Assembly (NCBI GenBank): GCA_030323885.1
Contig: CM059188.1
Location: 114,246,776-114,310,775 of the forward strand
Reading direction: 5' to 3'
Length of the DNA: 64,000 bases
From: Branchipolynoe longqiensis
Taxonomy: Eukaryota > Annelida > Polychaeta > Phyllodocida > Polynoidae
The notes under the pieces were generated by a model. The model had not been told where the DNA came from, made no database searches, and saw only the letters and a list, made by a program, of their open reading frames with translations. Shown piece after piece: positions 1 to 64,000 of this stretch (the stretch's first letter is position 1; the number at the start of each line of letters is the position of its first letter). A program made the translations under genes and the position numbers.

Positions 1-222
1 TTGATACTTCTCGCTTCCTAGCTTGGCGCTAGACATTAATAGGATAGGGCAAGGACTGGTTTACTCAGTGTCAGTCTCAGTGACTGAGTGGGATATTGGG
101 TCATGTTGCTGGCGGCCTGATTTCCCAATGGGAAAGCACTGTAAAGTCGCCATGAGTGTGCACTGTCACAAGTCAGTACCCTTTCTGATTTGACCTTAGA
201 TGTTGCCAGGACGTAAAATTCT
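1..222 (+). mobile_element. SINE-A copy, tail part
   Basis: The SINE-A body is present from the ...acttctcgcttcctagc block to gttgccaggacgtaaaa, with the head cut off by the window start. SINE-A is about 330 bp. It has a tRNA-like head (A box in ggtggccgaatcggtagag, B-box-like ggtcgggagttcggttcc), a unique body, and a tail ending in caacaaacaaac. Confidence 0.8.
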
Positions 223-226
223 GGTG

Positions 227-525
227 TTCTCTGTTATGGAGTGGTTAGAGTGTCTGACTTTTTTCTATGTCGGACTCCTAATCTGAAGGTCAGTGGTTCG
301 ATTCCCTGTGCCCCACCTCTGCCAATTTGGATTTCCACCGCTGGGTATAACTTACAGCGTCATCAAAGGCCAGTTGCTCTCATACCATGTCTATGTGGTC
401 TGGGAGGCTAAAAATCCCTTGGGTCGGTAAAAGTGTAGGCTCGGGCTTTCTATCGACAAACTGTCTAATGGTGAAAACAAGTCTATTCAGACTTATCCAT
501 GATAGGCCGTATAAATCTTCAAGAA
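227..525 (+). mobile_element. SINE-B copy (tRNA-derived)
   Basis: The head has agtggttagagtgtctgac and a perfect B box GGTTCGATTCC at about 296-306. The body has ccacctctgccaatttgg and ends gataggccgtataaatcttc. It is homologous to 2298-2640 and, reversed, 24352-24665. Confidence 0.75.
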
Positions 526-627
526 GAAAAAAAGAAAACATAATAGTACAACAGTGTGCATGTATTGTTGCTGCTGTGCACTAACGGGTATGTGCCTAGC
601 CATCAAGCAGCGCCCCCTTCAGTGCTG

Positions 628-941
628 TAGGTTGGTTGGTTGTTGTAGTTTTACGTCCTGGCAACACCTAGGGTCATATCAGGACGGGTATACGACTTGT
701 GACAGTGTGCTGCTCCACTGGGAAATCAGGCTGCTGTCACAAAGAACTGATATTCCACTCAGTCGAATTATCCTGACACTGAGCTAACCAGTTCTTGCCT
801 TATCCTATTAATGCTGAGTGCCAAGCTAGGAAGCAACAAGTATCAATTTGATAAGTCATTCTTTTGACTCGACTGGGAACCGAACACCCGACCTTCTGCA
901 CTCGAGCCCGCGTTCTACTGACTCGGCCACTGCGCCCCCTT
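628..941 (-). mobile_element. SINE-A copy with target duplication
   Basis: A full-length reversed copy. The tail starts gttggttggttgttg and the tRNA-like head ends near 938. The flanks share cttcagtgctgtaggt (about 618-633 and 939-954), a typical long target-site duplication from target-primed reverse transcription. Confidence 0.85.
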
Positions 942-1157
942 CAGTGCTGTAGGTAGGTGATGTGTCCGATACACCACTCCTGGACTGTGGTGCACCTCGT
1001 CACTGTCACTGTCACTGGCCGGCACGTGATCTAAGGCAGTTTGGTAGGTTGGACATATCAGTATTGACAAGTTCTTGGGAAACCCTAATAGATCCAGAGA
1101 AACACTGTCAACATCAGCCAACAACCAAACAGTTCCCAGGCTTCTGTGTTTCCAATA

Positions 1158-1522
1158 CCAGGTCGGTGTCTGAGAGAGGTCTCCTATTCCGCAATACACC
1201 GGTGTCTGAGGGAGGCCTCTAATACTATTCCATACTGGTGTCCTGGGGAGGTCTCCAATGGCATACTGGTGTCTGAGGGAGCTCTCTAATAGCATACTGG
1301 TGTCTGAGGAAGGTCTCCAATACCAGTGTTACCAGTGTCTGAGGGAGGTCTCCAATTCTGTATCACACTGGTGTCTGAGGGATGCCTCTAATACTATGTA
1401 ATACTGATGTCTGAGGGAGGCCTACAATATGATGCCTTATTGGTGTCTTAGGGAGGTCTCCAATACCATGAATTACTGGTGTGAGGGAGGTCTACAATAC
1501 CTTCCTGGTCTCTGAGTAAGGC
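1158..1522. repeat. Minisatellite, ~38-bp period
   Basis: About ten diverged units of the form actggtgtctgagggaggtc followed by tccaatacc. It lies in the intron region upstream of METTL26-like exon a. The reading frame broken across it is an artefact of the repeat. Confidence 0.75.
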
Positions 1523-1600
1523 GCCGTTATCGTGCAAGCATTTGGAGTAAGAGTAGATGGGTGAGGTACATCCAAATTGAAGTAAGGCCGGCTCCCCAGG

Positions 1601-1848
1601 CAGGGTTGCCAACCCTTATGGTTTTGCCATAAGGTGTACAATATTTGATGTCCCCATCATCACCTTATGCCGATCTTCTGGTTTTTCATTTAGTAATATA
1701 TCAATCTTACGGATTATTGTGTCCAAAATGCACCACAGAGCATCTAAGATTTTAAAATTGTCCTGGGCGGAGCACCTCAACACCCACCTCCCAATATAAC
1801 ATCCCTTAAGATCTTCCGGTTTTTCATTTTCCAATGTTGGCAACCCTG
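1601..1848. mobile_element. CAGGGTTGCCAAC TIR element with 6-bp duplication
   Basis: The ends CAGGGTTGCCAAC and GTTGGCAACCCTG are perfect inverted repeats, flanked on both sides by cccagg. The internal sequence is also partly palindromic. It is non-autonomous, with no transposase. Relatives lie at 21423-21766 and 41680-41906. Confidence 0.8.
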
Positions 1849-2181
1849 CCCAGGGCTCATATCTGTTATACCTCATCAACTTCTAGGTGTCTAATATACA
1901 GTAAAACCTCTCTAACCAACCACCTCCACAGCACGACCACCCCCTATATCGATCGCTTTATTTGGGTCCAAACAATACCATTGTAAGGATATCCTAACTC
2001 CCTAAACCGACCACGTCTCTAAATGGACCACTTAAAGTTAAAGTCGGTCCCATGGTTGGTCGATTTAGAGAGCTGCTACCTGCATATGGATCTGTGTTAT
2101 AAGATGCGGTGCATGATTTTCCTGAGGAGGGACAATTGCAATGTACAAACAAATAACTATTATTTTGTTTCATTGTTGCAG

Positions 2182-2241
2182 GGCCTTTTCAAAGGAGCTG
2201 GTCATTATCTGAAGCCTGGGGGAATTCTCGCAACATACGGG
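2182..2241 (+). CDS. METTL26: METTL26-like exon a
   Basis: A 60-nt phase 0-0 exon. The acceptor is ...cattgttgcag and the donor is GTAAGT at 2242. It encodes GLFKGAGHYLKPGGILATYG, the LKPGG loop and following strand typical of class I methyltransferases. Confidence 0.88.
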
Positions 2242-5200
2242 GTAAGTAAGAAATACATAGCACTAAATTATTACGTAAACTAAATTAAAAATAATCACGT
2301 GTTCTCTGTCACGTGTTCTCTGTCACATGTTCTCTGTGGCAGAGTGGTTAGAGTGTCTGACTTTTTTCTAGGTCAGACTCCTAATCTGAAGGTATGTAGT
2401 ACGATTCCCCATGCGCCCACCTCTGCCAATTTGGATTTCCACCGCTGTGTCTAACTTACAGCGTCATCAAAGGCCAGTTGCTCTCATACCATGTCTATGT
2501 GGTGTGGGAGGTTAAAAATCCCTTGTGTCGGTAAAAGTGTAGGCTCGGGTTTTCTATCGACAAACTGTCTAATGGTGAAAACAAGTCTATTTAGACTTAT
2601 CCATAATAGGCAGTATAAATCTTCAAGAAAAATTATCTGTAGGGAGCAGGGTAAATAAATTCATCACACGCAACAACAAAAAGTCAGGCGATGACCCTCC
2701 TCATCCTACCCACCTTGCACCTGGACCGGTAGGTAGTTCATAGCATTTACTAAGATAAATTCAACAGATTTAAATCAAATTGGATTAGTGGTGCCCAGCG
2801 GTGAAAACAAGTGTTAACACACTTATCTGTTATGAGCAGGGTAAATAAATTCATCACAAAAAGAAAAACTAAATAGTGTCACCAGTGCATATGAACTGGC
2901 CTACATAGATGTATGCCCACCCAAGAACTGGCACATGAAACGGGTTACTCGTATCCGATGCGGATTTTGGTGTTATTTTTTAGTGATACAGCCGTATTCC
3001 ATTTTGATATGGATTTTTTAATTTAAATTTATGGAAATACAAATGTTGAGCTGAGATGTTGAGACTGGCGAAAATCAACGACACATGCAGCTGACGTTCA
3101 GCCACAGTGATGAATGTTGTATACGAATGTAATGTAGTTTGTTGTATATGATGTTTGAGTAATACAATTATGTAATTTTATTCGCATATTTTTATGGACA
3201 TAGGTATATGAATTATTATGTGATACAGATTCATACAGGAGTTTAGGTGAAAAGTACCGATTACCATCCAAAAGAATATGGCAGATCTGCTACTCATATG
3301 AAAGACAAACTAGAAGTAATACAGGGCCGTAGCTAGCGGAGAAGGGGGGGAAGTTCAGGATGACCCCCCCCCCCCCCCCAACCAAAAAAAAAAACCCAGT
3401 GTGCAACCTCCCTGAAATGGCTGGGAATGGCCTTTCAGAACTTCTATATTTTAAAATTGCTTGCGCCCGGGTGTGTGTGGGGTGGGGGGGGGGGGGGGGG
3501 GGAGCATACTCCCAGACCCACCTAGTGCCTCGCTCCTTTGGCACTCATTCGCTCCGAGAATTTATATTCCCTCAAAGCAAATCTGAATTCGCAATCAAAC
3601 AAATTCCTAGCTATGCCTATGTAATGTGAATTATATATTTTTTTTTTATTGTGTATCCACCGTCAGATTTAAGAATTTAATATATTATTACAGAATGTCC
3701 ATCGACTACGTGATATTCAATTGTGCATACTGTTGCAGCACGTCTTCTTTTTCAATTTTCTTTTTATAAATGAAATTTATTCCTATAAATCTGTTGTCAG
3801 TGCCGTAGCACTGGTCTTCCGGCCATAAGTGTTACAAGTATATAGATATTTACACACACAAATTTAACATGGTTTATATAGCAAATTGAAGTGTTATATA
3901 ATTTAGCTTTCCCAAAACTATAACAAAACGACAGTGTGTGATGTAATATCATTTTGTGGTGTTTTCTTCCAGCCGTACAAGATTCAGGGAGTTATTTCAC
4001 CGGAGAGCAACCTTCAGTTTGACCAGATGTTGCGTCAACAGTAAGTCGCCTTTGTTATATCAATATAGCAACTGGGCGCGGTAGCATAATCGGCAGAGCG
4101 CGGGCCTCGCGTTCGGAAGGTCGGGAGTTCAGTTCCTGGGCCCGTATGCATTAACAAGTTATTATCGGCTCCGATGTTAAGGACCCCTGCCAGGGTAGCT
4201 AATGCCGGTGTTGGGAAATGGGTCACGGGGTATGTACGGAGCCAAAGCGCGGAGGCGTTAGCTAACATATAAGTTAGTTATAGATTTGGGAAATCCCTCT
4301 GAGCTTGTTCCTGGCAAGCACCACTATTTGACAATATCGCCGCCGATGCGGCGGTGGCGGCGTTAATATTGCTTCGATTTTTTATTTAATTTGACCAACT
4401 TTTGGCGGTGGGGTTAATATCGCTTCGATTTTTGGTTTAATTTGACCAAATTTCACTTTTTTTGTATGTTATTCTGTTAAAAATAAAATTGGTCAAATTA
4501 ACCCCAAAATCAAAGCGATATTAACGCCACCGCCGCATCGGCGGCCATTTGTTTTGTTTACATTCAACAATATTAATATCATCGCCGATTTAGCGGCGGC
4601 GTTAATATCGCTTCGATTTTGGGGTTAATTTGACCAAATTTCACTTTTTGAGTATCTTATTCTGTTAAATATGCCTAATCAGTACACACTCTACCCTTAA
4701 ACCTGCTACGGAGTGGTGTTAGCGTACCCGACCTTAAACTTGCTGTGTTTCTGTAACACTGCTCCATGCATAGTGACTTTTCGCCGCTAAACTAGAAATC
4801 CCGTCCAAAACCAGTGTTGGCTCGCTAACACCGCTCCATGCATACGGGTCCAGGTCGACTCAAACCAATGACTCTATAATTGATACTTGTCGCTTCCTAG
4901 CCTGGCGCTCAGCATTAATAGGAGAGCTAAATTTGATGTCAGCTAAATAGTAAGGATAGTATTTCCTATGTTTTATTTTTCAAACAAATTAGGCACAATG
5001 AACAGAATTAAAAACTGGACGCGGTGACCGAATCAATAGAGCGCAGGCTACCGATGTGTAAGGTCGGAAGTTTGATTTCCAACCGAGTCAAACTAAAAGA
5101 AAAATGTATACTTGCCTCTACCTAGACTGGCGCTTAGCATTGGTAGGATATGATAGGGATTGGTTCGCACAGTATCAGGATAATGTGACTGGGATATCGG

Positions 5201-7298
5201 GTCATGGTGCCGGCAACCTGGTCTCCTAGTGAGGCAGCGCTATAAAGTTACCATGAGTACACACTGTCACAAGTTGGTACCCGTCCTGATATGACTTTAA
5301 ATGTTGTTATGATATAAAACAACAATAAACAACATAATCAAGATGCTATGAAAGTAATTCCTTTATTTTAGTCATTTAAAGTTGCATAGTCCAATGGTTT
5401 GGAGTTTCTGTAATTTTCTCAAATAAATACATTAGGTTGATATGACCTTAGATGTTAGATGACCTTCGACACTACAGGTTTCTCCAGTAACAGGTTCTAT
5501 TAAATTGCCTCATTATTTGCTTCTGTGTGGCGACAAATGTTTGATAAGTACACAAGTATCTGAATTAGATATGTAAAATAAAATGTAGATAATTGTTTTG
5601 GTTTTAGAAATTTGATGTTTTCATCGGACTATGCAGCTTAAAAAAAATGTTTGCAAGTTAGTTTTTCTCTCTCTAAAACTCTGCTTTTTACTTTGTTAAA
5701 AGGAAGTCTCTTGGGTTAAGTAAGGCCAAATATAACAAAAAAGTTGGTGGTCATCCTTTTGATCACACAAATCAGGGTTGGGCAGGCGGTTTTATTTATA
5801 TATTCTATTTGACTGGTGTATGATGTACACGTAATACGTAACTATCATTAGTAAAGTGTGTTTTTTAATTAAAAAATCAGGGGTGGCGATTTTTCAGGCA
5901 AGAGCGGTGACGATCACCAATTACATTTTTGTTTTTGGCCTAATGTATCTGGTGAGTGCATTGTTATATGCAGAAATGCATTCCCCACCTTTGTGAACAC
6001 GTAGGGCCTCCTATGTCTTTCAGGAATGCCGATTGGGGACTGAGAGATAATGAGGATCTTGAAAAATTGGCGCAGGAAAACGGAATGGTTCTGGAAAAGA
6101 TGGTGAGTTACTCAATATGTCAATGGATATATGTATTTTTGTTTACAGTATAATCTAATAATTGAGGCAAGATGGTGGTGATGAGATGTAGCGTGGATTG
6201 ATGAAGCATACCTTTTATTTTTATTTATTTATTTTCAAGTGATTGTTTGTTTATTCTGCTCATAAAGGCATGGCCGAATGAGTTAGAGCGTCAGTCTCCC
6301 GTGTTGGTAGACCGTGGGATCGTGGCATCGTGGATTCGAAACTGGGTCGAGTCAAACCAATGACTTAAAAATTGATACCTGTCACTTCCTAGCCAGGCGC
6401 TCTACATTATTAGGATAGGGCTAGGACTGGTTGGCTCAGTGTCAGGATAATGTGACTGAGTGGGATATCAGGTCATGGTGCTGGTGGCCTGGTCTCCCAG
6501 TGGGGAAGCACTATAAGGTTACTATGATTGCGCACTGTAACAAGTCGGTACCTGTCCTGATATGACCTTAGATGTTGCTAGGATGTAAAAAAACAACAAA
6601 CAACAAGCTCATAACGGCTAAGTGCATGCACTTGACCCGTCCTGATATGACATTAGATGTTGCTAGGACGTAAAACAACAAACAAACAAACAAGCATGCA
6701 CTTGTTTTCACTTATTTGAGGTTTTTGCGAAGTGGTTTTAGTTGTTATTAAATTTATGTATTGATTTTGGTTTTAGTTCTTTGAAAAACAATTAATATAT
6801 TGACATTTAAATTTATTTATTGACATTGATTTTAGTTTGGTTAAAGAAAGTTATTTATTGACATTTAAATTGATATATTGACATTGGTTTTAGTTTGTTT
6901 AAAAAAAAATCAATATGTTGATATTTCAATTCATATATTGACATTGATTTTAGTTATTTTAAAATTTATATATTGGTATTAAAATGTATATATTGATATT
7001 GATTTTACTTATTTTAAAATTAATATATTGACATTAAAATTTAAATATTGACATTGATTTTAGCTTGTTTAAAATTTGTTTATATATTGACATTTAAATT
7101 TATATATTGACATCGATTTTTGTTGTTTTTAAATTAATGTATTGACATTTAAATGTATATATTGACATTGATTTTAGTTATTTTTAAATTTATATATTGA
7201 CATTTAAATTTAGATATTGACTAATAAAATGTTTCTCAATTCTCCTTAAGGTGGACATGCCGGCAAACAACAAGACCCTTGTGTTTCGGAAGTCTTGA
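2182..7298 (+). CDS. METTL26: METTL26-like protein (UPF0585/DUF938), 3' part, four exons
   Basis: Joining 2182-2241, 3973-4040, 6024-6102 and 7251-7298 gives 84 residues and a TGA stop. Every junction has an AG acceptor and GT donor and the phases fit (0, 2, 0). The product reads GLFKGAGHYLKPGGILATYG, then PYKIQGVISPESNLQFDQML, then NADWGLRD, and ends VDMPANNKTLVFRKS. The LKPGG, ISPESN, NADWGLRD and DMPANNK blocks are those of the METTL26 (C16orf13) family, a small Rossmann-fold SAM methyltransferase-like protein of about 200 residues whose substrate is unknown. The N-terminal half with the SAM-binding motif lies before this window. The gene runs toward HGS on the opposite strand. Function as a methyltransferase is family inference; the gene call itself is strong. 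Confidence 0.9.
2298..2640 (+). mobile_element. SINE-B copy (tRNA-derived)
   Basis: It lies in METTL26-like intron a. A perfect A box TGGCAGAGTGG occurs at about 2337-2347 with a slightly decayed B box (ggtatgtagtacgattccc). The 5' flank is a triplicated (ca)cgtgttctctgt string. Confidence 0.75.
2641..3720. other. METTL26-like intron a, mostly unrecognised
   Basis: A short direct repeat, gagcagggtaaataaattca, occurs at about 2644 and 2835. A poly-C run sits at 3366-3379 and a poly-G run at 3484-3502, separated by about 105 bp, which could pair. No coding signal was seen. Confidence 0.5.
3722..3972. other. METTL26-like intron a, 3' part
   Basis: It contains an inverted short stretch tgccgtagcactggtcttcc, related to aagaccagtgcattagcact at about 36049 and a similar piece at 59310. 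This is a dispersed repeat of unknown type. Nothing else was recognised. Confidence 0.4.
3973..4040 (+). CDS. METTL26: METTL26-like exon b
   Basis: A 68-nt exon entering in phase 0 and leaving in phase 2. The acceptor is gttttcttccag and the donor is GTAAGT at 4041. It encodes PYKIQGVISPESNLQFDQML followed by RQ and two bases of a Gln codon. The P-Y-x(3)-G-x-I-S-P-E-S-N block is a family hallmark. Confidence 0.9.
4068..4268 (+). mobile_element. tRNA-headed repeat of another type
   Basis: The first 80 bp match the SINE-A head (ggcgcggtagcataatcggc, gaaggtcgggagttcagttc). The following 110 bp (aagttattatcggctccgat onward) do not match the SINE-A body. It is either a chimeric SINE or a distinct family using the same promoter. 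It starts 28 bp after an exon donor of the METTL26-like gene. Confidence 0.55.
4326..4645. repeat. Inverted/direct repeat cluster rich in GCCGCC
   Basis: Four related blocks containing ggcgttaatatcgcttcgat and ttaatttgaccaaatttcac occur at about 4358, 4410, 4486 (inverted) and 4600. The outer arms cgccgccgatgcgg and ccgcatcggcgg are complementary. This is probably a palindromic TIR element. Confidence 0.55.
4646..4925 (+). other. Unrecognised sequence plus SINE-A fragment
   Basis: From about 4862 there is a SINE-A piece (gtcgactcaaaccaatgact to cagcattaataggaga). It contains two copies of aacac(c/t)gctccatgcata (about 4758 and 4828). The rest was not recognised. Confidence 0.5.
5015..5336 (+). 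mobile_element. SINE-A copy, full length
   Basis: The head ggacgcggtgaccgaatcaa carries the A box, followed by the body and a gttgttatgatataaaacaa tail. It is more diverged than most copies. Confidence 0.8.
5376..5641. mobile_element. TTAA-flanked TIR element, internally shortened
   Basis: The ends AGTTGCATAGTCCAATGG and catcggactatgcagct are inverted repeats and lie between TTAA tetranucleotides (5376, 5638). About 80 bp of the family consensus is missing from the middle. Confidence 0.75.
5721..5943. mobile_element. GGCCAAA...TTGGTGATC TIR element
   Basis: It starts taaggccaaatataacaaaa and ends ttttggcctaa, with inner arms gttggtggtcatcc and cgatcaccaatt. Related copies lie at 10490-10845, 11186-11237 and 11807-12167. 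Confidence 0.65.
6024..6102 (+). CDS. METTL26: METTL26-like exon c
   Basis: A 79-nt exon completing the split Gln codon. The acceptor is ctatgtctttcag and the donor is GTGAGT at 6103. It encodes NADWGLRDNEDLEKLA... to VLEKM, matching the conserved PEWGLRD-type motif of METTL26 proteins. Confidence 0.9.
6266..6695 (+). mobile_element. SINE-A copy plus duplicated tail
   Basis: The head ggcatggccgaatgagttag is closer to a Leu/Ser-type tRNA start than in other copies, with gattcgaaactgg as B box. The full body ends near 6612. A second tail piece, cgtcctgatatgac to aaacaaacaaac, follows at 6648-6695. Confidence 0.8.
6735..7235. repeat. AT-rich minisatellite in the last METTL26-like intron
   Basis: About eight diverged units of tatattgacatt(t/g)aaattta and ttgattttagttatttt, with a composite period near 60 bp. 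It ends about 15 nt before the terminal-exon acceptor, so it forms most of the upstream splice-site neighbourhood. Confidence 0.7.
7251..7298 (+). CDS. METTL26: METTL26-like terminal exon d
   Basis: The acceptor is tctcaattctccttaag. It encodes VDMPANNKTLVFRKS and then TGA at 7296-7298. The DMPANNK...VFRK ending is the conserved C-terminus of this family, which fixes the end of the gene. Confidence 0.9.
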   Translation: MDMPANNKTLVFRKS

Positions 7299-8090
7299 CC
7301 TTGAGATGACATTCGCCCACCACTGTAACCCTGCTTTAAGGCCAAAGAAAAGATTCATGTTTCCGGTTGCTGGGGAAATTCTTTTTGGGTCGGTGGTCGA
7401 TTATCAGTAGTCGGTAGGTAAGGTGGTTTTTGTTTGTTTTTTGTTTGGTTTTTAACAAATTGTTCGTCAAACCACTCAGTCCAAAAACTGCACTTCCAGT
7501 TCTCAAAACTGAAATTGACAGCGGGGTCACCTAATATAGTACTTCTCAAGCTCTGGGTAGATGAGTAGTATATAAACCATTCATACAAGACCTGCTGGTC
7601 CATGATTTTTGTTCTCTCTTTTTGCTTTAAACCAATATTAAACCAATTTTATTTTCTCAGAGCGGAAAAAAATAAATCGAGTCGGGGTGTTCTAACAGGG
7701 TCGGTCGGCAACCGGAAACAGCAATATTTGTTTGCTCGGCCTAATGGGTATGACTAAGTCGAGGAATAATGGCGAAGTTATATAAATTCAATGGTGCTTA
7801 ATGATGTCGCTTGCTTCCCGCAAAAATAAAAAAAATGGAAAACAAAATGCATGCAAATATGTGAGAAAAGATGTGCATTAATTATCTATTATATGGTGTT
7901 ATGTCGCTTCTTTCTGTGTCTAGACTGGTTATTGTAAGTTCTTCGAACATTGTGGCTATAGTTTTCTTTTAATGGCTAAGACTTTTTAGTCTGACAATAT
8001 TCACTGGTGTGTCTGTTAAATGTGATGGAATACCCAGTATTTGACCAGGTGGCCGCTAGATGGCGCTACGGTCTTGGAAAAAAATACTAA
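7299..8090 (+). other. Probable 3' UTR and downstream region of the METTL26-like gene
   Basis: No coding evidence. An AATAAA lies at 7671-7676, about 370 nt after the stop, and is the nearest candidate polyadenylation signal, but it sits in an A-rich stretch and no downstream GU-rich element is clear. I see no repeat of the named families here. Confidence 0.3.
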
Positions 8091-8131
8091 TTATGAATTT
8101 CTCTCTTCTTAATTAATAGATATAAAGTTAT

Positions 8132-8386
8132 GATTCCATATACGCCGTATGTGAATGCAAAATAAAATGAGGGAAAATGTACATAGAATACAAATGATTC
8201 CATATGCGCGATTTGCGTAGACGCCAAACTGGATCGCTCCATGAAGCGATTGGTGCTGGATTGCTCCAAGTAGCGATGCGTGTACAAAATCAGATGGACT
8301 GACTGAAAACGCATGGGTATTCGTATTTATCGGATCACACACATCACATACCTCTTACGCATTCACATACGGCATATATGGAATCC
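8132..8386. mobile_element. GATTCCATATA TIR element
   Basis: The arms gattccatatacgccgtatg and catacggcatatatggaatc are inverted over about 27 bp. The interior contains further palindromes (tggatcgctcca and tggattgctcca). It is a non-autonomous hairpin-type element related to 9308-9726. Confidence 0.65.
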
Positions 8387-8894
8387 TAGCTTAATGGCGG
8401 AGTTGGGCGCTTGCGTTGTTAGAAGACGGCCTAGTTTGTATGTGTAGGCCTATTCTTGCTTAAAGCAACTTGTTATTCGGATCAATAGTTGTGGCTTCCT
8501 GCCCATTTATTACGGGCAACTTCTAACATGCTGATAAATAGGTCGATGGTCGACTCACCTGAACCCGATTGAAGCTCCCTTGTCTTCATATGCAGTGCTG
8601 CCACTCTGGATTTTACCTTTACCACCCCCCCACCGTACCCCCCCCCCACCCCCCAAAATATAAAAGTATCAAAATTGTCTATAGCAAAAGGTAGTTATAT
8701 TTGTTTTTAGACTAAATCTTTTATAATAAGCACATTTTTATTTAGTGCTTACAATCTTTTTATTTCCTGTGACCACATGTGAACCATTTTGTGCTTACAT
8801 TTTGTTTGTTTGTGTTTTCGGTTGCGTCCCTACAGATGCAGGTCCAACGAGTTATTAATGTGATTTGCTGTGACATCGGCTCGCATAAAATCTA
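8387..8894. other. Intergenic, no recognised feature
   Basis: A short C-rich run (about 8625-8655) is present. No ORF of note and no family repeat was seen. Confidence 0.5.
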
Positions 8895-9246
8895 TCAAAG
8901 CTGCCTAGTCCGATGAAAACATCAAATATTCAAAACCAAAACAAGTATCTAAATTTGATTCTACATATCTAACTCAGATACTGGTGTCCTTATTAAACAT
9001 TTCTGACTGCGCTGAATGGAATAATCGGTCAATTGAATAGAACAGGGGGCAGCTGAAAGCTATGGTGCTAGTTTCGGCTCGCTTGCCGAAATTAATTTTT
9101 CATGGTTGCACTTCAAATGTCTCAAAAGTTAGCCATATAAAAAAAAGTTACTTCAAGCTAAAGTAAGGTACATGATAACGATCAACCTAATGTATTTATC
9201 TCGGAAAATGTCAGAATCTCAAAAGCATCGGACTATGCCGCTTTAA
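8895..9246. mobile_element. TTAA-family TIR element, reversed
   Basis: The arms aagctgcctagtccgatg and catcggactatgccgctttaa bound about 350 bp with the family interior (tgattctacatatctaactc and related blocks). The right flank is TTAA; the left flank has mutated. Confidence 0.75.
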
Positions 9247-9307
9247 ATGAAGTTTGAAACACCCTTAATGCACATTTAATTGAAAGTGTTAATCTCAGTT
9301 GTAAGGT

Positions 9308-9726
9308 AGCTAGGTTTCCATATAGCTATGCAGTATGTGGTATGCAATATGCGAATACGACATAAAATGGAAAACATGTAAATTCATACAATGACTTTGA
9401 TTTCATATGTCTGACTGCGAATGCGATTTGCATAGACGCCAAACGCACACCATACCAATCGCATACCTCGCACGAATTCACATCCCTCATGTCACGTTTG
9501 TGGAATCCTTGCTTAAGCTAAGATTCTATGCATGTGATATGCGGCATGCCATTCACATTCGCACCGATAGGTCCATTGAGCGATTCACTTTGCTGTCCAC
9601 CCATTTGCATTTGTATTCGCTTTCGCTACTGGACATACGGAAGCACCACCCTGCTTTTACATGCTTTTCCATTTTTTTGTCGCATTCGCATTTGCATAGG
9701 CCTACCACGTATATGGAATCGTAGCT
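9308..9726. mobile_element. GATTCCATATA-type TIR element, longer form
   Basis: The outer arms agctaggtttccatata and tatatggaatcgtagct are complementary. Inner arms atatgcgaatac and cgcattcgcat add a second palindrome level. No coding content. Confidence 0.6.
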
Positions 9727-9946
9727 TTAATCCCATCAAAATGGTCGCGTTGTGAAGTCGCGTGGTTTGTAGTACTTGAGTGTGATGCGTCAAAGCTTTA
9801 ATGTAGTGGACTAAAAGTATACCTCGACTCCTCTATCACCGGAGCTGCTGCAGTGTTTATGGAACGCCTTTTGCCCGCTTACATAGTCACGTGACAGTGC
9901 CAGCCTTGCACACACCCCATACATACATGCACATTGCGCTGCGTCT

Positions 9947-10215
9947 TAAAGGCTGTGTATCCATAGACTGTTCCGTTGTGGCATGTTCCCTTGATCTGTG
10001 TTCGCTTGTGACCTTGTGACACGCCACACAGACATTGAACCTGTGTTTTGCTTGGTGGCCGTTCCTGTAGATTGGACCCTGGGACATGTGACGTATTGAC
10101 CAGGAGCATAGAGAATGTACATGTTCATTGTCTGTGTGGTACATCACAAGGTCGCAAGTGAACACAGAACAAGGGAACACGCCACGAGGGAACAGTCTAT
10201 GGATACACGGCCTTA
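9947..10215. mobile_element. Long-arm hairpin TIR element
   Basis: The first ~72 bp (starting taaaggctgtgtatccatag, containing gactgttcc, catgttccctt and cttgtgaccttgtgac) are repeated in inverse at the right end (gtgaacacagaa, caagggaaca, tggatacacggcctta). The arms make up half of the 269-bp element. Confidence 0.7.
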
Positions 10216-10489
10216 GCATCGAACACTTGCCAATCTTGCTTCTGTGAGATTGCATATTTCTAAAGATGTTAGATCAATTTGAATTTGATGAGCAGTAAAT
10301 ATTATACTTGGGTGTATAGCCTGTAATCGCACAATGTACGGCTTCTGTGGTCGTTTGCGTAAGATGGTAATTATTGTAAATTGATGACATTGTACCTTCT
10401 TAATTGTTGGGCGCGACGTGACCATGACCCCTGTTGTGTACGTAGCTGCACGTACACTGCCGTAGCGCATGTGACCGGAACTTGCTAAT
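10216..10489. other. Intergenic, no recognised feature
   Basis: Unique-looking sequence with no coding signal or family repeat visible. Confidence 0.4.
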
Positions 10490-10845
10490 TAGGCCAAACA
10501 AATTGGTGATCATCCCCGCCCGTGCCTGAAAAATCGCCCGCCCTGATTTTTATTTGTTTTTTAGCTGTTAAATGGAGAGGGCGGGTTGAGAGAGAAGTAG
10601 AAAGGGGTGTGTGGAGAGTGGAGTGGATGGAGTTGAGAAATAGAAAAGGGAGTGAAGAGCGGGGAATGGACAGGGCAGTGGGGGAAAGGAATGGAGAGAG
10701 ATTTGAGGGTGATACGGAGGGAACTGGGAATGGGAGTGAGCAGGGTTGAGAGTGGAGAGGGGGGGGGAATAATAATAAAAACCGCCCGCCCGACAGATTT
10801 TTATTTCAAAAGGCCGATCACCAACCTTTTTTTTATTTGGCCTTA
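10490..10845. mobile_element. GGCCAAA TIR element with purine-rich insert
   Basis: The arms taggccaaacaaattggtgatc and its inverse (ggccgatcaccaacc... atttggcctta) surround a purine-rich minisatellite-like core (10570-10770) of gagtggagagg-type units. Confidence 0.6.
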
Positions 10846-10866
10846 TGCCAGTTGTAAGCCTATATA

Positions 10867-11237
10867 TAGTTGCATAGTCCGATGATTTTGAGTTTCTGAC
10901 ATTTTCTGAGATAAATATAGTAGGTTGATCATTATAATCTACCTTACTATAGTTTGAACTAACTTGGATTTATAATGACTAACTTCGAAGATGTTTGAAG
11001 TGTATACAGTGTGCATTCTAAATTAATTGTGGCCTGCTTGTCTAAACTCTGACCCCATAGGCTTCGACAGTAACAGGTTCTATTAATTTGATTTAGTATG
11101 ATGCCCGAAACGAACGTTAAATTGCTGCAAACCTGACTCATTTTGAACAGTTAAAAAAAATATATATATATTAAAAAAATTATATTAGGAGCGGGCGATT
11201 TTTGAGGCACCATTTCTTTATATTTTTATTTGGCCTA
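10867..11237. mobile_element. Truncated TTAA-family element next to a GGCCAAA half element
   Basis: The TTAA-family left arm (agttgcatagtccgatg at about 10868) and body run to about 11097 without the right arm. They are followed by the right end of a GGCCAAA element (ggcgatttttgaggcacc to tttggcctaa). Confidence 0.55.
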
Positions 11238-11348
11238 ATACTAATAATATTGTTTGGGGTGGGAGTAGGTTATCGGATAGACAATAGGTGGAAGGTACGT
11301 AAGTCTGTGATAGTCATTGATTGGTACTCGTGCACAACAACTATCATA

Positions 11349-11740
11349 CAGGAATGAAAGATCTCGAGTTTCGCGGATTTCCGCGATTTTCACTGTATTG
11401 CAATCCCGCAGCACTATCAGCGTATGCTAATACACTGTTCAAACGCCGCATCACTATCAGCGTATTCTATTACGATTTTCAAACGTCGCAGTACTATCAA
11501 CGTAGGGCCTATGCTAATATCTTGTTCAAATGCAGCAGCACTATCAGTGTATATCAATATAACTTCCAGCAATGTTCCGTGATTCCCTGACAGTGCTAAG
11601 CCTATGGGAGAATATCCGCGTTTTCGCGGAAATTCGCTGTCGGTTTACAGATAACTGTAGCCTACCGTACGCATAGATTTCCACTTTTTTTTTAATTTTA
11701 AATTTTTTTTTTTTTTACCAGAGACCACTTTCATCCCTGT
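11349..11740. mobile_element. CAGGGATGAAAG TIR element with internal tandem repeats
   Basis: The ends are CAGGAATGAAAG and CTTTCATCCCTG. The inside has four diverged units of cgcagcactatcagcgtatg/ctaat type (reverse orientation to most copies), then the conserved subterminal block tatgggagaatatccgcg. Confidence 0.75.
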
Positions 11741-11806
11741 ATTTCATAGATAGGGCTGCGCGTATGCCAGACTTAGCACCCCCCCCCAACAATAAATAAA
11801 TTTAAG

Positions 11807-12167
11807 TTGGTGATCGTCCTTTTGCTCACACAAATCAGGGTTAGGCAGGTGGTTTATATTTTTTAATGTTTCCAGTATTTTTTTATAAAAATATTGGACC
11901 ACCCTAGAGTGATAAAAGGATTACAGGTCATTCATGTGCACATCCCAATGTTTTCAGTCGAACAATGAACAGTCGAACAGTGAACACTTTATTGCCATTT
12001 AAAAACTTATTATATCATCACAGTTCTAGAAGTTTCAATTGTGTGCTTTCGAAAGTTAAATTGCTGCTAGCCTGATGCATATTTAACAGGTTGTTTTTTT
12101 TAAAGAAAATTTTTAATTAGGGGCGAGCGATTTTTCAGGAACAGGCGGGGACGATCACCAATTTAAA
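11807..12167. mobile_element. GGCCAAA-family TIR element, partial ends
   Basis: The inner arms agttggtgatcgtcc and acgatcaccaattta face each other, with acacaaatcagggttaggca inside as in 5721-5943. Confidence 0.55.
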
Positions 12168-12488
12168 AATTCACTTAACGAGACACCAAGTTTGAGGTGG
12201 TAATATGAGTTTGAAAATAACCAGACTTTATTTCTGATAAAAATAAGTCTGTACTTCGAGGAAGTGAGCAATACTTAGATAAGTATAGGGCAAGTCGGCG
12301 AAAGGGCCTTCCTTAAACTAGCGCAGTAACGCAGTATCATGAATGTCTGAAAAACTGAATTGGTCTAACATAAGCAGAGTAGCAACATATAATGTGATCA
12401 GTAGAAGAAACAATAGCACAACAATGCAATGAAATACAAGAAGGTAAACAAGGCGATACAACTTATGTGTAAGGTCAGCGCTCAACCC
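12168..12488. repeat. Split direct repeat B2
   Basis: It begins aattcacttaacgagacacc and ends gtcagcgctcaaccc. It is about 90% identical by eye to 12634-12953. The sequence ggtgtctcgttagcgaatt at 12588-12606 is the near-complement of its start. Confidence 0.75.
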
Positions 12489-12633
12489 AGTAGGGGTGGG
12501 AGGGTGGGAAAGCGAACTGTATGGCTTGAGCTCCGACCGACAAGTGAGCATGAGGCGACTGCAGCTACCACCAACCTCTGTGCTCCCGGTGTCTCGTTAG
12601 CGAATTAATCATGTTAGCTGGGCCAACATAACC

Positions 12634-12953
12634 AATTCACTTAACGAGACACCAAGTTTGAGGCTGTAATATGAGGTTGAAGATAAACCAGATGTTTATT
12701 TCTGATAAAAACAAGTCCGTATTTGGAAGAAGTGAGCAATACTTGGATAAGTATAGGGCAAGTCAGCGACACGGCCTTCCTTAAACTAGCGCAGAAACGC
12801 AGTATCATGAAGGTCTGAAAGACCGAATTGGTCTAACATAAGCAGAGTAGCGACATATAATGTGATCAGTAGAAGAAACAATAGCACAATACAATGAAAT
12901 ACAAGTAGGTAAACAAGGCGATACAACTTATGTGTAAGGTCAGCGCTCAACCC
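12634..12953. repeat. Split direct repeat B1
   Basis: The second copy of the B repeat, abutting the 3' end of the recombinase pseudogene. High similarity to B2 implies fairly recent insertion. Confidence 0.75.
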
Positions 12954-12984
12954 AAAAGATGCCCGAGCGCTGGAGGTGCCGCAC

Positions 12985-13890
12985 TCATGTGAATGGCCCG
13001 AAGGTACAGGTTTACCGCTCAGCTACGCAATGTCCCTGCTGACATGATGTTATCAAGTTTCAGGCCTGAGCCTTGACATGCTTGGGAAGCCCCCCTACGA
13101 AGTCCACGCAGAGTGAAACCTTTGTCCACCCCGAGCACCATGTAGGAGGAATCTTTGAGAGTTCGTTTAAGGGTCGGGATAGTCAGCGGGAGTCCGGATG
13201 GCAGCAGGAATGCAGGAGAATCACCATGAGGGCTTAAGTGCCGAGCATAGTTAGACCAGGCTGTAACTAGGCAGCATACGGCGCCGGAAAGAGCATGGAG
13301 CCTGAAGACCACTGGTGAGGAGGAAGCCGGCCTGGTTTTTGTTGACCTGAGGGTTACCGTGAGGGAGGCTGACTCTGCCTTAACATCTTTGAATTTGATT
13401 ACATGCGGATTAACCCGAGAACCTGTAGAGCTAGGAGCAAGATTACTCTGCCTTACCAGGGTAAAGTAACCAATCAGCGGAGCGGCTATGAGAACAGGTG
13501 AGAGCTTAGCCAGATATGAGGTAATACACGTAAGGTCATGCGGACTAATGGGCACGGCTCTTTGTGTCACATGGGACGAGTTTTTGAAGACACCTCTTTT
13601 AAAGGTCTTAACCTCTTGCACGTCAAACGCTGCAGCATCACCTGGTCCACCCACTACCCAGAGCTCAACTGAGCTAAAGTAGTTCATAGCAGCTCCAGGT
13701 GACTTCAACCGATCATTGAGAAGAAGCAAGGAGGAAAGAAGGTCCTATACTGTAGAAAGAAAGGCATTATTAGCCTTATGCTGGTGGCAAAACTCTAAGT
13801 AGAGCTTAACATGTGAGATCTTGTTTTTCCAGGTTCGAGGCACTAGTGCGTTAGTGTACATGTCGAGAAGGCGCTGATGATGGTTCAGCG
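12985..13890 (-). pseudogene. Tyrosine recombinase pseudogene
   Basis: An open stretch of 236 codons (13729-13019) contains LIGYFTLVRQSNLAP, a first-Arg region, and near its end FTLRGLRRGASQACQGSG, the HxxRRG-type box of tyrosine recombinases with Arg in place of the usual His. After a TGA at about 13017 the frame continues AVNLYLRAIHMSA, where NLY would hold the catalytic Tyr. Upstream of an in-frame TAG near 13745 the SAM-like core-binding domain reads RTWKNKISHVKLYLEFCHQH. Two stops and the altered box indicate a dead enzyme. The family call rests on motif reading, not on a search. Confidence 0.7.
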
Positions 13891-13944
13891 AGTAGCCTGG
13901 AAGATAGAGCCAAAAAATGTACTATCTTCCAGGTACACAATATA

Positions 13945-14105
13945 TTATAGTGTAAATTGTAGCACATCAAGATTCACTTTTACAGAAATGTCTGTTAGGT
14001 TACGGGCAGAACAGATCTCATTTGCCTTAATTTTTGCAATGTCGGAGTGGGGTGCCCTACTAAGAGCATCTGCTGATATTAATGAATGGCTTAATTGGCT
14101 TTAGC
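13945..14105 (-). pseudogene. RNase H tail of the same retroelement
   Basis: The minus-strand frame reads SADALSRAPHSDIAKIKANE, then ICSARNLTDISVKVNLDVLQ and FTL to a TAA at 13945-13947. ADALSR is the usual end of a retroelement RNase H domain. The remainder of pol is missing beyond about 14105. Confidence 0.5.
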
Positions 14106-14181
14106 TGTATTCTGCGCAGTCACGTGGGCATATTGTGGATTTAATTGGGGTAACTCTGAGGAGACTAATTAGGCGTTATAA

Positions 14182-14514
14182 TTAAAGCTGCATAGTCCGA
14201 TGAAGCATCAAATTTTCAAAACAAAAACATTCACCTTGATTTTATTCTACATATCTAACTTAGATATTGGTGCACTTATTAAACATGTGTTGCCACATAG
14301 AAGGGCATACTGAGTCAATTTAACAGAACCTGTTACTGCATAAGCCTATGGTGAGAGTTTTGGCATGCTTACCAAAATCAATTTAGGATGTTTGCACTTC
14401 AAATATCTCAAAAGTTACTTCAAACTAAAGTAAGGTAGGTTATAACAACCAATTAAATATATTTATCTCAGAAAAATGTCAGAAACTCAAAAGCATCGGA
14501 CTGTGCAACTTTAG
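14182..14514. mobile_element. TTAA-family TIR element, reversed
   Basis: TTAA precedes AGCTGCATAGTCCGATG, and the right arm is catcggactgtgcaact. The full family interior is present, including cagaacctgttactgcataa. Confidence 0.8.
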
Positions 14515-14673
14515 TTTTGCAGTGCTGGTTTGCGACCAAGTTGATGGGACACGGATGGTGCTCATGGTTGAGTTATAATGGATTGGTGATTGGTGTCATT
14601 GCTAGGGTTGTCATATCTCCAAATGGTAGAACTCAGCCACGATTCATGTATATATAAAAAATAAATATGTGTG

Positions 14674-14781
14674 TATGTATCGTGAGTTCGAACCCTAGTC
14701 GAGTCAACCCAATGACTTAAAAATTGATACTTGTCGCTTCCTAGCCTGGCACTCGGCATTCTTGGATAGGGCAAGGAGCAG
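14674..14781 (+). mobile_element. SINE-A fragment
   Basis: It begins at the B-box side (gtgagttcgaaccctagtcg) and ends after ttggatagggcaagga. Confidence 0.7.
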
Positions 14782-15415
14782 TGGAATGAGGATGACCAAT
14801 CGTCTGCAATTGAAATTTCCCCTGCTTAATCAACTAATGTACACCCAACAAAAATCTGCTGTCATTGTACTTTAAAATTATGTGAATTTCTTTGAATTAA
14901 TAGTACATTTTGACTAGCATAGTAATGCTATTTGAGTATTAACAGAATAGCAGGTGTTTATTTAAACTTGGTCCTAGTCTCTTGGTTACTTGTAGCTCAT
15001 TGAGTGGGGAAAGCACTAATGTTACACATCAATTAGCCGTCATTAAGTAAAGTGCTTAGCTTTGCGCTAAATTGACTGGGTTTGTTAATGTTGACATTTA
15101 AATGCATCTTATTACTAACCCATGAGAAATTGTCTGATTTTATTTGCAACCAATTATCATTAACAGTGTTATAGTGCTAATATGTTACAAGTCAGTATGG
15201 CAATTTAAACTAATTCGTGTAGGAGATAACAGAAAATAATGTTATTCCCCATTATCTGAAAGCATTGATAGTTTCTAGTTCCACTTTCTAGTAGAAATGA
15301 CAGAATATGATTACACTGTGCCTCCTCAAATATATCCAGAAAATGAACTATTTCTGGATGAGGTATGGTTGGCACTTTGGAAGTTCTGGGCTAGTAATTT
15401 TTTTTAATTTATTTA
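14782..15415. other. Intergenic, no recognised feature
   Basis: AT-rich sequence. No coding or repeat family signal was seen. Confidence 0.45.
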
Positions 15416-15417
15416 TT

Positions 15418-15520
15418 TTTTAATTGAGGCTGTATTTATACTGTCCATAGCATATAAGCCTGGGTATTCAGGCTTGTTTTCAATGCTGGCCACCTGTAGT
15501 GTTAGTGTTATCTAGACCAT
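15418..15520. repeat. Dispersed repeat shared with 33048-33148
   Basis: The block gaggctgtatttatactgtc through agcctgggtattcaggcttg to gctggccacctgtagtg recurs in reverse orientation in an HGS intron. Confidence 0.7.
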
Positions 15521-15554
15521 CTGCAGTGTGTATGTGCTCTCTCAACACTTAAAG

Positions 15555-15897
15555 TTAAAGGTGCATAGTCCGATGGTTTGAGTTTCTGTTAATTGCTGTG
15601 ATGAATATAATAGGTTGATTATTATAATCTACCTTACTTCAGTTTCAAGTAACTTTGATTTTAAATGATTAAGTTGGGAGATTTCAGAAGCTTAAACCTG
15701 CAACATTAATTTTGGTGTGCTTGTCAAAACTGTGATCCCGTAGGCTTCAGCAGTAACAGGTTCCATTAAACACTTGGTACAACCTCCTTACAGCAATAAA
15801 TACTTCATAAGTGCAACAGTATATAAATTAGATATGTAGCTAGATAAGTGTTTTGCTTTCGAAAACCTAATGCTTATATCGGACTATGCAACTTTAA
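15555..15897. mobile_element. TTAA-family TIR element
   Basis: Between TTAA at 15555-15558 and TTAA at 15894-15897. The arms are gtgcatagtccgatgg and atcggactatgcaact. Confidence 0.8.
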
Positions 15898-15991
15898 TTC
15901 GTTGGTTGGTTGTAGGAGGGTTTTTTTTCTATTCAGAAACGGAGCATTTTGGACACCGAGGCTAATTTTAATCATATGCAGTTTAGAATAG

Positions 15992-16337
15992 TGTAGTAGT
16001 CTGTACATGAGCCCCACTACCACGCGGTGGCGGCAGACACTACGCCGCACACCTACGCAGTTCTGTGTAACTGCGCTAGGTGGCCAAACGCTAGCCACCG
16101 GGCACACCCCGACTGGGCTGCCCTCTACTGCGTGTGGCTACCTCACCTCCCACCCCCACCCCCACCTATAGAGGCGGCGTGGGACTTGGCGAGTTAGGGG
16201 GCGGGTCAGTTGACTGTTGACGCCGCGGAGAGCAGAGAGGTTTTGTAATAAACCAGGTTGAAGCGTACTGATACTGAATCTTGGCGTTGTTCCGTGAGTG
16301 CGTGACGGTGTAGGGGAAGACTGTGTGGGCCATCACA
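15992..16337 (+). mobile_element. Probable solo LTR
   Basis: A 346-bp GC-rich unit beginning TGTAGTAGTCTG and ending GGGCCATCACA, with a 4-bp direct duplication ATAG on each side (15988-15991, 16338-16341). Inside are a possible TATA region (ccacctatagaggcgg) and AATAAA at about 16247. No primer-binding site or internal region follows, hence solo. Confidence 0.5.
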
Positions 16338-16453
16338 ATAGTAAAAACAAAAATGGGACCATTTAAACTATTTGCTCAGAAATCAGAACTTGGGTCATCT
16401 CCCTCAGCATGCTGCCATCTTTGGCATGACCTTCAATGATAACTGCTTATCTA

Positions 16454-16619
16454 TACCGTATTCTCATGGGTTTAGCACCCTGGGTATTTAAATTGGAAAA
16501 TCACTGTAGTGGCGGGTGGGCGTTTACCCACACATGGGTGTTTAAGGGGTGGGTGTTTACGAATTATTGGGCGGTGAACATTAACCCACACATGGGTGTT
16601 AACCCGCGAGAATACGGTA
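16454..16619. mobile_element. Short TIR element (ACCGTATTCTC)
   Basis: The arms accgtattctca and gcgagaatacggt are inverted, with internal copies of gggtgtttac/acccacacatgggtgtt. About 165 bp, non-coding. Confidence 0.6.
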
Positions 16620-16681
16620 TATAAGCTCACATATTTTCGCGAGTTGAAACTGCCTTGGCCACTAAGAACAAAGCGTGAATC

Positions 16682-17265
16682 TAAAGCCGGGTTCACACAC
16701 ACAACTTTAGGCCGACTCAGATAAGGCAAACTAGATGAGGCGAACTAGGTGTGAAAGTGTGTCGAGTCCACACATGCAGTACTTGGGTGGGTTTAAGGCG
16801 GTAGTCGATATCTGCGCATGAGCGCGACCGTCCAAACCAGCGCCATTTTCGGTTAGTCGAGTTGACTGAATCGTATTGTTTTGGAACTTCTGCTGGGCAG
16901 TGAAAACCTAAAAAGAAATGATGACAAAAATATCTGTGCACAGCTAGCTCTTTCATAGACCAAATTATATAGTATGCGCTTGTGATCAACCGGAAAATCA
17001 ACAAACTCAGCGCTGGACTGCGCATGCGTGTGACATGCTTAAGCCGCCTCAAGTAAACCGCTGGCGTCCACACACGCAAGATAGGCCGACTCAAGCTAGT
17101 TCGCCTCATATAAACTACCTTTCGACGCGGTCTACTTGAGGCGAACTAGATGCGTCGACTCAGCCCTAATTCGCTTCAGCGTCGCGTCCACATGGCCAAT
17201 GTGAGTCGACTTAGATGAGGCGAACTAGTTGAGGCGACTTAAGGCCCCTGTGTGAACATGGCTTA
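16682..17265. mobile_element. TIR element with GCCGACTCA-rich arms
   Basis: The ends taaagccgggttcacacac and gtgtgaacatggctta are inverted. Repeated motifs (ggcgaactag, gtcgactca, ggccgactca) occur in both orientations in the terminal ~150 bp. Confidence 0.65.
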
Positions 17266-17381
17266 AGTTTGACTTGATGCCATTTCAGTGACATATTTCT
17301 CACAACAGAGAAAGACGACTACAAGGTGAGCTAACGTCAGTCGATGGTGAAAGATGTAGGTTTGAATCAGGAGGAAAGCAG

Positions 17382-17704
17382 TTAAAGTTGCATCTTCCAA
17401 TGGTTTTGAGTTCCTGTCATTTTCTGAGATAAATATATTTGGTTGATTACTAATATTCACCTTACTTTAGTTTGAAGTAACATTTTTTTTAAATGGCCAA
17501 CTTTAAAGACTTTTGAAGTGCAACCATGCACAATTAATTTTGGCATGCACGCCAAAACTCTTCTATTGGCTTCTATAGTAACAGGTTCTATTAAATTGCC
17601 CCAGTATTATTCCCTTCTGTGTGGTGACATGTTTAATAAGTGCACCAGTATCTAAATGTTTGGTTTTGAAAATTTGATGTTTTTATTGGACGATGCCACG
17701 TTAA
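17382..17704. mobile_element. TTAA-family TIR element
   Basis: Both ends sit at TTAA (17382, 17701). The arms are mutated (agttgcatcttccaatgg, attggacgatgccacg). Confidence 0.75.
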
Positions 17705-17746
17705 ATGTGGTTCCTCAGCAGAGGCTAGCTTACATAGTAGGCCTAC

Positions 17747-18054
17747 CTGGGCTGCGTTCAGGGTCCGTCTCGGAGGCGCCTCGGAGATGGCCCTGACATC
17801 ACGCTAGTCTGAACGGCAAAAGCAGTTTGTTGTCATGAAGATGGCCAACCCCATAGGCGGCGGCCATTTGCAATGGAAAGAGCTGCACTGTGATTGGTTG
17901 AAACCACTGAATATGGCGGCCATTTTCTAGGCACTTTTCATCTCCTGTCTGAAATAGGAGGCGTCTCCGAGGCGTCTCCGAGACACCCTGAACGGAAATA
18001 AGGCAAAAAGCATCAGCGAGACGTCTCTGAGACGCAACCTGAATGTGGCCCTGG
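17747..18054. mobile_element. GC-rich TIR element (gcgttcagggtccgtct)
   Basis: The left end gctgcgttcagggtccgtct and the right end gacgcaacctgaatgtggcc are inverted. Inside, gagacgtctc/ggcgcctc motifs recur. A near-identical reversed copy is at 38570-38892. Confidence 0.7.
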
Positions 18055-18461
18055 TGCCCAATTTCACTAAGCTCTTGATGGCATGAGCCGAATAGCTTTC
18101 ATTGTGGGGCGATATTACAAACAAGCTCCATTTCTGTTATTGCTCACTGCACTGGTACCGATTTGAACTACATAAATTGTATGGAACGCCTCAGTACCAC
18201 AAGCTTGCGCAGTAGGACATGGTGGCGCCACCAGGCGGTAGGAATGCGAACAGCTCGTCAATGAGATTATATCAAACTGCTGTGATGTCAATGTGCATTT
18301 AGAAATAAAAGGAAACGTATTTTCCCGTATCTTGGTGTTATGTCGTTATTCCTTCAAATTGGGTTTCAATAATAACGTTTGCTGGCCGGCCGGCCGAGAT
18401 AACACTAGGTGTCAGTCTATACTCTTTGTATAGGGCCTACTATCGATAAGTCCAGGAGACC

Positions 18462-18882
18462 TAGATAAAGCATTCATCCCGTACTTGGAGTACATGGGTG
18501 AAAACCAACCCATTAGAAAAGCTGGTGAAGAATTCCGACATGCTGGGGAAATTAATTGAGTGAATAATGTCTATTTAAGAAGCAAAATATATTCTTTATA
18601 TATGTGTTTTTATATTTACCCGCTACCTTTGAGTTGAAAAATATAATAAAACATCTAGTTTAATAAGATTTAAAAGTGAATTGACAGCGTTTTATGGCCG
18701 CCGTCTTCTCTTTTTGCATTCTCTCCCATTTCAACTCCAACTCTGTGCCGATATAAGTATCCATTTGATACTGGAGACAGGCATTCTACTTCCTGTTCCA
18801 AACTAAAGCTATTTTCGCACATATTTACACTACGTTGTCGTTCACCCCTGTACTGTCAGTACAGGGTGAATCTTTTATCTAC
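18462..18882. mobile_element. TAGATAAAAG TIR element, 8-bp duplication
   Basis: A 421-bp element whose ends are tagataaagcattcatccc and agggtgaatcttttatctac. The flanks are aggagacc on both sides (18454-18461, 18883-18890). An 8-bp duplication suggests hAT-type mobilisation. Second copy at 25354-25762. Confidence 0.8.
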
Positions 18883-18890
18883 AGGAGACC

Positions 18891-19400
18891 ATGCTAACAG
18901 GAAACCCATCGGTGGAGACCAGACTAGACTACTCTGCATCTCAACACGATTCCTATCACAGATCATTCAGCGAAAAAGGGATCAATAAACAATAAACAAA
19001 CCCTTTCTCCCGATTTAAATCTGATCAAAGTAAGTTTAATTATGCCATCTTAAATAAGTGTCTACAATATTTAACACAATTCTGATTGGCATAGCATACA
19101 TAAATAAAAAAACTGATTATGGGTGAGCTAATACGGACTGACAGTACACAAAGAGTACAGACTTATAGTGCACAAGACTTATAGTACACAAGAACCACCT
19201 AGCGTTATCTTGGCCGGCAAGTCCGATTGCATTGAAAGATAAACCCTCTTTTTAAATCAAATCTAAAAATGTCAAGTTATTCCTCGACCGTACGGAAAAA
19301 ATGTAGTTTAAAGCCGGAATATACCAATATGCAAAATTAAAATTGTGTACGCCAAAAACGATTACAGTAATAATACAAAATGTGTGAAGTACACAATTGC
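18891..19400. other. Intergenic, no recognised feature
   Basis: The string tatagt(g/a)cacaaga occurs twice near 19165-19190. No coding signal. Confidence 0.4.
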
Positions 19401-19615
19401 AAGGTCCGTACATATGTGAAGATATGGAATTCAAGGCTGTTTCTGATAGGAATTCGACTTGTTTTCATTTGGATTTCAGGAAAAATCAAGAATGGTGAAT
19501 TGCAATTTCAGACTAAATTAAGATCAGAGAGAGTTCAATGGAATACAAGGTTTTACAAGGCCTTGAAATGAAGCAAATGAATCTCCAAGACTTGTCAGGC
19601 CCCGTACGGACCCTG
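19401..19615. mobile_element. GTCCGTACA TIR element, shortened
   Basis: The left end aaggtccgtacatatgtgaa and the right end ggccccgtacggaccctg bracket the family interior (gatatggaattcaaggctgt). The left terminal CAGG is mutated. Confidence 0.65.
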
Positions 19616-19769
19616 GGAGTGTGAATGTGCTCAGAAAGGAGTGCTTGTATATCGGGGTATTGAGTATTTCATTTAGATAACTGCCTATTTTTGGATGGTC
19701 TTTGCCCACGTTTGGGAGAGCAGAGTGCTTTGAACGCGATGTAGCAAAACGAAAACTGTTTGTCTGTTT

Positions 19770-20102
19770 AAATATTACATCCTGATATCTAATGTCATTT
19801 CACAATGCACACTCATGGCAACTTTATAGGGCTGTCCTATCAGGAGACCAGACCACTGGCACCATTACCCTGATACTAAACTAACCATCCCTTATCCTAT
19901 CCTATTAATGCAAAGCGCCAGGCTAGGTAGTGTCAAGTATAAATTTAGTAAGTTATTGGTTTGACTCGACCCAAGAATCAAAACTCCCAACCTTCTACAC
20001 GAGAAGGCTACGTGACACCGATTTGGCCGCCGCACCCAGGAAATGGTTGGTTGGTTGTTGGGAGTTTTACGTCCTGGTAACATCTAAGGTCATATCAGGA
20101 CG
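19770..20102 (-). mobile_element. SINE-A copy plus a second tail fragment
   Basis: A diverged full-length copy (tail atcctgatatctaatgtc, head ending gccgccgcacccagg near 20040). It is followed directly by another SINE-A tail (gttggttggttgttgggagt to atatcaggacg). Confidence 0.75.
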
Positions 20103-20136
20103 CCGGTAAACGGAAACTATGGCATTTTATATATGT

Positions 20137-21106
20137 ATATGGGTTGTTCTCAGAAACTGTGTACCACTTGAAGTAGTTTACTTGAAATGCATATTTAAAA
20201 GGAACCCATTATTGGAGTGTCAATATTTAGATTTCATCATTTAGCCCAATAATGTGGGATATATTTTAGATCAAAAGTAAATGTTAATATTGTGTATTAT
20301 GTATCTTATTTGGATGGATGTAGCTAAATACATAGAAAATTACATCACTAATTTGTGACATTGTCAACAGCATTGAAAATAAAGTGTCACAAACTTAATC
20401 AAAACCTCTGAACAACAACCCATTTCACTTCAAATGGTCATATACAATGTCTTCATTAAGTTGAAGACATTTATTTTTTTTAACAATATTTTTTTTTTTT
20501 AAATAGTTGACCTTTTCTGGAGTCATTAACATCGTAACATTCGTTTCCACTTGCAAGTACTATCAAACTCCGCATCAAACACTGGGTACAGATACAGTAC
20601 AGGAACTATTTTCAATATTTCACACTCTATGCATGGACCCAGTTATGGTATAGTAAAAGATCAATCTGAAATTGACCCTAAACATAAATTTGAGCCAAAC
20701 ATTTATGTAAAATTGTTGATTCCACTTGGACTGTTACCGTGCTAATATTTTTCTGCTTTTCTCTTTAATCATCACAAATAAGACAAAACCATAGCAATGA
20801 GGTTTTAAATTATTATTACTACTGTTTATAAAGCAAGTGGCATGTGAAATGTCCTAAAAATGTCAAGCTTTGTATGGAAAATATTTGATTTTGGAGTCAG
20901 ATTGGTTTCCATGCTATACTGTTATTTATTGGGTGTGAGCATCATTTGACCTACTTAAAAATGTCAGAATATGTTTATTTTCAATTATTCAGATGCAGAA
21001 GGACATACACTTTCAGGTAGCTTGTATATATAGACTTTGACAGTATTTTGATTTTGTGGTACTGATGTCACAGTATTGGTACACAACTTCTGAGAACGAC
21101 CCATAT
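20137..21106. mobile_element. 970-bp TIR element at TA
   Basis: About 30 bp at the left (starting atatgggttgttctcagaaa) is inverted at the right (ending tgagaacgacccatat) with three mismatches. It can be read as TA plus TGGGTCGTTCTCAGAAG arms. The AT-rich interior has no long ORF (largest about 64 codons) and no transposase. Confidence 0.65.
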
Positions 21107-21422
21107 GGCAGCATCAAAATTAAATTAAATTAAAAAAAGCACATGAACATTGACGTACATTTATTGCAGAATATTACATGGACATACAATAGCAAACACG
21201 GAAGGCTTTCAAACCAACATTACCATAACCGAATTCAGCTCCTACCATTTCAACCGTCGCGTTCACAATAACTTATCCTAGGAGAAAATTCATTCACCAA
21301 ATGAAACTAACAGAATTAAACATTAAATAGGTTAGTGTGTGTGCTTTGGTGCAGGTTAATTTCATTCCAACCATCTCCGTGTGTTTTAGTGTCAGCCAGG
21401 CGGTGGTGCTTCAGTCCGACAG

Positions 21423-21766
21423 CAGGGTTGCCAACGTTGGAAAATGAAAAACCAGACGATCTTAAGGGACATTATATCGGAGGCGGTAGCGGACTTCGCG
21501 GCATAGGCACAAAGCCAAGTGGGGGGTCTGGGGGAACCCGTCCAGAATTTAATAAAATCTTAGATGCCCTGTGGTGTATTTTGGACACATCCATGATAGA
21601 ATTCTACATTCTTTTCTATGGTAGGTCTCTACATTATTTTCTGCTACAAATAATCTGTAAGATTGATATAACATTACTATATTAATGGTATTGTATGGCA
21701 TAAGGTGATCATGAGACATAAAAAAACATACACCTTACGTCGAAACCGTAAGGGTTGGCAACCCTG
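21423..21766. mobile_element. CAGGGTTGCCAAC TIR element
   Basis: The arms CAGGGTTGCCAACG and GGTTGGCAACCCTG match 1601-1848. It also shares aaaccagacgatcttaaggg and gatgccctgtggtgtatttt with that copy. Confidence 0.75.
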
Positions 21767-21939
21767 TGACAAGCATTCACACACAGCACCGCTGTCCATT
21801 TGGTCATTCAACAACCCGCCATCTTATTTGCAACATCGCCTGTATATTGCGCTATACTCTCCATTTTTTTTTCTTTTCTTTTTTTTTTGGTACATCAGTT
21901 GATTAAGTAGGGGAAATTTCAATCACCAACAATTGGTCT

Positions 21940-22112
21940 TCCTCATTTCATTGCTCTTTGCCCTATCCTAGTCATGCCGAACGCCAGGCTAGGTAGCGAG
22001 TGACAAGTATAAATTTGTTAAGTCATTGGTTTGACTCGACTAAACATTTGAATCCCAAGGCCTACCAAAACAGAAGACGGACGCTCAATTCATTCTGCCA
22101 ACCCACCCTTTA
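21940..22112 (-). mobile_element. SINE-A fragment (head half)
   Basis: From tgccctatcctagtcatgcc through tttgactcgac to the decayed tRNA-like head near 22110. Confidence 0.65.
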
Positions 22113-22660
22113 ATAATAACCAACCACGTAGTTGAAATTGTAATTACATCATCACTGAGGTTAGGAAATTAGTCAGATACACAATTTTATACACATTTCA
22201 ATAATTACAGTAATAAATAATACTAGCGCTCTAAACCAAAATGGTGTCTGATAGTAAATAGGAAAACCTAAATCAACCCAAGAAAATTAATGTTCACCTT
22301 TTTAAAATATATTTTGTTATCATCTCTTAGACTTATGCCTGTTTATGTCCTTGTGAAGTGATAATACATTAGTGAGGTGCCCTCTCGTGGCCCAGCATGG
22401 AGATACTGGGCAAATGTTACGTATACATTTAATTAAATATTAACAGAAATTAGCTCACAGCATTTGTGCTTTGTGAATATAACTGTTTAAAACATCTTGA
22501 AAAAATATTACAGTGGCCAAATCCACTTTTTAAAACCACTTTAAGACCTTTCACAGAAAAGTTACCATATTTAAGATTTTTCAAGGCCTTGAAAATTAAC
22601 TAATCAATTTAAGACTTTTTAAGGATTTGCGGGAACCCTGCAGACAGCTGCTTTCAAATT
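22113..22660. other. Intergenic; old TIR remnant at the right
   Basis: From about 22480 a diverged half of a GTCCGTACA-type element is visible (ttcaaggccttgaaaatta, gcgggaaccctg). The rest is unrecognised AT-rich sequence. Confidence 0.4.
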
Positions 22661-22869
22661 GAGAGGCATTTATTCCGGCTTATAGCAGTCACACGGGTGG
22701 GTGGGGGGTGGGTGGGGTGGCTATGTTGAACAGGCAGGTTATGTACATTGATAGCAGTGGTGGGTGCCGACACTAATGAGCGACAAGTCAGTGCTGGTTT
22801 CAAACAGGAAGCCTGCTGGCCTGCTCTGGTCTTGCCAAGTCAAGTTGAACTTGCAACCACGACACACAT

Positions 22870-23460
22870 CCATTGTCTAGTGTGCATGTCTGGTTGGTGC
22901 CATGAATCAGACAGAACGTGGTAACAGTCATGTGCTTTCATTTTAACTGTTGGGTGCTTGGCATGAATCAGATAGACCGTTGTATCCTAACAGTCATGTG
23001 CTTTCATTTTGACTCGGGTTCGTGGCATGAATCAGACAGACCATTTTAACCTAACAGTCATGTGCTTTCATTTAGACTCGGGTTCGTGGCATGAATCAGA
23101 CAGACCATTTTAACCTAACAGTCATGTGCTTTCATTTAGACTACAGTAATTGTCCATTGTTTTCATTTTAACTGTCCGGCTCGTGGCAGGAATCCGACAG
23201 ACCGTGGTAGCCTAACAGTCATGTGCTTTCATTTTAACTCTCAGGTTTGTGGCATGAATCAGACAGACCGCAGTAATTGGTCACATGTTTTCGTTTTAAC
23301 TCTCAGGTTTGTGGCATGAATCAGACAGACCATGGTAACCTAACGGTCATGTTCTTTCATTCTGACGTCGAGTTTGTGGCATGAATCAGAGAGACTGCAG
23401 TAACGGGTCGTGTGCTTTCATTTTGACTGTTGAGCCAGTGGCATAGATCAGAACGGTCTT
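22870..23460. repeat. Minisatellite, ~62-bp period
   Basis: About nine units containing gtggcatgaatcagacagac, taacctaacagtcatgtgc and tttcatttt. Units vary in length and order, so it is an old array. Confidence 0.75.
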
Positions 23461-23612
23461 GTTCTCTCTTCGGGAGGGGGGTGGGGGGTGGGGGTGAGGG
23501 TCACTGTAATTCATGCAGCATTATCATATATGCCTTCACTGCTGGCATCAATTCGATGGTCACGAACCTCAATTTACACCATGACCCTATTAATGACCAA
23601 ACTATGCCAATG

Positions 23613-23856
23613 CAGGGTAGGACAGTAACTTTTTTTCCCAACTTGTCCGAATCGGGCAAGTAGCTGAATTGCCTACTTGCTCGAGTGGCAAATCTACTTG
23701 CCCAAGACCAAGTCAGGCAATTGAAACTGAAATATGCTACTGCAGATCAGAAATTTTTTGACTTGCCCCTTTGGGCAGGTCACCGAGAACTTCACCTGCC
23801 CGACCGAGTAAACTAGGTGCCCCCCGGCAACCGGGCAGACCTCATGTCCTACCCTG
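23613..23856. mobile_element. CAGGGTAGGACAG TIR element
   Basis: The ends CAGGGTAGGACAG and TGTCCTACCCTG are inverted, flanked by caatg on both sides. Copies at 31141-31380 and 43951-44213. Confidence 0.75.
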
Positions 23857-24038
23857 CAATGAGATGCTGAATTGGTCAGTAACAACTAGTGACATCCAAC
23901 TCGCAGCTCTGAAGGATTCATATTCTTTTTAAAGTGCACAAGTTCTGGACTTGGATTGCTATTACCGCCAACAGGCCCCCACTGCGATCATTAAAGTAGC
24001 TAGTGATTATTAAAGTAGCTAGTGATTATTAATATTAA

Positions 24039-24706
24039 TTAAAGTTGCCTAGTCCGATGCTTTTCAGTTTTTGTCATTTTCTGAGATAAATATATTAGGT
24101 TGATCATTATAATCTATCTTACTTTAGTTTGAAGTTTATTTTAAATTGCTAATTTTTGAATATTTGAAGTGCAAATATACAAAAATAATTTTGGCGACAC
24201 CATAGGCTTCGGCAGTAAGAAGATTCTATTGAATTGACTTGGTGTTCTCTTCTATGTGGCAAAATAAAAAAGCTTAATAAGTGTGCAATAAAGCATCTAA
24301 GTTAGATATGTAGAATCAAATCTAGGCCAGTGTTTTAGTTTTGAATTTCTTTTATTTCCTTAAAGATTCATGCTACTGCCCATCATGGATAAGTCTGAAT
24401 AGTCTTGTTTTCGCTATTTAGACAGTCGGTCGATAGAAAGCCTGGGCCTACACTTTTACTGACCCAAGCGATTTTTAACCTCCCACACCACCTAGACATG
24501 GTATGAGAGCAACTGGCCTTTGGTGATGCTGCAACTTATATACAATGGTGGAAATCCGAATTGGCAGAGGTTATAGCATGGGCAATCAAACCAACGACCT
24601 TCACATTAGGAGTATGACTTAGAAAAAAGTCCCAAGACACTCAAACCACTCCGCCACAGAAAACACCACCAAAATTTAACGCTTTCATCGGACTATGCAG
24701 CTTTAA
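24039..24706. mobile_element. TTAA-family element carrying a nested SINE-B
   Basis: TTAA at 24039 and 24703. The arms are agttgcctagtccgatgc and catcggactatgcagct. A reversed SINE-B sits at 24352-24665. The right end lies 28 bp from the HGS stop codon, so HGS 3' UTR must run into it. Confidence 0.8.
24352..24665 (-). mobile_element. SINE-B inserted in a TTAA element
   Basis: A reversed copy: ...catcatggataagtctgaat, agcctgggcctacactttta, aattggcagaggt, then the decayed tRNA-like head with caatcaaaccaacgacc and ccgccacagaaaaca. Confidence 0.75.
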
Positions 24707-24733
24707 TTAACTGCTTTAACGGCTTAAATTATG

Positions 24734-25017
24734 CTAGTCGAAGGAGATGAGCTGTGCCAGGTCCGATTGGTGCGATCCCTGTTGTTGCGGTTGACTGCCA
24801 TGAGGCCCGGCTGCAGGAGGCCCTCCCGCCGGGGGCCCGCCCGCTGGGGGGGCTGCAGGAGGGGGCGCTCCGGGCGGCATGGCGCCCCCTGGTCCCGGCT
24901 GCTGGAACTGCCCACTCATGTATGGCCCGGTAGGTGGCGCCATGGGCTGCTGGTCGACCTGGTCCGGCTGTTGCTGGAACTGGGCAGGGGTCTGCCCTGG
25001 TGCGGCAGGAGCCATGC
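24734..25017 (-). CDS. HGS: HGS terminal exon 13 of window (clathrin box)
   Basis: The acceptor tatggcatttcag precedes it. Two bases complete a Gly codon, then 93 residues from MAPAAPGQTPAQFQQQPDQV to SDLAQLISFD and a TAG at 24734-24736. The C-terminal LISFD is the clathrin-box motif conserved in human Hrs (QLISFD). Confidence 0.96.
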
Positions 25018-28000
25018 CTGAAATGCCATATAGATACTGATAGTATAATAAACTATTTCACCCAGCCTTCGGACACTTTCTCTAATGGGTTTGTTCAACA
25101 GCCCTGTCACAGGACAAGGTCTGTGTGAGAGAGAGAGAATTTGGTGGTTTGTTTGAAATCTTTACGGTTACTGGCTGCAAAAACTGCAGCATTAGGTACA
25201 GGCACTGATAAATCGGTCCAGTGGAAACTTTAGTGGAGGGGTAATAAAAGTGACTTGAGTCCGGCCGCCATAGGGGAGGAGAGGTGGGAAGGGAAAGAGG
25301 GGTTTCCAGCGAATAAGAAAGTGCGGCAGTGAAAGAAAGGGCAGCACCCAAGCTAGATCAAAGGATTCACCCTATACTTGTAGTACACGGGTGAACGACA
25401 ACGTTGTGTAAATACGGGCGAAAATAGCTTTAGTATGGAACAGGAAGTAGAATGCCTGCCTCCAGTATCAAATGGGTACTTATATCGGCAGAGTTGGTGA
25501 AATGGGAGAGAATGCAAAAAGACAAGATGGCGGCAATGGAACGCCGTCGATTTCACCTTTAAATTCTATTAAACTATATGTTTTATTATATTTTTCAGCT
25601 CAAAGGTAGCGGGGAAATATGAATATATATATAAAGAATAAGTATTGCTTCTTAGATTGTGAAATTAGGCTCTCATTTCATTTGCCCATATTTTCGAACG
25701 CTTTTATATAGGGCTGGTATTCACCCGTGTACTGCGATTACAGGGTGAATACTTTTATCTCCACCCAAGCAAACACTCCACCCTACCATGGGAGGGCGGG
25801 GGGGGGGGGGGGAGAAGAGGAGGGTAGTCTGAAGGAGAAGGAAAGAGAAGTGAGGAGAGTTGAGTCAAAGAATCATGACTCCTAGCTCTGTGGTGACAAG
25901 TCAGCGAGGAGTCGTCACAAACATAACAAGAGGTTAGAAAGTGAAAAGCCAACCGGGCCTCTCCCTGCAGTGTTTTCAGAGATCAAACCAGGAGGAGGCC
26001 GGCAGCTTGAGAGGAGAGAGAAGAGAGTGGACAAAGAGGTGTCCGAACAGCAAGTGCTCACCGTGCATGTATGGTCCCTGGCTGTAGTCCATCCCTCCCG
26101 GTGGAACATAGCCCTGGGGCAGCGGCGGGCCCTGTTGGGGCTGCGGTGGGCCCTGTTGGGGTTGTGGTGGGCCCTGCTGGGGCGGTCCCTGTTGGGGCGG
26201 TGGGCCTTGAATGGGGAGGCCCTGAGGAGGCTGTGGCGGCACACCCATCTGCGACTGGCCGGCTGGCGGCTGGAACTGGCCGCTCTCCCCGCCCATGACC
26301 GGCTGCGGGTACTGGGTGGTAGGCTGGTAGGCGGTCTGCGGAGGGAAGCCTCCCGGCGCGTTGTACATAGAAGGCCCGCCGACCGGCCCCATCGGCCCGG
26401 CGGCGCCCGGAGGCCCGGCGCCTGGGGGCCCGGTGCCCGGCAGGTGTGCCTGGGGATTGTCCTGGCTCTGGTAATAGGTCTGCTGAGGGTGTGGGTGGTG
26501 CAGGGGTGAACCCTCCAACGATCCTCCAGGACTGAACGCCTGCTGGCCATACATCTACAAGACAGAGGAGACAAAGTCTTTAATTTTACCAGCGACCCAC
26601 CAGGACTGAACGCCTGCTTGCCATACATCTACAAGGTGGAGGAGGACAAGGTCTTTAATTTTACCAGCGACCCACCAGGACTGAACGCCTGCTTGCCATA
26701 CATCTACAAGACGGAGGAGGAAATGGTCTTTAATTTTACCAGCAACCCACCAGGACTGAACGCCTGCTTGCCATACACCTACAAGGTGGAGGAGGACAAG
26801 GTCTTTAATTTTTACCAGCGACTCACCAGGACTGAACGCCTGCTTGCCATACATCTACAAGACAGAGGACAAAGTCTTTAATTTTACCAGCAACCCACCA
26901 GGACTGAACGCCTGCTTGCCATACATCTACAAGGTGGAGGAGGACAAGGTCTTTAATTTTTACCAGCGACACACCAGGACTGAACGCCTGCTTGCCATAC
27001 ATCTACAAGACGGAGGAGGACAAGGTCTTTAATTTTACCAGCAACCCACCAGGACTGAACGCCTGCTTGCCGTACATCTACAAGACAGAGGAGACAAAGT
27101 CTTTAATTTTACCAGCAACCCACCAGGACTGAACGCCTGCTTGCCATACATCTACAAGACAGAGGACAAAGTCTTTAATTTTACCAGCAACCCACCAGGA
27201 CTGAACGCCTGCTTGCCGTACATCTACACGACAGAGGAGACAAAGTCTTTAATTTTACCAGCGACCCTCCAGGACTGAACGCCTGCTGGCCGTACATCTA
27301 CAAGACAGAGGAGACAAAGTCTTTAATTTTACCAGCGACCCTCCAGGACTGAACGCCTGCTTGCCATACATCTACAAGGTGGAGGAGGACAAGGTCTTTA
27401 ATTTTACCAGCGACTCACCAGGACTGAACGCCTGCTTGCCATACATCTACAAGGTGGAGGAGGACAAGGTCTTTAATTTTACCAGCAACCCACTAGGACT
27501 GAACGCCTGCTTGCCATACATCTACAAGACGGAGGAGGACAAGGTCTTTAATTTTACCAGCGACCCACTAGGACTGAACGCCTGCTTGCCATACATCTAC
27601 AAGACAGAGGACAAAGTCTTTAATTTTACCAGCGACCCACCAGGACTGAACGCCTGCTGGCCGTACATCTACAAGACAGAGGAGACAAAGTCTTTAATTT
27701 TACCAGCGACCCTCCAGGACTGAACGCCTGCTTGCCATACATCTACAAGGTGGAGGAGGACAAGGTCTTTAATTTTACCAGCAACCCACTAGGACTGAAC
27801 GCCTGCTTGCCATACATCTACAAGACAGAGGACAAAGTCTTTAATTTTACCAGCGACCCACCAGGACTGAACGCCTGCTGGCCGTACATCTACAAGACAG
27901 AGGAGACAAAGTCTTTAATTTTACCAGCGACCCTCCAGGACTGAACGCCTGCTTGCCATACATCTACAAGGTGGAGGAGGACAAGGTCTTTAATTTTACC

Positions 28001-30709
28001 AGCGACTCACCAGGACTGAACACCTGCTTGCCATACATCTACAAGGTGGAGGAGGACAAGGTCTTTAATTTTACCAGCAACCCACTAGGACTGAACGCCT
28101 GCTTGCCATACATCTACAAGACGGAGGAGGACAAGGTCTTTAATTTTACCAGCGACCCACTAGGACTGAACGCCTGCTTGCCATACATCTACAAGACGGA
28201 GGAGGACAGTCTTTAATTTTACCAGCGACCCACCAGGACTGAACGCCTGCTTGCCATACATCTACAAGGTGGTGGAGGACAATATCTTTAATATTACCAG
28301 CGACCTACTAGGATTGAACGTCTGCTGGCCATACATCTACAAGACGGAGGGGGAAAAGGTCTTTAATTTTATTAGCGACCCACCAGAACTGAACGCCTGC
28401 TGGCCATATATCTACAAGACAGAGTCGGACAAGGTGTCTATTTAGTCTTGAAAGCCTTCACCGTTTACGTAACATTCCTGGTTAGGGGGGGGCTGTTCAA
28501 ATATTACGCAAACACAGGGTCCATACACACGTGAAGACATGGAATTCAAGGCCATTTCAAGGCTGTTTTTGATAGGAATTCAAGACTATTTTCATTTGGA
28601 TTTCCCGGAAAAAACAAGAATGTTGAATGCCAATTTCGGATTGATTTAGATCAGCGGGGACAGTTAAATTGAATTCTATGCTATTGCTAGTGACACTACT
28701 GACTACACAGCTCACCTACAGATGTGTCTGATGCTGGTGGTAGTGACATTACTGACAACGCATCTTACCTGCGGGGGTCCTTGGGGCTGAGTGTAGCCAT
28801 ACTGCTGCATAACTCGCATCTGTTGCATTTGTTTCTGTTGCTCCAATCTCAACGCCATCTCACGCTCCTGTTCCTGCATCCGTTGCAAGGCGAGTTGTCG
28901 CTGGTACTCCAAATATTCCTGTAATAATTATTTTACGAACTGATACTGGAGTTTGGATAAACAAATACACTGCAATGAACAAATATTCTTTAATTGCGAT
29001 GTTTATTTAAAAATTTCATCGACACAAAGCAAAGCTTGTTTTATTTAACAACGCATCGAGAGCACATTGCTCTTTATCATTGGCTATTGGATGTCAAACA
29101 TATGGTCATTGTGACATATTTCTTTGGAGGAAACCTGCTGCCGCCACATAGGCTACTCTTTCCGATAAGTTTGACATTAACAGATAAACTTACTTGAACC
29201 GCTTTCAATAACCAGGATATAACTATCTTCTTGTGTTGGCCACTCGTGGCTTACACATGCTTTTCTGCTCAAGGGGGAACCTCCCCCTGAATGTATTGGG
29301 TGTCAGTCCCCACTGACACTCAAACACATTTTACTAAGTTGCGTTGATTTTTTGGCCCTGCGCCAACAGTTCTACACTGCAGACAGTATGCATGACCTTT
29401 TTACTAAGGTAAAACAGGAAAACATTTTAGCCTTTTTGAGGGCAGCTGGACTGTACCACCTTATATAGTTTACTAAATGGATTCTATTAATTATTAATGA
29501 AACTTTTCTTTTTCTATGGGAATTTGTTTCCCTTGACCACAGATATATGATTGTGAGCTTTCTAATTTAATTAGTGTCTATTGGCACATAATTGATTGTC
29601 TGCTTTTACATGTAAAAGCGATGGTTTGAACAAAAAACAAACATTTCTCGCCGTGAATATGGCCTATGCTGCCGACACGGCGTAAAGCAACCACCAATCA
29701 ATCATCAATCAATCAATCAATCAATCTTAGTATTAGAGATATGCGTAATGTTTGTACTTCAACAGATATTACATTTGTTAGACGATACTTAAAATGCCAC
29801 TACGCCAGACAGACCAGTGATTAGAATGTCACCTCCCAATTAGGCTTTAATTGTAAAAATTCCTCGGACAGAATCAGGTCTGCAGGGAGAAAAAGTAAGT
29901 TAAATGGTTCTGCATATCCAAACAATCCTTTATTTACTTCACCTGAAATATCATTTATCTCTATTTGTTAATCAACAACGATAACAAATATATATAATAT
30001 ATTTCAAAATAAAATAGTGGAGAGATTGCAGACACCTATATTTCAAATCATATAAATATATGTACAGCCTTCTGTGCATTGGTATCACATATCTTTTGTC
30101 TAACACATAGTTTAGGACTCGGTGGGGGCGGTCAGGCGGGCAGGAGGCGGTTGGGGCTAAGAGGGTAGTCAGGATGGGGATTTAACAACACCGAAGAAAA
30201 ATACCGTAAAATTCAAGAACATTCTCCGGTACTCAAACCAAAAATATAAATTCAAAAATATTAAAGACTCAGGGATGAAAGTGGTCTCCGGGAAAAAAAG
30301 CGGAAATGCTGATATTCTCCCATAGGTTTAACATTGTCAGGGAATCGCGGAAAATTCCCGGAACTCGGGTTTTAAATATATTGGTATCTGTTGAAAGTGC
30401 CTCACCGTTTGATGTTTGTTGTTGTTTTACGTCCTAGCAACATCTAAGGTCATATCAGGACGGGTACCGACTTGTGACAGTGCGCACTCATGGCGACTTT
30501 ATAGTGCTGTCTCACTGGGAAACCAGGCCGCCGGGACCATGACCTGGTATCCCACTCAGTCACATTATCCTGACACTGAGCACACCAGTCGCACCGTTTG
30601 AAGCATGTATTAGTAGTGTACGCTGATAGTGCTGCAATGCTTGGAGCATTTATTAATATTAGTAGTGTACGCTGATAGTGCTGCAGCATCAGCATCATCA
30701 AAGAAGAGG

Positions 30710-30762
<53 letters not shown>

Positions 30763-33700
30763 TAGTATTATACGCTGACGGTGCTGCGGGATTGAAAAAT
30801 CCCGGAAATCCGCGGAATCGCGGAGATATTTCATCCCTGAAGACTAGGTGACGCGTGCAAACCCCAACTCTTATATAACCAGGATAAGCGCACCTGTTTT
30901 TTCTGCCGCATCACTTCCAACTTCTGCGCCATGGCGATCTGGCGCTGCCGCTCCAGCTCCTCCATCTCCCGGCGCCGCTTCTCCCGGTGCTCCTCCCGCA
31001 GCGAGTCGAGGGCCTCCCGGGCATCCTTCAGCTGCGCCAGCTTGTCCTGCAGACCCTCGAAGTGAGCTGTGTGAGGAGGTCGTATTGCATAAGCCATTAG
31101 TTGGTTGTTTGGTAGTTTTATGTCCTGGCAACATCTAAGACAGAGTAGGGCAATGACTGCCCGGTTGTCCAGGGCACCTAGTTTACTCGGGTCAGGCAGG
31201 TGAAGTTCTCAGTGACCTGCCCTAACAGGCAAGTCGTTATTTTGTTGATCAACAGTAGCAGATTTCAGTTTCAATTGGCTGACTTGGGCTTGGGCAAGTA
31301 GTTTTGAAACTCTGGCAAGTCGAAAATTCAGTCACTTGCCCGATTGGGCAAGTGGGAAAAAAAGTTACTATCCTACACTGTACGGTCAGATCAGGACGGG
31401 TGAGACTAGTGAGAGTGCGCATTCATGACGACTTGATAGTGCTGCCCCAGTGGGAGCACAGGCTGCCAGCACCATGACCTGATATCCCACTCAGTCTCAT
31501 TATCATGACACTGAGCTAACCAGTCTTTGCCCTATCCTATTAATACTGAGCACCAGGCTAGGAAGCGACAAGTATCATTGGTTTGACTCGACCGGGAACC
31601 AAACTCCCGACATTCCGCCTGTGAGGCCCGCGCTCTACCGATCAGGTCACCGCGGCGGTCGCTAGGATGCAAAACCCCAATAAACAAATAGACTCACCGC
31701 GCGCCTCCTCCTGCTTCTGGAGGTGCTTCACGAGACGCGGATGCATGGCGTTGATGGTCATGAAGAGCGTCTGGACGGATGAGTCGTTGGCAACACTGCG
31801 GCCACGCTGCGAGTTGCTGCGCATGCGGTTACAGAAGATCTCGATGCTCGAGCTGAGGGCACTCAGAAACTGTGCGTCGTCTTCACCCACCTCGCCATTT
31901 TGAAAGCTCTGACAGGCCCAGGGTAAAACAAGAAAGGTGCATGAATACGCAGACAGGAACGCATGTCCGCTAGTGGTGCATTGTGGGCGGAACTGGAACG
32001 CCACTTTATGTGAGGTATAGAGTACTTAAGCAAATAGTATTTAAGTATGTATGTAATTTTCCTGCTTTATTATTTTCTTATTGTCGCTATCTACTACTCA
32101 TATAACCTCTTTTAATATGCTCGTTTGTTGGTTTGTTATTGGAGTTTTACGTCCTGGTAACATCTAAGGTCATATCAGGACGGGCACCGATTTGTGACAC
32201 TGTACACTCATGGCGACTTTATAATGCTGCCCCACCGGGAGACCAGGCTGCTCGCACCATGAAACATAGTACATAGATTCGATCTGACACATACACTGAC
32301 TTACAGTTGCATAGTCCGATGGTTTGGGGGTTTTGTCATTTTCTGCGATAGATAATTAGGTAAATCGCTATAATCTACCCTACATTAGTTTGAAGTAACT
32401 TATATTTTAAAGGGCTAGCTTTTGAGATATTTGAAGTGGAACCATGCAAAATTAATGTTGGCAAGCTTGCCAAAACTCTGACACCACAGGCTTTTGCAGT
32501 AACAGGTTCTATTCAATTGCCTCAGTAGTCCCTTCTATGTGACAACAAATGTTTAATAAGTGCATCAGTATCCACGTAGAATCAAATCTAGTAAGTGTTT
32601 TGGTTTTGAAAATTTGAAGCGTTCATCGGACTATGCAGCTTTAACATTGGGGCTTGAATCATGCGTCTATATAATGACGTAACACCAAGTAGGCTACCTC
32701 TGCTACTTTCGCTGTAGGGGGGGCTCGCTCGCCGTTCATTTCGGCACTGCTGTCAGTGCTGCCCCCTGGTGGGGCGGATGGCAGCGTGCCGGATAACTTG
32801 CCGTCATCCTGTTTCTGCTCCCAGTAGTTCCGGTTCAAGTAGCGTGCTAATTCAGGGTCCATCTCACTTGTGTCCATCATCGGCGCAGTCAACTGCAATA
32901 ACGGTTGGAACGGAAAATAGCCCAAACTGCAAATGGATCCATTGAGAAGGATCGATCCGATGACCGCCAACTTCAGAGGTGGACATTCTACTGCCTGAAC
33001 TACGTCCGCTGCCCCCCTCCCGCAAATAGTCATTATTCTAAATAAGTTCAGATAGACACCAACACCAACACTACAGCTGGCCAGCATTGAAAACAAGCCT
33101 GGGTACCCAGGCTTACATGCTATGGACAGTATAAATACAGCCTCAATAAAAACAATTTTTTTTAAAATAGATAGTAGCCATGCAGAGTAACAACCCAAGA
33201 CAAGTATGTGCAAGAACGACCTTAAAGTCTCAATGTATATCTAAACATGGTATACAAATATGGAAATCACTTGATAATAATATTAAATGCTAAAAACCCA
33301 GCTATATGTTTCAATGAATGTACATGTATAAAAAGAAAATCTTTAAGCTTTACCAGAGTCAAAATACATAGTAGTTTAGTACATAAACACTGAGATGTCA
33401 TTTACAGTGAGCAAGTATGGGTAATTTGCAAACGAGGCTGTTCTATTCTTAGCTTTCCTCGGGCACTGTCACTCTCCTTTCCTCACTCTGCCCTTGTGGC
33501 TCCTGCTATACACCTCGCTTCCACCTCTGCTCTCCTTGCTGCACACATCGCTTCCTTCCCGTGTTTACTGAGGTGACACTAAACTTTGCCACTCACCGGC
33601 TCATTTTCTTCAACTTTAGCACTCTCTTTATTAAGTCATGCTCACAAATTACAGAATTTGTTCTTAGCAGTGAATAGTCCTAATTAACAGAATTTGTTCT

Positions 33701-36700
33701 GAAGGAGTGAAAAGTTCATTGTTTGGTTCATGAACTTTTCCTTGCGTGCATTTCCCATGGAGACAGTGACTGCTGCTCGCCGGCTTATTTTCATCAATTT
33801 TAGCACTCTCTCATTATTTATTACGTTACATTCACAAATAACAGAAATTGATATTACCACACACACTCATTAATAACAGAATTGATCCGAAGTAGTGAAC
33901 ATTCATTGTGCTTTTGTTTTATTACGCTTGTTCGCGTGCATGTACTGCGGTGACAGTGTCTGTTGTATCGACTCGGCATGACGCCATGTTTGTAATCAAC
34001 CATAATTCATAACACAACAACAGATATTCAGTGGACCAACATTTATTAGTTCCTGTCTAGTGAAAATAACATGACGTGTGCAGCATAGACAGTTTTTTAC
34101 TAACATAGATATTTTTTAACTCTGAAGATAAAGAAACAGTGGCTTTAAAGACCAGTTAACTCTTGTAAGAGTGGAAGGTATGACTACTACCAGCCATAAC
34201 TTTAAACAACAATGTCTATACCTAGCAAGATTATATCGAGTAACTCTAAGATAACCATTAACTCATAGTATAGGGGAACTACATATAGCTTGAGCTAGCA
34301 AACATGTCTAGGGCGTCCCTATCAAGGATAACACAGTTTTTAATATTTTTAATTACACATACAAAAATACTGAACAAACTGAAATTAAGACTGACACTTG
34401 GACTATGCTGGTCACCGGCTCATTTTAGCACTCTCTCTTTATTAAGTCACACTCATACTTAACAGACTCTGATCATAGCAGTGAATAGTCATGCTCCTAA
34501 TCAACAAAAATGGATCTGAATCAAGCAGCGACAAGTTCATTACGCTTTTGTTGCATTAAAGCTTGCCAACGTGTCTTTACCCCAGTGACAGTGACTGCTG
34601 CTCACCAGCTCATTTCTTCAATTTTAGTACTCTCTCTTTATTATTAAGTCATGCTCATAATTAAACATGGTTTGTTCTTAGCAGTGAATAGTCATGCTCC
34701 TAAAAACAGAAAGTGATCTGAAGCAGTGGAAAGTTCATCACGTCTTGTTTTATTAATGTGTGCTCGCGTGTGTTCACTGTAGTGACAGTGTCAGTGACTA
34801 CTGCTCGCCAGCTCATTTTCTTCAATTTTAGCACTCTCATTAAGTCACGCTCCTAATTAACAGAATTGATCTGAAGCAGTGAACATGTGTTGTGCTTTTG
34901 CTTTATTACAGTAAGTTTCTCTAATAGGTTCCTGATTATCTTTTCTTAAATAAACTCTTTAAACTACTCTGATCTTTGTTTCCTCCGAGTGCAGCGAATT
35001 ATTAAAGGTAACGTTATTATACTTTTTACTTATATTTTTTTAGTTATTATATATTATTTTCATAGTATTAGTAATGCATGTTATTTTTAACTGGAGAAAG
35101 CGGCTCATAAGTATTGTACTTCTGCCGTCTCCTTTTTCAAGTGAAACATTACTGATATAAATATCAACTTGTATGTACAATGGTCATATGGAATATTTAT
35201 TATTATTATTATTATTATTATAGTCGGAGCATTATCCATCAATACCATCCGTGTCTCAATGAATAGGAACGCAACAATCATCAAAAGTAATTAAAAAAAA
35301 TATACATATTTTTATTCTAAAAAATGGTGTAGGCGAAAGATATTCCTAATTCATTTTATATGATCAGCAAGAGCTCAAAATAAATTTAAGGACTACAAGC
35401 TTCATTAAAATTAAATTGGTTTGTTGTTGGAGTTTTATGCCCTGGCAACATCTAAGGTCATATCAGGATGGGTACGGATTTGTGACAGTGCGCACTCAGG
35501 GCAACTTTATAATAATGCTGCCCCACTGGGACACCAGGTCGCCAGCACCATGACCTGATATCCCACATAGTCACATTATCCTTACACTGTGCTAACCAGT
35601 CTTTATCCGATCCTATTAATGCCGAGCGCCAGGATAGGTAGTGACAAGTATCAATTTTATTCGTCATTGGCTTGACTCGGCTTGGGTGTGACTCCCGACC
35701 TTCTGCACGGGAGGCCTGCGCTCTACCGATTCGGCCACTGCATCCGATGAATGATCTAAGAGTGCACAGATATAGTGCATGGTTCTGTGCATGTGTGGGA
35801 GGTGGGAGGTGGGAGGGAGGTGGTGTCGGGGATGAGTTACTGAGAATGAGCTCACCTTGGTAGGATTCGCATAGATAGGATCTGCTTCCGGTCTGGTGTC
35901 ACTTCCGGTTGGCGACCCATACAATATGTTTCGCACACGGTCACGCTAAAGAAAACAATCAACCTTAACCTGTAATGCTTGTCTTGTAATTGCCTATCTA
36001 TATTGTTGTAGCTTTGTTTACTGTGTAGTGGAAATTTTCATTAGGGCTAGAAGACCAGTGCATTAGCACTGACAACATGTTATTCAGAGGAATAAAAACA
36101 CTTGAAACAAAAAATGAAATGTTATAAACACAGCATTTTCAGCAAAATGATTTCTTAGCATATGCATTATTGGTAAATGTATTATTGTAATATGCATTAG
36201 GCATTCAATCAAACGGTAACACGAGACAAATGATATTGGAACATGGTCCACAGTAGATGCTAGATTCGACAATTGTTGGAGTTTTACGTCCTGGCAACAT
36301 CCAAGGTCATATCAGAATAAAGTTTGAGTGTGACAGTGCACACTCAAACTTTATACTGCTGCCCCACTGGGAGACCAGGCCACCAGCACCATGTCTTGAT
36401 ATCCCACTCAGTCACATTATCCTGACACTGAGCCAACCAGTCCTTGCCCTATCCTAATAATGCCGAGCACCTGGCTAGGAAGTGACAAGTATCAATTCTT
36501 AAGTCATTGGTTTGACTCGACCACGGTTTGAACCCACGATCCCATGGTCTACCAACACGGGAGACGGACACTCTAACTCATTCGGCCATCCCGTCTGGTT
36601 TTGTAGAGACCCAGGTTTTGTGGCACCTACATAAATTAGAAAGTTGCGCCTACATTGTTGTCGCTCAAACCACGCCAATTCCAGTTAGGGTCCATTCAAA

Positions 36701-39700
36701 GCTTTTAACATTTTCACAGTCGTACAAAGCATATGACAGGTGGAGGAAGGGGCGTCAATCAAGTATGACTTTTATCACTTAATAAAGTTTTATTGTTTTT
36801 CGGCGTATTAATATGTTGATATGTACTATGTTGTGAGAGGGGGAGGGGAGAGAGGGGAGAGGAGAGAGGAAAGGGGAGGGGGAACGGAGGGGACAGGGAG
36901 GAGAGGGGAAAGTGGAAGGGGGAGGGGGGGTAGTGGGGGAAATCGGAACGAGAGGGAATGGGAAGGAGAGGGAGGGGGGAGGAGAGGGAGGGGGGAGGAG
37001 AGGGAGGGGGGAGGAGAGGGAGGGGGAGGAGAGGGAGGGGGAGGAGAGGGAGGGGGAGGAGAGGGAGGGGGCAGGGGGAAGGAGGGGAAGGGAGGAGGGA
37101 GGAGAGGGGAGCGGGAGGAGGAAGGAGAGGGAGGGGGAAGGAGAGAGGGGAGAGGTACGGGAAGGGGGGGGGGGGGGAAGACAAGGAGGGGAATGGGAGG
37201 GTGAGGGGGGAGGGAGGTGGAGAGGGGGAGAAGGAGGAGGGTGAGTGTGAGGGGTAGGGTCTGAGTCTGGAAAATGCTTTGAACAACCATGAAAAATTTG
37301 GGAAAAAACTAATTTGGATGACTCCTTTAACTGGAGTTGACTGTGATCATCTGTGTAAATATGGTACAATACAACGGCCGAGTGAGGAGATGCTGCACAA
37401 GATGTACCTCCTTGCCCTTGTTCTCGGCCTCCGACTTGGACAGCGCTATGGCGAGCTGCAGCTCCTCTTCTTCCTGCAGCTCGGCCTCGGATCGTGTGGG
37501 CGGCAACTGTCAACACAACGACACACTCGGGTCAATAACAGTGCACCTGGTGTGCACCGGTACAATCAGCAGAGTGCAAGTCTTACGTCCGGGAGTTCGG
37601 GAGTTCAGTTCGCCGTCGAGCCAAAGCAATGACTTAATAAAAAATTGATACTTGTCGTTTTCTAGCCTGGCGCTCAGCATTAATAGGATAGGGAAAGGAC
37701 TGCTTAGCTCAGTGTCAGGATAATGTGACTGAGTGGGATATCAGGTCATGGTGCTGATAGCCTGGTTTGCCAGTGGGGCAGCACTATAAAGTTTCCATTG
37801 AGTGTGCACTGTCACAAGTCAGTACCCATCCTGATATTACCATACATGTTGCCAGGTTAAAAAACTCCAACAACCAACCAATAACTGTGCATGCGGCTAG
37901 CATGGGGATCGATACTCGGTTAGTAGTACCTGCCCGCGCCACGGTGCGTGTGTGGTGCACAGGTGCACAGGAATGACACAAGTTGCCCAGCCTGCCCAGC
38001 AGCCATCAGGTCGCCATGGGTGCCATTCATCATTCAGTGGTTGACTCAATTATCGGGAGTGGAATATATGACAAACTAGCAGCAAAGTTTGGTTTGTTTG
38101 TTAGAGTTTTACGTCCTGGCAACATCTAAGGTCATATCAGGACGGGTACTGACTTGTCACAGTGCACACTCATGGTGAGTTTATAGTGCTGCCCGACTGC
38201 CCCACAGTCACATTATCCTGACACTGAGCTAACCAGTCCTTGTCCTATCCTAATAATGCTGAGCACCAAGCTAGGCAACGACAAGTATCAATTTGATAAG
38301 TCATTGGCTTGACTCGACTAAGAATTGAACTCCCGATCTTGCCTGCGCTCTACCGATTCGGCCACTGCGCCCGGTCATGCTTCAGTGGTTGGCTCAATAT
38401 TGGGAGTGGAATATATGACAAACTAGTTTTCAGGAGCTAAATTGCAATGAGATAAATGCGTATCTGATATAGTGATACCGACTGTTCTCAGTGGGGTTAT
38501 GCATACAGCTTTTACTTTGAGGTACCGGTCACACCAACTACGGGACTGCACCCCTGGTGCTATCAAAGCACCAGGGCCGCATTCAGGGTGTGTCTTGGAG
38601 GCGCCGCGCGGACGTTTCCGCGATGCTTTTTGGCCTATTTGCGTTCAGGGTGCGCCTCGGCGACGTCTCGGAGATGCCTCCCTTTTCAGACTGGAGATGA
38701 AAAGCGCCTCGAAAATGGCCACCGCATTCAGTGGTTTCAGCCAATTACAGCGCAGCTTTTCGATTGCAAATGGCCGCCGCCTATGGGCGTCAGCCATTTT
38801 CGAGACAACAAACTGCTTTTGCCGTTCAGACTAGCGTAACGTCACGGCCATCTCTGAGGCGCCTCCGAGACGGACCCTGAACGTGGCCCTGGTCAACTGC
38901 AAACATAATAGGAGGACATGTGGGCAATAGTGTCAAATACAAATACTAACATTCATGATGTCCTAGCAACATCTAAGGTCATATCAGGACGGGTGACAGT
39001 GAACACTCATGGCAACTTTATAGTGCTGCCCCACTGGGACACCAGGCCACCAGCACCATGACCTGATATCTCACTCAGTCCCATTATCCTGACACTGAGC
39101 CATCCAGTCCTAGCCTTATCCTAATAGTGTCGAGCGTCAGGCTAGGAAGCGACACGTATCAATTTTTGAGTCATCGGTTTGATCAGGATTCGAACCCCCA
39201 AACTCATGGGTTCAGATCTCCAGATCTCCCAAAACAGGAGACGGACGCTCTACTCATTCGGCCAACCCGTCTGGTGTATGTATGTGCGCACGTACGTAAG
39301 TATGTACGCACTGAACAGTAACATTCTAACAGTAACTGGAACTCTGCTGTACACCTTTTGACAAACTGAATATGTTCTTACAAAACACAGTACAAATGCA
39401 CCGAGTGCTGGTAAGAACTTAATACCACAAGGTGATATTGGACCGGCCTAAGTCCAAGAGCGTTTTTACTTGTGTATTTCGCTGTGGCCGATTGCATGTT
39501 AAAAATGTGGCTTCCACTGGCCAAATCTGAAGATGTGATGAATGCATTACTATTGTCGTGGGTGTGATGAAAATGTGAAATATTGCGCCCAGAGTGGGAA
39601 TCAAACCTACATCTCTTTGCATTCGGTGCCAGTGTGCTAACCATTACACCACCTAAGACTCCCTGATATCACCACCCTATCCATGCCTACCTGTCTATGC

Positions 39701-42700
39701 GGCTCCTTTCCTGAGAGGTCAGTGCAGACTACTACACTATCTTAATGCACTGTTTGAGGGCCAAGGCTCTGGAATGTGTATCGATCTGAGTATTGTCTGG
39801 ATCAATACTCATCCTAGAAGTTATCAAGCCTCAAACATCTCATTGAGCAATAACCAACAGTGCCAGCAGGTTGCTTGGTGGAAATTTACGCCCTGGCAAC
39901 ATCCAATGTCATATCAGGACAAGTACCGACTTGTGACAGTGCGCACACACGGTGACTTTATAGAGCTTCCCCAATGGGAGACCAGGTTGGCAGCACCATG
40001 ACCTGATATCCCACTCAGTTACATTATCCTGACACTGAGCTAACGAGTCCTTGCACTATCCTAATAATGCTGAATGCCAAGCTAGGAAGCGACAAGTATT
40101 TTGTAAGTCATTGGTTTGACTCGATCTGGAATAGAACTCCCGATCTCCCGCACGGGAGGCCTGCACTCTACCGATTCGGCCACCGCGTCCGGTGTGCCAG
40201 CAGGTGAGCCCTACACCAGCCATCATACCGCTGCTTAGCAACTGGCATATTAAAGCAGCTCAACTGCACATACCTTTCACAAGAATAAATGTAATTTCAG
40301 TATATCGTCTATATAAGTTCGCAGTCATCTTAAATTAGTAAAATCATACCCGTCAGTTGATGACACGACCACCATATTCTTTTAAAAATAGAATTAATTT
40401 TAAAATTAGTTTTAAAGGCCTTAGGTGAGGTTATGAAATAATTTGGCATTGTCATAGTTTTTAAAGGCCCTATATGTAAGGTTATGAAATATTTTGACAT
40501 TGATGAAAATTCTCCATTACATGATGTTATTTAGATAAATTGTTAAAACAGGAGAAAGACCGGAGCAGTCAGGGTTGTTCGTCCACCAATGATTTGTTCA
40601 CTCTAAATAAATGTAAGTAAGCAGAGGGTGACACGGTCATACCTATAGCAGGGTCCGTACACATACATGTGAAAATATGGAATTCAAGGCATTTCAAGTC
40701 TGTTTTTGATAGGAATTCAAGACTATTTTCATTTGGATTTCAGGAAGAAAAAACCCAAAGGTTAATGGCGATTTCGGACTAATTTAGATCAGCGGGGACA
40801 GTTTAATGGGATTCAAGGCTTTTCATGACTAATTACCAAAAATAGGTTAAATTCAAGGCTTTGAAACGGGGCAAATGAAGTTCAACACTTTTCAAGACTT
40901 TCCAGGCCCCGTACGGACCCTGCACGGTTGTTTAAAACTATGCTCACTGAGGCGTGACTCCAGGCCACTCTGTACATGATGGGGTTTGCAATGCAACCAT
41001 ATCAGGTACACAAGTCACTGCTCGTTCATTACTCTTCCAACCACATACATGCACAGACACCTACAGATGTATGGTGGGTGGCTTAGCAGGTTGACTGAAG
41101 ATAGTAAATATCAGGGTACGTACACATGTGAAGATATGGAATTCAAGGCTATTTCAAGGCTGCTTTTTATAGGAATTTAAGACTTTTCATTCAGATTTTT
41201 AGGGAAAAAAAACAAAAACAATGGTGAATGGCGATTTCAGAGTAATTTAGCTCAATGTGGACAGTTTAATTGAATTCAAGACTTTTCAAGACTAATTACC
41301 CAAACTAGGTTAAATTCAAGGCTTTTCAAGGCCTTGAAATGGGGAAAATGAAGTTTGAAGACTTTCCAGGCCCCGTACGGACCCTGGAATATATGCAATA
41401 TGAACAGCTATGCAGCCATTTTACTTGCGTAATATTATTTTTTTGTCTTGTGCAAATAGCAGCTAGAAACCATTCACTACATGTAGTGGTTAAATACACA
41501 ATGTAGATTAAAATACCCACATTATGGGAGTTGTCGGTATGAGCGTACAGCAAACACCTCAGTCCTTTACCCGACAACGCCACCCTTCTTCCAGTACCTT
41601 TGACCAACACACATATTTCAGACCCTACAGAACATGCCTAAGCACTGGACGGTCATAAGCTACTACACTATGCACACAGGATTTCCAACATTGGAAAATG
41701 AAAACTCGGAAGATCTTAAGGGATGTTATATTGGGGAGTCTGGGGGGTAGTCCCCCAGAAATTATTTCACAAATAATCCATGAGATTTAATGGTATTGCA
41801 GGGTTGCCAACATTGGAAAATGAAAAATTGGAAGATTGGCGTAAGGTGATGATGGGACATAAAATATTGTACACCTTACGGCTAAACCTTAAGGGTTGGC
41901 CACCCTGTTCACGGTGAACCTTGATACCCGCAACACGGATCCTAGAAACTTCTACAAGCAGCAAAAATCTAGCAATCAATGGAGACAGCGACAGGTTAGT
42001 AGTGGGTATCGTGAACCAGTAGAGTTCAAATCAGAGACCTGACGAACCCAAAGAAAAGCATCTCAGATTTGATTGATCATTTAACATTGCTTCAGCAACA
42101 TGAACCATATTCATCACGAAATGTTAGTGGAATTTATGTTGCATTTATATGCTTATATTGAAATTTAAGTAAACATCTTAAATCAGATTTGTGGCAAATG
42201 ACAGCGAAATATAATCTCAGATGCAATATTAATGTGGTCGAATTTGTGTCATATAGCAAATTTTAACTCAATCAATTAGGTTAATTTACAGGAGGTGACA
42301 TTCCAATTATTCTTAAGAACTCTAAAGTCTGTGCTTGCTGTTAAGAGCTCTCAGATATTATTTAAATTAAAACATTGTTGGTGCAAGGCCATGAAATCTA
42401 CAAATTGAAGTAGAATGTGTCTGCGTGTCAGTAGAGGGCGGCTGTCCCTTGAGTAAAAAGGCATGCGTAACCCAAGAGTGGCCAATGCAGTTTCGCTGAC
42501 ACCCAACACACCACGGTTGCTGCTCTTCAATAAATGGGGTGATGCTATGCAACTTGTTATTTGGATGCTTTTGCCATTCATATTGCCATTTTGATTTGAT
42601 GTACTTTGAGAATAAGTGGCCTCAGATCAGAGTGAGGAATCCACCACGGCGCAATAACACCATTCATCGCCATTCTCGCAGCTTGGTCAGCTAGCTCATT

Positions 42701-45700
42701 TCCTCTGGCCAGGCATCAATTTGAAAGGAAATCCCGCTCCCTAGACAAGGAAATAGTTCAAAGTTGAAGAAAGTAAATTTAGAAAGAAATGCCACGGGGA
42801 GATACGTGCTGTGTTAATAATTTTCAATTTTTAAACAATGAACCATACAACCTACCAAATCACAGAGCGAATATTAACAACCCCCGCGAAGCACAATCAT
42901 ATTTAAAAAGTGAAAAATCAGTAAGAAGAGGAGTGCTTTTTTTTCCACCTTAAAGTTGCATAGTTCGATGAAGCTTCAAATTTTCAAAACCATAACATCC
43001 AGCTAGATTGTATTTTACATATCAAACTTCAGATATACTGATTTAATATAATAAAACAAAAAAAACTGTTACTGCATAAGCCTATGGTGTCAGAGTTTTG
43101 GCATGCTTGTCAAAATTAATTTGGCATGTTTTCTTCTTGAAGATTTATACTGCCTATCATGGATAAGTCTGAATAGACTTGTTTTCACCATTAGTCAGTT
43201 GGTTGATAGAAAGCTCGAGCCTACACTTTTATCGACCCAAGGGATGTTTGCACTTCAAATATCTTAAAAGTTAGCAATTCAAAATAGAAGTAACTTCAAA
43301 CTATAAAGTAAGGTAGATCATCATAGAAAATTTAATATATTTATCCCAGAAAAATGATAAATCAAAACCTTCGGGCTATGCAACTTTAATTTTGTTAAAA
43401 TCTAACATGTGTGCACTAAAAGACCTTTTTTAAATTTTAATTTTTTTTTTTTTTTTTTTTACATCGCCTGCAGTGTGAATCCCATTGTACAGGTGTGCAT
43501 GCGAGCACATAATATATCCATTTGTGAGCAGCCAACACTTGCACTGAGTACCAGGTTTGAAATAATAATAATAATAATAAAAATCTAATTATCTATAAAT
43601 ACAACACCAAAAAGGTATGTGTGTGTGTTAAAGTGCAGAGTGGAGCTACACTACAAGTGTGAGCAGGGTTACATATTATGTGTTGTGAGAGTGAATCAAT
43701 TCTAGGTTCATTCCGGCTTAACACATCACAGACTTTTCACTTTTGGGGAGTCTACAAACACTTGGGTTGGTTTGGATCATGTTTCAAGACACCTACAGGT
43801 AAGGGCATCCATCATGCACGAAAAACGGTATACTCACTGCGGACGCTGGCTTCTGCTTAAGGAACGCAGCAAAAGAAAATGTCATGGTTACTTCCCTGTC
43901 ACAATCAAAGCCATTCACAGTGAGAAGGCGGCAAGCAACACCCAAAGGATCAGGGTAGGACAATAAGGACTTGCCGAGTTGCCCGGGACACCTAGTTTAT
44001 TATTCGGTGGGGCAGGTGAAGTTCTCGGTGACCTGACCAAACACAGAAAGATGAACAGGCAAGTCATTATTCTTTCTGATCGGCATTAGAAGATTTCAGT
44101 TTCAATTGACTGACTTTGGCTTGGGCAAGTAGTTTTGCCATTCAGGGCAAGTAGAAAATTAAGTCATTTGCTCGATTGGGCAAGTGGGGAAAAAAAGTAA
44201 CTGTCCTACCCTGAGGGTGCAGTCTGAAATACATGTAGGCGATATTTCTGGGGGGGGGGGGGGATTACAAGCCGTCGTTAGTACAGTACACATGGGCCCG
44301 GGCGACTGGGTGCAGAGGACCGGTGTCACGAAAAATAATCGCCCCCACAAAATTGTCTCCTCCTCCTGGCGAATCTATTTTGAAATAAAATCTTCCCCGC
44401 CCCCCATGAATAGAATTCACCGCGGAGGGAGGGGGGGGGGGGCGGGGGGCAGGACACTACGGAGCTTATTACACGCCATAAAGGGTTTATCATTATCCAT
44501 CCATCCACCCAGACAAATATACCGGCGGTTTTATTTAGAAATAAAATAGAGGGAGGGTGAGCTAGAGGGTGGTGATTATAGGGAAAGGAGAGGAGAGGAG
44601 AGGAGAGGAGGGGAGGGGAGGGGGGGAGGGGAGGGGAGGGGAGGGGAGGGGAGGGAGGGGAGGGGAGGGAGGGGAGGGGGGGAGGGGAGGGGAGGGAGGG
44701 GGGGGAGTTTTATTTCAAAATAAAATCTCGGGGGTCGATTTTATTACGAAATATAATCGCCGGGGAGAAAATTTTGAAGGGGCGATTCTATTTCGTGACA
44801 ATGGCACGCCGACTAACTGTGGATGAGACAGCCATCTGAGTAAGCGAGGTGCAATACTGGTTGTAAAGTGGTGGCAAGCCGCATCAGGAAAAAGCAAGAC
44901 TGACTGCGCAAAGCCTTCATTATACCCGTATGTGGCGTTAGGCGCGATACAGAGCAGAGTTGTTTATATTAAATAGCGAAATAGCGAATGGTAGACAGGA
45001 AGTGTGAACACTTATTTGTCTCTCATTTTTTGCTTGAGTGCAAGTAAATACGCAACACAAGGAATAATTAATAGCATGTGGTGAATAAGGGGTCAAATTT
45101 CCCTGGATCATCAGCCCATTCTTTTTCTAATCTATTCGGGGGGCACACTCTCAAACTAGTAAAACCCAGAGCCATTTCAAAGTTAAGGCAACACAGTTTC
45201 TCAAACAGGATCATAAATATATGGAACAGTCTCCCACAAAATGTTATTAATGCCGAGTCAATAAATTCATATCTCTCTCTCTCTCTCTCGCGATCGTTGG
45301 CTGCTTGCTCACTCACTCACTCACTCACTCACTCAGTCACTCACTCACTCACACACACACACACTTAAAATGGGAAACTTGACGGATTTCTAGGGTAGTC
45401 TAAAGCTAATCTTTATGTAGTAACGAACCAATGAACAATCTCTGCCCAGCAAAGATTTTTTTTCTTTAAACAAAGGAACAATGGCACACCAAATCCAAGC
45501 CAATACACACATAACAACCCGTGACGACACTCAGTGAGGTTATCGCAGCTGGAGTAGCAGACGTCCTTATTTGCAGAGGCGCCTGTGCCTCCAACCCTGA
45601 TTCACTGATTGTTATGAAACCTCTAAAGTCCAGACGACAATACACAAAGTGGCCGCACTGCACACAGAACACACACTGCACCCGTTCAGGTACGACTGTG

Positions 45701-48700
45701 ATCGGGACGTACTGCAGTGTGCGTACACAACATGGAGCGGGTCGGGGTGCCCGGTGTCGCAGTTTGAGCGCCCTGCCAGTGGTTGTATACTTTTTTTGTA
45801 AAATAGATTTAAAAGCTTTCATTGGATCGATTAAAAATATCTTAATGCGCAATTGAAGAGGAAGATCTAAGAGCAATTTACTCTGAAAGTATTAAAAACA
45901 GAGATAATAGTGAAAGTTGGGATATTCTGAGTGTCAGTGCCAGTGTTAGCCTTACCAGATCATGGCCTCAAAAACTATTTTCGCAAAATAAATTCAAGAA
46001 CTTCCAATTGGCTGATTAAAAAAAAAGCTGATTGTGAAATTGTAGAGAAAGATCTGAACTATTTAATAGAAACAAGAGAAATTTGCTTTCAAAGCACCCA
46101 AAATCACAAATTACTGTGATAGTTAGGGTGGTTTTAATCTTGTCTCTATCCACGCATGCGCAGAAGCAACAGAAGGGCGCTCAAACTGGCAGGGCGCTCA
46201 AACTGCGACACCGGCTGACTCAGTGACTGACCTTTGGTCGGGTTTAGGCTTCACACAGGTTAGAGAACTTATACATGTTTACACGGCTGTGTAGTGCATG
46301 GACACTCACTGTAACCACATGTCGCTGTCCGCAGTGACCCGTGACCCTGTGACCCCGCTCACACTCACTCCGCTACAACTATTATATAAACAGTTGTATT
46401 GGTCCCCGAGATGACCCGCCCGAAACTTATCGTCTCAGCAAGCGGCTTAGCGGGGCTACATAACAGCAACTTGACCCCGTTCCTGGCCTATGACGCTGTT
46501 ATTTATTCGTGGTGGTAGTGGTGGGGGTGGGGGTGGGGAAGGGGTAGGGGGGAGGGGAGGAGGGCAGGGGGGAAGGGAAGGCGGAGGAGGGGGAGGGGAG
46601 GGAGAGGGGGGAGGGGAGGTAGAGGGGGGAGGAGGAAGAGATGGAGCATTGGTTGATTGTTGGAGTTTTATTTCCTGGCAACATCTAAGGTCATCAGAAC
46701 GGGTAGGCCTACTGACTTGTGACAGTGTGCACTCATGGCAACTTTATAGTGTTGCCCCACTTGGAAATCAGGCCACCAGAACCATGACCCGATATCCCAC
46801 TCAGTCACATTATCCTGATAATGAGCTAACCAGTCTTTGCCCTATCCTAATAATACAGAGTGCCTGGCTAAGAAGTGACAAGTATCAATTTTATAAGTCA
46901 TTGGTTTGACTCGACCGGGAACGGAACTCCCCATCTCCCAAACACGAGGCTCGTGCTCTACCGATTTGGCCACCACGCCCGGTCCAGGAGGAGAAGAGGA
47001 AGGGGAATGGGAAGGGAAAGGGGAATGCAAAGGAGGAGGAAGAAGAGGAGGAAGAAGAGGACGAAGAGGAAGAGAAGAACAGACCACCCACACACCACAA
47101 CATGCTAACAGAACACCCACTCACCACATCCTGCTAACAGACCACCCACTCACCACAACCTAACAGGCCACCCACTCACCACAAACTAACAGGCCACCCA
47201 CTCACCACAAACTAACAGGCCACCCACTCACCACAACCTGCTAACAGACCACCCACTCACCACAGCCTGCTAACAGGCAACCCACTCACCACAACCTAAC
47301 AGGCCACCCACTCACCACAACCTAGCAGGCCACCCACTCACCACAAACTAACAGGCCACCCACTCACCACAACCTGCTAACAGACCACCCACTCACCACA
47401 ACCTAACACGCCACCCACTCACTATAACCTAACAGGCCACCCACTCACCACAACCTAACAGGCCACCCACCCACTATAACCTAACAGGCCACCCACTCAC
47501 CACAACCTAACAGGCCACCCACTCACTATAACCTAACAGGCCACCCACTCACCACAACCTAACAGGCCACCCACCCACTAACCACAGCCTGCTAACAGAC
47601 CACCCACTCACCACAGACTGCTAACAGACCACCCACTAATCACAACCTGCAAACAGACCACCCACTCACCACAACCTAACAGACCACCCACTTACCACAA
47701 CCTAACAGGCCACCCACTCACCACAGCCTAACAAACCACCCACTAACGACAGCCTGCTAACAAACCACCCACTAACCACAGCCTGCTAACAAACCACCCA
47801 CTAACCACAGCCTGCTATCAGACCACCCACTCACCACAACCTGGTAATAGGCCACCAATAAAAATACAACCATTAGAAACACTGTCACTGACAAAACTGT
47901 CCGAACATGTGTTTACAAATACAAATCATCTGAACAATGTTTGCCTGTACTGGCTGCTTAATCTACATAATGGAAAATATGTAAATAAACTCATAAGGCA
48001 AATCAATAAATAAACCAGAAATAGATCACCTACTCTGGGTACAACCGTGTCTCAGCTTGAACAGCGCAATACACAAACGTATACAAAGGACGGCTCAAGG
48101 GAACCCAGCATGATGACGTCACGGAATCCCCGTTGAGTAATACACCTCGTGCTTCTTAGTGGGTGAGTGGGCAAGTACGACATGGCCCAAATCAAGCACA
48201 TGGGCATGTGCAAATGCCACCTGCTTACACACCACACTCGCCTGACTATAACGAACCCTGCTCAAGTGCCACTCCTTGATCGAGTGGCTAGGCATACGTA
48301 CGAGCGTAGATTTAGGATCTAATCGCTAAGTCTGACGTCAACAGTTCCTGGTTGAACTATATAGATCCTTTTCAATGTTTATAAACATTGTGTATGCGCG
48401 CGCAGCTTGGCTGCAGAACAAAGGCACACTGCCATTGAGTTTGCCGATACGCGCAGTGCAAAACGTCAATTTTATTCAAAATTAATAGAAATGCAGAATC
48501 CTAACCATATAAATTTAATATAATCTCTTTGGTAAACATATTTTCGGTATATGTTCCGAGCAGTTTGTTTCTAGGTGGTGTAGTTTTAGAGATATTTGAC
48601 TTTTTCTGTATGAAGATTGCTCACAGTCATTGACAATGTATTGAGTTTGCCGATACGCACAGTGCAACACGTAAATTTTATTCAAAATTAATAGAAATGC

Positions 48701-51700
48701 AGAACCCTAACCATATACATTTAATATAATCTTTTTGTTGAATATGCTTTCTATATGTGTGTTAAGCAGTTTGTTTCTAAGTGGTTTGGTTTTAGAGATA
48801 TTTCACATTTTCTGTATGAAGATTGCTCACAGCCATTGAATTTGCAGTGTGACCCTGTGTTGTCCTGCAGCCAAGCTGCTTGCGCACTGACCTAAATACC
48901 TATGCAGACGTCTCATGAAATAGGTCTATATAGTGTGTGTGTGTGTGTGTGTGTGGGAGGGAGGAGGGTTTATATTGCCGCAGTTTTCCCACTAGATGGC
49001 ACCACCATAACCTGAGACCACTGACCATGTGGAGCATTGGTTTATTGGTTGTTGAGTTTTACACCCTGGCAACATTTAAAGTCTATCAGGACGGGTACTG
49101 ACTTGTGACAGTGCGCTCTCATGGTGACTTTATAGTGCTTCCCCACTTGGAGACCAAGCCACTAGCACCATGACCCGATATCCCATAGTCACATTATCCT
49201 GATACTGTGCTAACCAGTCCTTGTCCTATCTGAGTAATGATGAGCGCCAGGCTAGGTAGAGACAAGTATCAATTTTATAAGTTACTGGTTTAATTCGGGT
49301 GGGATACAAACTCCTGACCTTCCTCAAGGGAGGCCTGCGCTCTACCGTTTCAGACACCGGATCCGGTTGGAGCATAAGTACATATGTGATGTATAACGCA
49401 TTATGCAGGGATGAAAGTGGTCTCCGGGAAAAAAAGCGGAAATGCGGATATTCTCCCATAGGCTTAGCATTGTCAGGGAATACTGACATATTGGTATACG
49501 CTGATAGGGCTGTGCCATTTGAAGCATGTATTACTATTAGTAGTATATGCTGATAGTGTTGCGGCTTTGGAGCATTTATTAGTAGTATACGCTGATAGTG
49601 CTGCGGCGTCTGCACCACATATTAGTATACACTGATGGTGCTGCGGGATAGAAAAATCCCGGAAATCCGCGAAATCGCGGAGATCTTTCATCCCTGATTA
49701 TGCGAGTATAAAGGCGAGGAACCTTTTATTATATATATGAGCCTGTCTCAAAAGGTGATAACTCTTGTAACGATTGACACAAAACAGCACAGAAATGGTT
49801 ACACTGAAAACACAAGGACATTTGCTTTAAATCAATATGTATTCTATTGGGATTATGAAACACCATGTAAAAAACAAATCAGTTTATCCTGAGCAAATGC
49901 ATAAGCAGATAGTATGTTGATCGTTACAATGGACAAAGTTTTGTCCCATATTACTTAGCACCTTTTGAGACAGTATCATATATATATATATTGCCAGATT
50001 GTAATGACTCATACATTTCACAGCTCTTTGTGGAGAGCTACTGACCTTGAGACAGATCAGTGACCTAAAACTTGTCACCTGGTGAATAGGCCGGGAAATA
50101 TGTCAGAAGACCCGATAATACACACAGGCTCACATGACAGCCAATGTACAGTGAGTGACCTTAGTAAAGTAAAACTTGTTTTATTTAATGATGCCTCTAT
50201 AGCACATTTATCTTAATCATCGGCTATTAGACGTTCAACATATGGTCATTCTGACATGGCTGAAAACTGCTGCTGCCGCATAGGATAGTCTTTCCGATAA
50301 GCAGCAAGGGGTCTTTTATATGCACTTTCCCACAGACAGGACATAATATACCACAGCCTTTGATGAGCCAGTTGTGGACCACTGGGTGCAGTCACCTGAG
50401 TAGTAACTTCCTTAGTCGTGCTAGTATGGAAATATTTTACACTTAGACAAGAGAAAGTTTGATCTAAATGATACATTGGTCACCTTGCATAAAATTAGTT
50501 TGTTCGTTTGTTTGTTTGGGTTTTACATCCTAGCAACATCCGAGATATCAGGATGGGTACCGCCTGTGACAGTGCATACTCATGGAGACTTTATATAGTG
50601 CTGCCCCACTAAGAGACCAAAGTCACCAGCACTGTGACCCTATTTCCCACTCAGTCACATTATCCTGACACTGAGCTAATCAGTGCCTGCCCTCCTGTAG
50701 TAATGCGAAGCACCAGGCTCGGTAGCGACAAGTATACATTTTGTAAGTCATTGGTTTGACTTGGCCTTCCACATGGAAGGTATGCTCTACCGATTCGGCC
50801 ACTGTGTCCAGTCTACATATAATAAACACTATGACTTGGGGAAACATATGTAGCCATCCATTATAGTCAAGGTGATCTCAAATTGGTTGAAGTAGAAGAT
50901 ATATCCGAAACCACCCTGTAAACTCAATCTTTGTTAATGACTATCATCGCCCATGCCTAACTTTTCTCATTTGCGTTTTATATTCAGGGATGAAAGTGGT
51001 CTCCAGCAAAAACCGCGGAAAACAAGCTGAAATTATTACACCGACGGCGAATTTCTGCGATAACGCAGATCTTCTCCCATAGACTTAGCACTGCCAGGGA
51101 ATCGCGGAAAAATACCGGAAGTCAAGTTTCAACTAGCCTTATTGTGACTGTATTATCGCCCGATTTCTAACTTTCTTGCTTAGGTTTTATGTTCTAGTTA
51201 CATCTGAGGTCATATAAACACGGGATTTGAACTACCCAACTGTTTGTCATTTACATCCCATTTAAACAAAAATTGCTTAACGTTAATCGGTGAATATAAG
51301 AAATCCGGGAAATCTGCGAAACCGCTGAGATCTTTCATCCCTGTACATTCTAGCAACATCTAATGTAATTTAATAACAGGATTTGGACTATCTTGTCATA
51401 TATATTATATAATATATTGACCTTTTGTGAGTGAATATCAACAATCGCGGAAATCCGCGAAATCGCGGAGATCTTTCACCTCTACTAATGTATGTCATTC
51501 ATAGTTTTTGATTTGCACTGCAAATCTACTTAAGGTATTTAAATAATTTTAAGCAAATGATATTTGTAATGCGACTGCAATAAAGATGTGGGTTACTCTT
51601 GATTCACTACAGACAAAGCATGCTTGGAAAAAGCATCTATGAGAGCAGTGACAGGTGCTATTTCGGAAATAGACATGTCCACAAGCACTAATTTCAAACC

Positions 51701-54700
51701 GGATCTGTGGCCGAATCGGTAGAGCGCAGGCTTCCTGTGCGGAAGGTCGGCAGTCCGAATCCCAACCAAGTCAAACCAATGACTTACCAAATTGATACTT
51801 GTTGATCAATATCTAGCCTAATGCTCGGCATTACAAGGATAGGGCAAGGACTGGTTATCCCAGTATCACGATAATGTGAGTTGAGTGCGATATTGGGTCA
51901 TGGTGGCAGCAGCCCGATTTCAAAGTGGGGCAGCACATCAGGGATGAAAGTGGTCTCCGGGGAAAAAAAAGCGGAAATGCTGATTTTCTCCTATAGGTTT
52001 AGCATTGTCAGGGAATCGCGGAAAATTCGGGTTACTTATATATACGTTTGAAGCACATATTAGTAGCATACACTGATAGTGCTGCGGTGTCTGAAGTATT
52101 TTTAGTAGTATACGCTGATAGTGCTGCGGCGTAAAACAACTTATTAGTATACATTTATAGTGCAGCAGCATTTGAACAAAGTATTAGCATACACTTATAG
52201 CTATAGAAAAAAATCCCGGAAATCCGCGAAATCGCAGAGATCTTTCACCCCTTACAATAAAGTCACCATGAGTGCACACTGTCACAAGTCGGTACCCATC
52301 ATGATATTACCATAGATGTTGCTAGGACCTAAAACCCAACAAACAAACTTATCTCAAATTCCAAATCTGGTGGCTGATATAGTGCTGGCTGGCTTCCGCT
52401 CCGGGAGTTTGTGGGCTCGAACATTGATTGAGTCAAACCAATGACTTACAAAATTGCTATCTAGCATGGCGGTCGGCATTAATAGAATAGAGCAAGAACT
52501 GGTTTGCTCAGTATCACGATAATGTGACTGAGTGGGATATCAGGTCACAGTGCTGGTGGCCAAGTCTCCCAGTGAGACAGCACTAATATAAAGTCAGCAT
52601 GAGTGCGCAGTCACAAATCGGTACCCATCCTGATATGACCTTAGATGTTTCCAGGAGGAAACACCCCAACAAACAAACAAATTATAAGTGACCCGTGTAT
52701 AAGTGACCACTGGTTGGAACAGAAAATAGCCCAAACTGCAAATGGGTCCACTGAGCAGGATTGATAGGATGACACACTACCGCTTGAGCTACGTCCCGCT
52801 CCCCTCTCATATAGTTGATATGCTCATTATTTAGCACGCCAACTCATGAAGATTCATGTTCTAAATATTTAAAGTTGCATAGTCCGGTAAGTTTCGAGTT
52901 TCTGTCATTTCCTGAGATAACCACATTAGGGTGATAATTATAATCTACCCTACTTTCACTTGAAGTAACTTTTCTTTTAAATCGCTAACTTTTGAGATAT
53001 TTGAAGTGCAAACAAGCAAAATTAGTTTTAGCAAGCTTGCCAAAACTCTGACACCATAGGTTTCTGCAGTAATAGGTTCTATTAAATTGCTTCAGTATTC
53101 CCTTCTATGTGGTGACAAATGTTTAACAAGTACACCAGTATTTAAGTTAGATATGTAGAATCAAATTGAGATACTTGTTTTGGTTTTGAAAATTTGATGC
53201 TTCTTCGGACTATGCAACTTTAACGTGTTCTGTTTCTTTTTCAGTTATCATTAAGAAAGTACTTCACGTTGGTGGCCAGGCCACCAATATCGAAATAAAT
53301 TTGCCTGCGTTGATGGCACTGACATTCATGTCCAACCAATGTTTACGGCTGTGAATAATTATCTACACTCAACAGAACCAACACATTGCAGATGCTAGAC
53401 AGAATATAGACATAGCAGCGATCGAAATAAGAGCTTGTCCACTTGTCCGAACCAAGTGAGAGTAGGCACGGTCAAGCAGAATATGGCTTGAGTTTTTCCA
53501 TTGGACAAGTGAAATTTACATTATTTATTACATGTTTTATCGTTTTGATTTATTTGTGTAGTTATATTCCCATAATCATGGAAGTTAACTGAGATAATAT
53601 TAATAAAGGTAAGTAGTGTTGTCAAGTGAAAATTTAGATAAGTCAAAGTCACACCAGACTTGTTCTATGGACAAGTGACATTTTTGTGCTTATTTATATC
53701 ACTGCATATTACACCCACATACGCAGTGACCTACTCCGGTTGGAACACCCTTTTGGCATGGTAACACAGACCTGATATCCTGCCTTACATGTTATGTAAT
53801 TGGCAGCATAAATGAGACCTGGATAGAGTACTCCATCAATCATGTGCAGGGACCTACAACACTGTACATGTTGGTTGGTTGTTGGAGCTTTACATCCTGG
53901 CAACATTTAAGGTCCAGGGATGAAAGTGGTCTCCGGCGAAAAAAGCGGAAATGCTGATATTCTCCCATAGGTTTCGCATTGTCAGGGAACCGCGGAAAAT
54001 TCCCGGAAGACGGTTTCATATATATTGGTATACGCTGATAGTGCTGCGCCATTTGAAGCATGTATTAGTAGTGTACACTGATAGTGCTGCAGCGCTTGGA
54101 GCATTTATTAGTAGTAAACGTGGATAGTGCTGCGGAGTCTGCAGCACATATTAGTGTACGCTGATGGTGCTGCGGGATTGAAAAATCCCCGAAATCCGTG
54201 GAATCGCGGAGATCTTTCATCCCTGAAGGTCATATCAGGACTGGTAGCGACTTGTGACAGTGCACATTCATGGCGACATTTTAATGGCCCTACTGGGAAA
54301 TCAGGCTGCTGGCACAATGACCCAATATCCCACTAAGTCACATTATCCTGACACTGAGACAACCAGTCCTTGCCCTATCCTAGTAATTCCGAGTGCCTGG
54401 CTAGGAAGCAAGGACAAGTATAAATTTTCAAGTAATTGGTTTGACTCGGCCAGGGTTCGAACCATTAATTTAACACTCACTTGCGATTGTTGTGCCAAAG
54501 GAGAGTTGAGGTACTCTGATGGAAGATCTTCCCCAGTTGGATTTTTAGCACCGGCCGCTCTAATATCAGAAAGCAAATCAAACACAAACACATTATGGGG
54601 TCCGTACACATGTGAAGATATTGAATTCAAGGCTATTTTCATTTCGATTTCAGGAAAAAAACAGCAATGGTGAATGTTGTTTTCTGACTAATTTAGATCA

Positions 54701-57700
54701 GTGGGGAAAGTTTAATGGAATTCGAGGCTTTTCAAGACTAATTACCCAAAATAGGTTAAATTCAAGGCTTTTCAAATGGGGAAAGTGAAGTTCAAGACTT
54801 TCTAGACTTTCCAGGCCCCGTACGGACCCTGCAAGCCTAACATAGGTAGTACCCCACAACTTGGGGGCTACCAAATAACTACAAGTAAATAATACGTGGA
54901 TATTTTATACTCCACATAACTGTCAACATTTGAAAAGAGGAAAGCATAATCTTTATCATGTGAATGGCGACATATTGCCTGAATCGCAACACATTGCGCA
55001 AAGAGTAAACTAGTAAGTGTTTTAGTAGACATGATTGGGCAAAAATCAGTCTTTATTTTAGTGACGAATGAAAAAAAATCCTTCCAGTCAGCATTTGTTG
55101 TTGTTGTTGTGATGGGTGTATTTATGCTGCCCATAACGGTTAAGTCTAATGACTTGTTTTCGCTGCTAGACAGTAATAGTCTTGTGACTCCCCTTCTTTT
55201 CATCACTTTCAGTTGTTGTGTAGCCAACTACTGCATGCATTCTTTCTGTTTGTAAGCATTCTCCCAGATCCCCCAAACCTCCGTGAGTTTGTTTGTTCTA
55301 CAATCGGATAATTGTTGGTTACCAATAGCTAATTTCTCTGAATGCCTTCACCTTGCTGTGTTAGTGGTCATTAGGTTTGATTTTAAGTTGCTTGAATTAT
55401 CCGTGTATTTTCTATTTATTTATCTTTATTTTTTAATTAATTTTATTTGTTGTTGTCATTAGTCTAGCAGTGCATTTAGCTCTCTTTAAATTAATGTTTT
55501 ATATGTTTCTATTGCCAAAATTAATTTTGGGAAAGTTATATATGGTTATTGAATGGGCCAAGTGGAATAAGGTGGATTTATCATAGTGTTTCAGAGGTCC
55601 GACATAATAGTGTAATGAAAGGCAGAAAACCATATTGACTCCGCAGAAATCATAATGGTTGGCAGCTCTGCCAGCGACCGAACAGTACACATATCTGGAA
55701 ACAGCTGATACAATTGTAAAGTTTCTTGTCATTTAGCGGGTACTCACTTGTTGAGGGTATCGAAGCAGGTCTCACAGACGCGAACCTCACGCTCGATACC
55801 GAAGCGTGGGATGATGGAGTTCTTAGATGAACACTTGCTGCAAAACACCTGCCCGCAGTTACGGCAATGATGCTGCAATAAAGAACAGACCAGTTCAAAC
55901 ACTCGCACCATCTAGTAATAACCGTCTTTGTTCTTCACAAATATGGGCAAGATGGCGCCACTGGTAAAGTGTCACATCTTATGTCACATTACCCTGATAC
56001 TATGCTAACCAGTTCTTGCCCTATCCTATTAATGCCAATCACCAGACTAGGAAGCGACGAGTATCAATTATATAAGTCATTGGTTTGACTCGACCTGGAA
56101 TCGAACCCTGATCTCCCGCACGGGAAGCCTGCGCTCTACAGATTCGGCCACCGCGTCCGGTTATATAATCAATCATCAATGTGTAGTATATATACCACTG
56201 GCTCAGTAGTCATGCTCTACAGATTCGGCCACCGCGTACTGTTATATAATCAATCATCAATGTGTAGTATACCACTGGCCCAGTAGTCATTCTCTACAGA
56301 TTCGGCCACCGCGTACAGTTATATAATCAATCATCAATGTGTAGTATATATACCACTGGCTCAGTAGTCATGCTCTACAGATTCGGCCACCGCGTACTGT
56401 TATATAATCAATCATCAATGTGTAGTATACCACTGGCCCAGTAGTCATTCTCTACAGATTCGGCCACCGCGTACTGTTATATAATCAATCATCAATGTGT
56501 AGTATACCACTGGCCCAGTAGTCATTCTCTACAGATTCGGCCACCGCGTACTGTTATATAATCAATCATCAATGTGTAGTATACCACTGGCCCAGTAGTC
56601 ATTCTCTACAGATTCGGCCACCGCGTAGTTATATAATCAATCATCAATGTGTAGTATACCACTGGTCCAGTAGTCATGCTCTACAGATTCGGCCACCGTG
56701 TCCGGTTAGATAATCAATCATCGATGTGTAGTTTAGGTATTCCAAGTCATTTTCACAATTCAACAGAAAGTACCATATTTTGATATAGTTCAACAGGTCT
56801 TACCAGTAGAAGTAAAATGACACAAAGTTGATTAAAATCGGATGATTAGTTAAAAGGTTATTCGCTTTTTAATATGGACAAAAATAATGACAAATTCAGC
56901 TATTTTAGCATTTTGCATGAAACCCATATTTCAGACCTCAATAATAGACTACATCACGGTTCCGACTGCGCATGCGCTGAAAACGGCGTTGGGAGCAAAG
57001 CAAAGGCGTACGGCCATTGAGTTTGCCAATACGTGCAGTAAAAAACGTCAGTTTTATTCAAAATTAATAGAAATCCAAAACCCTAACCATATCAATTTAA
57101 CATAATCTTTTTGTTAAACATGTTTTCTATATGTGTTCCAAGCAGTTTGTCTCTAGGTGGTGTGGTTTTATCAATATTTTACTTTTTCTGTATGGAGATT
57201 GCTCACTGCCATTGACAATGCATTGAGTACTCTTGCTATGGCTCTAACACTAGTCTGAGTGCCTAGATCTTTCTAAATCTAAATGCACATGGCATAAGAT
57301 GTGCTGATTATATTGATGTAAGTGCAATTCTGGATAAAAGATTAATATCTTAATTTATTATATATATTTTTTTAGTTAGTATTATATGTTTCAAACAAGA
57401 GCTGAGATGAGCTGAAACTTGCACATTTCATAGCTGCACCCAGTGTATTAGCATGTGCCATGTGCTTTTGGGGGGTTTGTTTTGCTCTGACCCATCCCAC
57501 AATGCACTGCGCCGCTGGAACCGTGATGTAGTCTATTAAAAAATTAATGGCCACATGAACTTGTATTTCAGGAATACCTGTTATCTATATACATATATCA
57601 AGTCTATATTTTGTCAGAGTAATGGCATAATTATGTTTCGAGATATTGGCAATTCAAAATGACAAAAAACACAAATTGCCACTTGTCAATATGAGAAATT

Positions 57701-60700
57701 GAGGTATGAGTTACATAAATGCTTATATTTAAAGAAATACACAACCAATATCCTTGAAACTTCACCTGACTACCCAGAACATCGTGTAGTAAAAATTAGT
57801 TACCACAAACAAACAAATATTATTATAGTTTCAGAATAATCATGATAATTGTTGAGAAATTTGACATAAATTTTGATTTTGCATACCAATTAAGGGGTGG
57901 GATTTACACTTTCGGCTGTAGTTTGAAAAGTATACATCCGATTTTCCTAAAATTGCAAGCAGCTCTTAATAGCATGCTTTACAACTTAGTAATTCAAATA
58001 TAATATAAATGACATTTTTAGTAATTCAATGTGTCAATTAATTAAATACAAAACTGTAGCTGCAATATACATAAAACCAGAAACTCATGAATGTCATTCA
58101 ATGATCAACTGAAAATTGCATTATGTGCAACCAAATACACTTGAACTTGGTACTTGTATTAGGGGAAATCTCAAGTTTCTAGCTGTAAATTCCAGGAGAG
58201 ACATAACTTCATCATCTGCAAAAATAAAAATGTTGTCTAACTTAGAGACTTGCTTTTTGTTTGTTTGTTGTTGTTTTACGTCCTAGCAACATCTAAGGTC
58301 ATATTAGGACGGATACTGACTTGTGACAGTACGCACTCATGGCGATTTTATAGTGCTGCCCCATTGCAAAATCAGGCCACTGGCACCATGACCCGATATC
58401 CCACTCAGTCACATTATCCTGACACCAAGCTAACCAGCCCTTGCCCTATCCTAATAATGCCGAGCACCAGGTTAGGAAGCGACAAGTATAAATATTGAAG
58501 TCATTGGTTTGACTCGACCGGGAACCGAACTCGCAAACTCCCGATCTTCCGCATGCGAGGCCTGTGCTCTACCGATTCGGCCACCGCGCCCAGTGTGTTA
58601 GAGACTTGCAAATCCGCGTGAACAAGTCCTCCCGTATCGCCCCATAGGAAAAAGTTTACCATGTGCAGCATTGCAGTGTGAGAACAACTCATATAAAAGA
58701 GAGTTTTTCTTATGTTTTATCTAAGTACAGCACAAATGTGGAATGATAATTCAAATGTTTAAAATATCAACATTCTGGTAGGTCATTTTCCAGGAAAGAA
58801 TATGTGACAGTTCAGCTGAGACAAGAACTAAACAGTCACCAAACTTTCAGACCTCGGCTATGCTAATTGGTAAATGGCCCCCATATAAAATTGATATAAT
58901 ATGTTTGTTAAGCAAAAAGGCAAAAAGAGTAAAAGAAATAACAACTACTAAAGTATACCCACCACCCTATAACACCTGACTAAACCAATAAAACATATAC
59001 TACTGACAAAGCTATAGTTGACTTAAGACAATTTAAATGAGTCGTGCAACCATTATTTGCATAATCCAAAATCCACGACTACTTGTATCAGCAAGTCATG
59101 CCCATTATATTAATGTCTCCTCACAGGTATGATCATCAAATCACTGATATAGTCTAAAGGTAAATGGCTATTCTCCAGTCTACATGTGCAAAATAAGATC
59201 CCCACTATATTTGTAATGCCTCATTTTAACCTACTACTGTCTATATTGTTCATACCATCGCATCGTCTCATCCATAAATAGTTCATATGCACTATAATTG
59301 TTAAGACCGGAAGACCAGCGCCTCGGTGCTGAAAAAAGATGTTATTCAACTGGAATAAAAATTTTAACAAAAAAAAAAAGCATGAGATGGGAACAGGTGT
59401 CAGTCAAGTTGTATCGCCTATTAAAATGTTGATACTATTCGTGGTAATTCATGTTCTGCATTAAAATATTGATGCATACTACTGTGAGCGTGATGGACGG
59501 GGATGGGCGGCTGGAAAAGTAATACGCTTTGTATGATAGTGAAAATGTTGAAAACATCTGATGACCCCATAAAGTTGCATAGTCCGATGAAAACATTAAA
59601 TCTTCAAAACCAAAACAGTGATCTAGATTTGATTCTACATATTTCCCTTAGATCTGGTGCACTTGTCAAATATTTGTCACCACATGGAATGTAATACCGA
59701 GCCAATTTAATAGAACATTTTATTGCAGAAGCCCGCACAGGGGGCCCGCGAGGTACATGCTGGACCGCACCCACCCCCACCCCAGGAGAGGAGGGGGGGA
59801 AGGACACTCCAGAGCTTATTACATGCGATAATGGGATTATCACTAACCTTACAACAACATAAATAAATAAATAAATAAAAGCATACCTTGCGTTGGACCA
59901 TGGTAAACTGGACGCGACAGCGGTGGCAGCATTCGCCATCCTTCCACTCTGGTGCCTTCTCAGACAGGAACATGGCATCAGCCTCCTTAAGGGTGGGGAA
60001 CGTGTGGCCCTCCATCTTCAGTAGGTGGAACGTATCTAGCACCGCCTTGTACGATGCCTCGTTGCGGAACGCATGTGCCCAAGTCTGAACCAGTTCTAGC
60101 AGCTTACCTTTCACAGGATCACCGCGCACCTGCAACAAGCAAAGTTGCACCATTTTATTAACACTGTTACTAATCGCCTTCGAAATGAGGCTGGTCCGAG
60201 CCAAGTGAGAGCAAAGTGACACCATTTACTAACACTCTGTTAATAACATCCTTTTGAATTGAGGCTTGTCTGAGCAAAGTCGCACCATTTACTAACACTC
60301 CGTTACTAACAGCCTTCAAAATGAGGCTTGTCCTAGCCAAGTGAGAGCAAAGTTGCCCCATTTACTAACACTCCGTTACTAACAGCCTTCGAAATCAGGC
60401 TTGTCCGAGCCAAGTGAGAGCAAAGTCGCACCATTTACTAACACTCCATTACTAACAGCCTTCAAAATGAGGCTTGTCCCAGCCAAGTGAGAGCAAAGTT
60501 GCACAATTTACTAACACTCCGTTACTAACAGCCTTCGAAATTAGGCTTGTCCGAGCAAAGTGAGAGCAAAGTCGCACCATTTACTAACACTCCGTTACTC
60601 ACAGCCTTCAAGATGAGGCTTATCCGAACCAACTGAGAGCAGGCAGGGACAAGCACAATATGGCTTGAGCTTTTCCATTACACAAGTGAAAATTTTGGAC

Positions 60701-63700
60701 TGAAAAAATGTTTTTCACGACTTTGTTTATTTTCCCATAGACAATTTACAATGTGTGCATGTGCGTGTGTGTATATATGCGTGTGTGTGTATATATGCGT
60801 GTGTGTGTGTGCGTGTGTGTGTGTATGTTTGAGGGTCTACACATGTAGAGATATGGAATTCAAGGCTATTTTTGATAGGAATTCATTTCCATTTGGATTT
60901 CAGGGAAAAACAACAATGGCAAAGGGCCATTTCAGACTAAATTAGATCAGTGGGGACACTTTAATGGAATTCAAAGCTTTTCAAGACTAACTACCCAAAA
61001 TAGGTTAAATTCAAGGCTTTTCAAGGCCCTGAAATGGGCCAAATGAAGTTAGACTTTTCAAGACTTTCCAGGACCCATACGGACCCTGCATTCGGTATGT
61101 GAAACATCAGTGGTGCTCACTCACAATATGACTCATATTATGAGTGCATTCCAATATTTAACCCGTGGCAGAAAACTCACCGTAATTGTATCCTTAATGA
61201 ATTCCATGAATTCTTTAGTCGCCAACTCCTGGTGAATTGAGGATCCGCAGTTTTTAACCACAGACTCCAGAACCTGAATGCAAAATGCAGTCCATGGTAA
61301 ATATGGAGATAGCAACCGCTTAATTCTGTTATTAGTGGCAAGACCAGTATTTAAACTTTTGAGCGTTGATCTATAGATGAAATGTAAAAGTACTTTAAAG
61401 CTATGGCATAAAAGCTGCACAGTCCGATGAAGCATCAAATCTTCAAAACCAAAACAATTGATCATACATATCAAACTTAGATAATGATGCATGTGTTAAA
61501 CATTTGTTGCTACATTTAAGGCAGGGATGAAAGTGATCTCCGGGAATAAAAGCAGAAATTTGTGAAGTTATCTTCAAATAATGTTGCTACAATAATATCA
61601 CATTATCCTAGTTATAGTTTTACGGGCACTAAGGAAACTGATGTGAATGTCTGCGATAACGGCCATTCTCCCAGTCTTACTCTTAGCACTGTCAGGTAAT
61701 CGTGTTAAATTCCCGGAAGCAGGGATGAAAATGGGCCCCAGCAAAACCCGAGGAAAAGAAGCCAAGATTATTACACCGACAGCGATAACGCGGATCTTCT
61801 CCCAAAGACTTATCACTTTCAGAGAATCGCGGAACAATACCGGAAGTCAGGTTTCAACTAACTTTGTTGTAACTGTATTATCGCCGATACCGAACACTTT
61901 CTTGTTTGGGCTTATCATTTATGTTCTATCTACATCAAAGCTCATATAAGAACGGGATTCAAACCACCCAACTGTTACCATATACATGTAATATTTTCTG
62001 CAATTTAACGTTAATCGGTTAATATAAAAAATCCTGAAAATCCGTGAAACCGCAGAGATCTTTCATCCTTGCTAAGGGAATGCTGAGTCAATTTAAAAGA
62101 ATCTGTTACTGCTGAAGACTATGATGTCAGAGTTTTGGCATGCATGCTTAAATTAATTCTGAATTGCTTGCACTTCAAATATCTCCAAAGTTAGCCATTT
62201 ACAATAAAAGTTACTTCAAACTAAAAAAAGGTAGACTATAACAATCAATTTAAAATATTTATCTCAGAAAGCGACAGAAACTCAAAACCATCGGACTATG
62301 CAACTTTAACTACATGGCTTGTTTTTGTTGGGTTTTTCTTTTGTATGGCCAATATAAGATAACTATAATTTATAATATAAACAAGTTGATTTTCACAGTA
62401 TCACTGTATATCTAGTCAGCTGACCATAAAGCACTGTACACTTCACCGTCAGATTCTTCACAAGCCCGTCTAATTGGAAAGCTTCGATTTCATCCAAATA
62501 GTCGCTGTCTCCCCTTACCATATATGTAAAAATACGATACCGGAGAGAATGCAGACACCTACATTTCATGTTGTGTTAGCACAGCTATCTGTGCGTTAAT
62601 ATCACTTTTCTTTTGTCTAACATATAGTTTAGGGATAGGAGACACACCTCAGGCAACTTGGTAGTGTTTATTAAAAAACTTTAAAATGATACGGACACTT
62701 TTCTTCTAAAAGACCCATCAAAATGGTAACCAAAAATCATGCCATTTCTGACTGGTAATATTGAATGGACAATTTCTAGTCATTAAGAACTGATAATGGG
62801 GTCGTCATGGGTGCAGGAAGCATATAAATGAACCTAATCACCTATACCCAAAAAGGAATTGCAAAGGTAATTAATTTCTTATGAAACTTTAGTGACCTAA
62901 AGATGCTGTAACGGTCGTCACCCATCGTGTCCGTCACAGTGACGAACGTTTAAAGGCACACACAACAGTATGAATAAATAAAATCACCATGTCTTTCTTT
63001 CAGTTTCAATGACTTTATACATTGCAATAACAATCCAATGGATATTTTAAGCATAGTGTCGTGGGGGTGATGAAAATGGGAAATACTGTGCCTAGAGCGG
63101 GACTCGAACCCACATCTCTTTGCATTCCGGGCCAGTGTGCTAACCATTACACCACCTAGGCTCCCTGATATCAACACACTCCCCACGCCTACCTGTCTAT
63201 GTGGTTACTTGCTTGAGAGGTCAGTGCAGACCACTACACTCATCCCCCTGGAATTGTAAGTCTTGTAATGCTTACAATTACATACATACAGGCAATGCAC
63301 TAACACATACATACACAGGGTAGGTTCAACAACCATACAGCGCAAAGCTTGTACAGGATCCTGATCACGGCAACCAGTGTCGTTGGGGGTGATGAAAATG
63401 GGAAATACTGTGCCTAGAGCAGGACTCGAACCCACATCTCTTTGCATTCCAGGCCAGTGTGCTAACCATTACACCACCTAGGCTCCCTGATATCAACACA
63501 CTCCCCACGCCTACCTGTCTATGTGGTTACTTGCCTGAGAGGTCAGTGCAGACCACTACAATAGCTTGCATTGCTCTTGAAATAATGCAATTTAAATTAT
63601 TTTAGTATTAAACTATTATCTTTCTGTTATCAGGGCTGTCCTGAGATTCATAACATGAATTAAAATGAAAGGACAACCAATGTCAGAGAATAACCGCCCA

Positions 63701-63865
63701 ATGCTGGCAACACGCAGTCATGTTAAAGTTTTATTTATGTGGTATAAAGCATTGTTTATTGTTTCTGAACCGGCACAATTAGAACTTACTTCAAGAGCAA
63801 ACATGGCGACATGAGGATTTTCACTGGTAACTTTCTTCTTAACGGAACTCAGAACATACTTGGAT
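24734..63865 (-). CDS. HGS: HGS/Hrs, ESCRT-0 subunit, 13 exons, 5' end outside window
   Basis: Thirteen exons (listed separately) join in frame to 769 residues plus a stop. Residues here count from the first complete codon. VHS domain to about 118; FYVE zinc finger about 124-175 with all eight Cys ligands; UIM about 214-232; conserved DPELARYLNRNYW near 279-291; PSAP near 307-310; Hrs helical and coiled-coil region about 340-500; Pro/Gln-rich tail; C-terminal LISFD. Hrs binds PI3P on early endosomes through FYVE and ubiquitinated cargo through VHS and UIM. It pairs with STAM through the coiled coil, recruits TSG101 through PSAP, and binds clathrin through the C-terminal box. Human HGS is 777 aa, so with about 40 missing N-terminal residues this protein is slightly longer. 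Introns are large and repeat-filled. Confidence 0.96.
25354..25762. mobile_element. TAGATCAAAGG TIR element, perfect 8-bp duplication
   Basis: A 409-bp element in the last HGS intron. The ends are tagatcaaaggattcaccc and agggtgaatacttttatct. The flanks acccaagc (25346-25353 and 25763-25770) are identical. It is an inverted relative of 18462-18882. Confidence 0.8.
25763..26061 (-). other. Last HGS intron, remainder
   Basis: It contains a G run at 25797-25812 and nothing coding beyond read-through of exon 12. Confidence 0.5.
26062..26554 (-). CDS. HGS: HGS exon 12 of window (Pro/Gln-rich tail)
   Basis: A 493-nt exon, phase 0 in and phase 1 out. The acceptor ctcctctgtcttgtag precedes it and the donor is GTGAGC. 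It starts MYGQQAFSPGGSLEGSPLHH, matching the FSPAGSVEGSPMH segment of human HGS, and continues in low-complexity Pro/Gln/Gly sequence. The first 39 nt are the ancestor of the 25 tandem copies lying upstream in the transcript. Confidence 0.93.
26555..28411 (-). repeat. Tandem array of 25 putative 39-nt mini-exons in HGS
   Basis: Twenty-five units of about 75 bp follow one another immediately upstream (in transcript sense) of the acceptor of HGS exon 12. On the minus strand each unit is ...TTGTAG, then a 39-nt module reading MYGKQAFSPGGSL or a close variant, then GTAAAAT and a pyrimidine-rich spacer of 33-37 nt. The module is a copy of the first 39 nt of exon 12. Scanning all units I find every module exactly 39 nt and free of stops in phase 0. 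Variants include Gly to Ser, Ser to Leu, Lys to Gln, and ATG to GTG once. The donor GT is lost in the unit nearest the 28411 end. Whether any module is spliced into mRNA cannot be told from DNA. Confidence 0.85.
28412..28768 (-). other. HGS intron upstream of the mini-exon array
   Basis: A 357-nt intron segment between exon 11 and the first array acceptor (tctgtcttgtag at 28412). It holds half of a CAGGGTCCGTAC-type TIR element at 28514-28690. Its length is normal for splicing, unlike the array spacers. Confidence 0.6.
28514..28690. mobile_element. CAGGGTCCGTAC-type element, left half
   Basis: It starts cagggtccatacacacgtga with the family interior to about cagcggggacagttaaattg. The right arm is absent. 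Confidence 0.65.
28769..28918 (-). CDS. HGS: HGS exon 11 of window (coiled coil end)
   Basis: A 150-nt phase 0-0 exon. The acceptor ataattattacag precedes it and the donor is GTAAGA. It encodes EYLEYQRQLALQRMQEQERE, a Gln/Met-rich helix, and ends GYTQPQGPPQ. On the minus strand the mini-exon array begins 357 nt further downstream. Confidence 0.94.
29021..29176 (-). mobile_element. SINE-D fragment (mollusc-type)
   Basis: Blocks gcttgttttatttaacaacg, attggctattggatgtcaaa, catatggtcattgtgacata and ctactctttccgataag. This block order is known to me from molluscan SINEs. The tRNA head is missing here. Confidence 0.65.
29177..29964 (-). other. HGS intron, no recognised feature
   Basis: A short (tcaa)n run occurs at about 29700-29726. 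The rest is AT-rich with no family repeat. Confidence 0.4.
29965..30110. repeat. Dispersed repeat shared with 62520-62640
   Basis: Blocks gagattgcagacacctatat and ttttgtctaacacatagttt recur, in the same order, in another HGS intron. Confidence 0.6.
30270..30839. mobile_element. CAGGGATGAAAG TIR element with nested SINE-A
   Basis: The ends CAGGGATGAAAG and TTTCATCCCTG, flanked by aagact on both sides (30264-30269, 30840-30845). The internal tandem unit is tagtagtgtacgctgatagt/gctgc. It is interrupted by SINE-A (30410-30598) and an (AAT)n run (30709-30762). Confidence 0.85.
30410..30598 (-). mobile_element. SINE-A, 5'-truncated, nested
   Basis: The tail gtttgttgttgttttacgtc to ...cctgacactgagcacaccag, lacking the tRNA head. 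5' truncation is typical of target-primed retrotransposition. Confidence 0.75.
30894..31066 (-). CDS. HGS: HGS exon 10 of window (coiled coil)
   Basis: A 173-nt exon. The acceptor tcctcacacag precedes it and the donor is GTGCGC. It completes an Ala codon, then encodes HFEGLQDKLAQLKDAREALD and a long charged helix with LREEHREK, ERQRQ and EVMRQKKQ. It is conserved coiled coil of the STAM-binding core. Confidence 0.96.
31098..31656 (-). mobile_element. SINE-A split by a TIR element
   Basis: The tail at 31098-31140 and the remainder at 31381-31656 join as one SINE-A at catctaag/ggtcagatcaggac. The head ends at the B-box/A-box region (ccgatcaggtcaccgcgg). Confidence 0.85.
31141..31380. mobile_element. 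CAGGGTAGGACAG-type TIR element nested in SINE-A
   Basis: The arms cagagtagggcaatgac and gttactatcctacactg. The interior matches 43951-44213 (gtcaggcaggtgaagttctc, cttgcccgattgggcaagtg). Confidence 0.75.
31698..31908 (-). CDS. HGS: HGS exon 9 of window (helical domain)
   Basis: A 211-nt exon leaving in phase 1. The acceptor ctgggcctgtcag precedes it and the donor is GTGAGT. It encodes SFQNGEVGEDDAQFLSALSS, then a segment including CNRMRSNSQRGRSVANDSSV and TLFMTINAMHPRLV. This is the N-terminal half of the Hrs helical region that assembles with STAM. Confidence 0.95.
32130..32270 (-). mobile_element. SINE-A, 5'-truncated
   Basis: The tail gtttgttattggagttttac to ctgctcgcaccatgaaa; head absent. 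Confidence 0.75.
32301..32644. mobile_element. TTAA-family TIR element
   Basis: The arms agttgcatagtccgatgg and catcggactatgcagct, flanked by TTAC and TTAA. It ends 54 bp from HGS exon 8's donor side. Confidence 0.8.
32698..32892 (-). CDS. HGS: HGS exon 8 of window (DPELARYLNRNYW block, PSAP)
   Basis: A 195-nt phase 0-0 exon. It encodes LTAPMMDTSE, then MDPELARYLNRNYWEQKQ, then LPSAPPGGSTDSS. PSAP is the TSG101 UEV-binding motif by which Hrs recruits ESCRT-I. The donor is taken as GAG|GTAGCC; AAA|GTAGCA nine bases earlier would also keep the frame. The 3' splice site sits at the edge of a SINE fragment (32897-33015). Confidence 0.92.
32897..33015 (-). mobile_element. SINE-D head fragment at an HGS splice acceptor
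   Basis: Read on the minus strand it gives gcggacgtagttcaggcagt, then gatcgatcc and ggctattttccgttccaac, the tRNA-like head and start of a molluscan SINE. It ends about four bases before the AG of HGS exon 8. The same piece recurs at 52705-52803. Confidence 0.65.
33048..33148. repeat. Dispersed repeat (inverse of 15418-15520)
   Basis: actacagctggccagcattg through agcctgggtacccaggctta to tataaatacagcctca. Confidence 0.7.
33593..34910. repeat. Satellite-like repeat, ~190-bp units
   Basis: Five diverged units carry cgccggctcattttcttcaa, ttttagcactctctttatta, cctaattaacagaa(t)ttg, gaagcagtgaa and gtgacagtgactgctgctcg (starts near 33593, 33780, 34413, 34610, 34803). A gap of unrelated sequence lies at 33970-34410. 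Confidence 0.7.
34911..35416 (-). other. HGS intron, no recognised feature
   Basis: An (att)n microsatellite lies at about 35196-35221. Otherwise AT-rich. Confidence 0.4.
35417..35746 (-). mobile_element. SINE-A, full length
   Basis: The tail tttgttgttggagttttatg to the head ending ctaccgattcggccactgca. It ends about 110 bp from HGS exon 7. Confidence 0.85.
35856..35945 (-). CDS. HGS: HGS exon 7 of window
   Basis: A 90-nt phase 0-0 exon. The acceptor attgttttctttag precedes it and the donor is GTGAGC. It encodes RDRVRNILYGSPTGSDTRPE then ADPIYANPTK. This is the poorly conserved Ser/Pro linker between the UIM and the DPELARYLNRNYW block. It is supported by phase continuity on both sides rather than by similarity. 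Confidence 0.8.
35946..36271 (-). other. HGS intron, dispersed fragment
   Basis: aagaccagtgcattagcact to ttattcagaggaataaaa (about 36049-36095) resembles pieces at 3790-3830 and 59310-59355. The rest was not recognised. Confidence 0.4.
36272..36600 (-). mobile_element. SINE-A, full length
   Basis: The tail ttgttggagttttacgtcct to a head with gtttgaacccacgatccc and cattcggccatcccgtc. Confidence 0.85.
36830..37258 (+). repeat. 430-bp polypurine (GGGAGGAGA) tract in HGS intron
   Basis: Almost uninterrupted G/A on the + strand, with repeated ggagagggagggggaggaga units. It starts about 150 nt downstream of the UIM exon donor. HGS RNA is therefore a long C/U tract here. The Pro/Ser-rich or Gly/Glu-rich reading frames across it are composition artefacts. 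Confidence 0.9.
37408..37506 (-). CDS. HGS: HGS exon 6 of window (ubiquitin-interacting motif)
   Basis: A 99-nt phase 0-0 exon. The acceptor gtgttgacag precedes it and the donor is GTACAT. It encodes LPPTRSEAELQ, EEEELQLAIALSKSEAE and NKGKE. The acidic start, the A-x-x-x-S core and the alternating Leu/Ala of the UIM are all present, including the doubled register that makes the Hrs UIM two-sided. Confidence 0.95.
37590..37885 (+). mobile_element. SINE-A copy
   Basis: The B-box region gggagttcagttcgccgtcg, body, and tail to gttgccaggttaaaaaactcc. It lies just 5' of the UIM exon acceptor region in HGS. Confidence 0.8.
38088..38376 (-). mobile_element. SINE-A copy with internal deletion
   Basis: The tail gtttgtttgttagagtttta. 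The segment between cccgactg and ccacagtcac is missing. The head ends cgattcggccactgcgcccg. Confidence 0.8.
38570..38892. mobile_element. GC-rich TIR element, second copy
   Basis: The reverse of 17747-18054: ccagggccgcattcagggtg to ccctgaacgtggccctgg. It contains a 120-codon open frame that has no coding character. Confidence 0.7.
38955..39274 (-). mobile_element. SINE-A, full length
   Basis: From atgtcctagcaacatctaag to a head with gatcaggattcgaacccccaa and actcattcggccaacccgtc. Confidence 0.8.
39540..39740 (-). mobile_element. SINE-C copy (tRNA-like unit)
   Basis: On the minus strand ggtggtgtaatggttagcac is the A-box region and aggtttgattccc the decayed B box, with the same flanks as 63058-63243 and 63382-63562. 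Confidence 0.65.
39866..40195 (-). mobile_element. SINE-A, full length
   Basis: The tail ttgcttggtggaaatttacg to the head ctaccgattcggccaccgcg. Confidence 0.85.
40196..40648 (-). other. HGS intron, no recognised feature
   Basis: A local duplication aaggcc(c)ta...aggttatgaaat occurs twice (about 40415 and 40463). Otherwise unique AT-rich sequence. Confidence 0.4.
40649..40922. mobile_element. CAGGGTCCGTAC TIR element, full length
   Basis: CAGGGTCCGTACACATACATG to the inverse CCCGTACGGACCCTG. The interior has gatatggaattcaaggc and ttcaagacttttcaagac-type palindromic repeats. Confidence 0.8.
41112..41386. mobile_element. CAGGGTCCGTAC TIR element, second copy
   Basis: CAGGGTACGTACACATG to GTACGGACCCTG. 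The flanks aaatat/gaatat suggest a 6-bp duplication with one change. Confidence 0.8.
41680..41906. mobile_element. CAGGGTTGCCAAC elements, one partial and one short
   Basis: 41680-41765 is the left part of one copy (ttccaacattggaaaatgaa, gaagatcttaagggatg). 41799-41906 is a 108-bp deletion derivative with both arms. Confidence 0.65.
41907..42949 (-). other. HGS intron, no recognised feature
   Basis: No family repeat and no coding signal. Composition is like the surrounding intron. Confidence 0.4.
42950..43389. mobile_element. TTAA-family element with nested SINE-B fragment
   Basis: TTAA at 42950 and 43386. The arms are agttgcatagttcgatg and (g)ggctatgcaact. A reversed SINE-B tail piece (tgcctatcatggataagtct to cgacccaaggga) sits at about 43134-43248. 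Confidence 0.75.
43951..44213. mobile_element. CAGGGTAGGACA TIR element
   Basis: CAGGGTAGGACAATAAGG to AACTGTCCTACCCTG. Confidence 0.75.
44324..44800. mobile_element. TGTCACGAAA TIR element containing a G-tract minisatellite
   Basis: The left end tgtcacgaaaaataatcgcc and the right end ggcgattctatttcgtgaca are inverted. Inside are further inverted aaataaaatc motifs and a (ggggagggga)n array at 44579-44708 that could form G-quadruplexes. Confidence 0.65.
45078..45280 (+). pseudogene. LINE reverse-transcriptase C-terminal remnant
   Basis: The frame from 45078 reads HTLKLVKPRAISKLRQHSFS, then NRIINIWNSLPQNVINAESI and NSYLS. The pattern F(S/T)NRIINxWNSLPxxV...INSF is the standard end of CR1/Jockey-type LINE polyproteins. 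Nothing of the upstream RT is present. It is followed by (tc)n, (actc)n and (ac)n microsatellites (45281-45363). Confidence 0.75.
45364..45750 (-). other. HGS intron, no recognised feature
   Basis: Open frames on both strands but no recognisable protein. Probably part of older repeat DNA. Confidence 0.4.
45751..46214. mobile_element. 464-bp element with perfect 30-bp TIRs
   Basis: Positions 45751-45780 (starting ccggtgtcgcagtttgagcg) are the exact reverse complement of 46185-46214. The AT-rich interior has open segments of about 60 codons but no transposase motif. Perfect arms point to recent activity. No clear target duplication was seen. Confidence 0.8.
46503..46640 (+). repeat. G-rich minisatellite (ggggaggggagg)
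   Basis: Polypurine/GT-G stretch next to a SINE-A tail. Many G3+ runs. Confidence 0.8.
46652..46984 (-). mobile_element. SINE-A, full length
   Basis: The tail ttgattgttggagttttatt to the head ctaccgatttggccaccacg. Confidence 0.85.
47088..47868. repeat. Minisatellite, ~26-bp period, ~30 units
   Basis: Units of ccacccactcaccacaacct plus aacagg or gctaacaga. Two unit lengths (about 22-25 and 26-29 bp) are interspersed, indicating ongoing unequal exchange. Confidence 0.9.
47880..48350 (-). other. HGS intron, no recognised feature
   Basis: Unique-looking. No coding signal or family repeat was seen. Confidence 0.4.
48415..48890. repeat. Two copies of a ~220-bp repeat, homologous to 56998-57235
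   Basis: cattgagtttgccgatacg, ttttattcaaaattaataga, taaccatata(a/c)atttaa and gtttgtttctaggtggt each occur at 48435-48600 and 48642-48800. Outer arms gcagcttggctgcag and ctgcagccaagctgc suggest a TIR element around them. Confidence 0.65.
49036..49370 (-). mobile_element. SINE-A, full length
   Basis: The tail ggtttattggttgttgagtt to a head with ctaccgtttcagacaccgga. tggagcat occurs on both sides as a probable target duplication. Confidence 0.85.
49406..49696. mobile_element. CAGGGATGAAAG TIR element, perfect 6-bp duplication
   Basis: CAGGGATGAAAG to CTTTCATCCCTG, flanked by attatg on both sides (49400-49405, 49697-49702). The internal tandem unit is tagtagtatacgctgatagt plus gctgcgg, about four copies. 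Confidence 0.9.
49738..49978. mobile_element. TGTCTCAAAAGGTG TIR element
   Basis: The arms cctgtctcaaaaggtg and caccttttgagacag. Both ends lie in (ta)n. A second, incomplete copy starts at about 63918 and runs off the window. Confidence 0.75.
50163..50445 (-). mobile_element. SINE-D copy (mollusc-type)
   Basis: aaaacttgttttatttaatg, catcggctattagacgttca, cttttatatgcactttccca, cagacaggac, ataccacagcctttgatga, ccagttgtggaccactggg. This is the body of a SINE I know from molluscan genomes. The tRNA head is not attached. Confidence 0.75.
50506..50815 (-). mobile_element. SINE-A, full length
   Basis: The tail tttgtttgtttgggttttac to the head ctaccgattcggccactgtg. Confidence 0.85.
50995..51343. 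mobile_element. CAGGGATGAAAG TIR element, variant interior
   Basis: CAGGGATGAAAG to CTTTCATCCCTG, flanked by tatatt/tacatt. The interior lacks the tandem repeat but has attattacaccgacggcgaa and ataacgcagatcttctccca. A loose right-end fragment follows at about 51420-51485. Confidence 0.8.
51700..52345 (+). mobile_element. SINE-A split by a CAGGGATGAAAG element
   Basis: Head and body 51700-51938 (ggatctgtggccgaatcggt onward). The body resumes at about 52254 (aataaagtcaccatgag) and ends gttgctaggacctaaaaccc. Confidence 0.85.
51939..52253. mobile_element. CAGGGATGAAAG TIR element nested in SINE-A
   Basis: CAGGGATGAAAG to CTTTCACCCCTT, with internal tagtagtatacgctgatagt units. The target duplication is not clear here. 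Confidence 0.8.
52375..52682 (+). mobile_element. SINE-A copy
   Basis: A decayed head (ggctcgaacattgattgagt), the full body, and a tail ending caacaaacaaacaaa. Confidence 0.8.
52705..52803 (-). mobile_element. SINE-D head fragment
   Basis: ggttggaacagaaaatagcc through gcttgagctacgtcccgctc. Same extent as the piece at 32897-33015. Confidence 0.6.
52869..53223. mobile_element. TTAA-family TIR element, near consensus
   Basis: TTAA at 52869 and 53220. The arms are agttgcatagtccggtaag and cttcggactatgcaact. Confidence 0.85.
53224..53867 (-). other. HGS intron, no recognised feature
   Basis: acttgtccgaaccaagtgag-type sequence at about 53440 resembles the unit of the 60.1-60.6 kb minisatellite (cttgtccgagccaagtgaga). 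Otherwise unrecognised. Confidence 0.4.
53868..54465 (-). mobile_element. SINE-A split by a CAGGGATGAAAG element
   Basis: The tail 53868-53914 and the remainder 54226-54465. The duplicated aaggtc sits at the junction. The head region (cagggttcgaacc) ends about 16 bp from HGS exon 5. Confidence 0.85.
53915..54225. mobile_element. CAGGGATGAAAG TIR element, perfect 6-bp duplication
   Basis: CAGGGATGAAAG to CTTTCATCCCTG, with aaggtc on both sides (53909-53914, 54226-54231). Four internal tandem units. Confidence 0.9.
54481..54559 (-). CDS. HGS: HGS exon 5 of window (post-FYVE linker)
   Basis: A 79-nt exon whose first base completes a Lys codon. It then encodes AAGAKNPTGEDLPSEYLNSP and LAQQSQ. 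The acceptor reads tgatattag|AG; the next AG two bases on would shift the frame, so 54559 is the start. The donor is GTGAGT. LPSEYLNSPLAQQSQ matches the conserved LPPEYLTSPLSQQSQ linker of vertebrate Hrs. Confidence 0.92.
54597..54831. mobile_element. GGTCCGTACACATG TIR element
   Basis: A left arm lacking the first bases, with the right arm CCCGTACGGACCCTG. It starts 38 bp upstream (in transcript sense) of HGS exon 5. Confidence 0.75.
54832..55747 (-). other. HGS intron between FYVE exon and next exon
   Basis: A SINE-B-like tail fragment at about 55110-55195 (atgctgcccataacggttaa, acttgttttcgctgctagac). Otherwise unrecognised AT-rich sequence. Confidence 0.45.
55748..55872 (-). CDS. HGS: HGS exon 4 of window (FYVE zinc finger)
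   Basis: A 125-nt exon, phase 0 in and phase 2 out. The acceptor ctttattgcag precedes it and the donor is GTGAGT. It encodes HHCRNCGQVFCSKC, then a linker with IIPRFGIEREVRVCETC and FDTLN. With the upstream QRK this gives the PI3P-binding (R/K)(R/K)HHCR motif, the RVC motif and zinc ligands CxxC, CxxC and CxxC. The FYVE fold appears intact. Confidence 0.96.
55960..56163 (-). mobile_element. SINE-A, tail-truncated, seed of the following minisatellite
   Basis: From gtcacattaccctgatacta to the tRNA-like head ending gattcggccaccgcgtccgg. Confidence 0.8.
56205..56715. repeat. Minisatellite built from a SINE-A tRNA head
   Basis: Seven units of ~71-77 bp, each containing ctctacagattcggccaccgcg (the reverse complement of the tRNA A-box region) plus ataatcaatcatcaatgtgt, agtataccactgg and cccagtagtcat. 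The first unit is contiguous with the SINE-A head at 56140-56163. Confidence 0.9.
56943..57537. mobile_element. 595-bp element with perfect 21-bp TIRs
   Basis: aatagactacatcacggttc(c) at 56943-56963 is exactly inverted at 57517-57537. Inside are the block shared with 48415-48890 and (inverted) tgcgcatgcgctg/cagcggcgcagtgcat motifs. Confidence 0.8.
57538..58241 (-). other. HGS intron, no recognised feature
   Basis: AT-rich. No repeat family or coding signal. Confidence 0.4.
58254..58597 (-). mobile_element. SINE-A, full length, 12-bp target duplication
   Basis: A clean copy bounded by ttagagacttgc on both sides (58242-58253, 58598-58609). The tail is tttttgtttgtttgttgttg and the head ends gattcggccaccgcgcccag. 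It defines the ends of the family. Confidence 0.92.
58610..59568 (-). other. HGS intron, mostly unrecognised
   Basis: ggaagaccagcgcctcggtg to ttcaactggaataaaaattt (about 59305-59360) is another copy of the dispersed fragment at 3790 and 36049. The rest is AT-rich. Confidence 0.4.
59569..59735. mobile_element. TTAA-family element, truncated
   Basis: The left arm agttgcatagtccgatg and interior to tattgcagaagccc. It is then replaced by a G/C-rich piece also related to 44440-44500 (ggacactccagagcttatta). Confidence 0.65.
59887..60129 (-). CDS. HGS: HGS exon 3 of window (end of VHS, start of FYVE)
   Basis: A 243-nt phase 0-0 exon. The acceptor tgcttgttgcag precedes it and the donor is GTATGC. 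It encodes the last VHS helices (QTWAHAFRNE, MEGHTFPTLKEADAMF) and then EWKDGECCHRCRVQFTMVQRK. That tail holds the FYVE W-x-x-D signature and the first zinc-binding CxxC (CHRC). The domain is completed in the next exon. Confidence 0.95.
60140..60620. repeat. Minisatellite abutting HGS exon 3 acceptor
   Basis: Six to seven units of ~70 bp: gcaccatttactaacactcc, gttactaacagccttcgaaa, tgaggcttgtccgagccaag, tgagagcaaagt. The first partial unit reaches within about 15 nt of the splice acceptor at 60130. Confidence 0.85.
60753..60829. repeat. (gt)n/(tatatgcg)n microsatellite
   Basis: Alternating gtgtgt and atatatgcgtgt runs directly before a TIR element. Confidence 0.85.
60830..61088. mobile_element. 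GGGTCCGTACACATG TIR element
   Basis: A decayed left arm (gagggtctacacatgtagag) and right arm ccatacggaccctg. It ends about 90 bp from HGS exon 2. Confidence 0.7.
61181..61273 (-). CDS. HGS: HGS exon 2 of window (VHS domain)
   Basis: A 93-nt phase 0-0 exon. The acceptor tttgcattcag precedes it and the donor is GTGAGT. It encodes VLESVVKNCGSSIHQELATK then EFMEFIKDTIT, the middle helices of the VHS superhelix. Confidence 0.94.
61408..62309. mobile_element. TTAA-family element split by a CAGGGATGAAAG element
   Basis: The left arm agctgcacagtccgatgaag at 61412 and the right arm catcggactatgcaactttaa ending 62309. The two halves rejoin at ttaagg/ctaagg around the insert. Confidence 0.85.
61522..62071. 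mobile_element. CAGGGATGAAAG element, nested, composite
   Basis: CAGGGATGAAAG to CTTTCATCCTTG with ttaagg/ctaagg flanks. A second internal left end (agggatgaaaatgggcccca at about 61723) shows one element inserted in, or recombined with, another. Confidence 0.8.
62310..63050 (-). other. HGS intron
   Basis: It holds the dispersed repeat shared with 29965-30110 at about 62520-62640 (gagagaatgcagacacctac, ttttgtctaacatatagttt). The rest was not recognised. Confidence 0.45.
63058..63243 (-). mobile_element. SINE-C unit 1 (tRNA-like, direct duplicate)
   Basis: On the minus strand gcctaggtggtgtaatggtt holds the A box and ggttcgagtcccgctctagg a perfect B box GGTTCGAGTCC. GCCTAGG can pair with TCTAGGC as an acceptor stem. 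The anticodon arm does not fold, so it is a tRNA-derived repeat rather than a tRNA gene. Confidence 0.7.
63382..63562 (-). mobile_element. SINE-C unit 2 (tRNA-like, direct duplicate)
   Basis: A near-identical copy of 63058-63243 about 324 bp away in the same orientation, with intact A- and B-box regions. Confidence 0.7.
63790..63865 (-). CDS. HGS: HGS exon 1 of window (VHS domain)
   Basis: A 76-nt exon. The acceptor ctttttcag precedes 63865 and the donor GTAAGT is complementary to 63784-63789. It starts with the third base of a codon, so at least one upstream exon is beyond the window. It encodes SKYVLSSVKKKVTSENPHVA then MFALE. The NPHVAMFALE block is a hallmark of the Hrs/STAM VHS domain. 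Confidence 0.93.
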
Positions 63866-63917
63866 CTGAAAAAGAAAACCGGAAGTATTACTTTGTACAT
63901 AATGAGCGGAATAATAT

Positions 63918-64000
63918 ATGAGACTGTCTCAAAAGGTGCTAAGCAATATGGGACAAAACTTTTTCTATTGTAACGATCAACATACTATCTGCTTATGCAT
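63918..64000. mobile_element. TGTCTCAAAAGGTG element, cut by window end
   Basis: gactgtctcaaaaggtgcta then gcaatatgggacaaaa and cgatcaacatactatctgct. This is the inverse of the right half of 49738-49978. Confidence 0.75.

Follow-up and report, generated by a model that had tools for sequence, protein, structure and literature searches.

What does splicing make of an intron that carries 25 near-copies of the 3′ splice site at its own end? Intron 11 of an HGS (Hrs) gene in Branchipolynoe longqiensis raises this question: at positions 26555..28411, on the minus strand, it holds 25 head-to-tail units, each with a pyrimidine tract, an acceptor and a 39-nt module resembling the start of exon 12. 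The locus is a natural experiment in which the spliceosome faces a row of 25 near-identical acceptors and in which the birth of exons and introns by duplication can be read. Were the modules included in mRNA, isoforms of an ESCRT-0 subunit would stem from a repeat of variable length.

The identity of the host gene is clear. Most of an HGS gene lies on the minus strand of the window (the whole 64,000-nt stretch analysed, which contains no N), with the domain order VHS, FYVE, Hrs_helical that is characteristic of Hrs, a cytosolic protein. Hrs_helical (128.7 bits) and FYVE (65.6 bits) scored over their Pfam cut-offs; VHS, at 23.2 bits, fell under its cut-off of 29.8 because the query held only the last part of that domain, and the remaining VHS part maps to collinear exons on the same contig. 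A search with the homologue P0024 placed VHS matches at about 63772-63864 and 61175-61291 and an exon at 60129-59887 (all minus strand), and the exon for P0024 residues 12-42 past the edge of the window, still on this contig. A further region, with no Pfam hit for a UIM, matches the UIM part of P0024. The exon preceding exon 11 is matched by the human Hrs chain 3f1i_H; 3f1i is the Hrs-STAM core, which puts the array downstream of it, in agreement with the sequence-only reading, where the added residues were placed between the STAM-binding coiled coil and the Pro/Gln tail. Using the exon numbers of that reading, exon 11 (28769..28918, minus strand) encodes the end of the coiled coil and has a phase 0 donor, CAG/GTAAGA. 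Intron 11 (26555..28768, 2214 nt) has 357 nt between exon 11 and the first module. Exon 12 (26062..26554, minus strand) opens with the parent 39 nt (MYGQQAFSPGGSL) and encodes the Pro/Gln-rich tail, and the coding part of the last exon, with the stop codon, occupies 24734..25017 on the same strand and ends in LISFD. The last base of exon 11 (28769) and the first base of exon 12 (26554) are both in phase 0. None of the other HGS exons read is a micro-exon. A second HGS copy or spliced retrocopy was rejected: the P0024 search of the 1.85-Gb genome gave 27 matches, which are the collinear exons plus weaker matches elsewhere to parts of FYVE or VHS (35-56% identity).

Direct reading and a script confirmed the 25 units that had been described from the sequence. 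Units are 72-76 nt long, comprising the 39-nt module and an intron part of 33-37 nt made up of GT, a branch-like TTAAA motif, a pyrimidine tract and TAG. On the minus strand, modules 1-9 start at 28411, 28336, 28261, 28188, 28113, 28038, 27963, 27889 and 27817, modules 10-18 at 27742, 27668, 27596, 27521, 27446, 27371, 27297, 27223 and 27151, and modules 19-25 at 27077, 27002, 26926, 26854, 26778, 26703 and 26628. Ahead of module 1 stands the original intron end (28412..28441), with a branch-like CTAAA, a pyrimidine tract and a TTGTAG acceptor. Module 1 (28373..28411; IYGQQAFSSGGSL) is followed by AT, not GT, and module 25 (26590..26628; MYGKQAFSPGGSL) lies only 35 nt from exon 12. Each of the 25 modules measures exactly 39 nt and is free of stop codons, and 20 of them encode K where exon 12 encodes Q. 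The AG acceptor is intact in every unit and the GT in all except unit 1, in agreement with the donor-like end reported for nearly all units; it reads GTAAAAT in 21 units, GTAAAAA in two (units 20 and 22) and GTAATAT in one (unit 2). Because the units are copies of one another, these AGs (25) and GTs (24) cannot be counted as separate pieces of evidence. The claim that the modules and the flanking exons 11 and 12 share a phase 0-0 geometry is likewise borne out by the sequence.

Four other explanations were rejected. Tandem Repeats Finder (TRF) gave a period of 75, 25.9 copies, 90% matches and a score of 2991, which rules out chance or a simple repeat. Against a dispersed or mobile repeat, a search of the 1.85-Gb genome with the unit gave 26 matches (25 units plus the copy in exon 12), all in one place on contig C3 (124 Mb), counts that are lower bounds in a search that skips very common words. 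A structured RNA was rejected because positions 25000-30000 had no Rfam match at the gathering score. On the plus strand, open stretches of up to 156 aa run through the array; a protein search with such a translation returned seven candidates, none with an E value up to 10, and we therefore treat these stretches as a by-product of the unit lengths and reject antisense coding.

The array is best read as a minisatellite whose origin was a tandem duplication spanning the border of intron 11 and exon 12. The duplicated segment would have straddled the 3′ splice site of exon 12, taking in the end of intron 11 and the first 40 exonic bases. Exon 12 is itself the 26th copy, and it continues from ...TCGTTG into GAGGGTTC; the same point in the array reads ...TCGCTGG/TAAAATTAAAGAC, and the intron upstream of module 1 reads GACTAAATAGACACCTTG. 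From a comparison of these three junctions the limits of the unit can be inferred: it seems to start near the intronic TAAA and to end at the 40th exonic base. Exonic ...TTGG would thus have been joined to intronic TAAA..., with an exonic G and an intronic T making the GT of the donor. Each copy would thereby have gained an acceptor, a 39-nt phase-0 module and a GT, and so become a potential 39-nt cassette exon. That 39 is divisible by three would be a one-in-three accident. The earlier suggestion of a duplication across the acceptor with a junction-made donor is thus supported by the sequence.

After this first duplication the array would have grown through unequal exchange. Nineteen distinct units occur among the 25, in the order ABCDEFGHEGHDEIGJKLMNOPQRS, in which units 4-5 recur as 12-13 and units 7-8 as 10-11. 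Within the array 220 nt are repeated exactly with an offset of 221 nt, TRF reports a second period of 445 bp, and unit 1, at the edge, has the weakest match to the consensus (86%). Such block recurrence is the trace that unequal exchange or block slippage would be expected to leave, and near-identical head-to-tail units with block-wise copying are the marks of a minisatellite, or VNTR. The array is probably length-variable, and a tolerated passenger rather than a selected device.

What splicing may do with these units depends on signal strength and spacing. The pyrimidine fraction of the array acceptors is 0.75-0.94 (0.88 in most of the 25 units), compared with 0.88 for exon 12 and 0.50-0.75 for five other HGS acceptors. 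The array acceptors are therefore strong, and by pyrimidine content equal to that of exon 12. The donors are weaker and lack a G at +5. In 23 of the 25 units the donor, CTG/GTAAAA, scored 1.11 on a human matrix; by the same measure six of eight HGS donors scored 3.89-7.01 and the other two, whose exon borders are our own reading, 0.44 and -0.32. Given those two, and if their borders are right, the array donors are not outside what the gene may use.

Spacing sets a further limit. An intron between adjacent modules would be 33-37 nt long, and in a scan of six of the 25 such introns the sole branch-like motif put the A at position 10 or 11. According to the available text of a study of human constructs, the minimum from donor to branch point is about 46 nt (PMC11291888). 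Another, as excerpted, describes 43-nt introns that are spliced in human and a screen of human introns spanning 37-65 nt that yielded evidence of splicing for 15 out of 22 (PMC4463651). The spacing rule, derived from human cells, is therefore strong but not absolute. With a donor-to-branch distance of about 10 nt against about 46 nt, two adjacent modules could hardly both be included, and the same short spacing means that module 25 could hardly be joined to exon 12. The genome is also long-introned: gaps between myosin-head exon hits (n=21) range from 430 to 14,361 nt with a median of 1462, in a set drawn from 67 of 68 rows in which a single hit might conceal a very short intron. Introns that skip one module would measure 107-112 nt, making it feasible to include every second module, 12 at most, or 156 residues; modules 2-24 allow 75,025 sets without neighbours, as computed. 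The sequence-only reading had allowed any number of modules to be spliced in. This has to be narrowed to any set without neighbours; non-adjacent modules may be included.

If a module is captured and its donor is not used, the transcript reads into the following intron part. In 24 of the 25 modules this read-through meets a stop after 23-99 residues, and from module 25 it continues out of frame through exon 12. With donors weak and acceptors strong, capture of a module without use of its donor would in most cases lead to a stop. A point against predominantly direct joining of exons 11 and 12 is that 25 acceptors of about the same pyrimidine richness lie upstream of the real one, and such joining is therefore not guaranteed.

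Taking these data together, we consider it probable that the array is a minisatellite that originated across a 3′ splice site and is mostly removed with the intron, with in-frame inclusion of non-adjacent modules as a minor outcome and some poison products. Most transcripts would join exon 11 directly to exon 12. A minority would include one or a few non-adjacent modules, each adding 13 residues, up to 12 modules. Captured modules whose weak donor goes unused would mostly lead to a stop and to nonsense-mediated decay. This is the best explanation of the locus: its anatomy, single location, neutral-looking variation and spacing are read from the DNA, and from these all the splicing outcomes are predicted.

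A related reading, which we hold to be rather unlikely, treats the VNTR as an exon array: the units would serve as in-frame cassette exons, and the array length of an individual would set its possible Hrs isoforms. This reading is wider than one in which the array is kept as an isoform device, since it holds whether or not the array is selected.

Conversely, the array may be an inert intronic minisatellite whose modules are never used, with exon 12 recognised through how long it is and through its strong donor, and with the GTs accidental. The adjacent introns, too short for ordinary splicing, would fit this, as would the finding that 6.9% of the 3950 GT sites on the same strand of the window match or beat the array donors. 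So would the variation among units, which looks neutral. Fourteen of the 39 module columns vary, and by base 12 of 36 columns of the intron part (16 of an alignment of 37 columns if gaps are counted), a similar density in both. Module variants comprise 12 nonsynonymous, three synonymous and no stop changes, for which the expected proportions are 0.705, 0.256 and 0.038; the probability of at least three synonymous changes is 0.78, and that of no stop 0.56. By variant ratio and stops, no selection on the 25 modules as coding sequence was detectable, although such young copies give this comparison low power. With acceptors equal to the real one in pyrimidines, however, it would be surprising if not one of 25 copies were ever used, and we judge complete inertness unlikely.

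Quite unlikely, in our estimation, is a regulated device that varies the length of Hrs between the coiled coil and the Pro/Gln tail by means of cassette modules, never neighbours, the array being kept for that purpose. The phase 0-0 geometry, the exact 39-nt length and absence of stops in all 25 modules, the AG in all 25 units and the GT in all but one, and the feasible skip-one introns of 107-112 nt all agree with such a device, and in the aligned homologues the site of insertion falls within a linker that varies. The modules are also free of indels, whereas at least four length changes have occurred, all in the intron part. If indels fell uniformly, four independent ones would all lie outside the modules with a probability of 0.48^4, or about 0.05. 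This fits a constraint on module length, with the caveat that the intron part holds indel-prone pyrimidine and A runs. Against the device, the donors are weak, module variation shows no selection, and intact sites would be expected anyway in copies so young.

Homologous proteins also offer it little. We examined the 119 of 172 fetched proteins that are at least 560 aa long. The anchor motif that follows the coiled coil is present in 111, and in none of these 111 protein sequences is there a module-size repeat near it; short repeats of 6-9 residues occur in 16 homologues. Any words of the module are present in only two of the 172 proteins, and P0132 and P0003 have a close single copy of the module sequence (FSPGGSLEGSPLHHPHPQQ; QAFSPGGSLDGSP). 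These single copies indicate an old origin for the beginning of exon 12, and, judged on protein sequences, the array appears to be a local novelty. Neither a protein nor a transcript of the species itself was recognised among the best 120 of 1293 homologue matches or in two smaller match sets (one of 52), and the best identity over the conserved core was 75.6% among the first 100 aligned homologues. In a tree of the window and 33 homologues, the HGS gene fell beside P0024 with a support of 0.91 and in the vicinity of Owenia, Lingula and Tubulanus, a placement that indicates a lophotrochozoan and probably excludes a mollusc. The tree, which splits the nemerteans, is weak; P0110, one of 34 named homologues, was absent from its alignment.

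We regard as least probable a decoy or poison array, in which the acceptors would compete with exon 12 and captured modules would run into stops, lowering or tuning HGS output: the 25 acceptors like that of exon 12, the weak donors and the stops that read-through from all but one of the 25 modules meets after 23-99 residues suit it, yet the array grew to 25 units although loss of an essential ESCRT-0 product would be selected against. The sequence-only reading had offered variable-length Hrs or a decoy; both are compatible with the sequence as possibilities, but the modules carry no sign of selection as coding sequence.

We conclude that the layout is real and unusual, and we explain it by a type of event already known, taken here well beyond the cases we found. 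A literature search that mostly covered sources outside subscription journals found no HGS gene and no 25-copy array of this kind, and among titles and abstract openings it found none on HGS splice variants. The closest parallel is a potato RdRp gene in which, according to the available text, an intron was gained by one tandem duplication over an intron-exon border and its splicing was proven by 106 RNA-Seq reads (PMC4974935). There, as in the array, the duplicated segment runs from the tail of an intron into the exon that follows; the copy inherits its acceptor, branch site and pyrimidine tract, and its donor comes from the exonic side. However, the potato gene underwent a single duplication and uses a cryptic exonic GTAAG donor, whereas the array has 25 copies, 33-37 nt apart, with a GT made at the junction, and is known from DNA. 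In the Rogers/Hellsten model, as summarised in the same source, tandem duplication of an exonic AGGT segment creates an intron (PMC4974935). The array shares with it the origin of splice sites by tandem duplication, but the piece duplicated here already contained a real acceptor.

Other repeated-exon systems are more distant. The micro-exon genes of Schistosoma, as presented in the part available, encode secreted proteins with a signal peptide, have introns of up to 5 kb and vary their proteins by alternative splicing; the same text cites Davis 1988 for tandemly repeated 81-base exons (PMC10526429). Short exons and tandem repetition are common to these genes and the array. Their long introns and secreted products contrast with one near-identical module, spacers of 33-37 nt and an endosomal sorting protein. 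Dscam, as excerpted, also has tandemly duplicated exons within one gene, but these are mutually exclusive, diverged and in use, unlike the near-identical, putative 39-nt modules of the array (PMC1397879). The C19MC microRNA cluster, per the available text, has repeated exons for which some studies describe alternative joining; it differs in having a non-coding host transcript with microRNAs in its introns (PMC7692494). The birth of one copy has thus already been published for potato; an array of 25 copies would allow one to read from one gene how acceptors compete, how short an intron may be and how exons are defined.

Of the segments that separate the 39-nt exon-like modules of the array in HGS intron 11 (window 26555–28411), 16 are 33 or 36 nt long, and in these the sole in-frame stop is the TAG of the segment's own acceptor. 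Hence, if a segment of either length were retained, translation would end exactly at the splice site.

Antisense open stretches also run over the array on the + strand (window 26510–28445), the longest being 156 aa. The antisense translation repeats SDPPGLNACLPYIYKxEEDKVFNFT, and no proteins similar to it were found at E up to 10 (7 candidates). These open stretches are probably a by-product of the 72/75-nt periods.

A second HGS minisatellite, at 60138–60641 (periods 63–73, ~7 copies), almost reaches the 3′ splice site that precedes the exon at 60129. TTAGTAA and stretches of pyrimidines, resembling the intron end before that exon, are present in the repeat units, which lack any exon part. 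Given the additional tandem arrays in and around HGS at 6748–7221 (period 55), 22922–23452 (period 62–66), 47078–47842 (period 26) and 56134–56732 (period 77), the locus is repeat-rich.
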